Source: Raineyella fluvialis (lineage in GTDB: Bacteria > Actinomycetota > Actinomycetes > Propionibacteriales > Propionibacteriaceae). From it: a stretch of DNA of 64,000 nucleotides. Shown here piece by piece: positions 1 to 64,000 of this stretch. The position numbers were made by a program, and so were the translations under genes. The notes under the pieces are model-generated. The model worked only from the letters and a program-made list of their open reading frames with translations, made no database searches and had not been told where the DNA came from. The stretch is from assembly GCF_009646095.1 (NCBI RefSeq), contig NZ_CP045725.1, forward strand, positions 2,294,001 to 2,358,000. Reading direction: 5' to 3'. The first letter of the stretch is position 1. Each line of letters opens with the position of its first letter.

Positions 1-61
1 ACCTCGTCCGCGCTCCGTGAGAACAATCCCATGGGCCAACTCTGCCACGTCGGCGACGGTG

Positions 62-1153
62 TCAGACGCGGGTTGGACGTTCGTCCACATCGTCGAACAG
101 CGCGATGACGTCCGCTCCGATGTCCTCGATGACGTGCCCGGGGCCGATGGGCCGGTCGGCGACCGCCGAGACCAGGGCCGACAGGCCCGGCAGCGCCTCA
201 TCGGGGACGACGACACGAGGGGCATCGGCGGCCAGCAGGGGATTGCCGCCGTCGGGCCACTGTTGGGTCAGCCTGTCCCAGGTGCTCAGCCAGGCCTCGG
301 AGATCTCGGCGACGGAGGGCACCCCGAAGAAGTGCCCGACCGGGGCGTGATGGCGCAGGGCGACGATGCGGGAGTCCTGGTAGATCTTCGCGAGGCGTAC
401 CCGCGCGTCCAGGTGGCGGCGCTCGGGGAGTGGACGGCGCCGCGCGAACTCACACGGGGCGGGACAGGTCTCGCCGACGTCGGGTCGTTCGCCCGCGTCG
501 ATGGTGTCGTGGTTCATCGCACAGACCGACAAGGCATCGCCGAGCCGGGAATGGAAGCGGTCCAGATAGGCCGTGTAGCCCGCCACGTCACCGTCGCAGG
601 CGTTGAGCGAGCGCTTGGCGGTGGCCCGCTGGGCCGAGGTGTGAGGGCAGCCGGGGTCGTCGCTGCCCCACAGTCCGTCGGTCGACTCACGCATCCGGGC
701 GGGGTCGCCGGCGTGGCCGAGGGTGCCCTGCCAGGCCAGGTGCCCGAGGTATTCGCCGATCAGATGCGCGGTGACGACGACCTGCAGGGACTCCTGCCGG
801 GCGGAGCGGAGCTGGACCACCTCGAGCATCAGCTCGTAGAGGGGGACCAACGACCCGAGCGCTCCCCGGTTGGCCTCCCGCGGCTCCAGGGGGAAGCGTG
901 CTGACGCCAGGGACGCGGCCCACGGCTGCTGGAAGCCGGCGGCGATCGGTCCGAAGTCCTCGGCGTCGAGGTCAAGGACCCGTTTGGCCGCCGTGGCCAG
1001 CTGTCCGGCCGTCTCGAGCAGGGCCCGATCGTCGCCGGGCACCGCCGAGGCCACCCTGGCCGCCAACATCGATGCCGCGGCGTCGTACCAGTGGTGGCCG
1101 ACGAGCGCGACGACGGCGTCTGGCAGGGGCAGCAGGTGCAGGGTCGCGGTCAT
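62..1153 (-). CDS. Hypothetical protein with a Cys/His cluster, downstream of dtxR
   Basis: A 363-residue protein that I do not recognise. The ATG at 1153 is chosen because it lies 7 bp after the dtxR stop; a longer reading would run into dtxR. The protein is soluble in appearance, with no signal peptide or membrane segment. Its middle holds five cysteines within 66 residues (C169-P-H171, C186, C211-x3-H215, C230-x3-C234), which could form a metal or Fe-S site; this is inference only. The N-terminal and C-terminal parts are Ala/Asp-rich and probably helical. It is the last gene of the SIS–dtxR–orf transcription unit, so it may be cotranscribed with the iron regulator. Function unknown. Confidence 0.8.
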   Translation of the reverse strand: MTATLHLLPLPDAVVALVGHHWYDAAASMLAARVASAVPGDDRALLETAGQLATAAKRVLDLDAEDFGPIAAGFQQPWAASLASARFPLEPREANRGALGSLVPLYELMLEVVQLRSARQESLQVVVTAHLIGEYLGHLAWQGTLGHAGDPARMRESTDGLWGSDDPGCPHTSAQRATAKRSLNACDGDVAGYTAYLDRFHSRLGDALSVCAMNHDTIDAGERPDVGETCPAPCEFARRRPLPERRHLDARVRLAKIYQDSRIVALRHHAPVGHFFGVPSVAEISEAWLSTWDRLTQQWPDGGNPLLAADAPRVVVPDEALPGLSALVSAVADRPIGPGHVIEDIGADVIALFDDVDERPTRV

Positions 1154-1160
1154 CGCCCGC

Positions 1161-1874
1161 TCACGCGGTACCGGTGGGTGCGACGAAGACGAAGGCCGCG
1201 GCCTCGCGGGCGAGCTCACAGCCGGGCAGTCCTTCCGGGACCAGGGCGATGCCGTTCGGGACGGCGAAGGCCTCGACCGACACGCCGGGCGCGACACCCG
1301 CCTCGTGGAGCGTCGCCAGCACCTGCGGGTCGGTCTGCAGCTGTTCGCTGAAGCGCACCACGACCGCCGCGATCCTGGCCGCGGGACCGGCGACAGGCCG
1401 GTCGAGCAGATCGACCAGGTTGACCGCCGCGGGCTCCTGGTGGTCGGATCCGGCGACGCCGAGTTCGTCCAGGCCCGGGATCGGGTTGCCGTACGGGGAA
1501 TCGACCGGGGTGTGGAGGATCGTCACGAGCTTGCGCTCCACCTCGTCGGAGATCACGTGCTCCCACCGGCACGCCTCGTCGTGGACGAGCTCCCAGTCCA
1601 GACCGATGACGTCCGACAGCAGGCGCTCGGCCAATCGGTGCTTGCGCATCACGCGCATGGCCCGCTCGTGTCCCTCGGCGGTCAGCTCGAGGTGGCGGTC
1701 GTTGCGGACGGTCAGCAGCCCGTCGCGTTCCATCCGGGCCACCGTCTGGGAGACCGTGGGGCCGCTCTGGTGCAACCGCTCGGCGATCCGGGCACGCATC
1801 GGGACGATCCCCTCCTCGCCCAGTTCGAAGATGGTCCGCAGGTACATCTCCGTGGTGTCGATGAGGTCGCTCAC
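1161..1874 (-). CDS. dtxR: DtxR/IdeR family iron-dependent transcriptional repressor
   Basis: A metal-dependent regulator that in this family binds DNA with Fe(II) to repress iron uptake genes. The order is an N-terminal winged helix (about 1-73), a dimerisation and metal domain (74-140) and a C-terminal SH3-like domain (about 150-237). The ligands of both metal sites of DtxR are at the classic positions: M10, C102, E105 and H106, and H79, E83 and H98. The length (237 aa) is typical of full-length DtxR/IdeR. Translation starts at a GTG at 1874. It lies 17 bp after the SIS-domain gene and 7 bp before the Cys-rich orf, so the three probably form one operon. With both metal sites intact it should be a genuine iron (not manganese-only) sensor. 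Confidence 0.95.
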   Translation of the reverse strand: MSDLIDTTEMYLRTIFELGEEGIVPMRARIAERLHQSGPTVSQTVARMERDGLLTVRNDRHLELTAEGHERAMRVMRKHRLAERLLSDVIGLDWELVHDEACRWEHVISDEVERKLVTILHTPVDSPYGNPIPGLDELGVAGSDHQEPAAVNLVDLLDRPVAGPAARIAAVVVRFSEQLQTDPQVLATLHEAGVAPGVSVEAFAVPNGIALVPEGLPGCELAREAAAFVFVAPTGTA

Positions 1875-1891
1875 AGGGACATCCTAGGCGG

Positions 1892-2824
1892 TCAGCCCAG
1901 CCTGGCGCGGTGTGCGGACATCGCGTCGGCAAGGACGGGGTCGACGAGCCCCGCGGGCAACTTGCGCAGGTAACGGGGCCGGTCCGGGTTGAGGCCGAGC
2001 TTCATCGCCCGGCCGAGGGCCAGACGCTGGGTGACGACGAGCTCCGCCAGCGGGTCCCTGGTGGACTCGACCAGCGCTGCGCCGGTCTCGAGGATCTGCT
2101 CGCCGAGCCCCTCCGGGGCGGGGCCGAAGAGCCACACGAGCCGGCCGGCCTGGGCCACCGCGATGGGTCCCCGGCGATACTCCAGCATCGGGTACGACTC
2201 CGCCCAGCTCGCGGAGCTCTCCCGGAACTTGAGCGCCGCCTCGGAGGCCAGACCGATCGTCCAGCCGCTGCCCAGGTACGTCACCTGTTCGGCGGCCACG
2301 TGCCGCTCGTCGAGCTTCTCCTTGAGCGCCTCGCGGGCCTGGGCGATGACCGGGACCATGTCGTGTCCCAGCCAGGCCCGGTGCAGGGCCAGGACGCTGG
2401 TGGCGAAGCGGGTCTGCGCGTAGCCGGCCTCGTCCGCGAACGGCAGGGTGACGCGGGCGTCGCAGAGGGAGCCGATGGTCGACTCCTCGACGCCGACGAA
2501 GGCCAGCGTCGGGATCCGTCCGCCCAGCTGGTCCAGGAGCGCCACCACGTCCAGGGTGTCGCCGGAGCGGGACAGCACGACGACGCGGTCGAAGCTGCGC
2601 CGGTAGGGGAACTCGCTCGCGACGTAGGAGTCGCTCTGTCCTTGTTCGCTGTCCTCCCGTAGCCAGGCGATCGACTGGGCAATGTTCCACGCGGTGCCGC
2701 AGCCGACGTACGCGACGCGCTCGCCCGCTCGTGGCAGCAGGTCGCGCACCGCGTCCACCATGCCGATCGCCTGCTCCCAGCAGTTCGGCTGGGAGGCGAT
2801 CTCATCGGCCACATAGAAGCTCAT
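1892..2824 (-). CDS. SIS-domain sugar isomerase / deglycase-type protein
   Basis: A 310-residue protein with two SIS (sugar isomerase) folds, as in the GlmS C-terminal half, AgaS and FrlB. Visible family features are the first-domain loop SRSGDTLDV (the Ser/Thr-rich phosphate-binding loop), the segment ASEAALKFRE in the second domain, and RRGP in place of the usual RHGP. It lacks the N-terminal glutaminase of GlmS, so it is more likely a deaminase, deglycase or aldose-ketose isomerase for an aminosugar phosphate. The start at 2824 follows a strong ribosome binding site (AAGGAGG). It heads the operon that continues into dtxR. The exact substrate cannot be read from the sequence. Confidence 0.88.
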   Translation of the reverse strand: MSFYVADEIASQPNCWEQAIGMVDAVRDLLPRAGERVAYVGCGTAWNIAQSIAWLREDSEQGQSDSYVASEFPYRRSFDRVVVLSRSGDTLDVVALLDQLGGRIPTLAFVGVEESTIGSLCDARVTLPFADEAGYAQTRFATSVLALHRAWLGHDMVPVIAQAREALKEKLDERHVAAEQVTYLGSGWTIGLASEAALKFRESSASWAESYPMLEYRRGPIAVAQAGRLVWLFGPAPEGLGEQILETGAALVESTRDPLAELVVTQRLALGRAMKLGLNPDRPRYLRKLPAGLVDPVLADAMSAHRARLG

Positions 2825-2855
2825 CGGACCTCCTTCGGTTCCTCGCGCTCTCACC

Positions 2856-3635
2856 CTAAGGCGCGACGGGGCCCTGGGGTGCGGACTGCGAGGAACCGGG
2901 GAGGACCACGCTGAGCCGTGCGGTGGCCGCCGCCCGGGTCACCTCGACCGCCTCCTGGGCGGTGACGTCGAGGAGGACCAGCACGTCCTGGCTGCTGGAG
3001 GCCGACAGCGGTCCCGTGTCGCCCTGGGCGGGGATCGAGGCCACCCGCGCCCGTGTCGCCGCCCGTCGCACCTCGCCCGAGGAGGGGTCGGTGGCCAGCA
3101 CGTCGATGACGTCCCCGACCCTCAGGACCGCCACGATGCCTGGGTCCGCAAGGCGCGCGGGCACCGCCACGTGCCCGGACGACAGGCCCGCCAGGCCGGG
3201 GCCGACCAGGGCGGAGGCGGTGAGGATCGTCCCCGCCGTCAACGGGCCGGCGGGCGTACGTCCCTCGGCCTGGTCGAGAGCCGTCACCGCGCCGCCCGGG
3301 ACCAGGTCCGGGGGGACGGACCGGAGGGTGAGCTGGGTGCGGGACAGGGCGCTGCCCCCGGTGACGTCGGCCGTGAGGACGACGACCTGGGCACCGCCAC
3401 CCGGCGGGGCCGCGAATACGCGCAGGGCGCCCAGGACGGCGACGAAGGTCAGCACTGCCGCCAGGGAGCGGCGATGCCACGCCACGAAGCGTCGCAGGGC
3501 GCGGGTCCAGGAGAGCAGGGAAGGGGAGTGGGGCGTTGCGGTCGGCACGCCTGGTTGTGGGACACCGGGGGTCTGCGTCGGCGATTGTCCACAGGCTGCT
3601 CCACCCGGCTCAGTCGCCGACGGCCTCCCGGCCAC
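2856..3635 (-). CDS. SAF-domain (RcpC/CpaB-like) membrane-anchored protein
   Basis: A protein of up to 259 residues. A Pro/Thr-rich cytoplasmic head (about 1-45) is followed by one membrane segment (about 58-75, LAAVLTFVAVLGALRVFAA) and a SAF-like domain with the pattern seen in CpaB/RcpC Flp-pilus proteins (VVLTADVTGGSALSRTQL, then GPLTAGTILTASALVG). SAF proteins of this kind are common near actinobacterial fmdB/fthC genes. No pilus genes are nearby, so a pilus role is not supported. The long start at 3635 overlaps the ppk2 end by 26 bp; GTG codons further in are possible alternative starts. Confidence 0.8.
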   Translation of the reverse strand: MAGRPSATEPGGAACGQSPTQTPGVPQPGVPTATPHSPSLLSWTRALRRFVAWHRRSLAAVLTFVAVLGALRVFAAPPGGGAQVVVLTADVTGGSALSRTQLTLRSVPPDLVPGGAVTALDQAEGRTPAGPLTAGTILTASALVGPGLAGLSSGHVAVPARLADPGIVAVLRVGDVIDVLATDPSSGEVRRAATRARVASIPAQGDTGPLSASSSQDVLVLLDVTAQEAVEVTRAAATARLSVVLPGSSQSAPQGPVAP

Positions 3636-4503
3636 GGCGGACGATGTTGGGATCGGGCGTGAACACCACGTCGGTGTCCTTGCCGTCGTAGTCGTACTGG
3701 TTGAGGAAGAACCGGATCGCGTTGATCCGGGCCCGCTTCTTGTCGTTCGACTTGATCGTGGTCCAGGGCGCCCAGTCGGTGTCCGTGCGCAGGAACATCT
3801 GCTCCTTGGCTTCGGTGTAGTCGTCCCATTTGTCCAGCGAGGCGATGTCCATCGGGGACAGCTTCCACTGCCGGACCGGGTCGAGTTGGCGGATCGCGAA
3901 GCGGGTGCGCTGCTCGTGCTGGGTGACCGAGAACCACAGCTTGGTCAGTGAGGTGCCCGACTGGATCAGCATCCGCTCCATCTGCGGTGCCTGCTCCATG
4001 AAGATCTCGTATTCGGCGGGGGTACAGAATCCCATCACACGCTCCACATTGGCGCGGTTGTACCACGAGCGGTCGAACATCACGATCTCCCCGGTGGTCG
4101 GGAAGTGACGTACGTAGCGCTGGAAGTACCACTGGCCCAGCTCGCGGTCGGACGGCTTGGCCAGGGCGACGACGCGGGCGTAGCGAGGGTTGAGGTGCTC
4201 CTGGAAGCGCTTGATCGTGCCGCCCTTGCCGGCGGCGTCACGTCCCTCGAACACGATGATGTGCTTGAGGTTGTGGTCCTGGGTCCAGTACTGGAACTTG
4301 AGCAGCTCGATCTGCAGCAGGTACTTCTCGACGTCGTACTCCTCGCGGGTCATCCGCGTGTCGTACGGGTAGTCCTCACGCCAGGTCTCCACCGCGGAGC
4401 CGCCCGGGTCGATCAGGTCCGGGTCGGATCCCTGGTCGTCGCGGACGGTGTAGCCCTGGGCATGCAGGGTATCGATGAACTCCCTGATGTTCTGCATGCG
4501 CAC
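3610..4503 (-). CDS. ppk2: Polyphosphate kinase 2 (PPK2 family)
   Basis: Transfers phosphate between inorganic polyphosphate and nucleotides (family role: making GTP/ATP from NDP or NMP and polyP). The 297-residue protein shows the PPK2 core: a Walker A loop EGRDAAGKGG at about 86-95, a lid-type region around 118-135 (KPSDRELGQWYFQRYVRHFP) and a Walker B-like FDRSWYNR at 143-150. One PPK2 domain with a roughly 50-residue N-terminal extension fits class I (NDP-phosphorylating) enzymes, but the substrate class is inferred. The start is a GTG at 4503; an ATG two codons later is equally possible. It is followed within the same strand by the SAF-domain gene. Confidence 0.95.
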   Translation of the reverse strand: MRMQNIREFIDTLHAQGYTVRDDQGSDPDLIDPGGSAVETWREDYPYDTRMTREEYDVEKYLLQIELLKFQYWTQDHNLKHIIVFEGRDAAGKGGTIKRFQEHLNPRYARVVALAKPSDRELGQWYFQRYVRHFPTTGEIVMFDRSWYNRANVERVMGFCTPAEYEIFMEQAPQMERMLIQSGTSLTKLWFSVTQHEQRTRFAIRQLDPVRQWKLSPMDIASLDKWDDYTEAKEQMFLRTDTDWAPWTTIKSNDKKRARINAIRFFLNQYDYDGKDTDVVFTPDPNIVRRGREAVGD

Positions 4504-4565
4504 AGCCTAGGGGCAGGACCGCCCCGTCGACCGCCCTACGCCGGCCTCACGTCGGGCGAGTCGGG

Positions 4566-4868
4566 TCAGTCAGACGATCCGGCGGAGGCGCCGACGGTCG
4601 CCGGAGCGGGAGTGCTCGAGGTCGACTCGGTCGAGGACGTGGTGCTGGCGGACGACGTGCTGGTCCCGGCCGGGATCGAGGCGCTCGACCCGCTGCGGCT
4701 GTCCGTCTTGTAGAACCCCGAACCCTTGAAGACGACACCGACAGCGTTGAACACCTTGCGGAGGTCACCCTGGCAGGTCGGGCAGACCGTCAGGGCCGGC
4801 TCGCTGAAGGACTGGCGGACCTCGAGGTCGCGGCCGCAGCTGGTGCAGTGGTACTGGTAACGGGGCAT
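4566..4868 (-). CDS. FmdB-family zinc-ribbon protein (Rv0991c/Ruc-like)
   Basis: A 100-residue protein with an N-terminal FmdB zinc ribbon: C8-x2-C11 and C29-x2-C32 in the frame starting MPRYQYHC. A disordered Ser/Thr/Ala-rich tail follows (about 55-100). The mycobacterial counterpart at the same locus, Rv0991c (Ruc), is a redox-regulated chaperone, and the two-part architecture matches. The ATG at 4868 is preferred over a GTG two codons upstream because family members begin MPxYxYxC. It lies between ppk2 and fthC, as the homologue lies beside Rv0992c. A chaperone role here is by analogy. Confidence 0.88.
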   Translation of the reverse strand: MPRYQYHCTSCGRDLEVRQSFSEPALTVCPTCQGDLRKVFNAVGVVFKGSGFYKTDSRSGSSASIPAGTSTSSASTTSSTESTSSTPAPATVGASAGSSD

Positions 4869-5022
4869 GGGCACATCTCGTTCGGTGGGGGACGGGGACG
4901 ATCCAGAAGGATACTGCCCGGAGTAACGTCATTGTGACCCCGGAGTGTTCCCGGCCCGTGCGACCGGTACTGACAGGCGGAACAGCTGCGACACCGGCGC
5001 CCCGGTGCCGCGCCTGCGGGTC

Positions 5023-5705
5023 TCAGTCGCCGCCGGTCTCCGCCTCGCGGACGGCGAGGCAGTTGATCAGCCCGCTGGGGGTGATCACCAGGTCCATCTC
5101 CCGGTCCCAGGGCTGCACCGGCAACGAGGGCATCATCTCGTCCTCATTGAGGAACAGGCAGGTGACCGCCTCGGCGCCGGCGTGTTCCAGGGCCCGGTCG
5201 TACCAGCCACCACCGGTGCCCAGACGTTCCCCCGCCGTGTCCCGGCCAGTCCCGGGCAGAGGATCAGCTCCGCCTCGGCCAGCGCGCCCGCGCCGAGGGC
5301 CGGGGTGGTCGGTTCCGGGATCCCGCGCAGCGCCAGCCGGAGGTGGTCGGTACCGCGGTAGACCGCCCAGTCGGGGCTGGGACGTCGGCCGCCGTCGGCG
5401 GGGCGGGCGAGGAGAGGGAGCAGTACCCGGACCTGGTGGCCGTGCAGCCACTCGACGATGCCGAGGGTGGAGGGCTCCGGATCGACCGACAGGTAGGCCG
5501 CCACCACGAGATCAGGCCCGAGGGCATCCCCGAGCAGATCGCGCAGGTGGCCGAAGCGGGCGGCGTCGTCCACCTCGCGCTCCGCCCCGGTCCGCATGCC
5601 CCGCCGGGTCACCACCGCGTCGCGGAGGACGTCCTTCGCCCGGGACAGGGCATCGAGGTCGACCCGGGACAGGCCGTCGGGGGTGGAGGGGGGAGGGAGT
5701 GCCAC
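5023..5705 (-). CDS. fthC: 5-formyltetrahydrofolate cyclo-ligase, frameshifted
   Basis: Converts 5-formyl-THF to 5,10-methenyl-THF with ATP. The N-terminal half (from the GTG at 5705) carries the family pattern of a basic helix (KDVLRDAVVTRRGMR) and LILCPGLAG. The C-terminal half, in another frame, carries the hallmark GTGGGWYDR and ends EAETGGD at 5023. The frame breaks next to 5225/5226: adding one G there on the + strand restores RRGNRLGTGGGWYDR, exactly the family signature. The reading is therefore one gene of about 227 residues with a single missing base, probably a sequencing error. It lies next to fmdB and divergent from moeA, as in mycobacteria (Rv0992c). Confidence 0.85.
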
Positions 5706-5722
5706 TCGCCTATCCTACGGGC

Positions 5723-7044
5723 ATGGGACTGTTCCGCCGGAAGAAGCAGGCCGACGACGAGGCGAGCGTCGATCCCCGTCCGAAGCCTGGTCTACCCCCT
5801 CGTCCGGAACCGGACGTCGACGGCCTGCGGTCGGTGGAGGACCACCGGGCGTACGTGCTGTCGATGGTGCGCGAGCTGCCCGCGTTCGGGCAGTCGCTGC
5901 TCGATGCGGTCGGGCTCAGCCTGTGCGAGGAGATCGTCGCCGACCTGGACCTGCCGCGGTTCGACAACTCGGCGATGGACGGGTATGCCGTGCGCGCCGA
6001 GGACCTCGAGGGTGCCTCCCGGGCACACCCGGTCGCCCTGCCCGTCGTCCGGTCGATCACCGCCGGTGACGTGGCCGGTGCGGAGCTGGAGCCGGGAACC
6101 GTCGTGAAGATCATGACCGGGGCGCCGGTGCCGCCCGGCGCGGATGCGGTGGTGCCGTACGAGCACACGGATCGCGGGGCGGAGTCGGCGACCTTCCTGC
6201 ATGCCCCCGAGGTCGGTGACAGCATCCGCCACATCGGCGAGGACATCGCCGTCGGGGACCACATCGCCGCTGTCGGCGACCGCCTCGGGCCGCGCCAGAT
6301 CGGGATGCTCGCCGGCATCGGGATCGACCAGGTGCTGGTCCGGCCACGACCCCGTGTGGTGGTGATCTCCACCGGTTCCGAACTCGTGCAGCCCGGCTAC
6401 GAGCTGCGGGAGGGGCAGATCTACGACTCGAACTCGTTCATGCTCGCCGCGCTCGCGCGCAGCGAGGGCGCCCAGGTGTTCCGCGTCGGGATCGTCAGCG
6501 ACGACCCCGACGTCGTGGCGCAGGCGATCTCCGACCAGTTGGTCCGCGCCGACCTGATCCTCACCACCGGAGGGGTCAGCGAGGGCGACCGGGACGTGAT
6601 CAAGGCGGTCATGCCGCGGCTCGGGCCGACGGACTTCTGCCGGGTCGCGATGCAGCCCGGCAAGCCTCAGGGCTTCGCGCTGATCGGTGACGACAACATC
6701 CCGGTGATCATGCTGCCGGGCAACCCGGTGAGCGCCTTCGTGTCGTTCGAGGTGTTCGTCCGCCCGGTGCTGCGCAAGATGATGGGGATCCAGCCGCTGG
6801 TGCGCCCGGTCGGCCACGCCCTCACCCGGACCATCATCAGGTCCCGAAGGGCAAGACACAGTTCCAGCGCGGCCTGGTGACCAGCACCCGGGACGGTCGC
6901 CGGCACGTGACGCCGATGGGTGGGGGAGGATCCCACAAGCTCGGCGACCTGGCCCGGGCCAATGCCCTGGTCATCATCCCCGCCGGCACCGACGTGGTCG
7001 AGGCCGGCAACCCCGTGGAGATCTGGATGATCGACGATGAGTGA
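5723..7044 (+). CDS. moeA: MoeA-family protein / gephyrin-like Glp, frameshifted near the C-terminus
   Basis: A molybdopterin molybdenumtransferase-fold protein of about 440 residues. It shows MoeA hallmarks: DNSAMDGYAVR, KIMTGAPVPPGADAVV, a MogA-like core with STGSELVQPG and TTGGVSEGDRDV, then PGKPQGFA and LPGNPVSA. A basic 35-residue N-terminal extension (MGLFRRKKQ) precedes the domain. The frame breaks at about 6838-6842; adding one G to the AGG there lets the protein continue through VPKGKTQFQRG to the stop at 7042-7044, which overlaps moaC by 8 bp. The gene lies upstream of rimJ and glpR. In Corynebacterium the MoeA-like protein at this locus (Glp) binds FtsZ and the membrane receptor GlpR, so a divisome role is as likely as cofactor synthesis. 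Confidence 0.88.
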
Positions 7045-7549
7045 GGCGGCGATGGACGGCAGTTCGGGCGATGACGCCCCGGTGGCGCTGACCCACCTCG
7101 ACGAGCGGGGCGCCGCGCGGATGGTCGACATCTCGGGCAAGCCCGTGACCACCCGTACGGCCACGGCGCGCGGCGTCGTCCTGCTCAGCCCTGCGGCGGT
7201 GAGCGCGCTGCGTGACGACGCCCTGCCGAAGGGCGATGCCCTCGCCGTGACCCGGATCGCCGCGATCCAGGCGGCCAAGCACACCGCTGACCTGATCCCG
7301 CTGTGCCACCCGCTGCCGCTCAGCTCCGTCACGGTGGACCTCGAGGTGGTCGACGAGGGTGTCCGCATCGAGGTGAGCGTACGGACGACGTCGCGGACCG
7401 GGGTGGAGATGGAGGCCCTCACCGCGGTCAGCGTGGGTTGCCTGACCCTGATCGACATGGTGAAGGCGGTCGACAAGCACGCCACCATCACCGATGTCCG
7501 GGTGGTCGCGAAGGCCGGCGGGCGCAGCGGCGACTGGAGCGCGACGTGA
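7037..7549 (+). CDS. moaC: Cyclic pyranopterin monophosphate synthase MoaC
   Basis: Carries out the second step that turns the MoaA product into cyclic pyranopterin monophosphate in molybdenum cofactor synthesis. The 170-residue protein has the family active-site segments LCHPLPL, GVEMEALTAVSV and DMVKAVDK. The ATG at 7037 overlaps the moeA stop and the moaC stop overlaps the mogA GTG, so moeA–moaC–mogA are translationally coupled. No moaA, moaE or moaD is seen in the window, so the rest of the pathway must lie elsewhere. Confidence 0.96.
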   Translation: MSEAAMDGSSGDDAPVALTHLDERGAARMVDISGKPVTTRTATARGVVLLSPAAVSALRDDALPKGDALAVTRIAAIQAAKHTADLIPLCHPLPLSSVTVDLEVVDEGVRIEVSVRTTSRTGVEMEALTAVSVGCLTLIDMVKAVDKHATITDVRVVAKAGGRSGDWSAT

Positions 7550-8037
7550 CCTCGCGCGCCGTGGTCATCACCTGCTCCACCCGCGCCGCGGCCGGGACGT
7601 ACGAGGACCGGTCCGGCCCGGCGGCCGTCGCCGGGCTGCGGGCGCTGGGCCTGGAGTGTCCCGATCCCGTCGTCGTCCCCGACGGCCCGCTGGTGGGAGC
7701 GGCACTGCGCGAGGCGATCGCTGACGCCCCCGCCGTCGTGGTGACCACCGGGGGCACCGGGTTGGCGCCCACGGACACCACTCCGGAGGAGACCGCGCCG
7801 CTGCTCGACCGGCAGGTCCCCGCTCTGGCGGCCGCGATCGTCGCCCGCGGGGTGGCTAACGGTGTGCCGACCGCGGTGCTGAGCCGCGGACTGGTCGGCC
7901 TCGCCGGAGCCACCCTGGTGGTCAATCTCCCCGGCTCCCGTGGCGGTGTCGCCGACGGTCTGGCCGTGCTCGCGGATGTGCTGCCCCATGCCCTGGACCA
8001 GGTCCGGGGTGGCGACCACCCGAGGCCCGACGCGTGA
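7546..8037 (+). CDS. mogA: MogA/MoaB-family molybdopterin adenylyltransferase
   Basis: Adenylylates molybdopterin before metal insertion (family role). A 163-residue protein with the MoCF-binding fold: VVITCSTRAAAGTYEDRSGP at the start and the nucleotide/MPT loop TTGGTGLAPTDTTPE, then NLPGSRGG. The start is the GTG at 7546, which overlaps the moaC stop (GTGA); the next gene begins the same way at 8034, so the cluster is a tight operon. It cannot be separated as MogA or MoaB by eye; actinobacteria often have this short form. Confidence 0.93.
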   Translation: MTSRAVVITCSTRAAAGTYEDRSGPAAVAGLRALGLECPDPVVVPDGPLVGAALREAIADAPAVVVTTGGTGLAPTDTTPEETAPLLDRQVPALAAAIVARGVANGVPTAVLSRGLVGLAGATLVVNLPGSRGGVADGLAVLADVLPHALDQVRGGDHPRPDA

Positions 8038-8756
8038 CCGGGCCGCTCGACACCACCTGGCCGGTGTCCGTACGCCGTGGCCGGGTCGCGCTGCGGCCGA
8101 TCCGGCGTCGTGACGGCCGGGTCTGGACTGAGGTGCACGAGCGCAACGACGCCTGGTTGCGGCCGTGGGAGGCGACGGTTCCCCCGCAGGCCGCGGCCTC
8201 GGCGCCCAGCAGCTTCGCCGAGATGACCCGCGACCTGCTCCGCCAGGCGCGGGCGGGGCGTACGTTGCCGTGGCTCGTCTGGTACGACCCGGTGGACGAG
8301 GGGGACCCGCGCGGACCCGGGGTGCTGGCCGGTCAGTTGACGGTGTCGGGCATCACCCGCGGCTCGGCGCAGTGGGCGCAGTTGGGCTACTGGGTGGACG
8401 AGCGTTGGGCCGGTCGCGGCATCATCCCGCTGGCCGTCGCGATGGCCACCGACCACTGTCTGGGCCCGTTGGGCCTGCACCGGATGGAGATCGTCATCCG
8501 CCCCGAGAACGTCAACAGCCGGCGCGTCGTGGAGAAGCTGGGCTTCCGCGGCGAAGGGATGCGCCCCGCCTACCTGCACATCGACGGGGAGTGGCGTGAC
8601 CACCTCGTCTACGCCCTCAATGCGGACGAGATCGGCCCCGGGGGACTGGTCGCGCGGCTGACTGGATCAGGGCGCGCGGCGGGGCTCATCGGGGGGCCCA
8701 CGGCAGGTCGCAACGACGAGCTGCCCGACACTCCGCCAGGGATCACGGACCGATAA
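8034..8756 (+). CDS. rimJ: GNAT-family N-acetyltransferase (RimJ-like)
   Basis: A 240-residue GCN5-related acetyltransferase of the RimJ/RimL ribosomal-protein type. The acetyl-CoA loop is seen as LGYWVDERWAGRGIIPLAV (the R/Q-x-x-G-x-G/A motif AGRG). The later HRMEIVIRPENVNSRRVVEK is the typical segment before the last strands (N-x-x-S-x-x-V-x-E-K-L-G-F). About 45 disordered residues extend the C-terminus. It starts with a GTG overlapping the mogA stop. The position between moeA and glpR matches Rv0995. The substrate is not known; RimJ denotes family only. Confidence 0.9.
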   Translation: MTGPLDTTWPVSVRRGRVALRPIRRRDGRVWTEVHERNDAWLRPWEATVPPQAAASAPSSFAEMTRDLLRQARAGRTLPWLVWYDPVDEGDPRGPGVLAGQLTVSGITRGSAQWAQLGYWVDERWAGRGIIPLAVAMATDHCLGPLGLHRMEIVIRPENVNSRRVVEKLGFRGEGMRPAYLHIDGEWRDHLVYALNADEIGPGGLVARLTGSGRAAGLIGGPTAGRNDELPDTPPGITDR

Positions 8757-8781
8757 CGACGCACCCCGTACCGTTCGGGGT

Positions 8782-9651
8782 GTGGGACTGACGGGAGTGA
8801 TCATCGCTGTGGTGGCCGTGGCGTGGCTGGCCTTCGGCGTACCGCAATTCCTCTCCGTCCCGCGCGCTGTCGAGGAAGAGGTCCGCGATCCCGCCGAACA
8901 GATCGGCGGGGCGGTCCGCATCCTCCGAGCCCCTGCCCCTGCCCCGGCCCCGGACGGCGCCGGTCAGGACGCGTCGGTGCCCTTGGTGGACGCCGAGGGC
9001 AAGCCGTTCGCCCGGGCGGAGATCTCGACCAGGCTCACCCGGCGGGCGGAGTTGGCCCGCCTGCGCAGGATCGAGGTGGCCGCCGTCCGGATCCGTCGCA
9101 GGGCCCTGCTCGGCGTGCTGCTCGTCGACCTGCTCATCGTCGCCGGCTGCCTCGCGCGCTGGTGGCCCTGGTGGCTCTGCGCCGGGGCCGGTGCCCTGTT
9201 GGTGGCGGCCGTGGTCGGCCTGCGGGTGAGTGTGGTGCTGGTGGAACGCGAGCTGGGCCGCCGGATCGACGCACTGCGGACCGGCAACCAGGAACGTACG
9301 CTCGCGATCAGCCGTGCGGAGCTGCAGGCGGTCGCTGAGGGCCCCGGCGAGGCGGGCTCGGACGCCTCCCGCACCTCCCGTGACCTGGTCTCGGTGCGCC
9401 AGCCGCTGTTAGAGGGCCTCCCGTCCCGCCATGCCACGCCCTCGCTGTGGGAGCCGGTGCCGGTCACCGCGCCGACGTACGTCCAGCGGCCGATCGTCGC
9501 GCGGAGCGTGCGGACGATCGACCTGGCCAGCACCGATCTCAACGCGGCGATGGACCGGGCCCAGGGTGACGTCCCAGTGGCGCTCGATGCGCGCCGGGCG
9601 GATGGTGAGCGGGCTTCGCGGCGGCCGAAGCTGCGGGCCGTCGGTGAATGA
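8782..9651 (+). CDS. glpR: GlpR/SepX-like divisome membrane protein
   Basis: A 289-residue membrane protein. One membrane segment is at the very N-terminus (about 4-24, VIIAVVAVAWLAFGVPQFL). A charged middle (25-105) carries a short Ala-Pro repeat. Two further segments lie at about 107-150, followed by a long cytoplasmic tail. This topology, the start MGLTGVII and the position behind moeA and rimJ match Rv0996 and its relatives: SepX in Streptomyces and GlpR in Corynebacterium, the membrane receptor of the gephyrin-like protein Glp at the septum. GTG start. Function assigned by synteny and topology. Confidence 0.82.
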   Translation: MGLTGVIIAVVAVAWLAFGVPQFLSVPRAVEEEVRDPAEQIGGAVRILRAPAPAPAPDGAGQDASVPLVDAEGKPFARAEISTRLTRRAELARLRRIEVAAVRIRRRALLGVLLVDLLIVAGCLARWWPWWLCAGAGALLVAAVVGLRVSVVLVERELGRRIDALRTGNQERTLAISRAELQAVAEGPGEAGSDASRTSRDLVSVRQPLLEGLPSRHATPSLWEPVPVTAPTYVQRPIVARSVRTIDLASTDLNAAMDRAQGDVPVALDARRADGERASRRPKLRAVGE

Positions 9652-9726
9652 CCTGCCGGTTTGGGGACTCGGCGGGGTGGTGCTAGAGTTCCAGTCCTGT
9701 CGGGACACTCCGGTGACGGCTGACAA

Positions 9727-9799
9727 GGGGCATTGGCGCAGTTGGTAGCGCGTCTCGTTCGCAATGAGAAGGTCAGGGGTTCGAATCCCCTATGCTCCA
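9727..9799 (+). tRNA. tRNA-Ala (anticodon CGC)
   Basis: A full cloverleaf can be drawn. The acceptor GGGGCAT pairs with ATGCTCC. The D-arm contains GGCGCAGTTGGTAGCGC. The anticodon stem TCTCG/TGAGA carries the loop TTCGCAA with anticodon CGC. The T-arm is AGGGG-TTCGAAT-CCCCT. The discriminator base is A, and CCA is not encoded. It reads codon GCG. Confidence 0.97.
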
Positions 9800-9853
9800 C
9801 AATTCAAGACGTACTAGAACACCTGACATCGGCAGATGTCGGTGCTGGTGCCA

Positions 9854-9892
9854 GGGCGGCGAAGGGCTCGACGAGCCGGATCGTCGCCCTTT
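9854..9892 (+). terminator. Hairpin terminator after tRNA-Ala
   Basis: The arms GGGCGGCGA (9854-9862) and TCGTCGCCC (9881-9889) pair with one G-T wobble. They enclose an inner hairpin GGCTC-GAC-GAGCC and are followed by TTT. A smaller hairpin, GACATC-GGCA-GATGTC, sits just upstream at 9825-9840. The region between the tRNA and the next gene shows no coding signal. Confidence 0.65.
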
Positions 9893-10015
9893 AGTCTTCG
9901 CTGATCTCGATCGTTGAGCGGGCTCTGGACCTGCTGCCAGGCGTACTGTTCGAACACCCCCGCACGAGCGGCGCAAGCGATGGTGCGGAGTGGGTCTCTC
10001 TGGCGAGCCGTACGA

Positions 10016-10369
10016 TCAACGACCGATTCGTTCACCCTCTCCAGCTTCAATGACCGTCTTGAGCACCGTCATCGCACCCATGCCGTGGGGCCAGCCGGTG
10101 TAGAACGCGAGATGCAGGAGGGCTTCCTTCAACTCGTCCTCGGTGACGCCGTTCTGGCGGGCGAAGTCGAGGTGGAACCGCAGCTGGTCGGTCTTGCCCA
10201 TCGCGGTCAGTGCAGCGACCGTGACGAGGCTGCGGTCCCGCTTGGACAGGCCCTCACGCTCCCAGACCTCGTCGAACAGCACGGCGTCGGTGTAGTGGAC
10301 CATTCCGGGGGCGAAGTCGCCGAAGGCGTTCTTCCCGCCGCTCCACCCGGTGCTCTTGGTGTCGCTCAT
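10016..10369 (-). CDS. Carboxymuconolactone decarboxylase family protein
   Basis: A 117-residue all-helical protein of the CMD family. The typical C-terminal half EALLHLAFYTGWPHGMGAM is present. It lacks the CxxC pair of the AhpD peroxidase branch, so it fits the gamma-carboxymuconolactone decarboxylase or unknown-substrate branch. It is divergent from an XRE regulator across a 155-bp region that holds a perfect 22-bp tandem repeat. The shared regulator, aldo/keto reductase and cupin nearby suggest a small carbonyl or xenobiotic detoxification set; this is inference. Confidence 0.9.
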   Translation of the reverse strand: MSDTKSTGWSGGKNAFGDFAPGMVHYTDAVLFDEVWEREGLSKRDRSLVTVAALTAMGKTDQLRFHLDFARQNGVTEDELKEALLHLAFYTGWPHGMGAMTVLKTVIEAGEGERIGR

Positions 10370-10402
10370 GATTGTTCCTCTCGGTCTCGCGCTTCGCGGA
10401 TA

Positions 10403-10446
10403 CCCCTATGACACCGCGTACCTGCCCCTATGACACCGCGTACCTG
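10403..10446. repeat. Perfect 22-bp tandem repeat between divergent genes
   Basis: Two identical head-to-tail copies (10403-10424 and 10425-10446) contain the core TATGACACCGCGTACC. They lie between the CMD gene start (10369) and the XRE regulator start (10525). Copies exactly two helical turns apart between divergent promoters are typical of an operator bound by two regulator dimers on one DNA face. The neighbouring XRE protein is the obvious candidate ligand. Confidence 0.85.
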
Positions 10447-10524
10447 CGCCCGGAGGGAGGCTCTGGTGAGGGGTGTACCAGTGGAGACTCCCTGGCGAGA
10501 AGAAGCCCGAATACCGTTGAGGTC

Positions 10525-12404
<1,880 letters not shown>

Positions 12405-12422
12405 TGACAGAAGGAGAACAGC

Positions 12423-12839
12423 ATGAGAGACGGCACTGACCAGATATTCCCGATAGGGGACACGAACGACGCCTTCGCTCAGTACTTCATTGGCCAGAGC
12501 TACCTCGCACCCCTGACTGACGGGAGCGTCCCGGTCAGCAACGTGACCTTCGAACCGAGCTGCCGGAACAACTGGCATATCCACCACGGCACGAACGGCG
12601 GTGGCGACCAGATCCTGCTGTGCACGGCCGGATCCGGCTGGTACCAGGCCCAGGGCGAGGAGCCCGTGAGCATGGAACCGGGCACCGTGATCCGCGTCCC
12701 CGCTGGCACCAAGCACTGGCACGGCGCGAAAGCCGATTCCTGGTTCAGCCACCTGGCATTCATCACCCCGGGCCAAAGCATCAGCAACGAATGGCTCGAA
12801 CCGGTTACGGAGGAGGTGTACGGCCGCCTCGCGAAGTAA
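12423..12839 (+). CDS. Cupin-domain protein
   Basis: A 138-residue single-domain cupin. The first cupin motif carries the metal ligands in NNWHIHHGTNGGGDQILL, and the second is GTVIRVPAGTKHWHGA. It resembles the (R)-mandelonitrile lyase-like / CMD-associated cupins often found with AKR and CMD genes. It follows an AGAAGGAG-type ribosome binding site. It is the last gene of the XRE–AKR–cupin unit and converges on the methyltransferase gene. Enzymatic role not known. Confidence 0.9.
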   Translation: MRDGTDQIFPIGDTNDAFAQYFIGQSYLAPLTDGSVPVSNVTFEPSCRNNWHIHHGTNGGGDQILLCTAGSGWYQAQGEEPVSMEPGTVIRVPAGTKHWHGAKADSWFSHLAFITPGQSISNEWLEPVTEEVYGRLAK

Positions 12840-12890
12840 GACGGGAACGAGCGAGCATCCTGAACGAGATCTACACCCTGTAGCGGGTAC

Positions 12891-13715
12891 TCACAACGGT
12901 CGCGAGCAGGTGTACATGACGGTGCGGATGCGGCGCTCGGCGAGGTTGGCCACCTGATTGGCGGCCATCTGCCCGAACGCGTCCCCCAGGAAGGCGGCAA
13001 AGGTGACTGGTGGCGGTCCGTCCCGCTCGATCCGGGCCCGCATCTGCCGGAACCAGACGAGGCTCTCGTCCGACGAGTCGACCTCCGAGAGGACGTCGAA
13101 ACCGGCCGCTGGGAGCAGTTCGCGCATGTCGTCCAGGGTGGCGAGGAAGCTGGTGGAGGAGTCGTGGGCCCACGGAACGGGGTAGTGGACGTCGCCGCCT
13201 TCACCCTGCAGCACGTCGTAGACGACGAACCTGCCGCCCGGTCGAAGCACCCGGAAGGCTTCGGCGTAGAGCGCCGGCTTGTCGGAGATGTTCATCGCGA
13301 CGTGCACGGTCAGCGCACCGTCCACAGAGCCGTCCGGAAGGCCGGTGGCGGTCGCATCGCCCACCCGGAAGCGGGTGTGGGCGGCCATGCCCGTCCACTC
13401 CGAGAGCGCCGTCGCCACCTCGCAGAATTCCGGGGTGAGGTCGACGCCGGTGATCGTGCACCCGGTCAGCTCGGCGAGCGTCCGAGCGGGACCGCCCAGT
13501 CCGCTCCCGAGGTCGAGCACGTGCGAGCCGGCCCCCAGCCCGAGGGCCTCGACGATCTCCAGGGACGCCGCACGACCTCGGATGTGGAACTCGTCGACCG
13601 GGGCGAGGTCGGCAGGCCGCAGCTGGGTACGGTCCAGGCCAGCGGAGTCCAGGGCGGAACTGATCGCCGCCACCAGCCCGCCGGGGCCCCCGTAGAACCT
13701 CGAAACCTGGTCCAT
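12891..13715 (-). CDS. SAM-dependent methyltransferase (class I)
   Basis: A 274-residue methyltransferase. Motif I is VLDLGSGLGGPARTLA, motif II GVDLTPEFCEVA, and the motif IV region is ALTVHVAMNISDKPALYAEAFRVLRPGGRF. The pattern is like that of the UbiE, sarcosine/dimethylglycine and tocopherol methyltransferases. The ATG at 13715 (MDQVSRFYGG) is chosen because family members start with this 'YDG'-like segment; a longer reading would cross the control region of the divergent rhodanese gene. The substrate cannot be read from the sequence. Confidence 0.9.
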   Translation of the reverse strand: MDQVSRFYGGPGGLVAAISSALDSAGLDRTQLRPADLAPVDEFHIRGRAASLEIVEALGLGAGSHVLDLGSGLGGPARTLAELTGCTITGVDLTPEFCEVATALSEWTGMAAHTRFRVGDATATGLPDGSVDGALTVHVAMNISDKPALYAEAFRVLRPGGRFVVYDVLQGEGGDVHYPVPWAHDSSTSFLATLDDMRELLPAAGFDVLSEVDSSDESLVWFRQMRARIERDGPPPVTFAAFLGDAFGQMAANQVANLAERRIRTVMYTCSRPL

Positions 13716-13866
13716 GGGCCTATGGTCGCACGCGGCGACCGTGACGTCGATCACCAAGCAGCCCTTCTCCGGCTCGGCGTCGAGCCGGCCTTTGAGGGCT
13801 GTTGAGGGGCGTGAGGCGACCCTTACACTGAGGTCACCCATCCGGGTCTCACCCTCAGGACCTGCC

Positions 13867-14487
13867 ATGTCTGCATCGCCGATCGGCGCCGAACGCGCCG
13901 GGTCGCCATCCCAGGGAGTCGCTCGGCCGCGCCGATTCCTCGCCGCCGGCACCCCGGTCCGTCCTCGCGTCGGTGCGGGGACCAGACGTCACCGGGCCGG
14001 TCCCCGGATGCAGCGGCGCCTGGCCCGTCTGGCGCGCGCGACGGTCGACAGCCCAGTGGCGGTCACCCGGGAGGAGCCGGGCGAGATCGCTGCCGGTCTC
14101 GAGACGGTGCTCGAACACGCCCGACGCGGGCTCGAACGACTGACTCCGGAGCAGGCCGTGGCGGCGTGGCGTGGGGGTGCGCTGCTGGTCGACATCCGTA
14201 CGTCGGAGCAGCGCGCCGAACGAGGAGCACTCCCCGGGGCGATCTGCATCGACAGGACAGTTCTCGAGTGGCGCCTGCAGCCGGGCGGGCGCCACTCGAT
14301 CCCCGAGCTGGCGGGGCCGGACACCCAGGTCATCGTCGTGTGCCGACAGGGCTACAGCAGCTCACTGGCCGCGGCGTCCCTTCGGTCGATCGGCCTGCAG
14401 CGGGCGACAGACATGATCGGCGGCGTGGAAGCGTGGATCGAGGCGGGACTGCCGCTCTCGGACGATCCCCCGGACGTACGCCGCTGA
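13867..14487 (+). CDS. Rhodanese-like domain protein
   Basis: A 206-residue protein with an Arg-rich N-terminal region (about 1-75) and one rhodanese domain (about 90-195). The domain has the active-site loop CRQGYSSS (catalytic Cys) and the late motif GGVEAWIEAGLPL. The family transfers sulfane sulfur or acts in sulfide and cyanide handling. The start could be later, for example at MQRRLARLARATV, because the first 47 residues look disordered. It is divergent from the methyltransferase and convergent with the multicopper oxidase gene. The 104 bp between the convergent genes contains GC-rich inverted repeats but no clear terminator. Confidence 0.88.
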   Translation: MSASPIGAERAGSPSQGVARPRRFLAAGTPVRPRVGAGTRRHRAGPRMQRRLARLARATVDSPVAVTREEPGEIAAGLETVLEHARRGLERLTPEQAVAAWRGGALLVDIRTSEQRAERGALPGAICIDRTVLEWRLQPGGRHSIPELAGPDTQVIVVCRQGYSSSLAAASLRSIGLQRATDMIGGVEAWIEAGLPLSDDPPDVRR

Positions 14488-14591
14488 CCCTGATAGGACC
14501 GACTGGCCGCCGCCGAAGGCGCCGGTGCCGGCGTCGCCGGATCCAGGCGTCACGACTGGCCGGTGCGGACGGCGCCGTGGCGGTGCTGCGT

Positions 14592-16337
14592 CTAGGACAC
14601 CTCGAACCGCTCCATCATGTCGTTGTCCTCGTGCTCGACGATATGGCAGTGGTGCACGTACCTCTGCGGGGTATCGGTCGCGGTGGTGGGGAGGCTGAAC
14701 TTGGCGCGCACCACGGTGACCTGGCCAGGGTTGGCCTTGACGGTGTCCTTGAACCCGGCCTCCTCGGGGGCTGGTGGTTGGAGAGCCGACTTCAGGAAGG
14801 GCACCAGCGTCGTGACATCCTGTCGGGGGACGCCGTGGGTGGTCCCGTACTTCGCGACATAACCGGCTACGTCGAAGGTGTAGCGGCCCAGCACCGTGAA
14901 TCCGAAGAGGTGGGTGTGCATCGGGTGGGTGTCCGGCGTGGTGTTCACGTAGTACCAGTCCTCGACCTCGCCGACGTTCAACTGCTCCACGTGAGGTGTC
15001 GCGGACATGTAACCGGCACCGTTCAGATTCATCGTCCACGACGGCGTGTTTGCCCCGACCTCGTTCAGGGTGATCATCCGGTTTCTGACGCCGCTGAGGC
15101 CCCTCGGGTTGGGGGCGCCGATGCTGATCAGTTCTGTCAGTGTCGCCTCAGGCGGAGGCAGGGTGGTGATCACGGTCTTCAGTGCTCCGCCGGACGCCAC
15201 AGGCTTCACCCGGAACTGCATCACCTGTGACAGGTTGGGCGCCGGGTTACTGATCGGGGTCGGTGGGTTCGAGTTCTGCAGGAGGATGGTCTTACCGGCG
15301 AGACGGGTGAAGTCCACGAGGACGTCGAAGCGCTCGGCCGGCGCCATCGTCAGGCGGCTGGCTGGTAACGGTGCCGTAGGCCGGAGGCCCAGTTCGGTGC
15401 CGATGATGAACATCGGGGCGTTCATCTTCAGGGACATGATGCGCGCGTTGCAGCCGTTGAGGAACCGGAAGCGGTAGACCGCCGGTTCCACGTCCAGGTG
15501 GGGCCAGACCTTGCCGTTGACCAGCATCACGTCCCCGAAGTACTCCGGGATCCACGGCCCGTTCAGACTGGCGGGGTTGGTGGGGTAGAGCAGGGAGCCG
15601 TCCGCGTTGAAGCGCCGGTCCTGGATGACCAGTGGCAGTTCGTACGGCCCTTGGGGCAGATCCGCTCTGGAGCCGCTGTCCCAGTCGTCGCGCAAGAGGT
15701 AGCCTCCGGCAAGCCCGGCGACGACGTTCAATCGGGTGGCGCCCAGGAGGTGGTCGTGGAACCACAGCCCCGCCGCCGGTTGCTCGTTGGGGTAATCAGC
15801 CGTTTGGAAACTTCCGTACCCGGCGGGGGAGGAGGCGAACGGATTGCCGTCGTTCACCCCGGCGACGAAACCACCGTGCAGGTGGGTCAGGATTCCGGTC
15901 CCCGTGTGGTTCTCCGTCCACTGGGTGTAGCTGTTGGCGTTGCCGAACACGCTCAGGTAGTCCTGATCATGCAGGTTGTTGACGTAGTTGACCGTCACCG
16001 GGTGGCCACGCTTGGCCATCAAGATCGGTCCGAGGTACGACGCCGACGCCGTGTCCGCTGCGGGTCCCCCGACCCGTGTGTACCCGAAGAGCGTCGTCGG
16101 CTTCGGGAACTGGCTGTGCACCTGGCGCTGTACGAGGGTCGCCGTCAGCGTCTGGGATCCACCGGCCGTGATGTCGACGAGGTTGTCGGTCAACCGTGGC
16201 ATCGGATCGAGGTAGGGCGTCAGGCTTCCGGCTACGCTGACGGCCGCTGCCGCCCTGGTGCGAGGCGCAAAGCCCCGCAATCCTGCAGCGGCCACCACTC
16301 CGCTGCTCACCATCAAGAATTCCCGCCGTGTCGGCAT
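14592..16337 (-). CDS. Tat-exported multicopper oxidase
   Basis: A 581-residue secreted oxidase of the laccase/CueO/bilirubin oxidase superfamily. A Tat signal (RREFLMVSSG, then a hydrophobic stretch) occupies residues 4-35. Copper ligands appear as HLHGG, WFHDHLLGATRLNV, HPMHTHLFGF and HHCHIVEHEDNDMMERF, i.e. all four copper-binding regions, including the Cys-His pair and an axial Met for type 1 copper. The ATG at 16337 has a Gly-rich ribosome binding site upstream. No CueO-type Met-rich insert is evident. A role in copper tolerance or phenol oxidation is inferred. A 14-bp palindrome overlaps the presumed promoter. Confidence 0.95.
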   Translation of the reverse strand: MPTRREFLMVSSGVVAAAGLRGFAPRTRAAAAVSVAGSLTPYLDPMPRLTDNLVDITAGGSQTLTATLVQRQVHSQFPKPTTLFGYTRVGGPAADTASASYLGPILMAKRGHPVTVNYVNNLHDQDYLSVFGNANSYTQWTENHTGTGILTHLHGGFVAGVNDGNPFASSPAGYGSFQTADYPNEQPAAGLWFHDHLLGATRLNVVAGLAGGYLLRDDWDSGSRADLPQGPYELPLVIQDRRFNADGSLLYPTNPASLNGPWIPEYFGDVMLVNGKVWPHLDVEPAVYRFRFLNGCNARIMSLKMNAPMFIIGTELGLRPTAPLPASRLTMAPAERFDVLVDFTRLAGKTILLQNSNPPTPISNPAPNLSQVMQFRVKPVASGGALKTVITTLPPPEATLTELISIGAPNPRGLSGVRNRMITLNEVGANTPSWTMNLNGAGYMSATPHVEQLNVGEVEDWYYVNTTPDTHPMHTHLFGFTVLGRYTFDVAGYVAKYGTTHGVPRQDVTTLVPFLKSALQPPAPEEAGFKDTVKANPGQVTVVRAKFSLPTTATDTPQRYVHHCHIVEHEDNDMMERFEVS

Positions 16338-16402
16338 TTCCTGCCCCCCTTGATCGGCCACCGCGGTGACGTCCGTCCTGCTGGACGAAGACGTCGACTT
16401 TC

Positions 16403-16432
16403 GATAAAGGTACGGCGCGTGACCGAGGTCAC
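16403..16432 (-). promoter_or_regulatory. Putative promoter with palindromic operator of the multicopper oxidase gene
   Basis: On the minus strand a -10-like TTTATC lies at 16408-16403. Upstream of it, at 16432-16419, is the perfect palindrome GTGACC-N2-GGTCAC, which falls on the expected -35 region. A repressor bound there would block transcription. The distance to the start codon is about 65 bp. The regulator is not identifiable; it does not match the known CsoR operator pattern. Confidence 0.45.
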
Positions 16433-16543
16433 ACCAGCCCCAAACACAGGGCAGACACAAGAACTACACACCGCGTTCGTAGAGAGTGGGGGCTGCTCTC
16501 AGGATCCTGTGGGTAGAGCGGCCCATAGGATGCCCTCATCGGC

Positions 16544-17320
16544 ATGGATTTCGCCCCCTCGTCGGGGCTCACGCGCAGACTGCTCGACACGCTCCGCCGG
16601 TCCGGATCGGTGTTCCCGCAGGATGAACTCGCTGCCCTGGTGGCCGCCGCGAGCGGGTCGAGCGAACTGACCGAACTGGTCGACCGGCGCGCCGACGGTG
16701 TCCCTGTCGAGGTCCTCGTCGGGTACGCCTGGTTCGGTGACCTACGGATCAGGGTCACCTCCGGAGTATTCATCCCCCGGCACCGCACTGAGTACCTGGT
16801 GGAACGTGCCCTGCGGCACCTCAGCCCGGGCGACCGGCTGCTCGATCTCGGCTGCGGGAGCGGCGCGGTGGCGGCCCTCGTGGCGCATCACGTCGGGGCG
16901 CTTGACATCACCGCGATGGACATCGATCCCGTGGCTGTTGGCTGTGCCCGGATCAACCTGCCACCACCCGCGCGGGTGGTGCTGGCTGATTCGCCGGCCG
17001 CCCTGGCCCCGGAGCGGTTCCACGTGATCGTCGCCAACCTGCCCTACGTCCCGACAGCGCGGCTCCCGTACCTGCCGCGTGACGCCCGGGACTACGAGCC
17101 GTTGGTCGCGCTCGACGGCGGGTGGGACGGGCTGGATCCGCTGCGCCGGGTCGCACCGCACCTGCTGTCGCGCCTGCTGCCGGATGGGTGGTTCCTCGTC
17201 GAAGTGGGTGAGGACCAGACGGAGCCGGCCGCCGCGATCCTTCGAGGCGTGGGCTTCGCCGCCGTGGCGGTGAGTGTGTCGAACGACCGGGACACCAACG
17301 TGGTCGAGGCACGACGCTGA
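16544..17320 (+). CDS. HemK/PrmC-like N5-glutamine methyltransferase
   Basis: A 258-residue SAM methyltransferase of the HemK family. The N-terminal helical domain is followed by motif I LLDLGCGSGAVAA and the acceptor-binding motif, which is NLPY instead of the usual NPPY. The later segment YEPLVALDGGWDGLDPLRRV is diagnostic of the family. Paralogues with this architecture are annotated as 'putative protein N5-glutamine methyltransferase' and are distinct from the prmC next to prfA. No release-factor gene is nearby, so the substrate is open. Confidence 0.92.
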   Translation: MDFAPSSGLTRRLLDTLRRSGSVFPQDELAALVAAASGSSELTELVDRRADGVPVEVLVGYAWFGDLRIRVTSGVFIPRHRTEYLVERALRHLSPGDRLLDLGCGSGAVAALVAHHVGALDITAMDIDPVAVGCARINLPPPARVVLADSPAALAPERFHVIVANLPYVPTARLPYLPRDARDYEPLVALDGGWDGLDPLRRVAPHLLSRLLPDGWFLVEVGEDQTEPAAAILRGVGFAAVAVSVSNDRDTNVVEARR

Positions 17321-17360
17321 CCTCCGCGCGACCGACGCCGTTCGGTGCGAGGATCCAGGC

Positions 17361-17804
17361 ATGAGCAAGCATGTGGCGGCCTCCGCCAGCGTTCTGATCG
17401 ATCGTCCGGTGGACGACGTGTTCGCCTTCTTCGCCGATGCGGAGAACAGCCCGCGGTGGCGTTCCGGGGTGATCTCCATCCGTCGCGTCGGGGAGGACCT
17501 CGGCGTGGGCACGGTCTACGAGCAGTCGGTGGCGGGCCCGGGTGGCCGGCCGATCAGGGCCGACATCCGGTTGACGGCGTACGAGGCCGGCAGGCGCGTC
17601 GCGTTCGAGACCATCGCCGGCCCGGTACGTCCGCGCGGGGAGTACCTCTTCGAGCCGGTGGAGGGCGGCACCCGGGTCGTGTTCGACCTCGCCGCCGACC
17701 TGGACGGCGTCAAGGCACTGCTGATGGCCGGGCCGGTGCAGAAGACGATGGACGCCGAGGTGGCGGCACTCGCGAAGGCGAAGGACCAACTCGAGCACCC
17801 ATGA
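17361..17804 (+). CDS. SRPBCC (START-like) family protein
   Basis: A 147-residue protein with the SRPBCC/polyketide-cyclase-like fold. It begins ASASVLIDRPVDDVFAFFAD and continues with a beta-rich middle (FETIAGPVRPRGEYLFEPV) and a C-terminal amphipathic helix. This small family binds hydrophobic ligands, and most members have no known reaction. The ATG at 17361 lies 40 bp after the HemK-like gene, so cotranscription is possible. Confidence 0.9.
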   Translation: MSKHVAASASVLIDRPVDDVFAFFADAENSPRWRSGVISIRRVGEDLGVGTVYEQSVAGPGGRPIRADIRLTAYEAGRRVAFETIAGPVRPRGEYLFEPVEGGTRVVFDLAADLDGVKALLMAGPVQKTMDAEVAALAKAKDQLEHP

Positions 17805-17837
17805 ACCCCGGGGGTATTGGCACAACCCTTGATATTC

Positions 17838-17868
17838 AGTTTGCGTGATGGTATCCATAAGTTTGCGT
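17838..17868 (+). promoter_or_regulatory. Direct repeats AGTTTGCGT upstream of cysE
   Basis: The 9-bp AGTTTGCGT occurs at 17838-17846 and 17860-17868, exactly 22 bp apart (two helical turns). They lie in an AT-richer stretch 48-78 bp before the cysE start. TTGATA (17829-17834) could serve as a -35 element. This looks like a regulator site or promoter region; the binding protein is unknown. Confidence 0.45.
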
Positions 17869-17915
17869 ACGCCTTGGAGCTCCTTGTCGCCGAGGCCGTC
17901 GAAAGGACACTTGGG

Positions 17916-18737
17916 ATGACCGATCACATCTGGCAGCGGGTCCGTGAAGAGGTGGCGCGCGACGCGGCCCAGGAACCGGCTCTGGCGAGCTTCCTGCATT
18001 CCGTCGTGCTGGGCCACCCCGACCTTGAGTCGTCGCTCGCCCACATCCTGGCGAGCAAGCTGAACAGCACCACGCTCACCGAGCTGACCCTGTTCGACAT
18101 GATCAAGGCCGCGCTGGACGCGGAGCCGGGGATCGGGATCGCCGTGCGCGAGGACCTGGCCGCGGTGCTCTCCCGCGACCCGGCAACGCGCGGGTACTCG
18201 CAGCCGCTGCTCTACTTCAAGGGCTTCCACGCCCTGCAGGCGCACCGCATCGCCCATTGGTACTGGATCCACGATCGTCAGGCGCTGGCGCTCTACCTGC
18301 AGAGCCGCACCTCCGAGGCGTTCGCCGTCGACATCCACCCGGGCGCTCGGATCGGCAAGGGCATCCTCTTCGACCACGCCACCAGCATCGTGATCGGCGA
18401 GACCGCGGTCATCGAGGACGACTTCTCGATGCTGCACGAGGTCACCCTGGGCGGCACCGGCAAGGTCGGTGGCGATCGGCACCCGAAGATCGGGCGTGGC
18501 GTGATGATCGGGGCCGGCGCGAAGGTGCTCGGCAACATCAAGGTCGGCGAGGGCGCCAAGATCGGTGCCGGCAGTGTCGTGCTGTCCGACGTGCCCGCGT
18601 TCACCACAGTCGCCGGGGTCCCGGCCCGCCCGGTGAGCTACCCGGCCCACGCGCATCCGGCCCTCGACCTCGAGCAGGAGCTGATCGAGTCCGAGCGCCG
18701 CGAGCGGCAGAACGCCTGGGGCGCCGGCCCGGCCTGA
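17916..18737 (+). CDS. cysE: Serine O-acetyltransferase
   Basis: Makes O-acetylserine from serine and acetyl-CoA, the first step of cysteine synthesis. A 273-residue hexapeptide-repeat protein with the helical N-terminal domain of the E. coli type. The catalytic region is DIHPGARIGKG and DHATSIVIGETAVIEDDF, then LHEVTLGGTGK with the conserved GDRHPKIG. The ATG at 17916 follows GAAAGGACAC; sequence upstream in the same frame has poor codon bias and holds direct repeats, so it is taken as leader. No cysK lies next to it, which is unusual. Confidence 0.95.
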   Translation: MTDHIWQRVREEVARDAAQEPALASFLHSVVLGHPDLESSLAHILASKLNSTTLTELTLFDMIKAALDAEPGIGIAVREDLAAVLSRDPATRGYSQPLLYFKGFHALQAHRIAHWYWIHDRQALALYLQSRTSEAFAVDIHPGARIGKGILFDHATSIVIGETAVIEDDFSMLHEVTLGGTGKVGGDRHPKIGRGVMIGAGAKVLGNIKVGEGAKIGAGSVVLSDVPAFTTVAGVPARPVSYPAHAHPALDLEQELIESERRERQNAWGAGPA

Positions 18738-18777
18738 GCCGCCTTCGCGAACGCAGGTGGGTCGCTAGTCTGTGGGC

Positions 18778-20031
18778 ATGCCTGCCGCCGAACACCCGCT
18801 GATGACCACGCCGCCGTGGGGGACCAGCTCCCGGACCTGTGGACCGGTGGATGACGTCAGTTGTGACGTGCTGATCGTTGGGGCGGGCATCGTCGGTCTC
18901 ACCACGGCGCTGGCCGCCACGCGTGCGGGGGCGAGCGTCGTGGTGGTCGACGCCGCGCGGATCGGTGCCGGCACCAGTGCCTCCACGCCGGGGGTCGCCT
19001 CGATCCTGCACGGTGTCTCCTGCCAGGTGATCGAGGAGACCCACGGCAGTGACGCCGTCATGAGGTACGTGGCGGAGCTCGAACGGGCCCTGGACTTCAT
19101 CGGCCACGAGGCCGCCGCCGGAGGCGTGCCCACCCGGACGCTGCCCAGTCACGCCGTCGTCGAGGACGCCCACCAGGCCCACCAGTTGCAGCGGGAGCGG
19201 TTCGCGATGCGGGCCGCCGGTGTCGACCCACGGACTGACGACAAACCCGGCCTGCCCTTCGCCACCCGGCCGTCGATCCGGGTCGACGGCGCGCTGGCGC
19301 TCCAACCCCGCCAGTACGCCGAGGCACTCGGCCGCGCCGTGGTCGCCGGCGGAGGTCTCATCCACGAGGGCAGCCGGCTGGCCCGATTGGTCCCCGGCGC
19401 CCCGATCCAGGCCCACTTCACCGGCCGCGACGAGGCCGGTGTGGAGCACGTCGCGGTGGTCCGGGCCGGCTCCGTCCTGCTCGCCACCGGTGTGCCGGAG
19501 CCCGACTTCGGGCTCGTCGGCCCGCGGCTGCTCCCGACCACGGTGCACGCCCTGGCCGGTCACGGCTACGACCTCGACGCGGCCTATCGGCTGATCGACG
19601 ACCCGGAGCGACCGTACGTGCTGCGGCCGGGGTTCCGGCCCGGCCAGGTCGTCGTGGCCGGGAGGGCCCACGTCGCGGGCCGGGGCGACCGGCCGGCGGC
19701 GGAGGAGCTCGGGGCCTGGGTGGCGTCGCACCTGCCGGACCTGGAGATCACCCACCGGTGGCAGTACGACTGCTATCGCAGCTACGACGGGCTGCCCCTG
19801 GTCGGTGAGGTCGGCCTACGCAGCAACGGCATCCATGTCGCCACCGGCTTCGGGGACGACCACATGGCCGCCGCCACCGCGGGCGCCCTGCAGATCGCCG
19901 ACCACATGGTGGGGTCGGGCACGCGCCTGCCCTGGAGTCCGGTCCATCCCCGCGGCTCGGTCGCCGGCCAGGCCCGTGGCCTGGCCCGCATCGGTGCGGC
20001 ACGGGTGCGCAGCCGGTTCCGCCGCGACTGA
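18778..20031 (+). CDS. FAD-dependent oxidoreductase (DAO family)
   Basis: A 417-residue flavoprotein of the D-amino acid oxidase/glycine oxidase type. The dinucleotide loop is VLIVGAGIVGLTTALAATRAG at about 30-50, and the C-terminal FAD segment is GIHVATGFGDDHMAAATAGA. The middle (HGYDLDAAYRLIDDPERPYV) is less typical. About 28 residues precede the FAD fold. The ATG at 18778 is preferred over a GTG two codons earlier. It runs convergently into the mannosyltransferase gene (10 bp apart). The substrate is unknown; covalent FAD attachment is not evident. Confidence 0.9.
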   Translation: MPAAEHPLMTTPPWGTSSRTCGPVDDVSCDVLIVGAGIVGLTTALAATRAGASVVVVDAARIGAGTSASTPGVASILHGVSCQVIEETHGSDAVMRYVAELERALDFIGHEAAAGGVPTRTLPSHAVVEDAHQAHQLQRERFAMRAAGVDPRTDDKPGLPFATRPSIRVDGALALQPRQYAEALGRAVVAGGGLIHEGSRLARLVPGAPIQAHFTGRDEAGVEHVAVVRAGSVLLATGVPEPDFGLVGPRLLPTTVHALAGHGYDLDAAYRLIDDPERPYVLRPGFRPGQVVVAGRAHVAGRGDRPAAEELGAWVASHLPDLEITHRWQYDCYRSYDGLPLVGEVGLRSNGIHVATGFGDDHMAAATAGALQIADHMVGSGTRLPWSPVHPRGSVAGQARGLARIGAARVRSRFRRD

Positions 20032-20040
20032 GCCGGACGC

Positions 20041-21645
20041 TCAGACCCAACTGGTGAACCACATCCGGGCCCACCACTGGGACCAGGTCAGGATCCCGTC
20101 GGTGTAGATCGGCCAGAAGTAGGCGAAATTGAGGATCACCAGCGCCACGTAGAGGCCGGCGACGATCGCCCCCAGGCGGCGCCGCCACCCGCCCTGCACC
20201 GGACCGATGATCCGGCCGAGGCACATCGCCAGCGCGGTGACGGTGAAGGGCACGATGCAGATCGCGTAGAAGTAGAACAGCGGCCGGTCGGTGTACTGGT
20301 ACCAGGGCAGCCACATCGCCAGCGCGCCCACGACGGGCACCGAGAAGCGCTGGTCGCGCAGGCCGATCCACAACAGGATCGCCGCCACCAGCGCCGCGGC
20401 GGCGCCCCACCACAGCAGTGGCGTGCCGAGCGTCGTCATCACCCGGATGCAGTTCTCGGTGCCGGGCGGGCAGCCGTCGGTGCCGGGGGCGATGTCGTTC
20501 ACCGCGTCGAGGCCCAAGGGGCGCATCAGGATCAGCCATCCCCAGGGCCCCGACTGGTAGGGGTGGGTGGCGTGGTTGATGTAGGAGCCGGTGTGGAACT
20601 GGTAGATCTCGCGATGGAAGGCCACCAGCGAAGCGAGGGCCCGGGGCAGGTGTCGCGCCAGCGCCGTCTCGGGATGCTCGGCCGCCCACTGCCGGTCCCA
20701 GCCACTGGCCGTTGCCAGCCACGGGATCCAGGTGGTGAGGTAGGCCGCGAGCGCGACCGGGACCAGCTGCAGGAAGGCCGGGATCCCGTCGCGCAGTGCG
20801 CCACGCAGCAAGGGGTTCCGGGCGCCGGCGAGCCGGCGGGCGCCGATGTCCCAGGCCAGGCTGAGGATCGCGAAGGCCGCCAGTGCGTATACAGAGTCCC
20901 ACTTCGTGGCGATCGAGCAGCCGAACAGCACTCCGGACGCCGCCCGCCACGGTCGCCACCAGAGCAGGGGGCCGAGGGAGCCGTCCAGGTCGGCCAGTCC
21001 GCGGGTCTCGAGGTGGGTGGCGAGCCGGGCCCGCATGGCGTCCCGGTCACGGACGAGGCAGGCGACCGCCGCCACCAGGAACGTGGCCTGGAAGATGTCG
21101 AGCAATGCCAGCCGGCTCATCGTGAACGCCAGTCCGTCGACGGTGAGCAGGATCCCCGCAATGGCGGCGACGAGGTTCGACCGGGACAGGCGGCGGGTGA
21201 GCACCATGGTGGCGGAGATCAGCAGCGTGCCGAACACGACGGCCATGAACCGCCAACCGGACGGGGTCATCCCGAACATCCACTCACCGACCGCGATGAG
21301 CAGCTTCCCCATCGGCGGATGCACGACGAACTCGGCCGCGGTGCCCATCTGGTCGACCGCTCCCCGGACGATGAGGTCGTTCGCGTTGTCCGACCAGGTC
21401 AGTTCGTAGCCGTGGTGGAGCACCGACCAGGCGTCCTTGGCGTAGTAGGTCTCGTCGAACACCAGGCGCACCGGGTCACCCAGGTGCCACAGCCGCAGCA
21501 GGAACGCCACCACGGACACCACGGCCACGATCAGCCATCCCTGGCGCACGGACGGCATCGCCGGCCGCAACTGTTCCACGATCGTCGGGACGTCGCCGGG
21601 GGTGGCAGACTCGGCCTCGGGCCGTGGATCCACTGACAGACTCAC
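20041..21645 (-). CDS. pmt: Dolichyl-phosphate-mannose–protein mannosyltransferase (PMT family)
   Basis: A GT39 membrane glycosyltransferase that moves mannose from polyprenyl-phosphate-mannose to secreted proteins. A roughly 534-residue protein with about ten membrane helices. The conserved acidic loop after the first helix is RLVFDETYYAKDAWS (Asp-Glu pair), and an extracytoplasmic loop contains FVVHPPMGKLLIA. It corresponds to Rv1002c and is divergent from rsmI, as in mycobacteria. The GTG at 21645 (SLSVDPRPEAE) is chosen; a TTG nine codons upstream is an alternative. Confidence 0.94.
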   Translation of the reverse strand: MSLSVDPRPEAESATPGDVPTIVEQLRPAMPSVRQGWLIVAVVSVVAFLLRLWHLGDPVRLVFDETYYAKDAWSVLHHGYELTWSDNANDLIVRGAVDQMGTAAEFVVHPPMGKLLIAVGEWMFGMTPSGWRFMAVVFGTLLISATMVLTRRLSRSNLVAAIAGILLTVDGLAFTMSRLALLDIFQATFLVAAVACLVRDRDAMRARLATHLETRGLADLDGSLGPLLWWRPWRAASGVLFGCSIATKWDSVYALAAFAILSLAWDIGARRLAGARNPLLRGALRDGIPAFLQLVPVALAAYLTTWIPWLATASGWDRQWAAEHPETALARHLPRALASLVAFHREIYQFHTGSYINHATHPYQSGPWGWLILMRPLGLDAVNDIAPGTDGCPPGTENCIRVMTTLGTPLLWWGAAAALVAAILLWIGLRDQRFSVPVVGALAMWLPWYQYTDRPLFYFYAICIVPFTVTALAMCLGRIIGPVQGGWRRRLGAIVAGLYVALVILNFAYFWPIYTDGILTWSQWWARMWFTSWV

Positions 21646-21683
21646 GCCGCCATCGTACGGAGCCACCGGCAAGGGAGATCAGA

Positions 21684-22541
21684 GTGAACACAGCGGGCAC
21701 GCCCGGTGAAGGGCTCCTGGTGCTGGCCGGTGCCCCCATCGGGGACGTCGACAACGTCTCGCCCGCCTTCCGTCAGGCCTTGTCACAGGCCGAGGTGATC
21801 GCCGCCGAGGACACCCGGCGCTTCCTCGACCTGCTCCGGCGGATGGGGCTGGAGGTGTCCGGGCGCGTCGTTTCCTACTTCGAGGGCAACGAGGCGTTCC
21901 GTACGCCCGGGTTGTTGCAGGAACTGCAGGAGGGACGCCGGGTCGTCGTCGTCACCGATGCCGGTATGCCGTCGGTCTCCGACCCCGGTTACCGGCTGGT
22001 CCGCGCGGCGGTCGAGGCCCGTATCCGGGTGACCGCTGTGCCCGGGCCGTCGGCCGTCCTGACCGCCCTGGCGGTCTCCGGACTGCCGGTGGACCGGTTC
22101 TGTTTCGAGGGCTTCCTGCCGCGCAAGACGGGCGAGCGGCGTCGGCGGTTCGCCGACCTCGCCGACGAACGGCGCACGATGGTCTTCTTCGAGGCCCCGC
22201 ACCGGCTGGCCGACTTCCTCACCGACGCGGCGGCCGTCCTCGGCGCCCAGCGACCGGCCGCTGTCTGCCGCGAGCTCACCAAGACGTACGAGGAGGTCGT
22301 CCGCGGACCGCTGACCGAGTTGGCGTCCTGGGCGGTCGAGGGGGCCCGGGGTGAGATCACCGTGGTCATCCAGGGGGCGGACGCTCCGGTCGTGGACCAG
22401 GCAGCTGCGGTCGCTCAGGTGCGGGCGCTGCACGAGCAGGGGATGCGGCTCAAGGACGCGGCCAAGGAAGTGGCCGCCCGGACCGGTCTGGGCGGCAACG
22501 ACCTCTACCGGGCGGCCCTCGCGGCCGACGGTGACCAGTGA
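21684..22541 (+). CDS. rsmI: 16S rRNA (cytidine1402-2'-O)-methyltransferase
   Basis: Methylates the ribose of C1402 in the ribosomal P-site region. The 285-residue protein shows the tetrapyrrole-methylase-fold signatures AAEDTRRFLDLL, VVTDAGMPSVSDPG, VPGPSAVLTALAVSGLP, and FFEAPHRL, then CRELTKTYEEV. The GTG at 21684 follows AGGGAGATC. It lies divergent from pmt and upstream of tatD, the order known in mycobacteria (Rv1003). Confidence 0.96.
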   Translation: MNTAGTPGEGLLVLAGAPIGDVDNVSPAFRQALSQAEVIAAEDTRRFLDLLRRMGLEVSGRVVSYFEGNEAFRTPGLLQELQEGRRVVVVTDAGMPSVSDPGYRLVRAAVEARIRVTAVPGPSAVLTALAVSGLPVDRFCFEGFLPRKTGERRRRFADLADERRTMVFFEAPHRLADFLTDAAAVLGAQRPAAVCRELTKTYEEVVRGPLTELASWAVEGARGEITVVIQGADAPVVDQAAAVAQVRALHEQGMRLKDAAKEVAARTGLGGNDLYRAALAADGDQ

Positions 22542-22584
22542 CGGCCGATGGCGTGTCACATGGTCGACACGTAAGGGCCGTAGG

Positions 22585-24665
<2,081 letters not shown>

Positions 24666-24684
24666 CCGCCGGCCCTCACCGGGC

Positions 24685-25065
24685 TCAGGCCCGTCCCTCG
24701 GGGCGGGCATCGACCGGGGTCAGCCCGATCGGGGAACGCATCCGCTCCCGTAACGTACGCAGCCGCCGGCGGTAGGTCGGCCCTGAGGCGATCGCCACGC
24801 CGCCGACCAGCACCGGCAGCGCCGGCCACCAGGCCGGCTGGGTGAGTGCGAGCAGACCGCCGACCAGGGCGACCAGCGCGAGCAGGAGCCCCAGCCACTG
24901 TCGCACCCGTCGCAGACCGGCAGCGGCCGCGAGCGCGGCGGCGAAGGGGGTCGGGTCCGGTTCCCAGACCCTTCCGCATCCGCAGGACCACGCCTGCCCG
25001 GCGGCGAGGGCGACCGACGTGCCCTCGCCGCACGAGCAGGTGAGCGTCAGAGGGATCGTGCGCAC
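24685..25065 (-). CDS. Small membrane protein with N-terminal Cys pairs
   Basis: A 126-residue protein I do not recognise. It opens with two Cys pairs (CSCGEG and, 18 residues later, CGCGRVW), suggesting a zinc-ribbon-like head. Two membrane segments follow (about 58-76 and 79-95) and then a basic tail. The GTG at 25065 has GGAGG upstream and lies 3 bp after the permease stop, so it is the last gene of the amine operon. It may be a membrane adaptor of that operon or simply carried along. Confidence 0.7.
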   Translation of the reverse strand: MRTIPLTLTCSCGEGTSVALAAGQAWSCGCGRVWEPDPTPFAAALAAAAGLRRVRQWLGLLLALVALVGGLLALTQPAWWPALPVLVGGVAIASGPTYRRRLRTLRERMRSPIGLTPVDARPEGRA

Positions 25066-25067
25066 CC

Positions 25068-26585
25068 TCAGACCTCCGCCAGGACGAGGGATTCCTCGGC
25101 CTCGGCCACGGCCGGGGTGGCGTCCCGGTCCCGCAGCCGGAAGGGCTGCTTGTCCTCGACGACGCGCCGGTACACGTACAGCAGGCTGCCGAGCACCAGT
25201 AGGCCGATCCCGATCAACAGCTCGGGGACACCGCCGTAACCGGTGACCGAGAACGACGTCGCGCCGACGACGAGGATCACCAGGTTGAAGACCGCCAGGA
25301 CGCCGGCGAGCGCGACCCACGGGGTCGACAGCTGCAGTGGGCGCGGGGCACCGGGCCGGTCCCTGCGCAGCAGCACCACCGCCGAGAGGGCGAAGACGTG
25401 GCACAGCACGTAGCCCATGTTGCTGGCCGCGAGCACGGCCACGGTCGTCGGCAGCAGCAGGACCGCCGCGATATTGGCCACGACGTCGACGTACATGCCG
25501 CGGTTGGGCACGTTGTGCCGGCTGACGTGGCCGAGCCACCGGATCGTCATCCCGCTGCGCGACATGCCGTAGAGGGTGCGGGCGCCGCCGGCGCTGGCCG
25601 CGTTCATGCCGAGCAGGAAGCTGCCGATCATGAAGATCACGACCACGTTCGACCAGAAGCCGCCGATCTCCCGCTGGAGGAGCTGGGCGTAGAAGCCGAG
25701 CGGTGCGTCGGCCATCTGCTGCTGCGTCACCGCCCCGCCGAGGGCGACGGGCATCATCGCGTACACGCCGAGGCAGAACATCGCCGCGCGGATCAGCGCC
25801 TTGTGGGTGTCCTTCTCGGTGTCGTGGTACTCCGGCGCGAACGTCGCACAGACCTCGATGCCGTACGCGGACCAGGCGTTCAGGTAGAGCCAGACGAGGG
25901 CGAGCTGGATGCCGCCCCAGAGCGAGCCGTTGGCGCCGGTGAGCCCCCAGCTGAGGTTCGACCAGTGGAAGTCGGACAGGAAGAACGGGACGAGGGTGAA
26001 GAGCACGAGCGGGACGAAGAGCAGGGCGCCGGTGAGGTAGCCCATGATCTTGACCGGCTTGGCCCCGAGGGCATTGATGGCCCAGATCCCGAGGATCAGT
26101 CCGACGGCGATCAGTCGGGGCAGATCGAGATGGATGCCGGCGTCGATGCTCCAGGTCGCCTCGGGGAACCACTGGGCCTGGATCAGGCCACCGGAGGTGA
26201 GGCCGAAGATGGCTAGCACCGAGGACCAGCCGGCCCAGTAGCCGATCGCCGACATCGGGCCGGCCAGGCTGAAGCGGGAACGCCAGCCCTCGAAGGCGTA
26301 CATGGCGATGCCGCCGGAGTGCTCGGGGAACATCGTCGCGGGCTCGGTGTAGATCTTGTTCTGCAGCACGGCGATCACCATCGATCCCAGCCACACCGCG
26401 AGGGCGCCGAGGGCGCCGACCTGGCCGGTCGTGTAGCCGAGACTGGCGATGATGAAGCCCGGGTTGGAGAGCGCCATGACGAATCCGTCGTACCAGCGCA
26501 TGGTCTTGAGCAGGGCCCGCTCGTCCACGTCGGCGACGGCCATCGGCATCGCAGACACGGAGTCGGGCAGGTTGGCAATGGTCAT
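25068..26585 (-). CDS. APC-superfamily amino acid/amine permease
   Basis: A 505-residue transporter with twelve or more hydrophobic segments. The first-helix signature SNPGFIIASLGYTTGQVGAL and the later YEGI-like AYGIEVCATFAPEYHDTEKD are typical of the APC (amino acid–polyamine–organocation) group. It lies 1 bp downstream of an N-demethylase gene in the same operon, so the likely cargo is the operon's amine or an N-methylated amino acid; the substrate is inference. No frameshift or truncation seen. Confidence 0.9.
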   Translation of the reverse strand: MTIANLPDSVSAMPMAVADVDERALLKTMRWYDGFVMALSNPGFIIASLGYTTGQVGALGALAVWLGSMVIAVLQNKIYTEPATMFPEHSGGIAMYAFEGWRSRFSLAGPMSAIGYWAGWSSVLAIFGLTSGGLIQAQWFPEATWSIDAGIHLDLPRLIAVGLILGIWAINALGAKPVKIMGYLTGALLFVPLVLFTLVPFFLSDFHWSNLSWGLTGANGSLWGGIQLALVWLYLNAWSAYGIEVCATFAPEYHDTEKDTHKALIRAAMFCLGVYAMMPVALGGAVTQQQMADAPLGFYAQLLQREIGGFWSNVVVIFMIGSFLLGMNAASAGGARTLYGMSRSGMTIRWLGHVSRHNVPNRGMYVDVVANIAAVLLLPTTVAVLAASNMGYVLCHVFALSAVVLLRRDRPGAPRPLQLSTPWVALAGVLAVFNLVILVVGATSFSVTGYGGVPELLIGIGLLVLGSLLYVYRRVVEDKQPFRLRDRDATPAVAEAEESLVLAEV

Positions 26586-26586
26586 G

Positions 26587-27678
26587 TCAGTCCGTCCTGT
26601 CGTGGGGTGAAGGGGAGGCGGCGGGCAGGTTGGCGGTGTGCAGGTCGGCGGTGCGCAGGAAGGCCACGACGTCGTCGCGGTGGTCGAGGAAGCCCTTGTA
26701 CTCCGCGAGGTCGGCGGGCAGTTCCTCGATGATCGTGGCGAGCTGCTCGCACCATGCGGGCACGGCGCGGAGCTCGTCGAGGGAGGCCATGAAGGTGCGG
26801 ATGTTGAAGGTCACCGCGCCGGTCATCGGCAGGCGGACGAAGTGCTCGAGCTCGATCCGCAGCTGGACCCGGCCCCAGGCCGTCGCATCGACGGCCCCGT
26901 CCCGGATCAGGGCGGGGATGTCGCGGCCCCAGGCGGGCAGCTCCTCGAGGCTGACGTCCAGCGTGCGGGAGTCGGAGGCCGACAGGGTCCAGTTGACCCG
27001 CCGGTAGACCTGGTCGGCGGGCAGCCGCTTGAGGAACTGCTCGGCCCGTGCGGTGATGCCTTCACCGGTCAGGCGCGGTACCGGGCCATGGATCTCGTAG
27101 ATGTCCATGCCCACGTCGAAGCTGACGGCCCAGGCGGCCGCGAAGGTCACCGCCCCCGCGTCGAAGCAGAGTCGCCCGTCGCGCTCGACCACGAGCAGCA
27201 GGTCGTCCGGCACTTCGCGGGCGAGGAACTCCAGCGGGTCGTACGGCAGCGTCGTGGCGTCGCCGAGGACGAAGCGCTGGTCGGTGCCGAGGACGTGGTT
27301 GCGCCAGTGGAGGTGTTCGCCCACCTCGTCGAGTTCCATCAGGTCCGGGTAGGTGAGGGCGAGGTCGCGCAGGTAGTAGAGGAGCAGGTCCCAGCAGGCC
27401 AGGGCCATGCCGGGGCGCACCTGGACCCGGCCGGGGTCGGCGTCGAGGATGCGGCGTCGGTCGGCCATGATCGCCGGATACTCGGCACCGCCGAGATCCA
27501 CCAGGTGGCGTCCCCATTCGCCGCCGCGCGTGCGCCGCGGCACGCGGGCGGGCTCGACGTTGACCGTGTACCGGAAGGCGTCGAGGTCGTCGGGGAACGG
27601 CCAGGGCAGGTTGGCGAGGTGGTCGATCGGTTGGGTGAGGAAGAGTTCGACCGCGAGGTCGGTGGAGGGAAGGGTCAC
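26587..27678 (-). CDS. Heme-dependent oxidative N-demethylase alpha subunit-like (DUF3445), copy 2
   Basis: A 363-residue protein of the DUF3445/HODM-alpha family, the oxygenase part of dimethylamine monooxygenase-type enzymes that split a methyl group off secondary amines as formaldehyde. Family features are WPFPDDLDAFRYTVNVEPAR at the start, the DAGAVTFAAAWAVSFDVG core, EIHGPVP, and VYRRVNWTLSASDSRTLD. It starts with a GTG overlapping the upstream reductase stop. It lacks the DmmA domain that its paralogue (28640-30205) has, and the two are clearly diverged, so they may differ in substrate or form a heteromer. Confidence 0.88.
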   Translation of the reverse strand: MTLPSTDLAVELFLTQPIDHLANLPWPFPDDLDAFRYTVNVEPARVPRRTRGGEWGRHLVDLGGAEYPAIMADRRRILDADPGRVQVRPGMALACWDLLLYYLRDLALTYPDLMELDEVGEHLHWRNHVLGTDQRFVLGDATTLPYDPLEFLAREVPDDLLLVVERDGRLCFDAGAVTFAAAWAVSFDVGMDIYEIHGPVPRLTGEGITARAEQFLKRLPADQVYRRVNWTLSASDSRTLDVSLEELPAWGRDIPALIRDGAVDATAWGRVQLRIELEHFVRLPMTGAVTFNIRTFMASLDELRAVPAWCEQLATIIEELPADLAEYKGFLDHRDDVVAFLRTADLHTANLPAASPSPHDRTD

Positions 27679-28643
27679 AGGAACACCTCGATCTGGTCGC
27701 CGCGTGAGACGCAGGGGAGCATGGTGTCGCCCGCCCGCTTCTCGTCATCCGTGAGCACGAAGTCCCGGTGCTCGAGTCGGGTCGCCCGCACCGGTAGGCG
27801 GCACTCGCCGCACACGCCCTGCCGGCACTGGTGGCGGACGTCGTGGCCGGCCGCGAGAAGGGTGTCCAGCAAGGACACCCCGGCCGGCACGTCGAGCCGC
27901 TGCCCGGTCGAGGCGACCGTTGCGGTGAACGGCTCGCCGGCCTCGAGCTCGGGGGCCGTGAAGCGCTCGAGATGGACCCGGGCCGTCGGCCAGCCCGCTT
28001 CGGCGGCGAGGCGTTCGTACGTCGCCAGGAGCGGGAGCGGGCCGCAGGCGTACGCGTGGGCCCCCATCGGCTGGTCGGCGAGCCGCTCGCGCAGCGTCTC
28101 GACGGTCCGCGCCGCCCCGATGGCCTCATGGACGCGGACGCCGGATCGTGCGGCCAGGGCACGGACGTCGGCGAGGTGCGCGGCTCGTCCGGGCCGGTAG
28201 GAATACACCAGCTCCACCGGCAGGCCGGCCCGGACCCTGGCTCGGGCGTGGGAGAGGACCGGGGTGATGCCGATGCCGCCGGCGACGAGCAGGACCGCGC
28301 GCTGGTCCGGCGCCGGGGCGAACATCGAGCGCGGGCCCTCCACCTCGACCAGGTCGCCGGGCCGCAGCGTGTCGTGCAGCCAGTCCGAGCCGCCGCCCTC
28401 ACCGCGTCGCAGGACGGAGATGCGGTAGGCGTCCGGAGCGACCCCGTCGTCGACCAGCGAGTAGGCGTTGCGCCGGCCGCCGGCGGTGACGACGAGGTGG
28501 CTGCCCGGCTGGTAGGCCCGCAGTGGGAGGCCGTCGGGGTCGACGAGCTCGAAGTGGGTGATGTGCTCGGTCAGGGCGGTGCGGGAGGCGATCCGGAGCG
28601 TACGCCGCCCGGCGCGGTAGCCGGGGTGGAGGTGGCCGCTCAT
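27675..28643 (-). CDS. PDR/VanB-type ferredoxin reductase, copy 2
   Basis: A 322-residue electron-transfer flavoprotein. An FMN/FAD-binding beta-barrel (YQPGSHLVV, RRNAYSLV) is followed by an NAD(P)H-binding domain (LLVAGGIGITPVLSH) and a plant-type [2Fe-2S] ferredoxin domain at the C-terminus with CRQGVCGECRLP plus a distant fourth Cys. This is the phthalate dioxygenase reductase layout. The start overlaps the previous gene (ATGA) and its stop overlaps the next, so stoichiometric expression with the N-demethylase is likely. It should pass electrons from NAD(P)H to the heme oxygenase. Confidence 0.93.
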   Translation of the reverse strand: MSGHLHPGYRAGRRTLRIASRTALTEHITHFELVDPDGLPLRAYQPGSHLVVTAGGRRNAYSLVDDGVAPDAYRISVLRRGEGGGSDWLHDTLRPGDLVEVEGPRSMFAPAPDQRAVLLVAGGIGITPVLSHARARVRAGLPVELVYSYRPGRAAHLADVRALAARSGVRVHEAIGAARTVETLRERLADQPMGAHAYACGPLPLLATYERLAAEAGWPTARVHLERFTAPELEAGEPFTATVASTGQRLDVPAGVSLLDTLLAAGHDVRHQCRQGVCGECRLPVRATRLEHRDFVLTDDEKRAGDTMLPCVSRGDQIEVFL

Positions 28644-30205
28644 GGCAGGTCCCGGGCGTGGGCGTCGGAGCCGAGGAAGCTGCCGCGGACCGCTGCCAGG
28701 TGGGGGTGGATGGCCAGGATGCGCTGACACCCCGGGCAGGCCACCTCATCGCCGGGGGCCGCTTCGACGCGGTGCGTCTGGCGGCAGTGGGCGCACTGCA
28801 CGGGCAGGTCCCGTCGGTGCACGACGAAGGCCCGCAGCTCGGCTGCGATGGCCCCGGCGGCGCGGGCCTCGGCGAGGACCTGGAGCACGTCGTACTGTCC
28901 GCCGACGACCATCAGCCGCATCCCGGTCCGCAGCTGGTCGAGCTGCCCGGCCAGCCGGGCCCGATCCGCACTGTCGGTCATCGAACCGAGGCGGGTCAGG
29001 GCGGTGCCACCCACCCGTGCGGCGTCGCGGGCCCAGTCGCGGGCGATCAGATCGGTCCGGGGATCGTCACCGACGGCGATGACGAGGAACGAGGAGCCAT
29101 CGGCATCGACGGGGTCAGGCCGCTCGGGCCAGACCGGCAGCGACAGTGCGGGGGGATGGACCTCCTCGGCACCGGGCGCCGGGGTCGCGGGCGGGGTGGA
29201 GGGGTAGGCGGTGAGCCACTCCGCGGCGCGGTCCTTGTACTTCCCGATGCCCTTGTAGTCCGCCATGTCGGCGGGCAGCTCGGCGAGCACCGCGGCGGTG
29301 CGCGTCCGCCACGGCTCGACCGTCGCGAGCTCCTCCAGCGGCAGCATGTAGGTGCGGATGAGGAAGAGGATCGCGCCCGAGTCGGGCAGCCGGACCAAGT
29401 GCTGCACCTCCACCCGGAGGTGGACCAGCCGGCCGAACTCCTCGTCGTCGACGAGGCGGATCAGTTCCCGATCGGGCCCCCACTCCGGATAGCGCTCGGT
29501 GGAGACGTCCAGTCGCCGCCCGATCGTCATCGTCCAGTTCGTCCGTCGGTACGGGCGGTGCGGCTGCAGCCGCTGGAGGAACTCGTGGGCCCGGGTGATC
29601 ACGCCCTCCTGGCGGATCCGGGGCACCGGCCCGTGGATCTCGAGGAAGGTCATCCCCACGTCGAAGCCGAAGCTCCAGTCGGCGGCGAAGGTCACCACGC
29701 CCGCGTCCGCGTGGAGCGATCCGCCGCGCTGGTCGAGCAGGACGATGTCCTCCTGCACCTGCCGGGAGATGAAGCGCAGTGGTTCGTCGGGCAGCGTGCT
29801 GGCGTCGCCGTAGACGAACTCGGCCGAGATGCCGAGCCTGGCGTTGTGCCAGTGCCAGCGCTTGCCCTCCCGGTGGAGGGTGAAGTCGGCCGGGTAGGCC
29901 TGCGCCAGCTCACGCATCAGCGTCAGCATCGTGTCCCAGGCGGCGGGCCGCATGTGGGGCAGGACGGCGTGGCGGGTCGGATCGGCGGCGAGGATCTGCG
30001 TACGTTCCGCGAGGTCGCGCTCGTAATCGGTGTCGAGGTCGAGCACGGTGGTGCCCCACAGCCCGGCGGGGGTGGCGACCGGCTGACGCGCCGGCTGGAC
30101 ATTCGTGCTGTACCGGTAGGTGTCGTCGGTGAACGGGAAGGGGAAGCCGCTGATCGACGGCCCGAGGGTCGGCCTCAGCGGGGACGGTTGGGTCAGCGTG
30201 GTCAC
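28640..30205 (-). CDS. N-demethylase alpha subunit (DUF3445) fused to a DmmA-like domain
   Basis: A 521-residue two-part protein. Residues about 10-340 are a DUF3445/HODM-alpha domain (FPFPFTDDTYRYSTNVQPAR, DAGVVTFAADWSFGFDVG, EIHGPVPRIRQEG, YRRTNWTMTIGRRLD). After a Pro-rich linker, residues about 365-515 repeat the whole DmmA-like protein encoded two genes upstream: an alpha/beta part ending GMRLMVVGGQYDVLQ and a zinc-ribbon-like end with CAHC and CPGC. Oxygenase and small partner are thus joined in one chain. GTG start overlapping the upstream reductase stop. Confidence 0.87.
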   Translation of the reverse strand: MTTLTQPSPLRPTLGPSISGFPFPFTDDTYRYSTNVQPARQPVATPAGLWGTTVLDLDTDYERDLAERTQILAADPTRHAVLPHMRPAAWDTMLTLMRELAQAYPADFTLHREGKRWHWHNARLGISAEFVYGDASTLPDEPLRFISRQVQEDIVLLDQRGGSLHADAGVVTFAADWSFGFDVGMTFLEIHGPVPRIRQEGVITRAHEFLQRLQPHRPYRRTNWTMTIGRRLDVSTERYPEWGPDRELIRLVDDEEFGRLVHLRVEVQHLVRLPDSGAILFLIRTYMLPLEELATVEPWRTRTAAVLAELPADMADYKGIGKYKDRAAEWLTAYPSTPPATPAPGAEEVHPPALSLPVWPERPDPVDADGSSFLVIAVGDDPRTDLIARDWARDAARVGGTALTRLGSMTDSADRARLAGQLDQLRTGMRLMVVGGQYDVLQVLAEARAAGAIAAELRAFVVHRRDLPVQCAHCRQTHRVEAAPGDEVACPGCQRILAIHPHLAAVRGSFLGSDAHARDLP

Positions 30206-31140
30206 AGGGGTACCTCCAGGGTCGGGGAGAGGGCCCGCGACACGCAGCACATCAGCGTGTCGCCGGCTTCCTTCTCGTCGGAGCTGAGGAAGAGGTCGCG
30301 ATGCAGGGGGACGCCGGCGGTCACGGGGAGACGGCACTCCCCGCACACCCCCTGCCGGCACAGGTGCGGGACGGCGATGCCCTGCTGATCGAGGGCATCG
30401 AGCAGCGACACGCCGGCGGGCACGTCGACGGTGCGTCCGCTGGCCGTCAGCCGCACCCGGAACGGGTCGCCGGGGTCGAGCGCGGCGACGCCGAAGTGCT
30501 CGGCATGTAGCCGTGAGGCGGGCCAGCCGGCGGCCCTCGCCCCGGCCAGGGTGTCGTCGAGGAACGAGGACGGCCCGCACACGTACAGATGGGTGCCGAA
30601 CGGCTGGTCGGCCAGGGCTGCGGCGAGCCGGGGCGCGAAGGCCTGGCGACCTACGACGACCTCGGCGGCCCCGTCCGTCAGGGTGAGGACGTCGTCGATG
30701 TGCGCTCCGGCGCCCCCGTGGACGTAGAGCACCTGCACGTCGCGGCCCCACCGCCGGGCGCTGCGCAGGTGGGAGAGGATCGGCGTGATGCCGATGCCGG
30801 CGGCGATGAGCAGGTGCTTGCGGGCGCCCGCGATCGGCGCGAACGCGCTGCGGGGGAGCAGGGCGGTGACCGTGTCGCCGACGGCCAGGGACTCGTGCAC
30901 CCAGCGGGAGCCGCCCTCGCCGTCGGGGACGAGGAGCACCGAGACGCGGTACTCCTCGGGGTCGATCCCGTCGCTGATCAGGCTGTATGCGTTGGAACGG
31001 GCGCCACAACTCAGGACGAGGTGGCTGCCGGCGACGAACGAGGGCAGCGTGCCCCCACCGGGCGCCCGCAGGACGAGCGTACGGATGCCCGGCGCCGCCT
31101 CCTTGACGGCGGCGACAGTCAGGGTGAGGGAGTCAGCCAT
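30202..31140 (-). CDS. PDR/VanB-type ferredoxin reductase, copy 1
   Basis: A 312-residue paralogue of the reductase at 27675-28643, with the same order of domains: flavin barrel (FVAGSHLVLSCGARSNAYSL), NAD(P)H domain (LIAAGIGITPILSHLRS) and C-terminal [2Fe-2S] domain (CRQGVCGECRLP, later CC). The start overlaps the DmmA-like gene by 8 bp and the stop overlaps the fused N-demethylase. Two different reductases in one operon suggest two complete monooxygenase sets rather than one. Confidence 0.93.
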   Translation of the reverse strand: MADSLTLTVAAVKEAAPGIRTLVLRAPGGGTLPSFVAGSHLVLSCGARSNAYSLISDGIDPEEYRVSVLLVPDGEGGSRWVHESLAVGDTVTALLPRSAFAPIAGARKHLLIAAGIGITPILSHLRSARRWGRDVQVLYVHGGAGAHIDDVLTLTDGAAEVVVGRQAFAPRLAAALADQPFGTHLYVCGPSSFLDDTLAGARAAGWPASRLHAEHFGVAALDPGDPFRVRLTASGRTVDVPAGVSLLDALDQQGIAVPHLCRQGVCGECRLPVTAGVPLHRDLFLSSDEKEAGDTLMCCVSRALSPTLEVPL

Positions 31141-31678
31141 GGGTCGCCTCCTCGGCGTCGATCTGGTAGCCCATCAGTCGGCCGGTACGCCGCGAGACGT
31201 GGTGGTAGATCACCAGGCGGCGGCCGCAGCTGTCGCAGGTCACCACGTCGCCGATGGCGGCGACGGCAGGGGTGGTGGCCAGGCAATGGCAGCAGTGGAT
31301 GTCGAGCGGGCCGGTGCCGACCGGTGCGACGACCAGTTCGTCGTCCTCCGTACCTGCCCTCACCGCCACCCCGCGCAGCGCCAGGCAGGCGCCCACCGGG
31401 CCCGCCAGGGCGACGCGGACGCCGACCCGGGCCTGACCCAGGGCGGTGGTGAGGGCCGCGCCGAGGTTCTCGGTCCGGCCGCCGGCGGCGTGCAGGACAC
31501 GGATGTCCTGCACGCTCGCCCCGCCCGCCAGCAGTGCGTCGCGCCACCGCTCGGTCTGCGCGACCCCGTCCGTCCCGGCGCCGACGAGGATCCAGGTGCT
31601 GCCGGTCCTGTCCGGGGTGACCGCGCCAGGGGCGTCGGCGACCCAGGTCGGGACACTGGTGTGGGCGAGGTCCGCCAT
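31133..31678 (-). CDS. DmmA-like dimethylamine monooxygenase subunit
   Basis: A 181-residue protein with an alpha/beta N-terminal part (ILVGAGTDGVAQTERWRDAL) and a C-terminal zinc-ribbon-like domain with HCCHC, then CDSCGRRLVIYHHVSRR. This matches the small subunit called DmmA in dimethylamine monooxygenases, where it occurs with a DUF3445 oxygenase and a ferredoxin reductase, exactly the genes that follow. The same unit is found fused to the oxygenase two genes downstream. The ATG at 31678 overlaps the cupin stop (ATGA). The family assignment is from domain pattern and context. Confidence 0.82.
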   Translation of the reverse strand: MADLAHTSVPTWVADAPGAVTPDRTGSTWILVGAGTDGVAQTERWRDALLAGGASVQDIRVLHAAGGRTENLGAALTTALGQARVGVRVALAGPVGACLALRGVAVRAGTEDDELVVAPVGTGPLDIHCCHCLATTPAVAAIGDVVTCDSCGRRLVIYHHVSRRTGRLMGYQIDAEEATHG

Positions 31679-32046
31679 CACAGCAGGTCGGCTCGGCGGT
31701 GGCCGGTGTAGAAGGCCAGCGCGTGGTCCGGGGTGCTGAAGTTGATCCGCGAACCCTTGGGGAAGAAGATCGCGTCCTTCGCCCGGGCCACCTGGACCTG
31801 GCCGGTGTCGACGTTCTCCAGCACGAACTCGCCCTCGAGAACGACCTTCATCTCGTCGTACTCGTACTCGTAGAAGAGCGGCTCCTCCGCGTGCTTCAGC
31901 TCGAAGAATCCCGAGCACATCGCGCTGCCGTCCGGGTTCTCGTACACGTCGGCGATGTAGCCGTCCCCGGCGTAGTCGGTCATCTTCGGCAGGTCCTGCC
32001 AGGCGCCCGAGGTCACGCGGAAGGGGGTCTGGGTGTTGGCGAGCAT
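31678..32046 (-). CDS. EutQ-like cupin protein, first gene of the amine operon
   Basis: A 122-residue single cupin (FYEYEYDEMKVVLEGEFVLEN; FFPKGSRINFSTPDHALAFY) of the EutQ/ethanolamine type. The ATG at 32046 has a strong CAGGAGG site just upstream; a start 20 codons earlier is possible but has no such site. It opens the leftward eight-gene operon. Cupins of this kind accompany amine-degrading gene clusters; a role as a metal-dependent enzyme or small-molecule sensor is not resolved. Confidence 0.85.
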   Translation of the reverse strand: MLANTQTPFRVTSGAWQDLPKMTDYAGDGYIADVYENPDGSAMCSGFFELKHAEEPLFYEYEYDEMKVVLEGEFVLENVDTGQVQVARAKDAIFFPKGSRINFSTPDHALAFYTGHRRADLL

Positions 32047-32124
32047 GTCGCCTCCTGTTCTGGAGTAAGGAGAGGTCGTCTCCTGAGGGGAAACGAGGTT
32101 GATCATCAGGAAACCACTCCTCGT

Positions 32125-32161
32125 GTTACCGGGGATGACCGCGGTGTTAGGTCTCCGTTAC
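32125..32161 (-). promoter_or_regulatory. GlnR-like site array upstream of the N-demethylase operon
   Basis: On the minus strand GTAAC (32161-32157), CTAAC (32150-32146) and GTCAT (32139-32135) follow each other at exactly 11 bp, and a further GTAAC (32129-32125) follows at 10 bp. The actinobacterial nitrogen regulator GlnR binds gTnAC-n6-GaAAC repeats with 11-bp period. The spacing fits; the GAAAC half is replaced by CTAAC. Computational only; the presence of GlnR in this organism is not shown. Confidence 0.4.
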
Positions 32162-32513
32162 GGGACCTGAGCGGCCGACGTGGCACCTCTCCGGTCGAGC
32201 TCGGCTGCCTGTCGGCGGCGGGTGGGGAGTCGGGCCGGTGGAGGATCCCGGTTTCGCGCTCCGGCACGATCTGCACCGTCCGTCTGCCGTCGACGGCTCA
32301 TCGACCGAGCGGCTACGCCGGGTCGGGGTCATCCGTTCGGCCGGTCGGGTCGTCGGTCCTCACGCCCTGGCTGCTGCCCTCGAAGTGACTGTGACAAGCG
32401 AAAACGTCGCATCGTCGGAGGGTGTGCGTCATTCCGCCCCGCCCAGTGGGCCTCGTCGGCCTGCTCGCATCCCGGAGGCCGGCAGGGGTGTGAGTGGGCG
32501 CCGTCATCGAGCC

Positions 32514-32540
32514 CTAACACGAGGGAAACCTCCCCGACCA
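32514..32540 (+). promoter_or_regulatory. GlnR-like box upstream of gmaS
   Basis: CTAAC (32514-32518), six bases, GAAAC (32525-32529), six bases, GACCA (32536-32540). The first two match the GlnR consensus gTnAC-n6-GaAAC at four of five and five of five positions. The box ends about 62 bp before the gmaS start, a usual place for an activator. It supports nitrogen-responsive control of the glutamylmethylamide pathway. Confidence 0.45.
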
Positions 32541-32602
32541 CATCGTCGGTAACTATGAGTCAACAGCGTTTCCTGATAATCAACTCATGGAGGTGTCACC
32601 CG

Positions 32603-33979
32603 ATGTCGATCGCAACCCTGACTGACGAGTTGTTGCAGAGGCAGGTGCCCGCAGGCCACCTCGCCTCCGCATCTCTGCGCGAACGCGCCGAACGCGATGG
32701 CGTTCGCTTCATCCTCGCCGTCTTCGTCGATCTCAACGGCAAACCCTGCGCCAAGCTCGTCCCGGTGGCGGCCGCCGACCAGTTGGAGAACGGCGAGCTG
32801 GGGTTCGCCGGCTTCGCCGCCGGCCTGATCGGCCAGCAGCCCCACGACTCCGATCTGCTGGCTGTCCCCGACCTCTCCTCGTACGCTGCCATCCCGTTCG
32901 TGCAGGAGGGCCTCGCCATCGTGCACTGTGACCCGTATGTCGACGGCCGGCCCTGGCCGTACGCCCCGCGGGTGATCCTCAAGCGGCTCCTCGACACGTA
33001 CGCCCGTCGTGGCCTGAGCGCCAAGGTCGGTGCCGAGGTCGAGTACTTCCTGCTGACCAAGGGCGAGGACGGCAGCCTCATGGCTGCTGATTCCCGTGAT
33101 GTCGGCCTGCAGACGTGTTACGACGCCCGTGGCGTGACCAGGATGTACGACCATCTGGCCGACATCAGTGAGGCGATGAACGCCCTCGGCTGGGGCAACT
33201 ACGCCAACGACCACGAGGACGCGCCCGGCCAGTTCGAGCAGAACTTCCACTATGACGACGCGCTCGTCACCGCGGACCGGGTCACCACCCTGCGCTACCT
33301 GATCAATGTCCTGGCCGAGCGGCGCGGGATGACCGCGACGTTCATGCCGAAGCCCTTCTCCGACCGGGCCGGCAACGGCCTGCACCTGCACCTGTCCCTG
33401 TGGAGGGACGACGCGCCGCTCTTCCCCGACGCGGACGACACCCGTGACCTCGGACTCTCGCCACTGGCCTACGCGTTCATCGGCGGCATCCTCGACCACG
33501 CCGCCGGCCTGCAGCTCTTCCTCGCGCCGAGCGTCAACTCCTACAAGCGCCGCGGCGCCACGACCAGCGCCTCGGGAGCGACCTGGTCACCCAAGAAGGC
33601 CTCGTACGGCGGCAACGATCGGTCCCACTTCATCCGCGTCCCCGACGGGAACCGGATCGAGGTCCGGGCCGGGGACGGCGCGGCCAATCCGTACCTCGCG
33701 ATCGCGACGACGCTGCTGGCCGGCCTCGCCGGCATCGACGCCGAGGTCGACCCGGGGGACCCGTGTGGCCCGGGGGAGTCCCGCCCGGACGCGGTGGCCC
33801 TGCCGCCCACGCTGCTGCATGCCGTCGAGGCCCTGCGCGGGGACGACCTGCTGCTCCGCGGCCTCGACCGCGACCACCCGGTGGGCCCCTACTTCGCCGA
33901 CGCGAAGGAGTCCGAGTTCCTGGCCTGGCACGGCACCGTGACCAGCTGGGAGCACGAGCAGTACCTGACGGCGTACTGA
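32603..33979 (+). CDS. gmaS: Gamma-glutamylmethylamide synthetase (glutamine synthetase family)
   Basis: A 458-residue glutamine-synthetase-fold ligase. Visible GS signatures are the metal-binding KVGAEVEYFLL, FEQNFHYDDAL, NGLHLHLSL, the ATP/glutamate segment NSYKRRG and EVRAGDGAANPYLA. The type is GlnT/GmaS-like rather than the canonical GlnA. The adjacent mgsABC genes point to ligation of glutamate with methylamine to gamma-glutamylmethylamide. The ATG at 32603 follows GGAGGTGTC. It could also use ammonia or ethylamine; the sequence alone does not decide. Confidence 0.82.
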   Translation: MSIATLTDELLQRQVPAGHLASASLRERAERDGVRFILAVFVDLNGKPCAKLVPVAAADQLENGELGFAGFAAGLIGQQPHDSDLLAVPDLSSYAAIPFVQEGLAIVHCDPYVDGRPWPYAPRVILKRLLDTYARRGLSAKVGAEVEYFLLTKGEDGSLMAADSRDVGLQTCYDARGVTRMYDHLADISEAMNALGWGNYANDHEDAPGQFEQNFHYDDALVTADRVTTLRYLINVLAERRGMTATFMPKPFSDRAGNGLHLHLSLWRDDAPLFPDADDTRDLGLSPLAYAFIGGILDHAAGLQLFLAPSVNSYKRRGATTSASGATWSPKKASYGGNDRSHFIRVPDGNRIEVRAGDGAANPYLAIATTLLAGLAGIDAEVDPGDPCGPGESRPDAVALPPTLLHAVEALRGDDLLLRGLDRDHPVGPYFADAKESEFLAWHGTVTSWEHEQYLTAY

Positions 33980-34019
33980 CACGCCGTCGTCGACAACCAC
34001 GTGATCGAGAGGAGACCCC

Positions 34020-34955
34020 ATGTGTGGAATCGCTGCCCTGCAGCTACGTAACCCGGCACTGCGCGACGAACTCGGTGTGCTCATGCACGGCATGCTGTGC
34101 GAGATCGTCGAGCGCGGCCCCGACTCGGCCGGTCTCGCCGTCTACGGCGACCGCACGCTCAACCCCGACGGCACCGCGGTGCTGACCCTGCTGGGCCACG
34201 ACGGCGAGCCGGAGGCGCTGCGCGAACAGCTCGCCAGCGTGCTGCCGTCGAGCAGCGGCGTCGAGGTCGAGCCGAGGGGCGACACGACCATCGTCCGGGC
34301 CGGCGTCGCGACCGAGGAACTCGAAGCGGCCGTCGAGACGTTCCTTCCCGGGGTCGGCATCGCCGGCCGCGGCACCGGCGTCACCGTCATGAAGGGCGTC
34401 GGCAACCCGCGCGACCTTGCCGAGACGTTCCACCTGCGCGAGGCCACCGGGCTCCAGGGCGTGTCCCACACCCGGATGGCGACCGAATCGGCCGTCACGG
34501 CGGGCGGCGCGCACCCGTTCACGGTCGCCGACGACCTGTGCCTGGTGCACAACGGGTCGTTCAGCAATCACGTCAGCATCCGCCGCCGGCTCGAGGCCGA
34601 GGGCGTCCGCTTCGACAGCGAGAACGACTCCGAGGTGGCGGCCCGCTACATCGCCCGACGCCTGGAACAGGGCGACGACCTCGAGACGGCCCTGGCCCAC
34701 CTGGGCGAGGTCCTCGACGGCTTCTACACCCTCGTCGTCACCACCGCGACCAGCATGGCCGTCGTCCGCGACCCGATCGCCTGCAAGCCGGCGATCATCG
34801 CCGAGACCGACGACTGGGTGGCGATGGCCTCGGAGTACCGCGCGCTCGCGGGCCTGCCCGGCATCGAGGACGCCCGGATCTTCGAGCCGGCGCCCGGCAT
34901 CGCCTACACCTGGACCCTCTCCACCCCCGCCGACAAGGAGGCGAACGTACGATGA
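34020..34955 (+). CDS. mgsA: N-methylglutamate synthase subunit A (class II glutamine amidotransferase)
   Basis: A 311-residue Ntn-hydrolase of the GlxB/MgsA type. The nucleophile is Cys2 (MCGIAALQ), with the family segments RGPDSAG, HTRMATES and LVHNGSFSNH. It corresponds to the amidotransferase third of glutamate synthase, encoded separately. In methylamine users MgsA releases methylamine from gamma-glutamylmethylamide for transfer to 2-oxoglutarate. It lies 40 bp after gmaS with GAGAGGAG as ribosome binding site and overlaps mgsB (ATGA). Confidence 0.88.
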   Translation: MCGIAALQLRNPALRDELGVLMHGMLCEIVERGPDSAGLAVYGDRTLNPDGTAVLTLLGHDGEPEALREQLASVLPSSSGVEVEPRGDTTIVRAGVATEELEAAVETFLPGVGIAGRGTGVTVMKGVGNPRDLAETFHLREATGLQGVSHTRMATESAVTAGGAHPFTVADDLCLVHNGSFSNHVSIRRRLEAEGVRFDSENDSEVAARYIARRLEQGDDLETALAHLGEVLDGFYTLVVTTATSMAVVRDPIACKPAIIAETDDWVAMASEYRALAGLPGIEDARIFEPAPGIAYTWTLSTPADKEANVR

Positions 34956-35668
34956 CCGTCACCACTCCGACCCCCGTGTCCACCCCGGCCCCCGTCAGCG
35001 CCGCGAGCTTCGATCTGAGGTCCGACAGTGTGCGGGCGGTCAACGCCGCCCTGCACGCCGCGAGCAGCCGCGAGAGCTTCACGATCGACCATGCCGGCGG
35101 CCAGCACAGCATCGCCGCGGGCATCGCTACCAACATCGACGTGACCATCAACGGTCACGTCGGGTACTACTGCGCCGGCATGCACACCACGGGCCGCGTC
35201 ACCGTCCACGGCAGCGCCGGCGTCGGCCTGGCCGAGAACATCATGAGCGGCGTCGTCCACGTGACGGGGGATGCGTCGCAGTCGGCGGCCGCCACCGGTC
35301 ACGGCGGACTGGTCGTCATCGACGGCAACACCGGCGCCCGGTGCGGCATCTCGATGAAGGGCGTCGACATCGTCGTGGGAGGCAGCATCGGCCACGCCTC
35401 CGCCTTCATGGCCCAGGCCGGGCGACTCGTCGTCTGCGGCGACGCCGGGGCCGGGCTGGGCGACTCGATCTACGAGGCCCGCCTCTACGTCCGCGGCTCC
35501 GTCGAGTCACTCGGCGCGGACTGCGTCGAGAAGCCGATGGGCGCCGAGTACCTGGCCGAACTGGCCGGTCTGCTCCGCGCCGCCGGCCGCTCCGAGGACC
35601 CGGCGGAGTTCCGCCGCTACGGCTCGGCCCGCCAGCTCTACCACTTCCACGCCGACAACTCCTACTGA
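34952..35668 (+). CDS. mgsB: N-methylglutamate synthase subunit B (GXGXG domain)
   Basis: A 238-residue protein formed by the beta-helical GXGXG domain found at the C-terminus of glutamate synthase large chains. It shows repeated G-rich turns (GHVGYYCAGMHTTGRVTVHG, GGSIGHASAFMAQAGRLVV) and the late YVRGSVESLGADCVEK. It matches MgsB/GlxC. A Pro/Thr-rich stretch precedes the domain. It is coupled to mgsA by an ATGA overlap and followed by mgsC after 18 bp. Confidence 0.88.
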   Translation: MTVTTPTPVSTPAPVSAASFDLRSDSVRAVNAALHAASSRESFTIDHAGGQHSIAAGIATNIDVTINGHVGYYCAGMHTTGRVTVHGSAGVGLAENIMSGVVHVTGDASQSAAATGHGGLVVIDGNTGARCGISMKGVDIVVGGSIGHASAFMAQAGRLVVCGDAGAGLGDSIYEARLYVRGSVESLGADCVEKPMGAEYLAELAGLLRAAGRSEDPAEFRRYGSARQLYHFHADNSY

Positions 35669-35686
35669 GCCGGAAGGACCCCACCC

Positions 35687-37008
35687 ATGACGAACCACGC
35701 CCAGCTGGGCCTACGCGAGTCGGCGACGTTCGACCGCGCCACCATCGCCGACATCCAGCGCGCCGCCGCGACCGGCATCTACGACATCCGCGGCTGGGGT
35801 GCCAAGCGCAGCCTGCCGCACTTCGACGACCTGCTGTTCCTCGGCTCCAGCGTCTCCCGCTACCCCCTCGAGGGCTACCGCGAGCGATGCGACACCGACG
35901 TGACACTGGGCGGGCGCCACGCGCTCCAGCCGGTGCACCTGGACATCCCGGTCACCATCGCCGGGATGAGCTTCGGGGCCCTGTCCGCGAACGCCAAGGA
36001 GGCCCTCGGCCGGGGGCCAGTGAGGTCGGCACCTCCACCACCACCGGCGACGGTGGCATGACTCCGGAGGAGCGCGGACACTCCTCGACGCTCGTCTACC
36101 AGTACCTGCCCTCCCGCTACGGGATGAACCCCGACGACCTGCGCAAGGCCGACGCGATCGAGGTCGTGCTCGGCCAGGGCGCCAAGCCCGGCGGTGGCGG
36201 CATGCTGCTGGGGCAGAAGATCACCGAGCGGGTGGCGGCGATGCGGACGCTGCCGGTGGGCATCGACCAGCGCTCCGCCAGCCGCCACCCCGACTGGACC
36301 GGCCCGGACGACCTCGAGATCAAGATCAAGGAACTGCGCGAGATCACCGACTGGCGTACGCCGATCTACGTCAAGGTCGGCGCCTCCCGCCCGTACTACG
36401 ACACCGCGCTGGCGGTGAAGGCCGGCGCCGACGTCGTGGTGATCGACGGCATGCAGGGCGGCACCGCCGCCACACAGCAGGTCTTCATTGAGAACGTCGG
36501 CATCCCCACCCTCGCCGCGATCCGGCCCGCCGTCCGGGCCCTGCAGGACCTCGGCGTGCACCGCGACGGCGTACAGCTCATCATCTCGGGCGGCATCCGC
36601 ACCGGTGCCGACGTGGCCAAGGCGATCGCGCTCGGCGCGGACGCCGTCTCCATCGGCACCGCCGCCCTGATCGCGCTCGGCGACAACAGCCCCCGCTACG
36701 ACGCCGAGTACGCCGCCCTCGGCTCGGCGGCCGGGTTCTACGACGACTTCCAGGACGGCAAGGACCCCGCCGGGATCTCGACCCAGGACCCGGAGCTGGC
36801 CGCCCGCCTCGACCCGGTCGAGGCCGGCCGGCGCCTGGCGAACTACCTGCGGGTGCTGACGCTGGAGGCGCAGACGATCGCCCGCGCCTGCGGCAAGTCG
36901 CACCTGCTCAACCTCGAGCCCGAGGACCTCGTCGCCTTGACCATCGAGGCCGCCGCCATGGCCGGTGTCCCGCTCGCCGGCACCGACTGGATCCCCGGCC
37001 GCTGCTGA
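35687..37008 (+). CDS. mgsC: N-methylglutamate synthase subunit C (FMN glutamate synthase domain), frameshifted
   Basis: The FMN and Fe-S synthase domain of GltB type (MgsC/GlxD), about 440 residues. It makes N-methylglutamate from methylamine and 2-oxoglutarate. The first part ends ANAKEALGRG. The second continues ASEVGTSTTTGDGGMTPEER and has QYLPSRYGM, GQGAKPGGGGML, KVGASRPYYDTALAVKAGAD, GMQGGTAATQ and IISGGIRTGADVAKAIALGAD. The frame breaks in the G run at 36012-36016; one more G restores the family sequence exactly. I read the gene as intact with a sequencing error. The ATG at 35687 follows GGAAGGAC. Confidence 0.86.
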
Positions 37009-37092
37009 CCCGACGTATCGCACCACGCCCTGATCCGCCACCTCCCGATCCACCCCATCACCGATCCACCGCACCGCTGATTGGAGTTCCCC

Positions 37093-38390
37093 ATGGACAC
37101 CGGAAACGTCGCCTGGCTGCTCGCCAGTTCGGCACTCGTCGCCCTGATGATCCCCGGCCTCGCCCTCTACTACGGCGCGATGGTCAGCTCCCGCCAGATC
37201 CTCAACATGATGATCATGTGCTTCTCGGGAGCCAGCCTCGTCGCCATCCTCTGGGTGCTGTACGGCTTCTCCGCCGCCTTCGGCACCTCGCTGGGCGGGC
37301 TGGGCCTGCTCGGCAATCCGCTGCAGTACTTCGGCCTGGACGCCGCTCTGGGCGACAGCACCGCCTCAGGGCTCCCGTTCGCCCTCTTCGCCGCGTTCCA
37401 GCTCCTGTTCGCCGCCGTCACCACCGCCCTGACGGCCGGTAGCGCCGCGGGACGGATGAAGTTCGGCGCCTGGATGCTCTTCGCCGGGCTGTGGGCGACC
37501 TTCGTCTACTTTCCGGTCGCGCACTGGGTCTTCGCCTTCGACAGCGAAGGTGTCGTCGGTGGCTGGATCGCCAACCGACTCGGCGCTGTCGACTTCGCCG
37601 GCGGCACGGCCGTCCACGTCAACTCCGGCATCGCCGCCCTGGCGCTCGCCCTGGTCCTCGGCCGCAGCAAGACCTTCGGCCAGCCGGTCCGCCCGCACAA
37701 CCGTCCGCTCGTCCTCGTCGGCGCCGGCCTGCTGTGGTTCGGCTGGTACGGCTTCAACGCCGGCTCGGCCCTCGCCGCCGGCACCGCCGCGAGCGTCGTC
37801 TTCCTGAACTCGACCGTCGCCGCCTGCGCCGGCCTGCTCGGCTGGGCCATGGTCGATCTCTTCCGCACCGGCTCGGTGACCAGCCTCGGCTCGGCTGAGG
37901 GCATCATCGCCGGCCTCGTCGCGATCACCCCGCCTGTGGCGCCGTCTCGCCGATCGGCGCGATCGTCATCGGCGCTGTGGCGGGCATCGCCTGCGCCTTC
38001 GCCATCGACTGGAAGTTCAAGTTCGGCTACGACGACTCCCTCGACGTCGTCGGCGTGCACCTCACCGGCGGCATCCTCGGCACCCTGCTCATCGGGCTGT
38101 TCGCCACGCCGACCGCCCCCAACGGCAAGGCCGGCCTGTTCTACGGCGGCGGGCTGGGCCTGCTCGGCACCCAGGCCCTCGCCGTGGCCGCGGTACTCGC
38201 CTACTCCTTCACCCTTACCTGGCTGATCGCCAAGCTCGTCGGCGTCACCGTCGGCCTGCGGATTCCCGAGGAACACGAGGTGGCCGGCATCGATCCCCAC
38301 TCGCACGACGAGCTCGCCTACGACGAGGCCGCGTACGACGAGGAGCCGGTCGCCGACGGCCTGACGCTGGTCCCGGCCAGCACCCGCTGA
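37093..38390 (+). CDS. amt: Ammonium/methylammonium transporter, frameshifted
   Basis: An Amt/MEP channel of about 433 residues with eleven membrane helices. The pore histidine pair is visible in FAGGTAVHVNSGIAAL and in VVGVHLTGGILGTLL, and the selectivity region WMLFAGLWATFVYFPVAHW is present. The frame breaks at about 37931; adding one G (CCCCGG) restores AITPACGAVSPIGAIVIG and joins both halves. In the island it would take up ammonium or methylammonium for GmaS. A PII (glnK) gene, the usual neighbour, is absent. The tail is long, acidic and variable. Confidence 0.88.
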
Positions 38391-38396
38391 ACCCCG

Positions 38397-38433
38397 GTGG
38401 TGCGGATGCCACCTGACGCGGCATCCGCACCAC
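38397..38433 (+). terminator. Hairpin terminator after amt
   Basis: A perfect 14-bp stem, GTGGTGCGGATGCC (38397-38410) with GGCATCCGCACCAC (38420-38433), and a 9-base loop, 6 bp behind the amt stop. There is no long U run. It probably ends most gmaS–mgs–amt transcription before the flavoprotein gene. Confidence 0.65.
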
Positions 38434-38484
38434 TACCCGTTTGCCCCGTCCCGCCGTACCCACCAGTTGAGGAGCACATCCACC

Positions 38485-39618
38485 ATGACCAGCATCGCCA
38501 TTGTCGGCGCCGGACTCGCCGGATCAGGCACCGCCTGGCGACTCGCCCAGGCCGGCCACGACGTCACCGTCCTCGAGCGCTTCGCCCCGGCGAACGCGTT
38601 CGGCAGTTCCCACGGGTCCGCTCGTATCTTCCGCTACGCCTATCCCGAGCAGGAGTACGTGCACCTCGTCACGCTCGCCCGGCAGGGTTGGACAGAGTTG
38701 GAGTCCGCCGCGGGGGAGACCTTGATCGACCTGGTGGGTTCGGTCGACTTCGGCCCGCTGCGGGCACAGAGCGGCCTCGCCGGGCTGCTGGCGGCCGAGG
38801 GGGTCGAGCATGAGGTCCTCGGCTCCGCGGTCGCGCGGGAGCGGTGGGGCCAGATCGCCTTCGACACCGACGTGCTGTGGACCCCGGGCGCCGGCGTCAT
38901 CGATGCCGAGCGCGCGGTGATGGCCATGCTCACCCTCGCCCAGCGGCTGGGCGCCGACGTACGGACCGACTTCCCGGTGGTCCGCGTCGAACGCGCGGGG
39001 GCCGGTTACCGGGTGATCGGCGCGGACGGTACGGCCGTCGAGGCGGAACAGGTGGTCGTCGCCGCGGGCGGCTGGCTGCCCGATCTCCTCGGGGACCTGG
39101 GGCTGCCCGACGCGTTCCTGTCGTCCCTGCCGAGCCTGCGGGTGACCCAGGAGAACGCCTTCCACTTCCCCTACCGCGATCCGTCGGCGACCTGGCCGAC
39201 GATGATCCGCAAGGCGCCACAGATCCAGACGTACGCCCTGCCCGGCGGGCGCGACGCCGGCTTCACCGGGCTCAAGATCGCCGAGTACAACGGCGGCAAG
39301 CCCATCCTCTCGGCCACGCACCAGGACCGGACGATCGACCCGGTCAACCGGGAACGCGTCATCGACTTCGTCACCGAGTTCCTGCCCGGCCTGGTCCCCG
39401 AGCCGTACGCGGAGGCGACCTGCCTGTTCACCAGCACCCCGGACGAGGACTTCATCATCGATCGGGTCGAGGGCATCACCGTGCTGTCCCCGTGCTCGGG
39501 TCACGGAGCGAAGTTCGCCCCGCTGATCGGGGAGTTCGCCGCCGCGCTCGTCGCCGGGTCGGCCGACGCCGTCCCGACGCGCTTCCGGACCGGCATGGGC
39601 GCGGAGCTGGTGGCATGA
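38485..39618 (+). CDS. solA: Monomeric sarcosine oxidase-like N-methyl amino acid oxidase
   Basis: A 377-residue flavoprotein of the MSOX/MTOX (SolA) family, which oxidises N-methyl amino acids to amino acid, formaldehyde and H2O2. FAD loop GAGLAG at 8-13; SSHGSARIFRYAYPE at 41-55 with the catalytic His and Arg; Lys264 in GLKIAEYNGG, the oxygen-activating Lys of MSOX; Cys313 in ATCLFTSTPDEDFIID at the position of the covalent FAD link; SPCSGHGAKFAP near the end. It sits beside mgsABC, where methylamine users normally have the mgdABCD dehydrogenase, so N-methylglutamate is the likely substrate. Sarcosine remains possible. ATG at 38485 after TGAGGAG. Confidence 0.88.
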   Translation: MTSIAIVGAGLAGSGTAWRLAQAGHDVTVLERFAPANAFGSSHGSARIFRYAYPEQEYVHLVTLARQGWTELESAAGETLIDLVGSVDFGPLRAQSGLAGLLAAEGVEHEVLGSAVARERWGQIAFDTDVLWTPGAGVIDAERAVMAMLTLAQRLGADVRTDFPVVRVERAGAGYRVIGADGTAVEAEQVVVAAGGWLPDLLGDLGLPDAFLSSLPSLRVTQENAFHFPYRDPSATWPTMIRKAPQIQTYALPGGRDAGFTGLKIAEYNGGKPILSATHQDRTIDPVNRERVIDFVTEFLPGLVPEPYAEATCLFTSTPDEDFIIDRVEGITVLSPCSGHGAKFAPLIGEFAAALVAGSADAVPTRFRTGMGAELVA

Positions 39619-40835
39619 GTGTCGCGGCGCTGCTGAGCGAGATCGACGACATCGGGCGCGACCCTCTGCGCGGCGGCTATTCGCGGCCGGTCTACTCGTC
39701 GGCCGAGATCGAGCTGCGGGAGTGGTTCACGGCGCAGGCCCTGGACCGTGGGCTGAGCGTCGAGTCGGACGGCAACGGCATCATCAGCGCCTGGTGGGAG
39801 ACGCCGGCGACCAAGGGCCGGCGCGACGACGCGGTCCTCACCGGCAGCCACCTCGACTCCGTCCCCGGCGGGGGAGCGTTCGACGGACCGCTCGGGGTCG
39901 CCTCCGCCCTCGTCGCGGTCGACCACCTGCGGGCGCGCGGCCTCACCCCCGCACGGCCGGTCGGGATCGCCGTCTTCCCGGAGGAGGAGGGATCGCGCTT
40001 CGGCGTCGCCTGTCTGGGCTCACGCCTCGCCACCGGGGCGATCAGTCCCGACCGGGCACTCGGGCTACGCGACGCCGAGGGAGACACGTACGCGGAGGTC
40101 CTGGCGCGGCAGGGACTGGACCCTCGCGGGGTCGGAGCACACACACCCTGGCTCGGGGGGCTGCACGCCTTCGTGGAGCTCCACGTCGAGCAGGGCCGCG
40201 GCCTGGTCGACCTGGATCGTCCCGTCGCCATCGGTTCACGCATCCTCGCCCATGGCCGGTGGCGCATCGTCGTCGACGGGCAGGGCAACCACGCGGGGAC
40301 CACCCTGATGACGGACCGGGCCGACCCGATGGTGGTCGCGGCCCGGGCCGTCCACGGGATCCGCAACCTCGCCCGGGCGACGCCGTCGGCTCGCGCCACC
40401 GTCGGCCGGTTGCAGGCCATCCCCGGCGGCACCAATGTGATCGCCTCACGGGTATCCTTCTGGCTCGACGTCCGCCACCCCGACGACACGGCGGCGCTGT
40501 CGCTGATCGGCACGATCACCGACCTGGTCGGACGGATCGCTACCGATGAGGGCTGCACGGTCACGATCAGCGAGGAGTCGTACAGCGCCGCGACGGACTT
40601 CGACGGCACCCTGCGGGAGAGCCTCGCGACAGCCCTGCCGGGCGCGCCGGTGCTCGAGACGGGCGCCGGCCACGACGCCGGCGTGCTGGCAGGTGCCGTG
40701 CCGACAGCGATGCTGTTCGTCCGTAACCCCACCGGGGTGTCGCACTCGCCGGAGGAGTACGCCGACGACGCGGACGCCGAGGCCGGTGCCGTCGCGCTGG
40801 CCGACGTGCTGGCGTCCCTGGCCGGGGCGGGCTGA
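39615..40835 (+). CDS. M20-family Zn amidohydrolase (allantoate/N-carbamoyl amino acid hydrolase type)
   Basis: A 406-residue metal-dependent hydrolase of the amidase/hydantoinase-carbamoylase group. Zn ligands lie in TGSHLDSVPGGGAFDGPLGV, in FPEEEGSRFG (catalytic Glu pair) and in HVEQGRGL; the dimerisation domain has GRWRIVVDGQGNHAGTT and ends GVSHSPEEY. It overlaps the flavoprotein gene (ATGA). Family members split N-carbamoyl amino acids, allantoate or ureidoglycolate. With a sarcosine-oxidase-like partner, N-carbamoylsarcosine is a conceivable substrate, as is a gamma-glutamyl amide; neither can be decided here. Confidence 0.9.
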   Translation: MSVAALLSEIDDIGRDPLRGGYSRPVYSSAEIELREWFTAQALDRGLSVESDGNGIISAWWETPATKGRRDDAVLTGSHLDSVPGGGAFDGPLGVASALVAVDHLRARGLTPARPVGIAVFPEEEGSRFGVACLGSRLATGAISPDRALGLRDAEGDTYAEVLARQGLDPRGVGAHTPWLGGLHAFVELHVEQGRGLVDLDRPVAIGSRILAHGRWRIVVDGQGNHAGTTLMTDRADPMVVAARAVHGIRNLARATPSARATVGRLQAIPGGTNVIASRVSFWLDVRHPDDTAALSLIGTITDLVGRIATDEGCTVTISEESYSAATDFDGTLRESLATALPGAPVLETGAGHDAGVLAGAVPTAMLFVRNPTGVSHSPEEYADDADAEAGAVALADVLASLAGAG

Positions 40836-41483
40836 ATGGAGGGGTGGGTCACGGGGCCCGAGGTCCTGCTCACGTACCATGACACGGTGTCAGGCGTGCA
40901 GCGATCCGACGGGCCCCGCCCTTCCCTCGAGGAGATCATCGCTGCCCAGGTGCGGGCCCACCGCGAGGCGGCCGGGATCTCCGCCGCCGAGCTCGCCTCC
41001 CGGATCGGCCTGTCCAAGGCGATGATCTCCAAGATCGAGAGCGCGACCATCTCCGCGTCCCTCTCGACGCTGGCCCGGCTCGCCGAAGGGCTGGACATTC
41101 CCGTGACGGCGCTGCTGCGCGGCGTCGACTCCGACCGGGACGCCTCGTTCACCAAGGCGGGGGCCGGCAGCCGCAGCGTACGGTCGGGCACGCAGCACGG
41201 CCACGAGTACCGGGTGCTCGGCACGCTCAAGGACATGCCCGACGCCCTGGAACCGACGCTGGTGACGCTCACCGACGCCTCGGCCGTCTTCCCGCTCTTC
41301 CAGCATTCCGGCACCGAGTTCCTCTACCTCCTGTCCGGCCGGATGGTCTACGGCCACGGCGCGTACAGCTACGACATGGAGCCGGGCGACTCCCTGCTGC
41401 TCGACGGCGAGGGGCCGCACGGCCCCCGCGAACTGGTCGACGTCCCGGTGGTCTTCCTCTCCGTGCGGAGCACCAAATCCTGA
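40836..41483 (+). CDS. XRE-cupin transcriptional regulator
   Basis: A 215-residue regulator with an N-terminal helix-turn-helix (about 32-88: AAELASRIGLSKAMISKIE and SLSTLARLAEGL) and a C-terminal cupin sensor (about 125-210: FLYLLSGRMVYGHG, DMEPGDSLLLDGEGPHGP). This is the PuuR-like architecture that controls amine and amino acid degradation. The first ATG directly abuts the hydrolase stop; a GTG at 40887 is an alternative start. As the last gene of the island it is the likely local sensor of an amine intermediate. Confidence 0.9.
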   Translation: MEGWVTGPEVLLTYHDTVSGVQRSDGPRPSLEEIIAAQVRAHREAAGISAAELASRIGLSKAMISKIESATISASLSTLARLAEGLDIPVTALLRGVDSDRDASFTKAGAGSRSVRSGTQHGHEYRVLGTLKDMPDALEPTLVTLTDASAVFPLFQHSGTEFLYLLSGRMVYGHGAYSYDMEPGDSLLLDGEGPHGPRELVDVPVVFLSVRSTKS

Positions 41484-41519
41484 CCTCGACCGCCCGGCCC
41501 GACTGATAACCTCCGACCC

Positions 41520-42425
41520 GTGGGAGCATCGGACGAGAACACGTCACCGGGCGCGCGGGACGTGCCGCGGACCGGGCCAGCACTGCTGGATCCCAGCACC
41601 GTGCGGGCACTGGCCGCCGAGCTGGATCTGCGTCCGACCAAGACGAAGGGGCAGAACTTCGTCACCGACGCCAACACCGTGCGCCGGATCGTGGCGCTCG
41701 CCGCGCTCGAGCCCGAGGACCGCGTCGTCGAGGTCGGCCCCGGCCTGGGCTCCCTGACGCTGGGCCTGCTCGAGGCGGCCGGATCGGTCACCGCCATCGA
41801 GATCGACGAACTGCTCGCCGGACGGCTGCCGCGGACCGTGGCCGAACGCGCCCCGGACCAGGCGGACCGCTTCACCCTCGTCGTCGGTGATGCCCTCGCG
41901 GTGACCGCTCTCCCCGGCGAACCCCCCACGGCCTTGGTCGCCAACCTGCCGTACAACGTCTCGGTGCCGGTCATCCTGCACCTGCTGGCGCTGTTCCCCT
42001 CGATCGAACGCGGCCTGGTGATGGTGCAGTCCGAGGTCGCCGACCGGCTCGTCGCCGGGCCAGGCTCACGTACGTACGGCGTCCCCAGCGCCAAGGTCGC
42101 CTGGTACGCCGAGGCGACCCGGGTGGGCAACGTGCCACCGACCGTCTTCTGGCCGGTGCCGAACGTCGATTCCGGACTGGTGCGGATCACCCGTCGATCC
42201 ACCCCGCAGACCACCGCGACCCGCGAGCAGGTGTTCGCCGTCATCGACGCCGCCTTCTCCCAGCGCCGCAAGATGCTGCGCTCTGCTCTGGCCGGGATGT
42301 TCGGGTCCTCCGCCGCGGCCGTCGAGGCGTTGCAGGCGGCCGGCCTCGACCCCACCTCGCGCGGTGAGACCCTCACCGTCAACGACTTCGCCGCCATCGC
42401 CGAGCGGGTGCCGCGGCATGGCTGA
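41520..42425 (+). CDS. rsmA: 16S rRNA (A1518/A1519-N6,N6)-dimethyltransferase
   Basis: KsgA/RsmA dimethylates two adenines in the helix 45 loop of 16S rRNA. The 301-residue protein shows [18 protein letters not shown], motif [24 protein letters not shown], the catalytic NLPYNVSVP and the C-terminal [14 protein letters not shown] and [16 protein letters not shown] start at 41520. It overlaps ispE by 8 bp. In most relatives it follows rpfB directly; here the methylated-amine island lies between them. Confidence 0.97.
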
Positions 42426-43340
42426 GTCGCAGTGCGTCCGCGTCCGGGTCCCGGGCAAGATCAACCTGGCCCTGTGCGTCGGGCCACGGCGGGACGACGG
42501 CTTCCATGACCTTGCCACGGTCTTCCAGTCCGTCTCGCTGTTCGACGAGCTGGGCGCGGCCCCGGCGCCGGACGGCGTCGTCACCGTGGCCGTCGACGGA
42601 CCCGGAGCCGACCTCGTCGGCGCCCCGAGGACAACCTCGCGGTTCGCGCTGCCCGGCTGTTGGCTGACACGTACGCTCCGGGGCGGGGCGTCCAGCTGAT
42701 GATCCGCAAGGGCATCCCGGTGGCCGGCGGGATGGCTGGCGGCTCCGCCGATGCCGCCGCGGCGCTGCTCGCCTGCGACCGACTGTGGGGCCTCGACCTG
42801 CCGACCGACGCGCTGCTCGAACTCGCCGCCGACCTGGGCAGCGACGTGCCGTTCACCGTGCTCGGCGGGACGGCCATCGGGCACGGCCGTGGGGAACGCC
42901 TCCAACCCGTACGCGTCGACCACCTCTTCCACTGGGTGCTGGTGACCTCGGATGACGGGCTGTCGACACCGGCGGTGTTCCGCCGGTTCGACGAACTCCA
43001 CCCGCCGGCGAGCGTGCCGGCACCAGTCGTCCCCGACGGTCTCCTCACCGCCCTCGCGTCCGGCGATCCGGTCGCCCTCGGAGCGGCCCTCCGTAACGAC
43101 CTCGCCGAACCCGCCCTCGACCTGCGTCCGGATCTGGCCACCACCCTCGAGGCCGGTCGGGAATTCGGAGCCGTCGGCCGGATGCTGTCCGGCTCCGGGC
43201 CCACCTGCGCCTTCCTGGCCGCCGACGCGGCCGATGCCTCGCGGCTTGCGGTGGCGTTCGGTCAGAGCGGGCTCGGCCGGGACGTGCACGTCGTCAGCGC
43301 CCCCGCGTCGAGAGGATTCCCGCATGCAGGACGAGGTTGA
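42418..43340 (+). CDS. ispE: 4-diphosphocytidyl-2-C-methyl-D-erythritol kinase, frameshifted
   Basis: A GHMP kinase of the MEP isoprenoid pathway, about 307 residues. The N-terminus [15 protein letters not shown] carries the catalytic Lys, and the ATP loop is [18 protein letters not shown]. The C-terminal signature is [12 protein letters not shown]. The frame breaks at 42624-42626: CCCCGAGG should read CCCCGGAGG, which gives [19 protein letters not shown] and joins both parts. As the gene is normally essential, a sequencing error is far more likely than loss. The start overlaps rsmA and the stop overlaps the MarR gene. Confidence 0.88.
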
Positions 43341-43827
43341 CCGGCTGATCGCCGACTGGCGCCGCGAGCGGCCTGACCTCGACCTGGCGCCGATGCAGGT
43401 GCTGAGCCGGGTCACCCGGCTCGCCAAGCAGCTCGACCACGCCCGGAGCGCCGCCTTCGCTGAGCACGGCATCGTGTCGTGGGAGTTCGACGTCCTGGCG
43501 GCGCTGCGTCGTTCGGGAGAGCCCTACCAGCTGTCACCCGGCCGCCTGCTACAGGAGACGATGGTCACCTCCGGCACCATGACGAATCGCATCGACCGTC
43601 TCGCCGCCCGGGGCCTTGTCGTCCGCGGGCCCGATCCCCACGACGGGCGCGGGGTGGCCGTCACCCTGACCCCCGCCGGGCTCACGGCCGTGGACGGGGC
43701 CCTCGTGGACCTGCTGACCGCCGAGCGGGCGATCCTCGGCGTGCTGTCGGACGAGGACGCGGCGAGCCTGGCCGACCTGCTGCGGGCGTTGGCGCAGGAG
43801 TTGGAGCGGCCGGGTCCGGCGGCCTAG
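43324..43827 (+). CDS. MarR-family transcriptional regulator
   Basis: A 167-residue winged-helix regulator. The first helix region is VLSRVTRLAKQLDHARSAAF, the recognition part LLQETMVTSGTMTNRIDRLA, and the wing RGPDPHDGRGVAVTLTPAG. MarR dimers respond to small aromatics or oxidants. The start overlaps the ispE end by 17 bp, so it is translated in the same operon, which is unusual for a regulator. No target site was recognised. Confidence 0.93.
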   Translation: MQDEVDRLIADWRRERPDLDLAPMQVLSRVTRLAKQLDHARSAAFAEHGIVSWEFDVLAALRRSGEPYQLSPGRLLQETMVTSGTMTNRIDRLAARGLVVRGPDPHDGRGVAVTLTPAGLTAVDGALVDLLTAERAILGVLSDEDAASLADLLRALAQELERPGPAA

Positions 43828-43830
43828 GGC

Positions 43831-44307
43831 TCAGGCCGGCCGGCCCATGCGCTGCCGGGCGGTGTCGAGGCGTCGAGTGACGGGGCGGACCCCGGTCGCC
43901 CGGGCCAGTCCTTGCACAGGAGTGTCGACGTAGATCGACTCCGCGTGCGTCACCGGCAACGTCTCGTGCCATACGCCCACCGCTCCCCTCGCCGTGCGGG
44001 CACGGCGATTGAACGCCGCCCAGGCAGGTCGGTGGGAGGCGGTGGGATCACTCGCGTAGGCGTAGAGCCTGTCCAGGCTGTTCCAGTACTGCACCAGCCA
44101 TGGGCCGCGGGGGTCGACGACCAGCCGGTATCCGAGGAGGCCTGAGTCGTCGTCCTCGGACAGTTCCCGCAGCATCCGGGGCATCGCCAGGAAGACCGGC
44201 AGCCATCGATCAGGCCGCCACCAGGCGTTGATGGTCATGCCGATCAGGAACACGACGAGCTCCCCGTCGTAGTCGTGGGTCATCCGACCCGTGGTGTTGA
44301 CGGACAT
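43831..44307 (-). CDS. DUF4188 family protein
   Basis: A 158-residue protein of the DUF4188 group (monooxygenase-like, ferredoxin-like fold), with FLIGMTINAWWRPDRWLPV, GYRLVVDPRGPWLVQYW, and VGVWHETLPVTHAESIYVD as the conserved parts. The ATG at 44307 has GCGGAGGAG upstream. It is divergent from a MerR regulator gene, with a clear inverted repeat between them. Members often sit next to regulators of this kind; the enzymatic function is unknown. Confidence 0.88.
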   Translation of the reverse strand: MSVNTTGRMTHDYDGELVVFLIGMTINAWWRPDRWLPVFLAMPRMLRELSEDDDSGLLGYRLVVDPRGPWLVQYWNSLDRLYAYASDPTASHRPAWAAFNRRARTARGAVGVWHETLPVTHAESIYVDTPVQGLARATGVRPVTRRLDTARQRMGRPA

Positions 44308-44325
44308 CGCGGACTCCTCCGCTAG

Positions 44326-44348
44326 ATTAGAAACCAACACTTCCTAAT
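44326..44348. promoter_or_regulatory. Inverted repeat operator between DUF4188 and MerR genes
   Basis: ATTAGAAA-N7-TTCCTAAT: a 23-bp dyad with one mismatch, in an AT-rich 83-bp divergent promoter region. MerR-type regulators bind dyads of this size between -35 and -10 elements. The adjacent MerR protein is the likely ligand and would control both directions. Confidence 0.6.
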
Positions 44349-44390
44349 ATTGGAGAGTAGCAGTGTCCATTTGGTCCGGCAAGGAGCCCG

Positions 44391-45038
44391 ATGCGCATCT
44401 CTGAGTTGTCCCGTCTGGGTGGGGTTCCCACGGCGACTGTGAAGTACTACCTGCGAGAGGGGCTGTTGCCTGCGGGGCGGCTGACGTCGGCTACCCAGGC
44501 CCAGTACGACGAGGGCCACCTGTCGCGCCTCCGGTTGATCCGCGCGCTGGTCGGGCCCGGTGGTCTGTCGATCGCCGCCGTACGTTCCGTGCTCGAGGCC
44601 ATCGACGATCCGCCCGAGTCGCCCCTGGAGCTGTTGGGAAGAGCGACCGAAGCCCTGTCGATGGAGCAGGCGGAGGGCGCCGCCCGGAGTCGTGACGACG
44701 CCGGGGCGCGTCGTATGGTCACCGCGTTGGGGTGGTCGATCGCCGAGAGCGGTGCGGCGATCGGTGAGTTGGCCGCGGCCTTGGATGCCATCGACGAGGC
44801 GCAGCTCACCCTGCTAGAGGGTGGGGTGGCCCGCTACGCCGAGGTCCTCCACGGGCTGGCAGTCGAGGAGGTGGCCACCGTGCCGGACAACTCGCCGGAG
44901 GCGGCCGTGCGCCAGGTCGTGTTGGGCACGGTGCTGATCGAGCCGTTGCTGTTGGCGCTGCGCCGGCTGGCGCTGCAAGATGCCGCCGGGCGACGATTCG
45001 GGGTATCGGAAGGCGACGCTCAGTCGACCGGAGTGTAG
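44391..45038 (+). CDS. MerR-family transcriptional regulator
   Basis: A 215-residue regulator with an N-terminal MerR helix-turn-helix and wing (RISELSRLGGVPTATVKYYLREGLLP). The middle is a coiled-coil helix (about 75-120), and the C-terminal helical part contains the ligand-binding region. No Cys suggests it does not sense metals by thiols. It is divergent from a DUF4188 gene across a 23-bp dyad. The 3' end overlaps the convergent TetR gene by 19 bp. Confidence 0.93.
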   Translation: MRISELSRLGGVPTATVKYYLREGLLPAGRLTSATQAQYDEGHLSRLRLIRALVGPGGLSIAAVRSVLEAIDDPPESPLELLGRATEALSMEQAEGAARSRDDAGARRMVTALGWSIAESGAAIGELAAALDAIDEAQLTLLEGGVARYAEVLHGLAVEEVATVPDNSPEAAVRQVVLGTVLIEPLLLALRRLALQDAAGRRFGVSEGDAQSTGV

Positions 45039-45721
45039 AGGCCGGGGACCGGGACCATCCGGGCCAGGCCGTTCCAGGCCAGGTTGAGGATGTTGGCCGC
45101 GACGGTGGCCTTGTCCGGGTCGCGTTCGTCCAGCCACCACTGCCCGGTGTAGGCGATCATCCCCACCAGCATCTGCGCGTACATCGGGGCCATCTCCGCC
45201 CTCAGGCCTCGGCGGCGGAACTCGTCCGCGAGGATGTCCTCCACCTGGGAGGCGACGTCGGAGAGGATCGTGGCGAACGAGGTGCCGGTCGAGCCGGCCG
45301 GGGCGTCGCGGGAGATGATGCGGAAGCCGTCCGGGTTGGACTCGATGTAGTCGAGCAGGGCCAGCGTGCCGGCCTCCACCTTGCGGCGAGCGCCCTTGGC
45401 CTGGTCGATCGCGGCGCGGATGCTCTCCTGCAGGGTGCGCTGCTCGCGGTCGACGATCACCGCGTAGAGCCCCTCCTTGCCGCCGAAATGCTCGTACACG
45501 ACAGGCTTGGAGACGTGGGCGTTGGCGGCGATCTCCTCGACAGTGGTGCCCTCGACCCCCTTCTCGGCGAACAGCACCCTGGTCACGGCGATGAGCTGCT
45601 CGCGCCGTTGCGCGGCGGTCATCCGCGTGCGCCCCTCGCGGCCGCGACCCGTGGCGGAGGCGGAACCTCCTCCTGCGGGGGTCTCGGCTGCGGGTGATGC
45701 GGGAATCCTGGGTCCGGCCAC
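45020..45721 (-). CDS. TetR-family transcriptional regulator
   Basis: A 233-residue regulator. The helix-turn-helix is VEEIAANAHVSKPVVYEHFG in the N-terminal third, preceded by TRMTAAQRREQLIAVTRVLF. The C-terminal domain is the ligand-binding part (FRIISRDAPAGSTG). The GTG at 45721 is chosen since the first helix needs the Arg-rich residues before MTAAQ; an internal ATG at 45622 is the other option. The position beside glmU matches Rv1019. Confidence 0.92.
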   Translation of the reverse strand: MAGPRIPASPAAETPAGGGSASATGRGREGRTRMTAAQRREQLIAVTRVLFAEKGVEGTTVEEIAANAHVSKPVVYEHFGGKEGLYAVIVDREQRTLQESIRAAIDQAKGARRKVEAGTLALLDYIESNPDGFRIISRDAPAGSTGTSFATILSDVASQVEDILADEFRRRGLRAEMAPMYAQMLVGMIAYTGQWWLDERDPDKATVAANILNLAWNGLARMVPVPGLYTPVD

Positions 45722-45848
45722 GTTCCCCAGTCTCTCAGACCACGGCCGACGGGCCCGCTGGATTCGGAACAGGCACTCCGTCGGAGGCGGCGTGGGCCGG
45801 CATGCGGGCAGGCCAGTGATTGCGTAGAGTGTGACCGGTTCACGCCGT

Positions 45849-45930
45849 TCCCCGGTTGGTCTGCCGGCAGGGCCCGCCTGACTTTGAATCAGGACAAGCG
45901 ACGCAGGTTCGACTCCTGCCCGGGGAGCCA
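45849..45930 (+). tRNA. tRNA-Gln (anticodon TTG), unusual arms
   Basis: Acceptor TCCCCGG (45849-45855) pairs with CCGGGGA (45920-45926), then discriminator G and encoded CCA. The anticodon stem CCTGA/TCAGG holds the loop CTTTGAA with anticodon TTG. The T-arm is GCAGG-TTCGACT-CCTGC. Two oddities: the variable region has nine bases instead of four or five, and two bases separate the D- and anticodon stems. It lies near glmU. Identity is clear; full function is less sure. Confidence 0.8.
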
Positions 45931-46205
45931 TGCACATCACGATGCCCGTGATGCTGGCGCTGTCGGCCCTCGACGCTGCCGCCCTCCGCGGCAGCCGCCG
46001 CGATTGTCGTCAGCCGCCGCGCTCGCATTCACATGCGGCCCGCCGACGCGCGGCATCTGATCGGGGCCGCGGCCGGTCCCTGAAACCGCGGCGGGTGTGC
46101 ACCGACGATGGTCCAGAGCCGGGGGTCCAGTCCGGGGCGACACAGCGGCCCGGACGAGGCGCGACCTCAGGGCCGGCACCGCCTCCGGGCACTAGTCTCC
46201 CGCCC

Positions 46206-47765
46206 ATGGGATCCCGATCGCGCCGGCGGCGCCCACTCGCAGCGGCCGCTGCCCTGATCGCCTGTCTCCTGGTGGCATCGGCCTGTGCCGGCCCGGCCCG
46301 CGGTCCCAAGGAGTCGCCGTCGACAGCATCGCGCACGGCCACCCCCACTCAGCCCTGGACCGTCACCGAGAACGCGAAACCGGGAACCGGTGACTGGGAG
46401 ATCGACAGCTCCGCCGTCGCCGGCGACGCCCAACTCGCCGGCTACGCGGACCACACCTCGGTGCTCCCGGGGGAGAGCTTCGGCCTGTTCGTCACTTCCA
46501 CCCTGGGCGACGTCGCCGTTGCCGCCTACCGCGTCGGAGCGTACGGCGGGGCGGGCGCCCGGCTGGTCTGGCAGGCGCCTCAGCCAATCAAGGCCGTGAA
46601 GCAGCCCGACCCGGTGATCGAGGCCGACCACATGGTCGTCGCCAAGTGGGCGAAGACCACCGACGTCGCCACCACCGACTGGCCGGAGGGCTCTTACCTG
46701 CTCAAGCTCACCGCCGGAGGCAAGTCGCGTTACGTCCCGGTGACGGTCCGCAGCAGGTCCACCGCCGGACGGCTGGTGATCGTCAACGCGGTCATCACCG
46801 ACCAGGCGTACAACGACTGGGGCGGTTACTCCCTCTACGACGGCCCCGGCGATTCGCGCTCGACCCGGGTCAGCTTCGACCGGCCGCAGAAGGGCAACGG
46901 CGCCCAGCAGTTCTTCGGCGACGAACTCGCGCCCATCCAGCTCGCCGAGGGGCTCGGCGTCGACCTGGCGTACGTCACGTCGGTGGACCTGGATCGCGAG
47001 CCGGATCTGCTTAATGGCGCGTCCGGCATGGTCAGCATGGGCCACGACGAGTACTGGACGGTGCCGGAGCGCACCGCCGTCGAGAAGGCCCGCGACAGCG
47101 GCACCTCGCTCGCCTTCCTGGGGGCGAACGCCGTCTACTGGCGGGTCCGCCTCGAGGACGGCCAGACGGGGGACCGGCGGGTCGTCGTCGGCTACAAGAA
47201 CACCTCCGACCCGAAGAAGAACGCGGTCAACACCACGGTGATGTGGAGGTCCCAGCCCTATCCCCATCCCGAGAACTCCCTCACCGGGATGCTCTACGAG
47301 TGCTTCCCCGCGTACGGGGACATGGTCATCCAGGACCCGACGTTCCCCCTCTTCGACGGGACGGGCGTGAAGAAGGGGGACAAGATCCCCGGTGTCGTGG
47401 GTATCGAGATCGACCGCGCCTACCCGATCCCGGGGACGCCTGATGCGCTGACCGTGGCCGCCCATTCGCCGGTGACCTGCGGCAGCAACAAGCACACGTA
47501 CTCCGACATGACGTACTACTCCACCGGCAAGGCCGGGGTCTGGGCCACCGGCTCGATGATGTGGGTGAAGGTGCTCAACGGCCCGAACGGCAAGTACAAC
47601 ATCACCGATGCCTCCGTCACCTTCGTCCGGAGGGTGATGGAGAACGCGTTCCGCCAGATGGCGAAGGGTAACGGCAAGGGTGCGCTGCAGACGACCCCCA
47701 ACCTCTCCGGGCTGAATGCGTCGGCCTCCACGTCGACCGGCACAGGCGGGCCCGTCGACAAATAG
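46206..47765 (+). CDS. Secreted lipoprotein with N,N-dimethylformamidase beta-subunit-like domain
   Basis: A 519-residue lipoprotein. A basic start (MGSRSRRRR), a hydrophobic stretch and lipobox VASAC mark lipid attachment at residue about 27. The rest resembles the large C-terminal domain of DMFase beta subunits: VAAYRVGAYGGAGARLVW, ITDQAYNDWGGYSLYD, SMGHDEYWT and SLAFLGANAVYWRVRL. The family is widespread as exported proteins in actinobacteria, mostly of unknown role. A DMFase would release dimethylamine, the likely substrate of the island 14 kb away, but no DMFase small subunit is seen, so the link is speculative. Confidence 0.82.
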   Translation: MGSRSRRRRPLAAAAALIACLLVASACAGPARGPKESPSTASRTATPTQPWTVTENAKPGTGDWEIDSSAVAGDAQLAGYADHTSVLPGESFGLFVTSTLGDVAVAAYRVGAYGGAGARLVWQAPQPIKAVKQPDPVIEADHMVVAKWAKTTDVATTDWPEGSYLLKLTAGGKSRYVPVTVRSRSTAGRLVIVNAVITDQAYNDWGGYSLYDGPGDSRSTRVSFDRPQKGNGAQQFFGDELAPIQLAEGLGVDLAYVTSVDLDREPDLLNGASGMVSMGHDEYWTVPERTAVEKARDSGTSLAFLGANAVYWRVRLEDGQTGDRRVVVGYKNTSDPKKNAVNTTVMWRSQPYPHPENSLTGMLYECFPAYGDMVIQDPTFPLFDGTGVKKGDKIPGVVGIEIDRAYPIPGTPDALTVAAHSPVTCGSNKHTYSDMTYYSTGKAGVWATGSMMWVKVLNGPNGKYNITDASVTFVRRVMENAFRQMAKGNGKGALQTTPNLSGLNASASTSTGTGGPVDK

Positions 47766-47815
47766 TCCTGCGAGGATCTGGAGTCCGCCGCGGCGCCGGA
47801 CCTAGGGTGTCGGCC

Positions 47816-48328
47816 ATGACAGGAACTGTGGACGATCCCAGTGGCGAGATCGACAACGAGGCCTCAATGCTGCTCGATGCCGAGGATCTCGCCGAACAGG
47901 GGGTGCGGGAGGCGTACGCCCAGGTGGCTCTCGCCCTGACCGGACTCGGCCTCGTCCCGGCGGAGATCACCGAGATCATCGATCCGGACGCCCCCGCCTA
48001 CACGGTGGTCTGCCAGGGGATCGAGTATCCGATTGTCGGGCCCGGACTCCCGGACGAGGGTGCCTGGGGACGCGCCACGTACGCCCTGTTCGACCTCGTC
48101 AATCGGCAGCTGTCGGGACATGACCAGTGGCTGTACGCGATCAACGGCGGCAACGACCTGATCGGCATCCTGATGACCCCTGACCAGGCCGCCCGCGCCC
48201 GGCGTGCCCTGCTGCGAAGGTCGGACTGGCCCTACCTCCCCACCGATGAACCGGACTGGTCCGGCATGTTCCGCGACCGAACGCCACCGCCGTCGCCGTC
48301 CCGATGGACCGGATGGCGAGCGCGATAG
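47816..48328 (+). CDS. Hypothetical protein
   Basis: A 170-residue acidic, soluble protein that I do not recognise. The core (about 25-130) alternates helices and strands, with VCQGIEYPIVGPGLPDEGAWG and WLYAINGGNDLIGILMTPDQA as the most ordered parts. The tail is Pro/Arg-rich. Codon use is like that of its neighbours. The ATG at 47816 is chosen; a GTG at 47807 is possible. It lies between the lipoprotein and glmU genes on the same strand. Confidence 0.75.
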   Translation: MTGTVDDPSGEIDNEASMLLDAEDLAEQGVREAYAQVALALTGLGLVPAEITEIIDPDAPAYTVVCQGIEYPIVGPGLPDEGAWGRATYALFDLVNRQLSGHDQWLYAINGGNDLIGILMTPDQAARARRALLRRSDWPYLPTDEPDWSGMFRDRTPPPSPSRWTGWRAR

Positions 48329-48418
48329 GGTGGGTGGTGCCGCCTCGGATCAGCGGTCCTTCCCGTCAGCGGGGAGCCATCGCGTCAGTCCGGGAACGTT
48401 GTGGCCCATGCCCCTTCG

Positions 48419-48424
48419 AAGGAG
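48419..48424 (+). promoter_or_regulatory. Ribosome binding site that sets the glmU start
   Basis: AAGGAG ends directly before an in-frame ATG at 48425, which is too close for initiation there. The in-frame GTG at 48431 lies six bases downstream, the ideal spacing. The start of glmU is therefore placed at 48431. Confidence 0.6.
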
Positions 48425-48430
48425 ATGACG

Positions 48431-49822
48431 GTGACCGCGAGTGACGACGTGACGACCAACGGAACGGTGGGCGGTGAGGTTGCCGCCGTCGTGGTGCTCG
48501 CCGCCGGGGCCGGCACGCGGATGAAGTCCTCCCGCTCGAAGGTCCTGCACGAAGTGGCGGGTCGCTCCATGCTGTCCTGGGCGATCGACGCCGCCGAGCA
48601 GGTCTCGCCGGAGCACCTCGTCGTCGTCGTGGGCCACCAGCGCGACCAGGTCGAGGCGCATCTGCGCGAGGTCGCTCCCGCCGTGGTGACCGCGGTCCAG
48701 GAGGAGCAGAAGGGCACCGGCCATGCGGTGATGTGCGGCCTGGCGCCGCTCGGCGAGATCAGCGGCATCGTCGTCGTGACGTACGGTGACGTCCCCCTGC
48801 TCAGCGGGGAGACGCTCGTCGCGATGGTCGAGAATCACCGCCGCTCCGGGGACGCGATCACCGTGCTCACCGCCCACGTGCCGGATCCGACCGGCTACGG
48901 CCGGATCGTGCGGGGCGACGACGCGGGCATCGCGCGGATCGTGGAGCACAAGGACGCCTCCGAGGACGAGCGGGCGCTGGACGAGATCAACTCCGGCATC
49001 TACGTCTTCGACGCCGACATCCTGCATGACGGCCTGGCGAGCCTGCGCACCGACAACGTCCAGGGCGAGCTGTACCTCACCGACGTCATCGCGCACGCCA
49101 ACGCCGTCGGCCGCCGTGTCGGGGCGTACGTCACCGAGGACCTGTGGCAGACCGAGGGCGTCAACAACCGGCTCCAGCTGGCCCGGATGGGTGCGGAGAT
49201 GAACCGGCGGATCGGTGAGCGGTGGATGCTCGCCGGCGTCACGATCATCGACCCGGCCACGACCTGGATCGAGGACTCCGTCGACATCGCCCCCGATGTC
49301 ACCCTGCTGCCCGGCACTCAGTTGCTCGGCGCGACCTCCGTCGCGACCGGCGCCGTGATCGGGCCGGACACCACGCTGAAGGACGTCGAGGTCGGCGAGG
49401 GGGCGACGATCCTCCGCTCCCAGGGCCTCCTCGCCACCGTCGGCGCGGGCTGCCAGGTCGGACCGTTCGCCTACCTGCGCCCCGGTACCGAGCTCGGCGT
49501 CGATGTGCGACTCGGCGCGTTCGTCGAGACGAAGCGGGCGGTGATCGGGGCAGGCAGCACGATCGCGCACCAGGCGTACGCGGCAGATGTCGAGATCGGT
49601 GCCGGCGCCACGCTCTGTGCCGGTAGCATCGTCGCGAACGATGACGGGGAGTCCAAGCACACGACGCGGGTCGGCGCGGGTGCCTTCATCGGCGCTCACA
49701 GTGTGCTGGTGGCCCCTGTCACGGTCTCCGACGGGGCGTACGTCGCCGCCGGATCGACCGTCACCAAGGACGTGGCCACGTCGGGGGATGCCTCCGGCGC
49801 GCGTGGCTCCGGCCTTGACTGA
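48431..49822 (+). CDS. glmU: Bifunctional GlmU: GlcNAc-1-P uridyltransferase / GlcN-1-P acetyltransferase
   Basis: Makes UDP-GlcNAc for peptidoglycan. The N-terminal pyrophosphorylase domain is complete (LAAGAGTRMKSSRSKVLH, QKGTGHAV, TYGDVPLL, INSGIYVF). The C-terminal left-handed beta-helix keeps LRPG, VETK, the catalytic His in IAHQAY, and SKH. It departs from the family at acetyl-CoA-binding positions: the NYDG motif reads NDDG, the usual GSDT is GAHS, and the ISR segment near the end is missing. The acetyltransferase half may be altered. 463 residues, slightly short. It is followed by prs, as in relatives. Confidence 0.93.
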   Translation: MTASDDVTTNGTVGGEVAAVVVLAAGAGTRMKSSRSKVLHEVAGRSMLSWAIDAAEQVSPEHLVVVVGHQRDQVEAHLREVAPAVVTAVQEEQKGTGHAVMCGLAPLGEISGIVVVTYGDVPLLSGETLVAMVENHRRSGDAITVLTAHVPDPTGYGRIVRGDDAGIARIVEHKDASEDERALDEINSGIYVFDADILHDGLASLRTDNVQGELYLTDVIAHANAVGRRVGAYVTEDLWQTEGVNNRLQLARMGAEMNRRIGERWMLAGVTIIDPATTWIEDSVDIAPDVTLLPGTQLLGATSVATGAVIGPDTTLKDVEVGEGATILRSQGLLATVGAGCQVGPFAYLRPGTELGVDVRLGAFVETKRAVIGAGSTIAHQAYAADVEIGAGATLCAGSIVANDDGESKHTTRVGAGAFIGAHSVLVAPVTVSDGAYVAAGSTVTKDVATSGDASGARGSGLD

Positions 49823-49936
49823 GGATCGACACCCCGTGCCGGCAGCGGCCACTGCCGGCGCATCCGCCGTGTGCCCGAGCGGCGGTAAGCACACCCTGGG
49901 GGCCGGCACCCCCGACACTTCCGAGGAGACCAGCAC

Positions 49937-50905
49937 GTGAGCGGTTTCAAGCTGCCGTCCGAGAAGAACATGATGCTCTTCTCCGGTCGGGCCTACCCCG
50001 AGCTCGCCCAGGAGATCGCCCGGCTGATGGACACCGAACTGGTGCCCACCCGCCAGGTGACGTACGCGAATTCCGAGATCTATGTCCAGTACGAGGAGTC
50101 GGTCCGCGGCTCGGACGCCTTCGTGATCCAGTCGCACGCGGCCCCGGTCAACGAATCGCTGATGGAGCAGCTGATCATGGTCGATGCGCTCAAGCGCGCC
50201 TCGGCCAAGCGGATCACTGTGATCGCGCCGTTCTACCCGTACGCCCGCCAGGACAAGAAGCACCTCGGCCGGGAGCCCATCTCGGCGCGACTGGTCGCCG
50301 ACCTGTTCACCGCCGCCGGTGCCGACCGCATCATGTCGATCGACCTGCACGCCGCACAGATCCAGGGCTTCTTCGACGGCCCCGTGGACCACCTGTGGGG
50401 CCTGCCCGTGCTCGCCGAGTACGTTGCACAGAAGTACGACACCGACGAGATGACCGTGGTGTCACCCGATGCCGGTCGGGTGCGCCTCGCCGACATGTGG
50501 ACCGACCGTCTCGGCAGCCGGCTGGCCATCATCCACAAGCGCCGCGATCCCAACGTCGCCAACACGGTGGCGGTGCACGAGGTGGTCGGCGACGTCGAGG
50601 GGCGGGTGTGCCTGCTGGTCGACGACATGATCGACACCGCGGGGACGATCTGCCAGGCCGCCGATGCGCTCAAGCAGCGCGGCGCCAAGAAGGTCATCGC
50701 CGCCGCCACGCACCCGGTGCTGTCCGGCCCGGCCGCCCAGCGCCTCAACGACTCCGCCTTCGAAGAGGTGATCGTCTGCAACACGCTGCCGATCTGCACG
50801 GAGGTGCCGGTGGACAAGCTCACCGTCCTGTCCATCGCGCCGATGCTGGCCCAGGCGATCCACGAGGTGTTCGAGGACGGCTCGGTCACCAAGCTGTTCC
50901 GCTAG
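49937..50905 (+). CDS. prs: Ribose-phosphate pyrophosphokinase
   Basis: Makes PRPP from ribose-5-phosphate and ATP for nucleotide, His and Trp synthesis. The 322-residue class I enzyme shows YPYARQDKKHLGREPISARL (ATP and catalytic flexible loop), DLHAAQIQGFF, VVSPDAGRVRLA and the PRPP loop LLVDDMIDTAGT. GTG start. It follows glmU after 114 bp of non-coding sequence and is closed by a perfect 13-bp hairpin. Confidence 0.97.
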   Translation: MSGFKLPSEKNMMLFSGRAYPELAQEIARLMDTELVPTRQVTYANSEIYVQYEESVRGSDAFVIQSHAAPVNESLMEQLIMVDALKRASAKRITVIAPFYPYARQDKKHLGREPISARLVADLFTAAGADRIMSIDLHAAQIQGFFDGPVDHLWGLPVLAEYVAQKYDTDEMTVVSPDAGRVRLADMWTDRLGSRLAIIHKRRDPNVANTVAVHEVVGDVEGRVCLLVDDMIDTAGTICQAADALKQRGAKKVIAAATHPVLSGPAAQRLNDSAFEEVIVCNTLPICTEVPVDKLTVLSIAPMLAQAIHEVFEDGSVTKLFR

Positions 50906-50949
50906 TCGCTGCGACGCCGGCACCTCTCCTCGGAGTGTCGCGTCCTGCC

Positions 50950-50979
50950 GAGCCCCGGTCGATCCGTCGACCGGGGCTC
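50950..50979 (+). terminator. Hairpin terminator after prs
   Basis: GAGCCCCGGTCGA (50950-50962), loop TCCG, TCGACCGGGGCTC (50967-50979): a perfect 13-bp stem 45 bp behind the prs stop. There is no U run, as is common in high-GC actinobacteria. Confidence 0.75.
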
Positions 50980-51000
50980 GCCGCGTTCGTGAGCGGCGTG

Positions 51001-51191
51001 ACGTGATAGCATCGTCGGGTTGCCTCGGCGAGGGGAGGCGTACGCAGGTACGCCGAACGTGATCGACGTGGTGTGTCGCTGACCCGGGTCTGATCCCGGT
51101 CGCGGCCTGCCGGTGGACGCGTACGTCCCGGCCCTGGCGGCAGACCCAGATCCCGGTCGCCCGCAGGACGGCCCGACACCAGGAGGCCACC
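51001..51191 (+). promoter_or_regulatory. Long leader of rplY
   Basis: About 190 bp between the prs terminator and rplY. TGATAGCAT at 51003-51011 could hold a -10 element. GGCGTA-CGCAGG-TACGCC (51037-51054) and a GACCCGGGTC-type palindrome (51081-51090) are the visible secondary structures. A structured leader for a stress ribosomal protein is plausible; I do not recognise a known RNA family. Confidence 0.35.
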
Positions 51192-51791
51192 ATGGCTGAC
51201 GCCACCCTCTCCGCCCAGGTCCGCAACGAGTTCGGCAAGGGCGCCTCGCGCCGCACCCGCCGCGAGAACCTCGTGCCCGCCGTCCTCTACGGCCACGGCA
51301 TGGACCCCATCCACCTGACCCTCCCGGGCCACGAGACGATGCTGGCGCTGCGCACCGACAACGCCCTCCTCGAGGTCAACATCGAGGGCGAGTCCAAGCC
51401 CCGCCTGGCGCTCGCCAAGCAGGTCCAGCGTGACGCCGTCAAGGGCTTCCTGATCCACGTCGACCTGCTGGCCGTGCGTGCCGACGAGAAGGTCGTCGTC
51501 GAGGTCGCTCTCCTCGTCACCGGTGAGGCCGCCACCGGCACCACCGTGGTCGTCGACAAGAACACCCTCAGCCTCGAGGCCCCGGTCACCCACATCCCCG
51601 AGGACGTCGAGCTCTCCGTCGAGGGCCTGGAGGCTGGCGCGCAGCTGCTCGCCTCGGACCTCAAGCTCCCGTCGGGCGTGACCTACCTCGGCGACGCCGA
51701 GGACGTGCTCGTCTCGGTCGCCCACGCCGAGATCCAGGCCGAGGAGCCCGCTGAGGGCGCCGCCGAGGCCGAGGCTCCCGCCGCCGAGTGA
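51192..51791 (+). CDS. rplY: 50S ribosomal protein L25/general stress protein Ctc
   Basis: Binds 5S rRNA in the large subunit. The 199-residue long form has the L25 domain (about 1-95: SAQVRNEFGKGASRRTRREN, VLYGHG) and the TL5/CTC C-terminal beta domain (about 96-180), then an acidic Glu/Ala tail. ATG at 51192 after AGGAGG. It precedes pth as in Rv1015c–Rv1014c, where the pair is cotranscribed. Confidence 0.97.
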   Translation: MADATLSAQVRNEFGKGASRRTRRENLVPAVLYGHGMDPIHLTLPGHETMLALRTDNALLEVNIEGESKPRLALAKQVQRDAVKGFLIHVDLLAVRADEKVVVEVALLVTGEAATGTTVVVDKNTLSLEAPVTHIPEDVELSVEGLEAGAQLLASDLKLPSGVTYLGDAEDVLVSVAHAEIQAEEPAEGAAEAEAPAAE

Positions 51792-51846
51792 CCCGACCGC
51801 GACGTGCGCGGACGGATGAGTGACCTCGATCTGAAAGACTGACGAC

Positions 51847-52440
51847 ATGTGGCTGGTGGTGGGGCTCGGCAATCCCGGCCCCACCTATGCCCACACCCGG
51901 CACAACGTCGGCTACATGGTCGTCGAGGAACTCGCCCGCCGTGCGCACGTCGCGCTCAAGTCGGTCCCCAAGATGCGGGCCGACGTCGCCGAGACCCGGA
52001 TCAGTGCCGTCGGACTGGGGATCCCCGGCCCCGGCGCCGTCCGGGTCGCCCTGGTACGTTCCCACACGTACATGAACGAGTCCGGCATCGCCGTGGGCCG
52101 GCTCGCCGCGTTCTACGGTGTCGCGCCGGCCGAGATCGTCGCCGTGCACGACGAGCTGGATCTCGACGTCGGACAGCTGCGGCTCAAGAAGGGTGGCGGC
52201 GACAACGGTCACAACGGCCTGAAGTCGATGCGCGCCCACCTGCACTCCGGGGACTTCCTCAGGGTCCGCTTCGGGATCGGGCGGCCACCCGGGCGGCAGG
52301 CGCCGGCCGACTTCGTGCTGTCGTCCTTCCCCGCCTCCCAGCGGGACGTGGTCGCCGTCGAGGTGGCCCGTGCCGCCGATGCCGTGGAGACGCTGCTCAC
52401 CGACGGTCTCCCCGCGGCGCAGAACCGCTACAACTCCTGA
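51847..52440 (+). CDS. pth: Peptidyl-tRNA hydrolase
   Basis: Frees tRNA from prematurely released peptidyl-tRNA. The 197-residue protein shows the family start GLGNPGPTYAHTRHNVGY with the catalytic His, then RSHTYMNESG, VHDELDLDVGQLRLKKGG and GHNGLKSM. All active-site residues expected are present. It lies 55 bp behind rplY. Confidence 0.97.
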   Translation: MWLVVGLGNPGPTYAHTRHNVGYMVVEELARRAHVALKSVPKMRADVAETRISAVGLGIPGPGAVRVALVRSHTYMNESGIAVGRLAAFYGVAPAEIVAVHDELDLDVGQLRLKKGGGDNGHNGLKSMRAHLHSGDFLRVRFGIGRPPGRQAPADFVLSSFPASQRDVVAVEVARAADAVETLLTDGLPAAQNRYNS

Positions 52441-52562
52441 GTCCGCGCCGTCGGGTGAACCGGCCGTGCTGACTCGGCTCGTACGGCCCTCCTCTTTCGC
52501 CTATGGCATGTGTCTGCGCCGCCTGAGAGAATCCCAGCAAGGGATCTGAACCGGAGGTGGCC

Positions 52563-52952
52563 ATGATGACCGGACCCACTGGCAGCGACGTGGTCGTGCT
52601 GCAGGTCATCGCCGACGTGGATGACGATGAGGAACAGCTCCGGGAGCTGACCGGGATCCTCCAGGAGGACCTGTCGGAGCTTGATGTCCGTTCGGTGGAA
52701 CCCTTGGCCGAGGATATGGCGCCCGAAGGCTCGAAGGGGATCTTCCTCGCGATGGCGGGCTGGCTCTCCGTGCATCTGGGCACGGAGGGGTTGAAGGCGG
52801 TGGTGAACGCCGTCTCCGCCTGGGCGGGCCGCACCGGCAGGACCGTGGAGCTCACTCTCGACGGCAACACGCTCAAACTCACCGGTGCCAGCGCCGAGCT
52901 CGAGTCACGGATCGTCAATGAGTTCTTCAGCCGTCAGGCGCCACCCCACTGA
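52563..52952 (+). CDS. EACC1-like effector-associated protein, partner of the caspase
   Basis: A 129-residue protein of the 'effector-associated constant component 1' type: an N-terminal beta-alpha part (VVVLQVIADVDDDEEQLREL), the conserved PEGSKGIFLAMAG, a helix with LKAVVNAVSAWAGRTGRTV, and the end GNTLKLTGASAELESRIVNE. EACC1 proteins accompany caspase, trypsin and other effectors in actinobacterial conflict systems (described by Aravind and colleagues). The ATG at 52563 follows GGAGG; 69 bp separate it from the caspase gene. It probably binds or controls that effector; the mechanism is unknown. Confidence 0.82.
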   Translation: MMTGPTGSDVVVLQVIADVDDDEEQLRELTGILQEDLSELDVRSVEPLAEDMAPEGSKGIFLAMAGWLSVHLGTEGLKAVVNAVSAWAGRTGRTVELTLDGNTLKLTGASAELESRIVNEFFSRQAPPH

Positions 52953-53021
52953 CGCGGCGGCTGCGGCGCCTGCCCCGGCCGGCACGGCCAGCGTCCGGTC
53001 ACACGCGGAATCGACTGAACC

Positions 53022-55376
53022 ATGACTGCGGCCAGGGTCACGATCCCCTCACCTGCCTTGCCGGCGGGAGCGCGTTCGGCGCTGGTCGTCGCGACGACGA
53101 CGTACCAGGATCCGCAATTGGGTCGGCTGCGTGCCCCGGCCACTGACGCAGCCGACCTGGCCGCGGTCCTGGCCGACCCGACCATCGGAGGCTTCCAGGT
53201 CACCACAGTGATGGACCGTCCGGCCCAGGACGTACGCGTCGCGGTGGAGGACTTCCTCGCCAATCGCGGACCCGACGAGCTGGTCGTCGTCTACCTCTCC
53301 TGCCATGGAGTCATCGATGCGCATCGTCGTCTCTACTTCGCGGCCACGGACACGGTGCGCACCAGGCTGGCCTCGACGGGTGTGGACTCGCAGTGGGTCA
53401 ACGAACGGATGGACGACTGCCGGGCCCGGCGCCAGGTGCTCGTCCTGGACTGCTGCTTCAGCGGTGCGTTCGCCCGCGCCGCCAAGGGCGAAGAGGCCCT
53501 CGGCCTGGACCAGCTCGCCCAGTCCGGCCGCGGCAGGGCGGTGCTCACGGCCTCGAACGACCGGGAGTACTCCTTTGAGTCGACGGCCGATGCCCGCGCC
53601 GCGTCGGCGGAGCCCTCGCCGGGATCGGTCTTCACCGCCGCCCTGGTCGCGGGCCTGCGCGACGGTGGAGCGGACGCGGACGGCGACGGGTTCATCAGTG
53701 TCGACGAGGCGTACGGCTATGCCTACGGCCGGGTCCGCGCCTCGGGGGCTGCCCAGACACCCCAGCGCTGGCTCTCCGGCGGCGAGGGGGAGATCCTGCT
53801 GGCCCGCAATCCTGCGGGACGAACGATCAGCCCCGCGCCCGTTCCCGACGCCCTGCGCACCGCCCTGGACAGCCCGCTTCCCGATGTCCGCGAAGCGGCG
53901 GTGCACACCCTCGGGCGCTGGCTCACCTCAGGAGAGCCCGCCCAGACCCTGGCCGCCACCAGGGAACTGGCGGCCGTCGCCGACAACGACATCCCCCGGA
54001 TCGCTGCCGTCGCCCGCGCGGCGCTCGGCGCGGAGGCGGGAGCCGAGCGGACGGGCACCAGCCCTCCTGCCACGACCTCGGTACGCAAACACCCCCACCT
54101 GGCGATTCCTGCGGGCCGACGCAAAAGGATCATCGGCGCCGTGGCGATCGTGCTCGTGGTGGGTGTCGTCCTCGCCACGGTGCTCCTGCGCGGCGGGTTT
54201 CTCGGCACGGGATCGAAGCATTCCTCCGTGGGGGCGGCCCAGATCCTGGTGCCCTCGATGCTGACCGTCGATGATGTCCGCCAGCTCGACACCCGAACGG
54301 TCTGGACATCCACGCTCAGCCAGGACTGGATAGGGTCCGACACTCCCGCCCCGGTGTGCCTGGCCTTCAGCGACCCGAGCCTGCCGACGCCGCAGGCGGC
54401 AGCCGTGCGCAGGTTCCAGGGCGGCCCGGATCAGGACAGCTATGTCCTGGACGTGGCGATGCAGTTCGCCTCGGACACCGAGGCCGCGTCGACGGCCGAC
54501 GTCCTGCTCCGCCACATGGGCGCTTGCGACCAGCCCGGCGCCCTGCTGGAGCGTGGCTGGAACGTCACCGGAGCCGGTGATGCCGCAGCCGGTGTGTCCG
54601 CGATCATCCAGGACAAGTCCCCGGTCCACCACACGGTGCAGGTCGGCCGAACCGGCAAGGTCCTGCACATCCTCGACGCCTCCCAGCCGAGCGTCTCCCC
54701 GGACGGTGGCAGGATCGTGGGCCTGCTCGCCGCCGTGATCGGCCGCGCCTGCGCACCCGCGGCCGGCACCTGCCCGGACAACCCCTCCGCCAGCCCCGGG
54801 GTTCCCCCCAGGACGGCTCTGGACCCGCAGTTCCTCGCCCCGGGCGACCTCCCGCGGATCACGGCGACGACGGGCCGGTGGGCCGGCACCGACGTCTCCA
54901 CCTCGTTCCCTTTCTTCGGCAGCCAGTGCGAGGGCAAGAACCTGGCCACAGTCCCCGGACCACAGGACCGCAGGCATCGCAGCTACCTGCTCAAGGACGA
55001 TGCCGCCGCACCCCAGGGCGGCTTCGGCGTCGACGAGTACATTCTGGCCTTCCCGGACAGCAAGGGGGCGGACGCCCTCGCCAAGGACGTCGGCGCCTCC
55101 ATCGACGGCTGTGCCACGAGCATCCCGACGGCGAAGGTGGAGAAGGGGGACACCATCGACCTGAAGGCCGGCAACGCGACGCTCTCCGGCCGGACCTGGA
55201 CCGTGACCCAGCAGGTCGACCCGAACGCCAGGCAGAAGTACCGCCTCGCCCTGGTCCAGCTCGACCGGAACGTGGTCTACCTGCTGGCGCCCACCGGAAG
55301 CTCCTTCGACTTCAGCGATGCCCAGTGGAAGGCGGTCGCGGTACGCGCCGGTGAGCGGGTCACCAACGAGGGGTGA
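53022..55376 (+). CDS. Membrane-anchored caspase-like protease with extracytoplasmic sensor
   Basis: A 784-residue protein. Residues about 15-265 form a caspase (C14) domain with His95 in YLSCHG and Cys145 in VLDCCFSG, the expected catalytic pair. A textbook EF-hand loop, DADGDGFISVDE (218-229), lies inside it. A helical stretch follows (275-340), then one membrane helix at 370-390. Outside are two repeats of about 180 residues with paired cysteines (from MLTVDDVRQL and from FLAPGDLPRI) that resemble the PknH-type sensor domain. It forms a pair with the EACC1 gene. Likely a cell-death or defence effector that senses an outside signal and perhaps calcium; this is inference. Confidence 0.87.
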   Translation: MTAARVTIPSPALPAGARSALVVATTTYQDPQLGRLRAPATDAADLAAVLADPTIGGFQVTTVMDRPAQDVRVAVEDFLANRGPDELVVVYLSCHGVIDAHRRLYFAATDTVRTRLASTGVDSQWVNERMDDCRARRQVLVLDCCFSGAFARAAKGEEALGLDQLAQSGRGRAVLTASNDREYSFESTADARAASAEPSPGSVFTAALVAGLRDGGADADGDGFISVDEAYGYAYGRVRASGAAQTPQRWLSGGEGEILLARNPAGRTISPAPVPDALRTALDSPLPDVREAAVHTLGRWLTSGEPAQTLAATRELAAVADNDIPRIAAVARAALGAEAGAERTGTSPPATTSVRKHPHLAIPAGRRKRIIGAVAIVLVVGVVLATVLLRGGFLGTGSKHSSVGAAQILVPSMLTVDDVRQLDTRTVWTSTLSQDWIGSDTPAPVCLAFSDPSLPTPQAAAVRRFQGGPDQDSYVLDVAMQFASDTEAASTADVLLRHMGACDQPGALLERGWNVTGAGDAAAGVSAIIQDKSPVHHTVQVGRTGKVLHILDASQPSVSPDGGRIVGLLAAVIGRACAPAAGTCPDNPSASPGVPPRTALDPQFLAPGDLPRITATTGRWAGTDVSTSFPFFGSQCEGKNLATVPGPQDRRHRSYLLKDDAAAPQGGFGVDEYILAFPDSKGADALAKDVGASIDGCATSIPTAKVEKGDTIDLKAGNATLSGRTWTVTQQVDPNARQKYRLALVQLDRNVVYLLAPTGSSFDFSDAQWKAVAVRAGERVTNEG

Positions 55377-55384
55377 GCCGTCCG

Positions 55385-56656
55385 CTAGTACGGGCGGCCC
55401 GGCCCGGCCCCGAACGGCAGCGGCGCGTCCGGGGGCGGCGCCTGCGGCCGGACCACGGGCATCCCTCCGGTCAACGGAGCGATCACCGGCGCCGCCGCGG
55501 CATGCAGGTCGGCGACGAACACCGCCAGCTCCGCCTGATGGGCCTGCAACTCCGGCGTCGACCACCCCCGTTTGATCCGGTCGCGGACGAACGCCAACTC
55601 GGTCACCGCATCAGCGAATTGTGCGACCGCCCTGGCCTCCTCGCGGGGGAGACCCCGGGTGCGGGCGGCCCGCGTACGGAGTGAGCCCAGCCAACCCGCC
55701 TCCTCCGGGCTGATCAGTCCGGTCCAGACCATCTCGGGCAGCTCCCGGCGGACCACCATGCCCTCCAGGCGCCGTGAGCGGATCGCCTGGCGGGACAGGA
55801 CGACGAAGGCGGGCACCATCACCACCAGATAGGTGGCGACGTACGCGATGATGCTGATCGAGGACGAGAAGTTCCACAGGGCGTGCAGTAGGACGGCTCC
55901 CGCGTACCCGAGCAGGACCAGCGTCACCTTCGCCCCGCCGTAGCGCTGGCGCATGGAGGCATGGACGCCGAGTGCCGTCAGGGTGGTGAACAGCGGATGG
56001 GCGAAGGCACCCATCAGGATCCGGGCGAAGAACATGAACGTCGTCTGCCCGAGGGACTCGGAGGTGGAGAAGTAGAGCAGGTTCTCCACGAAGGCGAAGC
56101 CGATGCCCGACATCCCCGCGTAGACCAAGGTGTCGGTCAGCGAGGTCATCTCGCGTCGGCGCAGCCCGCTGAGCATGACCAGCAGGAACGCGCCCTTGAG
56201 CCCCTCCTCGGCCAGTGGGGCCCCCACGGCCGCCGAGAGGACGTCGACCTGACCGAAGACGAAGGTGGACAGGCCGTGCTCGATCAGCATCGCCCCGACT
56301 GTGGCCACGCCACCGCCCCAGAGGAACGCCCAGACCAGGTATCCCGCGGGCTCGGGCTCCCAGCGGTCGAGCCAGAGGTAGCAGGCGATGACCACTACCG
56401 CACCGACGGTCGCCAGCACGGCGCCGCCGAGGAACGTGCCCAGCGACGTCGCACCCGACAGGGCCAGGAAGACGACCAAGGCGGCACCGATCGCCGCGAG
56501 GATGATGCCGGCCAGCGGGGCCCCCGCCCGGCGGACCATCCGCACCTGAGCCGGCCGATAGGGCCACGGGGACTCGCCGAACTCCCAGCGAGGAGGCGGC
56601 ACGGGACCACCCTGCCACGGTGGACGGTGGGGATCGGGCGGCGGAGGGACGCTCAC
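55385..56656 (-). CDS. prsW: PrsW-family intramembrane metalloprotease
   Basis: A 423-residue polytopic protein with about eight membrane helices. PrsW motifs are APLAEEGLKG (paired Glu), GFAFVENLLYF, AFAHPLFTTLTALG and LLHALWN (His). In Bacillus PrsW cleaves an anti-sigma factor; targets in actinobacteria are mostly unknown. A Pro-rich N-terminus and a helical cytoplasmic tail of about 120 residues are extra. GTG start at 56656. It converges on the caspase gene with only 8 bp between stops. Confidence 0.9.
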   Translation of the reverse strand: MSVPPPPDPHRPPWQGGPVPPPRWEFGESPWPYRPAQVRMVRRAGAPLAGIILAAIGAALVVFLALSGATSLGTFLGGAVLATVGAVVVIACYLWLDRWEPEPAGYLVWAFLWGGGVATVGAMLIEHGLSTFVFGQVDVLSAAVGAPLAEEGLKGAFLLVMLSGLRRREMTSLTDTLVYAGMSGIGFAFVENLLYFSTSESLGQTTFMFFARILMGAFAHPLFTTLTALGVHASMRQRYGGAKVTLVLLGYAGAVLLHALWNFSSSISIIAYVATYLVVMVPAFVVLSRQAIRSRRLEGMVVRRELPEMVWTGLISPEEAGWLGSLRTRAARTRGLPREEARAVAQFADAVTELAFVRDRIKRGWSTPELQAHQAELAVFVADLHAAAAPVIAPLTGGMPVVRPQAPPPDAPLPFGAGPGRPY

Positions 56657-56752
56657 AGCCTCACCCTAGGCGATGGCGGTGACAGGGCCTGAGTCTCGCG
56701 TCGGGGCCTTCTCGGGGGCAGCGACGTCGGAGGTGCGCGCTACCGTGGTGCG

Positions 56753-59700
56753 GTGACAGAACACGTGACGGGCAGGCTTGCCGGCATCCTCGACCTCCTG
56801 GGCACCGATCCCGTCGTCGCGGAATGTGTGTCGGATGCGCGCACCGGCGTCCTGCACTCCTGTGACATCACCGCCCCCGGGTCCGTCCGGGCCTTCCTCA
56901 CCGCCGAGCTGGTGCGGCGGACCGAGCGTACGTTCCTCCTCGTCACCGCGACCTACCGCGAGGCGGAGGAGCAGGTCGCCGCGTTGCAGGCTCTGCTCGG
57001 CCATGACGTCGCCGCCTATTACCCCGCCTGGGAGACCCTGCCGCACGAGCGGCTCAGCCCCCGCTCCGACACCGTCGGGCGCCGCCTGGAGGTGTTGCGG
57101 AGGCTGGCGGGCAACGACCCGCAGCCGGCTCCTCGGGTGGTTATCGCGCCGGTCCGGTCCCTGCTCCAACCCCAGGTGGCCGGGCTCGCTGACATCGCCC
57201 CGGTCCGGTTGCGCCGTGGGGAGGACCACGACATCGACGCCATCGCCGAGGCCCTGGTCGCCGCCGCCTACCTGCCCGTCGACATGGTCCAGCGGCGAGG
57301 GGAGTTCGCCGTCCGCGGCGGCATCGTCGACGTCTTCCCGCCGACCCACGAGCATCCGGTCCGGATCGACTTCTTCGGGGACACGGTGGAGGACCTGCGC
57401 TACTTCATGGTCGCCGACCAGCGCTCCACCGATCGCGTCCTCGACGAGGTCATCTGCTCCCCCTGCCGTGAGCTGTTGATGACGGCGGACGTCAAGGCGC
57501 GCGCCGAGGCCCTGATCGCCGACCACCCCGAACTCACCGAGATGCTGGACCGGATCGCCCAGGGACTCGGGGCCGACGGCATGGAGTCGCTCGCCCCGGC
57601 CCTCGTCGACCGGATGGAGCTGCTCCTCGACGTACTGCCCTCCGACACGTTGGTGCTGGTGGCGGATCCCGAGCTGGTCCGCACCCGCGCCGCCGACCTC
57701 GTCACGACGTCGGAGGAGTTCCTCCAGGCCGGCTGGGCCGCAGCGGCTTCCGGCGGCACCGCCCCGATCGACCTACGCGCATCCTCCTACCAGGAGCTGG
57801 GAGCGGTGCGGGCCCATGCCCTGGAACTGGGCCAGTCCTGGTGGACGATCTCCCCGTTCGCCGTCGGACCCGACGAGGACCGCGACGCGGCCGCGGACGC
57901 GCTCGCCCATATCCAGGCCGGCGCCACGCCGGTGCGGACGATCCGGGCCCGGGACGCCCACAGCTGGGCCGGTGACACCGAGCGGGCGGTCGCCGAGATC
58001 GCCGCCGCCGTCCGGGACGGCTGGCGGGTCGTGATGTCCGCGGAGGGCCACGGCACCACCCAGCGCCTCGCCGAACTGCTCGGCGAGCACGACGTGGCGG
58101 CTCGGGTGGTGGAGGACGTCACCGAGCCACCGCGCGAGCATGTCGTCGAACTGGTCACCACCGGCGTACGCCACGGCTTCCTCGCCGACGACGTACGGCT
58201 GGCGGTCTGGACGGCCGGGGACCTGTCGGGCCAGGCGCAGACCGACCGCGCCGAGCGGAAGATGCCGGCCCGGCGCCGCAAGGCGATCGACCCGCTGGAA
58301 CTGAAGCCGGGCGATCCGGTGGTCCACGAGCACCACGGCGTCGGCCGCTACGTCGAGATGATGCAACGTACGGTCGCCGGGGCGACCCGCGACTACATGG
58401 TCATCGAGTACGCGCCGAGCAAGAAGGGCCAGCCCGGCGACCGGGTCTTCGTCCCGATGGAGCAGCTGGACCAGGTGACCCGCTACGTGGGTGGCGAGCT
58501 GCCGGCCCTGGACAAGATGGGCGGCTCCGACTGGGCCAAGCGCAAGTCGCGGGCCCGCTCCGCGGTGAAGGAGATCGCCGGGGAGCTGGTCCGCCTCTAC
58601 GCCGCCCGGCAGGCTGCCAAGGGGTTCGCGTTCAGTGCGGACTCCAGCATGCAGCGCGAGCTCGAGGACGCCTTCGACTACACCGAGACCCCCGACCAGT
58701 TGTCGGCCATCGACGAGGTCAAGCGGGACATGGAGCAGACCGTCCCGATGGACCGGCTGATCTGTGGCGACGTAGGCTACGGCAAGACCGAGATCGCCGT
58801 CCGGGCGGCGTTCAAGGCGGTGATGGACTCCAAGCAGGTGGCCATCCTGGTGCCGACCACCCTGCTGGTCACCCAGCACTACAACACCTTCGCCGAGCGC
58901 TACGCCGGCTTCCCGGTGCGGGTGGCGGCGCTGTCCCGGTTCCAGACCGACAAGCAGGCCCGCGAGGTGCTGGACGACCTGGCGGCCGGCAAGGTGGACG
59001 TCCTCGTCGGAACGCACCGCCTGCTGTCGAAGGAGGTCGTCTTCAAGGACCTGGGGCTGGTCATCATCGACGAGGAACAGCGTTTCGGTGTCGAGCACAA
59101 GGAGCAGCTGAAGAAGCTGCGGATGAACGTCGACGTCCTGGCCATGTCCGCCACGCCGATCCCGCGCACGCTGGAGATGGCCATCACCGGCATCAGGGAG
59201 ATGTCGACGATCGCCACGCCGCCGGAGGAGCGCCACCCGGTGCTCACCTTCGCCGGCGCGTACGACGAGGGGCAGGTCACCGCGGCGATCCGGCGCGAGC
59301 TGCTCCGGGAGGGTCAGGTCTTCTTCGTCCACAACCGGGTGCAGACCATCGACCGGGCCGCGGCCCGGATCCGGGAACTGGTCCCCGAGGCGAGGGTCGT
59401 CACCGCGCACGGCCAGATGGGGGAGCGCCAGCTCGAACACGTGATGCTGGACTTCTGGGAGCGCCGCGCGGATGTGCTGGTCGCGACCACGATCGTCGAG
59501 GCCGGTCTGGACATCTCCACGGCCAACACGCTGATCGTCGAGCGGTCCGACCAGATGGGCCTGTCCCAGCTGCACCAGCTGCGTGGACGCGTCGGACGCA
59601 GCCGTGAGCGGGGATACTGCTACTTCCTCTACCCGCCGGACAAGCCGCTCTCCCAGGAGGCGCATGACCGGCTGGCCACTCTCGCCGCGAACACCGACAT

Positions 59701-60589
59701 CGGCGCCGGCATGGCGATCGCCACCAAGGACCTCGAGATGCGCGGCGCGGGCAACCTGCTCGGCGGCCAGCAGTCGGGGCACATCGCCGACGTCGGGTTC
59801 GACCTGTACGTACGTCTCGTCGGCGAGGCCGTGGCCGAGTACCGCGGCGACACGGCCGAGGAGGCCGAGCAGGAGACGCGCATCGAACTGCCGGTCGACG
59901 CCCACCTGCCCGAGGACTACATCAGCTCGGAGCGGCTGCGGCTGGAGATGTACAAGACCATCGCCGAGGTGCGTTCCGACGCCGATCTCGACGAGGTCCG
60001 CGATGAGCTCCAGGACCGCTACGGTCCGCTGCCGGAACCGGTCGAAACCCTGCTGGCGGTGGCGGGCTTCCGCCTGCGGGCCAAGGAGGCCGGGCTGCGC
60101 GAGGTCATCGTCCAGGGCTCGAACGTGCGGTTCTCCGAGGTGCGCCTGCCCGAGTCGCGCCAACTCAAGCTGGCCCGCCTGCACCCGAAGAGCACCTACA
60201 AGGCCACGGCCGGACAGGTGCTGATCCCGCGTCCGGCCACCTCCCCGCTGGGCGGGCGGCCGTTGCAGAACCGTGACCTGCTCGCCTGGGCCGACCAGGT
60301 CGTCCGCGAAGTGCTGACACTGCCGCAGGCGCCCGGGGCGGCCGCCCCCGCGGCGTCCGCGGCCCCCGCTGCCGGTGGGGCGCCGGCGCCCGGTACGCCG
60401 CGCAAGGCGACCAGCACGGCGGTGAAGGGCCCGACCGGAGCGAAGGCGTCGTCTGGGGCGAAGGCGTCGGCTGGGGCGAAGGCCGCCCGACGTGCCCCGG
60501 CGCCGGATCCGCGGGCCAAGGTCCCGGCTCCGCGCGGACAGGGGGTCGCCAAGGGTGGCCACACCAAGCGGCCCCCGAGGGGCGCGTAG
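56753..60589 (+). CDS. mfd: Transcription-repair coupling factor
   Basis: Removes stalled RNA polymerase and recruits UvrA to the lesion. 1278 residues: UvrB-like N-terminal part (AAYYPAWETLPHERLSP, RRGEFAVRGGIVDVFPP), RNAP-interaction domain (PGDPVVHEHHGVGRYVEM), helicase domain with Walker A CGDVGYGKTE at about 670 and box II DEEQ at about 773, TRG region and C-terminal UvrA-masking domain. The last 85 or so residues are an Ala/Pro/Lys-rich low-complexity tail not seen in most Mfd proteins. GTG at 56753. Confidence 0.97.
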   Translation: MTEHVTGRLAGILDLLGTDPVVAECVSDARTGVLHSCDITAPGSVRAFLTAELVRRTERTFLLVTATYREAEEQVAALQALLGHDVAAYYPAWETLPHERLSPRSDTVGRRLEVLRRLAGNDPQPAPRVVIAPVRSLLQPQVAGLADIAPVRLRRGEDHDIDAIAEALVAAAYLPVDMVQRRGEFAVRGGIVDVFPPTHEHPVRIDFFGDTVEDLRYFMVADQRSTDRVLDEVICSPCRELLMTADVKARAEALIADHPELTEMLDRIAQGLGADGMESLAPALVDRMELLLDVLPSDTLVLVADPELVRTRAADLVTTSEEFLQAGWAAAASGGTAPIDLRASSYQELGAVRAHALELGQSWWTISPFAVGPDEDRDAAADALAHIQAGATPVRTIRARDAHSWAGDTERAVAEIAAAVRDGWRVVMSAEGHGTTQRLAELLGEHDVAARVVEDVTEPPREHVVELVTTGVRHGFLADDVRLAVWTAGDLSGQAQTDRAERKMPARRRKAIDPLELKPGDPVVHEHHGVGRYVEMMQRTVAGATRDYMVIEYAPSKKGQPGDRVFVPMEQLDQVTRYVGGELPALDKMGGSDWAKRKSRARSAVKEIAGELVRLYAARQAAKGFAFSADSSMQRELEDAFDYTETPDQLSAIDEVKRDMEQTVPMDRLICGDVGYGKTEIAVRAAFKAVMDSKQVAILVPTTLLVTQHYNTFAERYAGFPVRVAALSRFQTDKQAREVLDDLAAGKVDVLVGTHRLLSKEVVFKDLGLVIIDEEQRFGVEHKEQLKKLRMNVDVLAMSATPIPRTLEMAITGIREMSTIATPPEERHPVLTFAGAYDEGQVTAAIRRELLREGQVFFVHNRVQTIDRAAARIRELVPEARVVTAHGQMGERQLEHVMLDFWERRADVLVATTIVEAGLDISTANTLIVERSDQMGLSQLHQLRGRVGRSRERGYCYFLYPPDKPLSQEAHDRLATLAANTDIGAGMAIATKDLEMRGAGNLLGGQQSGHIADVGFDLYVRLVGEAVAEYRGDTAEEAEQETRIELPVDAHLPEDYISSERLRLEMYKTIAEVRSDADLDEVRDELQDRYGPLPEPVETLLAVAGFRLRAKEAGLREVIVQGSNVRFSEVRLPESRQLKLARLHPKSTYKATAGQVLIPRPATSPLGGRPLQNRDLLAWADQVVREVLTLPQAPGAAAPAASAAPAAGGAPAPGTPRKATSTAVKGPTGAKASSGAKASAGAKAARRAPAPDPRAKVPAPRGQGVAKGGHTKRPPRGA

Positions 60590-60627
60590 GATCGGGCCGC
60601 ACGACCAGACGTTCGACGGGAGTAACA

Positions 60628-61147
60628 ATGGCGCTTCGCGCACTGCCCGCCCTCGCTACTGCGGGGCCCTCATCCTCACGCTGTCCGGCTGCGCCGGCGG
60701 TTCCGGATCCGACGCGGTGGTGATCAACGGACGCCGCGTGTCGGTCACCGAGGTGGAGACCACGGCGACGGCTGTCGCCTCGGTCCTGGGAGGGCAGGCG
60801 GCCCCCTGCAGTACCAGCAGGCGGTGGTGGCGGTGCTCATCGATCAGGCTCTGGCCAATGGTGCGGCGCAGAAGGCCGGCAAGCCGATCACCCCCGCCGA
60901 TCGTGATGCTGCCCTGGCGTCCGTCCCGGGCGGCACCCAGCTCGAGGCCGACAGCGACGCACGCCCGTTCGCCGAGGCAGTGGGTGACTTCCAGTACGCC
61001 CAGCGGGCGTTCGGATTGGAGGCGCTGGCCGCGCAGCAGGTCAGCACCCGGATCGAGGTCAACCCGCGCTACGGCACCTGGAACGCCCAGCAGATGAAGT
61101 TGATCACCGGCAGCGGCTCGCTGTCGGTGCCCGTCACCACGAACTGA
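60628..61147 (+). CDS. Lipoprotein (SurA-N-like), two frameshifts
   Basis: A small secreted lipoprotein between mfd and mazG, about 173 residues once repaired. The ATG at 60628 has GGGAG upstream and starts MALRALPALATAG. One added G in the GGGG at about 60661-60664 leads into ALILTLSGCAGG, a perfect lipobox. One added C in the run at 60802-60806 then joins the part with VAVLIDQALANGAAQKAGK and PITPADRD, which resembles SurA/peptidyl-prolyl-isomerase N-terminal helices. Both errors are single-base contractions of runs. A folding-helper role is inferred from weak similarity. Confidence 0.7.
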
Positions 61148-61154
61148 GATCCCC

Positions 61155-61892
61155 GTGGCTCCTCGCGATGTCCCCGAGGCGCCGGCCGGCAGCCCTCACC
61201 CCCAGCTGGACCGCTTCGTCGAGGTGATGGGCATCCTGCGGCAGGACTGCCCCTGGGATGCCGAGCAGACCCATCGCTCCCTCGTCCAGTACCTGGTCGA
61301 GGAGACGATGGAGACCGTCGAGGCGATCGAGTCGGGGGAGCCGGCACACCTGCGCGAGGAACTGGGCGACCTGCTGCTGCAGGTCGTCTTCCACGCGACG
61401 ATCGCGGCGGAGCCGGGTGGCGGGGGCTTCGACATCGACGACATCGCCCGCGGCGTCGCCGACAAGCTCGTCGCCCGGCACCCGTACGTCTTCGCGGCCG
61501 AGGACGTCCCCGAGGACCTCGACGCCACGTGGGAACAGCGCAAGCGCCGCCTCAAGGGCCGGACCTCCACCCTCGAGGGCATCCCGCAGCAGCTGTCCGC
61601 GATGCACCGCGCGAGCAAGGTGATCGGGCGGGCCGCGTCGCACGACGTCGACCTTGCCGGCCAGGGCGTCGACCTGCCCACCGACGAGATCACCGCGGAG
61701 GAGGTGGGCCGTACGGTCCTCGGGCTGGTCAGCCGGGCCCGGGCGAGCGGCGTCGACCCCGAACAGGCGACCCGCGACGCGCTGCGACGGCTCGAGGCCG
61801 CTGTCGTGCGGGCCGAGTCGGCTCCGGGGCAGGGTCCGGAGTCGGGGTCCCACGTCGCCCCGGACACCGAGACCGACTCCGAGGAGATCTGA
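61155..61892 (+). CDS. mazG: MazG nucleotide pyrophosphohydrolase
   Basis: Hydrolyses NTPs, including damaged ones, to NMP and PPi. A 245-residue single-domain form. The all-alpha MazG core has CPWDAEQTHRSLVQYLVEET, the metal ligands in EETMETVEAI and EELGDLLLQVVFH, and later ADKLVARHPYVF with DLDATWEQRK. The C-terminus is an acidic disordered tail. GTG at 61155, 7 bp after the lipoprotein stop. Same order as Rv1021 downstream of mfd. Confidence 0.95.
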   Translation: MAPRDVPEAPAGSPHPQLDRFVEVMGILRQDCPWDAEQTHRSLVQYLVEETMETVEAIESGEPAHLREELGDLLLQVVFHATIAAEPGGGGFDIDDIARGVADKLVARHPYVFAAEDVPEDLDATWEQRKRRLKGRTSTLEGIPQQLSAMHRASKVIGRAASHDVDLAGQGVDLPTDEITAEEVGRTVLGLVSRARASGVDPEQATRDALRRLEAAVVRAESAPGQGPESGSHVAPDTETDSEEI

Positions 61893-61985
61893 GCCTGCAT
61901 CGGCACCCGAGGAGGCCCTGTGGCCGTCCTTTACCACCCCCGGCGACATCCGTTCGGGCGTCCTGGGAGGGGGTACCTCGCATGA

Positions 61986-63362
<1,377 letters not shown>

Positions 63363-63393
63363 TTTCCTGACCTGATCGGCCACACTGGAGGGC

Positions 63394-64000
63394 GTGGCAG
63401 ACCAGGGACATGACCGAGCGGGAGCCGGACCGGATCGAGGGACACCTCGTGATCGGACCGGCTCCCGCTCGGCGTCCGTGCCCGTTTCCGCGGACGCCGC
63501 CGACAGCTCCGCCGCGCGGGCGGTGGGACCGAGTGCAGCCCTACGGCTGGTTCTGCTCGGCACAGTCGTCGGGGTGCTGCTGATCTCGGCCGCGGTCAGC
63601 CTGCAGATCTACTTCCGCCAGCAACACCAGATGGCCTCCCTGGGCGCCGAGGTCACCCAGCGGCAGCAGGCCATCGACGAGCTCCACCGCCAGCTCTCCG
63701 CGTGGGACGACCCCGCCTACGTCCGACAGCAGGCCCGTCAGCGCCTCGGCTGGGTGATGCCGGGGGAGACCGGCTATCGGGTGATCGGATCCGACGGCAA
63801 GCCCCTCGAGGGCGCACAGCTCGACAGCCAGCGCAGCGACCAGGCCACCCCGGCCACGGACGCGTGGTGGATGAAGATGTGGGGCAGTACGGCGACGGCG
63901 GACCGCCCGACCCCGGCCACCGACGTCCCGGTCGGCACGAGCACCGCCTCACCCTCTCCGTCCGCGGCGTCCCCCTCGGCGCCGTCATCGGCCGTGTCGA
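63394..64000 (+). CDS. ftsB: FtsB/DivIC-like septum formation initiator, cut by window end
   Basis: An open frame runs to the window edge. A disordered N-terminus is followed by one membrane helix (RLVLLGTVVGVLLISAAVSL) and a coiled coil (HQMASLGAEVTQRQQAIDEL). Then comes the conserved DDPAYVRQQARQRLGWVMPGE and GYRVIG, the DivIC/FtsB signature. A Ser/Pro/Thr-rich tail continues past 64000. The position after eno matches Rv1024. The GTG at 63394 gives the longest protein, but a strong hairpin covers 63414-63472 and a GTG at 63478 just behind it may be the true start. Confidence 0.85.
   Translation, partial: MADQGHDRAGAGPDRGTPRDRTGSRSASVPVSADAADSSAARAVGPSAALRLVLLGTVVGVLLISAAVSLQIYFRQQHQMASLGAEVTQRQQAIDELHRQLSAWDDPAYVRQQARQRLGWVMPGETGYRVIGSDGKPLEGAQLDSQRSDQATPATDAWWMKMWGSTATADRPTPATDVPVGTSTASPSPSAASPSAPSSAVS
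63414..63472 (+). terminator. Large hairpin behind eno, possibly its terminator
   Basis: CCGAGCGGGAGCCGG (63414-63428) pairs perfectly with CCGGCTCCCGCTCGG (63458-63472), and the sequence between them pairs further with few mismatches. It lies 52 bp behind the eno stop. If it ends eno transcription, the ftsB-like gene must start later than its longest reading. Confidence 0.65.

Follow-up and report, generated by a model that had tools for sequence, protein, structure and literature searches.

Introduction

The heme-dependent oxidative N-demethylase (HODM) of Pseudomonas mendocina, which we take to be the protein in PDB entries 5lte and 5lth, was reportedly described by Ortmayer et al. in 2016 and is said to be the first enzyme shown to be built from a PAS sensor domain. 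Dimethylamine is the only HODM substrate that we know of, and we know of no role for DmmA. According to the account of the Dmm system (DmmDABC) of Ruegeria pomeroyi, every screened isolate of marine roseobacters with DmmABC has DmmD next to it, and DmmABC without DmmD was active in E. coli (PMC5520151), so that DmmD can be regarded as a feature of the gene cluster and not of the enzyme core. An initial annotation of the locus studied here stated that the known dimethylamine monooxygenases use separate single copies, and five annotated plasmids of proteobacteria do have single, separate DmmA, reductase and DUF3445 genes in the stretches that were displayed.

Organization of the Raineyella fluvialis operon

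The window (the whole stretch of DNA analysed, 64,000 nucleotides of R. fluvialis contig NZ_CP045725.1) contains a minus-strand operon at 32046-25068, which encodes a EutQ-like cupin, two DmmA units, two phthalate-dioxygenase-type (PDR) reductases, two HODM-type heme oxygenases and an APC permease (Table 1). Its gene order is [dmmA1-red1-oxy1]::[dmmA2-red2-oxy2], so that the fusion links oxy1, which closes module I, with dmmA2, which opens module II.

The HODM alpha model PF11927 (cut-off 25 bits) matched the fusion with 231.3 bits (30205-28640, residues 52-326) and oxy2 with 193.9 bits (27678-26587), and these were its only two matches in the R. fluvialis genome. Both reductases carry a 2Fe-2S domain (Fer2 54.1 and 40.4 bits, cut-off 21). 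NF041259 (cut-off 60 bits) detected the free DmmA (96.8 bits) and a second DmmA at residues 419-517 of the 521-aa fusion (96.0 bits), and the zinc-ribbon model PF22289 was above its cut-off in both. The inventory of the initial annotation was thus recovered in full: two oxygenase, two PDR-type reductase and two DmmA units, one DmmA free at 31133-31678 and the other C-terminal in 28640-30205. Its statement that all genes overlap holds from the cupin to oxy2 (1 base for cupin/dmmA1, 8 for dmmA1/red1, and 4 each for red1/oxy1, fusion/red2 and red2/oxy2) but not for the permease, which starts 1 base past the oxy2 stop. The cupin start at 32046, preceded by AGGAGG, was read from the sequence. The permease scored 204.5 bits with the TMAO permease model NF053774, far under the cut-off of 690. 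Sigma-70-like promoter and terminator patterns were not found at 24950-32700, nor Rfam families at 24000-42000, results of little weight for a 70% GC actinobacterium.

Table 1. Features of the doubled operon and of the adjoining methylamine cluster.
Feature	Coordinates	Strand	Evidence
APC permease	25068..26585	-	PF13520 133.3 bits
oxy2, type II HODM-like oxygenase	26587..27678	-	PF11927 193.9 bits; PDB 5lte E 2.4e-67
red2, PDR-type reductase, module II	27675..28643	-	Fer2 40.4 bits on 27675-28649
Fusion protein, 521 aa: type I HODM-like oxygenase ~17-334, linker ~335-355, DmmA2 ~356-515	28640..30205	-	
red1, PDR-type reductase, module I (NAD lobe, plant-type 2Fe-2S)	30202..31140	-	Fer2 54.1 bits; PF22290 65.9 bits
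DmmA1, free DmmA, module I	31133..31678	-	NF041259 96.8 bits; PF22289 40.5 bits
EutQ-like cupin, operon gene 1	31678..32046	-	PF06249 48.8 bits on longer frame 31678-32106
Type III glutamine synthetase, gamma-glutamylmethylamide synthetase (GMAS) kind	32612..33979 (stretch used as query)	+	TIGR03105 547.6 bits vs cut-off 469.6 on 32519-33979
GlxB- and GlxC-like (MgsA/MgsB-like) genes	34020..35668	+	
GlxD-like (MgsC-like) gene, frame broken near 36030-36061	35687..37008	+	
Ammonium transporter gene, frame broken near 37950	37081..38390	+	TIGR00836 279.9 bits vs 343.3, first part
FAD amine oxidase, monomeric sarcosine/N-methyltryptophan oxidase (MSOX) kind	38485..39618	+	NF008425 239.6 bits vs 257
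XRE-cupin regulator	40836..41483	+	PF01381 and PF07883

In an AlphaFold2 model of the fusion, made from an alignment of 25 sequences, ten-residue confidence means were 80-96 in the DmmA region (361-510) and below 50 in the linker (337-354). Residues 16-337 aligned with 5lte (VIA-align Z 28.3), with which the fusion shares 48% identity; the likeness of oxy2 to 5lte was known from sequence alone. Residues ~361-465 aligned with the NAD-binding lobes of oxygenase reductases (VIA-align; 7c3b Z 11.2, 2pia Z 10.2), so that structure prediction does place a DmmA fold in residues 365-515, and the failure that the initial annotation had named as a refutation did not occur. Dehydroquinate synthases and binding proteins also aligned with the DmmA region, tied with these lobes or below them, and were discounted as a general Rossmann-like likeness. 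The only histidine conserved in 95% or more of each oxygenase type and in 5/5 proteobacterial rows is His191 in the fusion and His197 in oxy2, a candidate heme ligand.

Two types of oxygenase, reductase and DmmA

In each of the three protein families, the sequences divide into a type I and a type II. The trees suggested in the initial annotation separated two distinct types: the 40 type II oxygenase rows lay on one side of a branch (SH-aLRT 100), and the type II reductases formed one clade of 39 rows (FastTree, support 99). Type II DmmA was also one clade (39 rows, FastTree support 98), in a tree from which the DmmA of loci L090, L092 and L094, below thresholds, were omitted. In the oxygenase tree the proteobacterial Dmm rows grouped with type I, not type II. 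Nearly fixed changes from type I to type II were H84G, Q149E, Q151P, Y239L and Q268E (fusion numbering), positions at which 5/5 proteobacterial rows agree with type I. Type I resembles the known dimethylamine monooxygenase, and type II is a divergent branch with nearly fixed residue changes. The long split between the types in the trees rules out a recent duplication. The branching of type II was discordant, its oxygenase lying outside type I and the proteobacteria and red2 inside the actinobacterial reductases, in trees that both have midpoint roots and long-branch warnings.

Distribution of single and doubled sets

Of 396 genomes sampled evenly across the phylum, 18 had PF11927, and two full-length copies were found only in R. 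fluvialis (G000) and G353. The doubled operon occurred in 36/44 named loci (Gordonia, Nocardioides, Cryobacterium and others), which is not a frequency, as these loci were drawn with type II-derived patterns. Recurrence of the same units in these 36 loci, and of the fused frame in 19 genomes of Gordonia, puts the arrangement beyond chance. A cupin match was found in 35 of the 36, the exception sitting on a 5.3-kb contig.

Type I without type II was found in genomes G034, G094 and G416 and in three Arthrobacter genomes with one PF11927 match each. Type II without type I was found in Nesterenkonia sedimenti, a genome of unstated completeness with one PF11927 match. A Mycobacterium methanotrophicum plasmid carries two sets ~24 kb apart with separate DmmA genes, and in Cryobacterium the sets are divergently oriented.

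The order dmmA-reductase-oxygenase was shared by five proteobacterial sets, eight single actinobacterial sets and both modules of doubled operons; the exceptions were Saccharopolyspora (dmmA-oxygenase-reductase) and one Gordonia jinhuaensis set (reductase-DmmA-oxygenase). Module I precedes module II in Gordonia, the window and three others, and follows it in nine Nocardioidaceae operons and Millisia. In these II-then-I operons DmmA2 is its own gene heading module II (read directly in L028, taken from the scan in the rest; L073 is cut before DmmA2).

The cross-module fusion

The doubling and the fusion proposed in the initial annotation stood, but the fusion had been placed within one set, and its DmmA part is in fact that of the second module: the DmmA tree and the operons with reversed module order rule out an oxygenase fused to its own DmmA. 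The database search that it had advised returned the same DUF3445-DmmA fusion in 19 Gordonia genomes. Among operons of I-then-II order the fusion was present in 20/24, namely 19 of the 20 Gordonia operons and the window; G. jinhuaensis has separate genes. It had also been considered that the fusion might prove common and already characterised. Within Gordonia it is common, but searches of open papers by enzyme, domain and subunit names (subscription journals being mostly uncovered) gave no description or characterisation of a doubled or fused HODM; the HODM kind is already known, and the doubled operon with its cross-module fusion is a variant without description in those papers.

A tree of operons with all six genes took in the doubled named loci except the cut L073 (35 of 36), the window and the M. 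methanotrophicum pair. A single clade of all 20 fused operons was rejected (AU p = 0.00017), so the fused state has more than one gain or loss in its history. The window fell outside a 22-operon clade (100/99) containing all Gordonia and paired weakly with the unfused Nocardioides flavescens (89/61), leaving inheritance of its fusion from Gordonia unsupported.

The dN/dS of the fused DmmA2 was ~0.08-0.28 in eight Gordonia pairs, indicating that it is under purifying selection. The linker was poorly conserved, with ~13 to 33 aligned residues across the pairs compared. The unfused relatives L060, L067 and L079 have an oxy1 stop codon that overlaps the start of dmmA2, and one frame-shifting indel there could join both genes.

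Neighbouring methylamine genes

Type I sits beside a gamma-glutamylmethylamide/N-methylglutamate cluster: a GMAS-type synthetase and GlxBCD/MgsABC-like genes of the N-methylglutamate pathway are present in the window, with the glxD frame broken. The GlxB- and GlxC-like genes are probably of the Mgs kind, judging from their position beside the synthetase, as in the pathway described in PMC5520151 and PMC5023230. The FAD amine oxidase is a candidate N-methylglutamate oxidase, and the XRE-cupin, relatives of which flank many doubled loci, a candidate regulator of the cluster.

A GMAS-type synthetase was found in 7/7 HODM genomes searched (R. fluvialis itself, five at 59-63% and G393 at 41%), in 0/3 same-genus genomes without PF11927, and in the fetched flanks of 28/36 doubled named loci. 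SoxD (PF04267), of the four-subunit N-methylglutamate dehydrogenase, had no match in the R. fluvialis genome, where the MSOX-like oxidase adjoins instead. It was also absent from G043, which has type II, and from the type I-only G034, G094 and G416, and present together with type II in G353. G034, G094 and G416 contain the same GMAS-GlxBCD cluster with an adjoining FAD oxidoreductase.

A DmmD-like aminomethyltransferase gene lies beside the set in 5/5 proteobacterial loci, and none is in the R. fluvialis operon. The genome gave one aminomethyltransferase match (31%), three same-genus non-HODM genomes one each (30-33%), and GcvT-like matches reached only 27-34% across the 9 genomes searched.

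Trimethylamine enzymes in the same genomes

Models for Tmm (NF058570, cut-off 675) and Tdm (NF053776, cut-off 1100) were searched in 50 genomes or records. Tmm was above cut-off in six: two proteobacterial plasmids serving as controls, three single-set Arthrobacter and Cryobacterium luteum, which has both types; it also passed in 1/14 control genomes of the search. Tdm was above cut-off in two, both proteobacterial plasmids (G393 1031 bits). Neither was above cut-off in 37/38 searched genomes with a type II set (R. fluvialis, the doubled named loci except L067 (35 of 36), L077 and L078). This absence is not peculiar to type II, as the single-set G034, G094, G416 and three Saccharopolyspora also lack both, and G393 lacks Tmm.

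Discussion

On balance we consider it probable, though well short of certain, that the operon encodes a pair of full three-component N-demethylases of the HODM/Dmm kind, type I acting on dimethylamine and type II on another methylated amine, held together by the fusion. In each, the PDR-type flavin/2Fe-2S reductase would pass NAD(P)H electrons to the heme-PAS oxygenase, which would release an N-methyl group as formaldehyde. DmmA is a zinc-ribbon protein with a main domain similar to the reductase NAD lobe, and it probably docks or regulates reductase and oxygenase. Type I (oxy1, red1, DmmA1) would be the dimethylamine enzyme, its methylamine passing to the adjoining gamma-glutamylmethylamide synthetase and N-methylglutamate synthase, and type II (oxy2, red2, DmmA2), judging from its residue changes, a separate enzyme for a different methylated amine. 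The oxygenase I-DmmA2 fusion would tether both where present, and they may act as one complex in series. A more specific proposal, that type II is a heme-PAS demethylase of trimethylamine or another tertiary N-methylamine, which tethered to type I would convert tertiary amine to methylamine without the N-oxide, fits the 37/38 type II genomes without Tmm and TMAO demethylase, and is offered as speculation.

The initial annotation had left a choice between two enzymes and one enzyme with unlike oxygenase subunits. A mixed oligomer of oxy1 and oxy2, neither active alone, would agree with the single operon of overlapping genes, with both types in the 36/44 loci of the type II-seeded scan and with a covalent link in 20/24 operons of this gene order. 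However, each type also occurs alone, type I in G034, G094, G416 and three Arthrobacter and type II in N. sedimenti, which favours two enzymes; the distant M. methanotrophicum sets with their own DmmA genes and the divergent Cryobacterium sets also argue against a mixed oligomer, which we regard as improbable, although a mixed complex could still form where the fusion exists. Two dimethylamine isozymes, differing in affinity or oxygen response, would account for the alike domains, module make-up and neighbours and for a GMAS-type methylamine pathway as the only clear downstream route, but the long branch and the nearly fixed differences, which fall where type I and proteobacteria are conserved, exceed what dosage isozymes would be expected to show, making this unlikely. 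Least credible is a type II enzyme that demethylates N-methylglutamate (or methylamine) in place of N-methylglutamate dehydrogenase. The lack of SoxD, a mark of four-subunit sarcosine oxidase/N-methylglutamate dehydrogenase, in the type II genomes G000 and G043 and the GMAS-type synthetases flanking 28/36 doubled loci suggest it; it is weakened by the type I-only genomes, which equally lack SoxD and have the GMAS-GlxBCD cluster and FAD oxidoreductase, by the FAD oxidase in the window, and by G353, where SoxD and type II coexist.

With two separate enzymes preferred, the fusion might still be a neutral accident of overlapping genes, the enzymes working apart. This has almost an even chance of being correct: the overlap in L060, L067 and L079 lies one indel away from a fusion, the linker varies in length and is poorly conserved, and G. 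jinhuaensis is unfused, but the fusion was kept in 19/20 Gordonia operons read and the fused state arose or disappeared repeatedly.

A divergent branch fixed beside the first in several actinobacterial families offers a natural test of the scaffold's other oxidation targets, and the cross-module fusion makes one-complex working of two such enzymes testable and gives a handle on DmmA. Gordonia and Nocardioides likely have a methylated-amine capacity missed by tmm/tdm-based surveys.

Compared with known systems, the Gram-positive methylamine clusters share EutQ-like cupins with the window and, in the case of Mycobacterium, also Gma and MgsABC genes; the section on these clusters names no HODM-type enzyme and ascribes dimethylamine oxidation to Tmo (PMC5023230). 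With Dmm of R. pomeroyi, as described in PMC5520151, the window shares the DmmA-reductase-oxygenase module and the link to the GmaS/Mgs pathway, but Dmm is one set, whereas the window has two sets, a cupin gene and no DmmD. Both oxy1 and oxy2 match the HODM alpha subunit and have reductase and DmmA partners as in HODM; the window differs in having no aminomethyltransferase gene in the operon, two types per operon, and oxy1 fused to DmmA2.

Organization of the doubled operon

The operon lies on the minus strand and encodes a cupin followed by two modules and a permease (see table). Module I comprises dmmA1, the reductase red1 and the heme oxygenase oxy1, and module II comprises dmmA2, red2 and oxy2. 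Family models matched the cupin (PF06249), both reductases (Fer2), both oxygenases (PF11927) and both DmmA units (NF041259, 96.8 and 96.0 bits, cut-off 60). Read by eye, both reductase translations carry a flavin motif, a nucleotide-lobe motif and the cysteines of the ferredoxin domain, and both DmmA units carry the four ribbon cysteines. The initial annotation had all genes overlapping; neighbours do overlap, by 1-8 bases, but the permease starts one base past oxy2.

PF22290, named "DmmA-like_N" in Pfam, matched the two reductases (65.9 bits for red1 and 44.7 bits for red2) and neither DmmA unit of the window, so annotation by this name could mislabel reductases. The APC permease gene comes after oxy2 in the window, whereas its counterpart (74%) on the plasmid of Ca. 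Mycobacterium methanotrophicum comes after oxy1; in many doubled operons its position is taken by an ammonium transporter.

Coordinates of the operon, neighbouring genes and selected loci
Feature	Sequence	Coordinates	Strand
Whole operon	window	32046 to 25068	minus
cupin	window		minus
dmmA1	window		minus
red1	window	30202-31140	minus
oxy1-dmmA2 (fused)	window		minus
red2	window	27675-28643	minus
oxy2	window		minus
APC permease	window	25068-26585	minus
GlxD-like gene	window	35687-37008	
Ammonium transporter gene	window	37081-38390	
Allantoate amidohydrolase-like gene	window	39621-40835	
Lone type II set, Nesterenkonia sedimenti	L078	5297-7592	
red2 match, M. methanotrophicum plasmid	L089	13008-13971	
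Extra set, Gordonia jinhuaensis	L123	5602-8047	
Extra set, Gordonia jinhuaensis	L124	4973-7339	

Two types of module and their occurrence

The named-genome scan, whose search patterns derived from a type II oxygenase, gave 44 loci, and with the window genes as queries both types were found in 36 of them. The order I-II was present in 23 doubled loci (20 Gordonia, an Actinomycetota MAG, Nocardioides flavescens and Blastococcus), the order II-I in 10 (Nocardioides, Pimelobacter and Aeromicrobium MAGs, Millisia), and a divergent orientation in three, all Cryobacterium. Six loci, from three Arthrobacter and three Saccharopolyspora, contained a single set whose oxygenase best matched type I, and N. 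sedimenti contained a type II set alone. The remaining locus (L077) stops at a contig end, with the type I set on another contig of the same genome.

A genus-wide search detected PF11927 in 33 of 59 Gordonia genomes, 31 of them with two copies. In these 31 the stronger copy lay in an open frame of at least 529 codons. This is compatible with the fusion but no proof of it, because open frames of up to 677 also contain some second copies. Four PF11927 copies are present in G. jinhuaensis; of its extra sets (L123 and L124), one is type II-like (49%) with the order reductase-DmmA-oxygenase and another is type I-like (50%), and they represent further uncharacterised branches. The red2 match of the M. 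methanotrophicum plasmid is in two pieces (13008-13586 and 13588-13971) with many insertion elements around it, and this type II set may be broken.

In the oxygenase tree, which was midpoint-rooted and gave long-branch warnings, all 40 type II rows fell on one side of one branch (SH-aLRT 100), with the three Saccharopolyspora rows beside them (95), and the remaining type I rows grouped with five proteobacterial rows (95). In the FastTree trees, among the rows listed, red2 formed one clade (39 rows, support 99) placed among actinobacterial reductases and not outside type I, and DmmA2 also formed one clade (39 rows, support 98). Residue changes from type I to type II, conserved in at least 90% of the 40 type II rows versus at least 93% of 48 type I rows (Arthrobacter and Saccharopolyspora included), comprised His84 to Gly, Gln149 to Glu, Gln151 to Pro, Tyr239 to Leu and Gln268 to Glu, among others; all five proteobacterial rows side with type I at these positions.

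The fusion joins the two modules

The order dmmA-reductase-oxygenase was found in five proteobacterial and eight single actinobacterial sets, with Saccharopolyspora as the exception (dmmA-oxygenase-reductase). The II-I operons, of which that of Nocardioides alkalitolerans was examined in detail, have dmmA2 as a separate gene heading module II; in the window it occupies the same place, ahead of red2, but in continuation of the oxy1 frame. The fusion is therefore between modules, and the fused DmmA is not the oxygenase's own, as the initial annotation had assumed, but that of the other module. The fused frame recurs in 19 of the 20 Gordonia loci, but the genes are separate in four other I-II operons (MAG L060, G. 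jinhuaensis, N. flavescens and Blastococcus). In MAG L060, N. flavescens and Blastococcus the stop codon of oxy1 and the start of dmmA2 overlap in different frames, so that joining takes a frame-shifting indel and not mere stop loss. The oxy2-dmmA1 junction was fused in none of the 10 II-I loci, among the loci counted L027 and L057 belonging to one genome, as do L028 and L058.

In a joined tree of all six proteins (37 operons, 1649 columns), the nine II-I operons included formed a single clade (100/100). A second clade (24 rows, 100/99) combined the I-II operons, except Blastococcus, with the M. methanotrophicum pair. The window paired weakly with the unfused N. flavescens (89/61), outside a 22-operon clade that contains every Gordonia operon (100/99). 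Three changes of the fused state are required on this tree, and a single clade of all 20 fused operons was rejected (p-AU 0.000167). The most parsimonious history has two gains and one loss of the fusion, although a single gain followed by more losses may also have occurred.

An AlphaFold2 model of the fusion protein (alignment of 25 sequences) had a mean confidence of 74.5, below 50 at residues 1-59, 175-181, 232-244 and the poorly conserved linker (337-354). Ten-residue means were 80-96 at 361-510. Foldseek gave 5lte and 5lth as top matches (E 1.7e-31, 48% identity); 2pia came next, its probability 1.00 but its E only 4.8e-3. VIA-align placed 5lte on residues 16-337 (Z 28.3). Onto residues of about 361-465 it placed the NAD lobe of carbazole dioxygenase reductase (Z 11.2) and that of phthalate dioxygenase reductase (Z 10.2), with rmsd 2.1-2.2 across 93-97 residues; a dehydroquinate synthase aligned with Z 10.0 and rmsd 3.6. 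Model and fold matches together support a real DmmA domain where the fold was looked for, at residues 365-515. Profile comparison gave 99.9% for DmmA2 versus DmmA1 and 94.9% for DmmA1 versus the red1 NAD lobe, and only 5.3% and 0.3% for DmmA2 versus red1 and red2. Across eight Gordonia pairs dN/dS was about 0.08-0.28 for fused DmmA2 and 0.04-0.13 for oxy1, indicating that DmmA2 is under purifying selection; in two pairs including the window dS was too high to rely on (0.77-1.37).

Gene surroundings and origin

In 28 of the 36 doubled loci a GMAS-type synthetase was found in the flanking sequence retrieved, which extended to at most 10 kb, accompanied by GlxB-like and usually GlxC/GlxD-like genes. 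It was present in seven of seven HODM genomes searched, the window's own included, at 59-63% in five (G353, G043, G034, G094 and G416) but no more than 41% in G393. At E 1e-60 none was found in three same-genus genomes that lack PF11927. Type I thus fits a dimethylamine enzyme feeding the N-methylglutamate route, a parallel to Ruegeria pomeroyi (PMC5520151). The type I-only genomes G034, G094 and G416 carry the same cluster, with the XRE-cupin gene and an FAD oxidoreductase at 24-27% to that of the window, so type II is an addition and not a requirement of this route. We moderately favor two complete N-demethylases from one operon, type I for dimethylamine and type II for another methylated amine; confidence in this reading is slightly lowered by the conflict between the trees over the branching point of type II.

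A luciferase-like monooxygenase gene (PF00296, 181.6 bits) and a gene without Pfam match precede the lone type II set of N. sedimenti and may offer a clue to the type II substrate. In the window, both the GlxD-like gene and the ammonium transporter gene are broken into two frames, owing either to errors in the assembly or to genuine decay of the methylamine branch. The allantoate amidohydrolase-like gene (NF006770, 572.6 bits, cut-off 372), located between the amine oxidase and XRE-cupin genes, recurs in some related clusters.

No third PF11927 was found in the host genome (one contig, 3.65 Mb). Only two of 56 other genomes in the relatives search had the family, both from the host's order, and its absence from three same-genus and 29 same-family genomes suggests horizontal gain; G+C content does not distinguish the operon. 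G043 shares the host's order but belongs to another family. Distant PF11927 proteins (27-35% identity) occur in other actinobacterial families (L032, L034-L040); in the 12-15 kb retrieved for each, nothing matched red1, red2 or DmmA1, and they are possibly orphan members with another partner or role.

Comparison with known systems

The HODM/Dmm module itself is already known. A genome paper reports dmmABC in one Nesterenkonia clade (PMC8875376), and the cupin has been proposed as a part of methylated-amine oxidation, with no function assigned (PMC5023230). Searches of the open-licence literature, with few subscription journals in its coverage, gave no description of type II, of its pairing with type I or of the fusion across modules; with respect to these sources all three are new.
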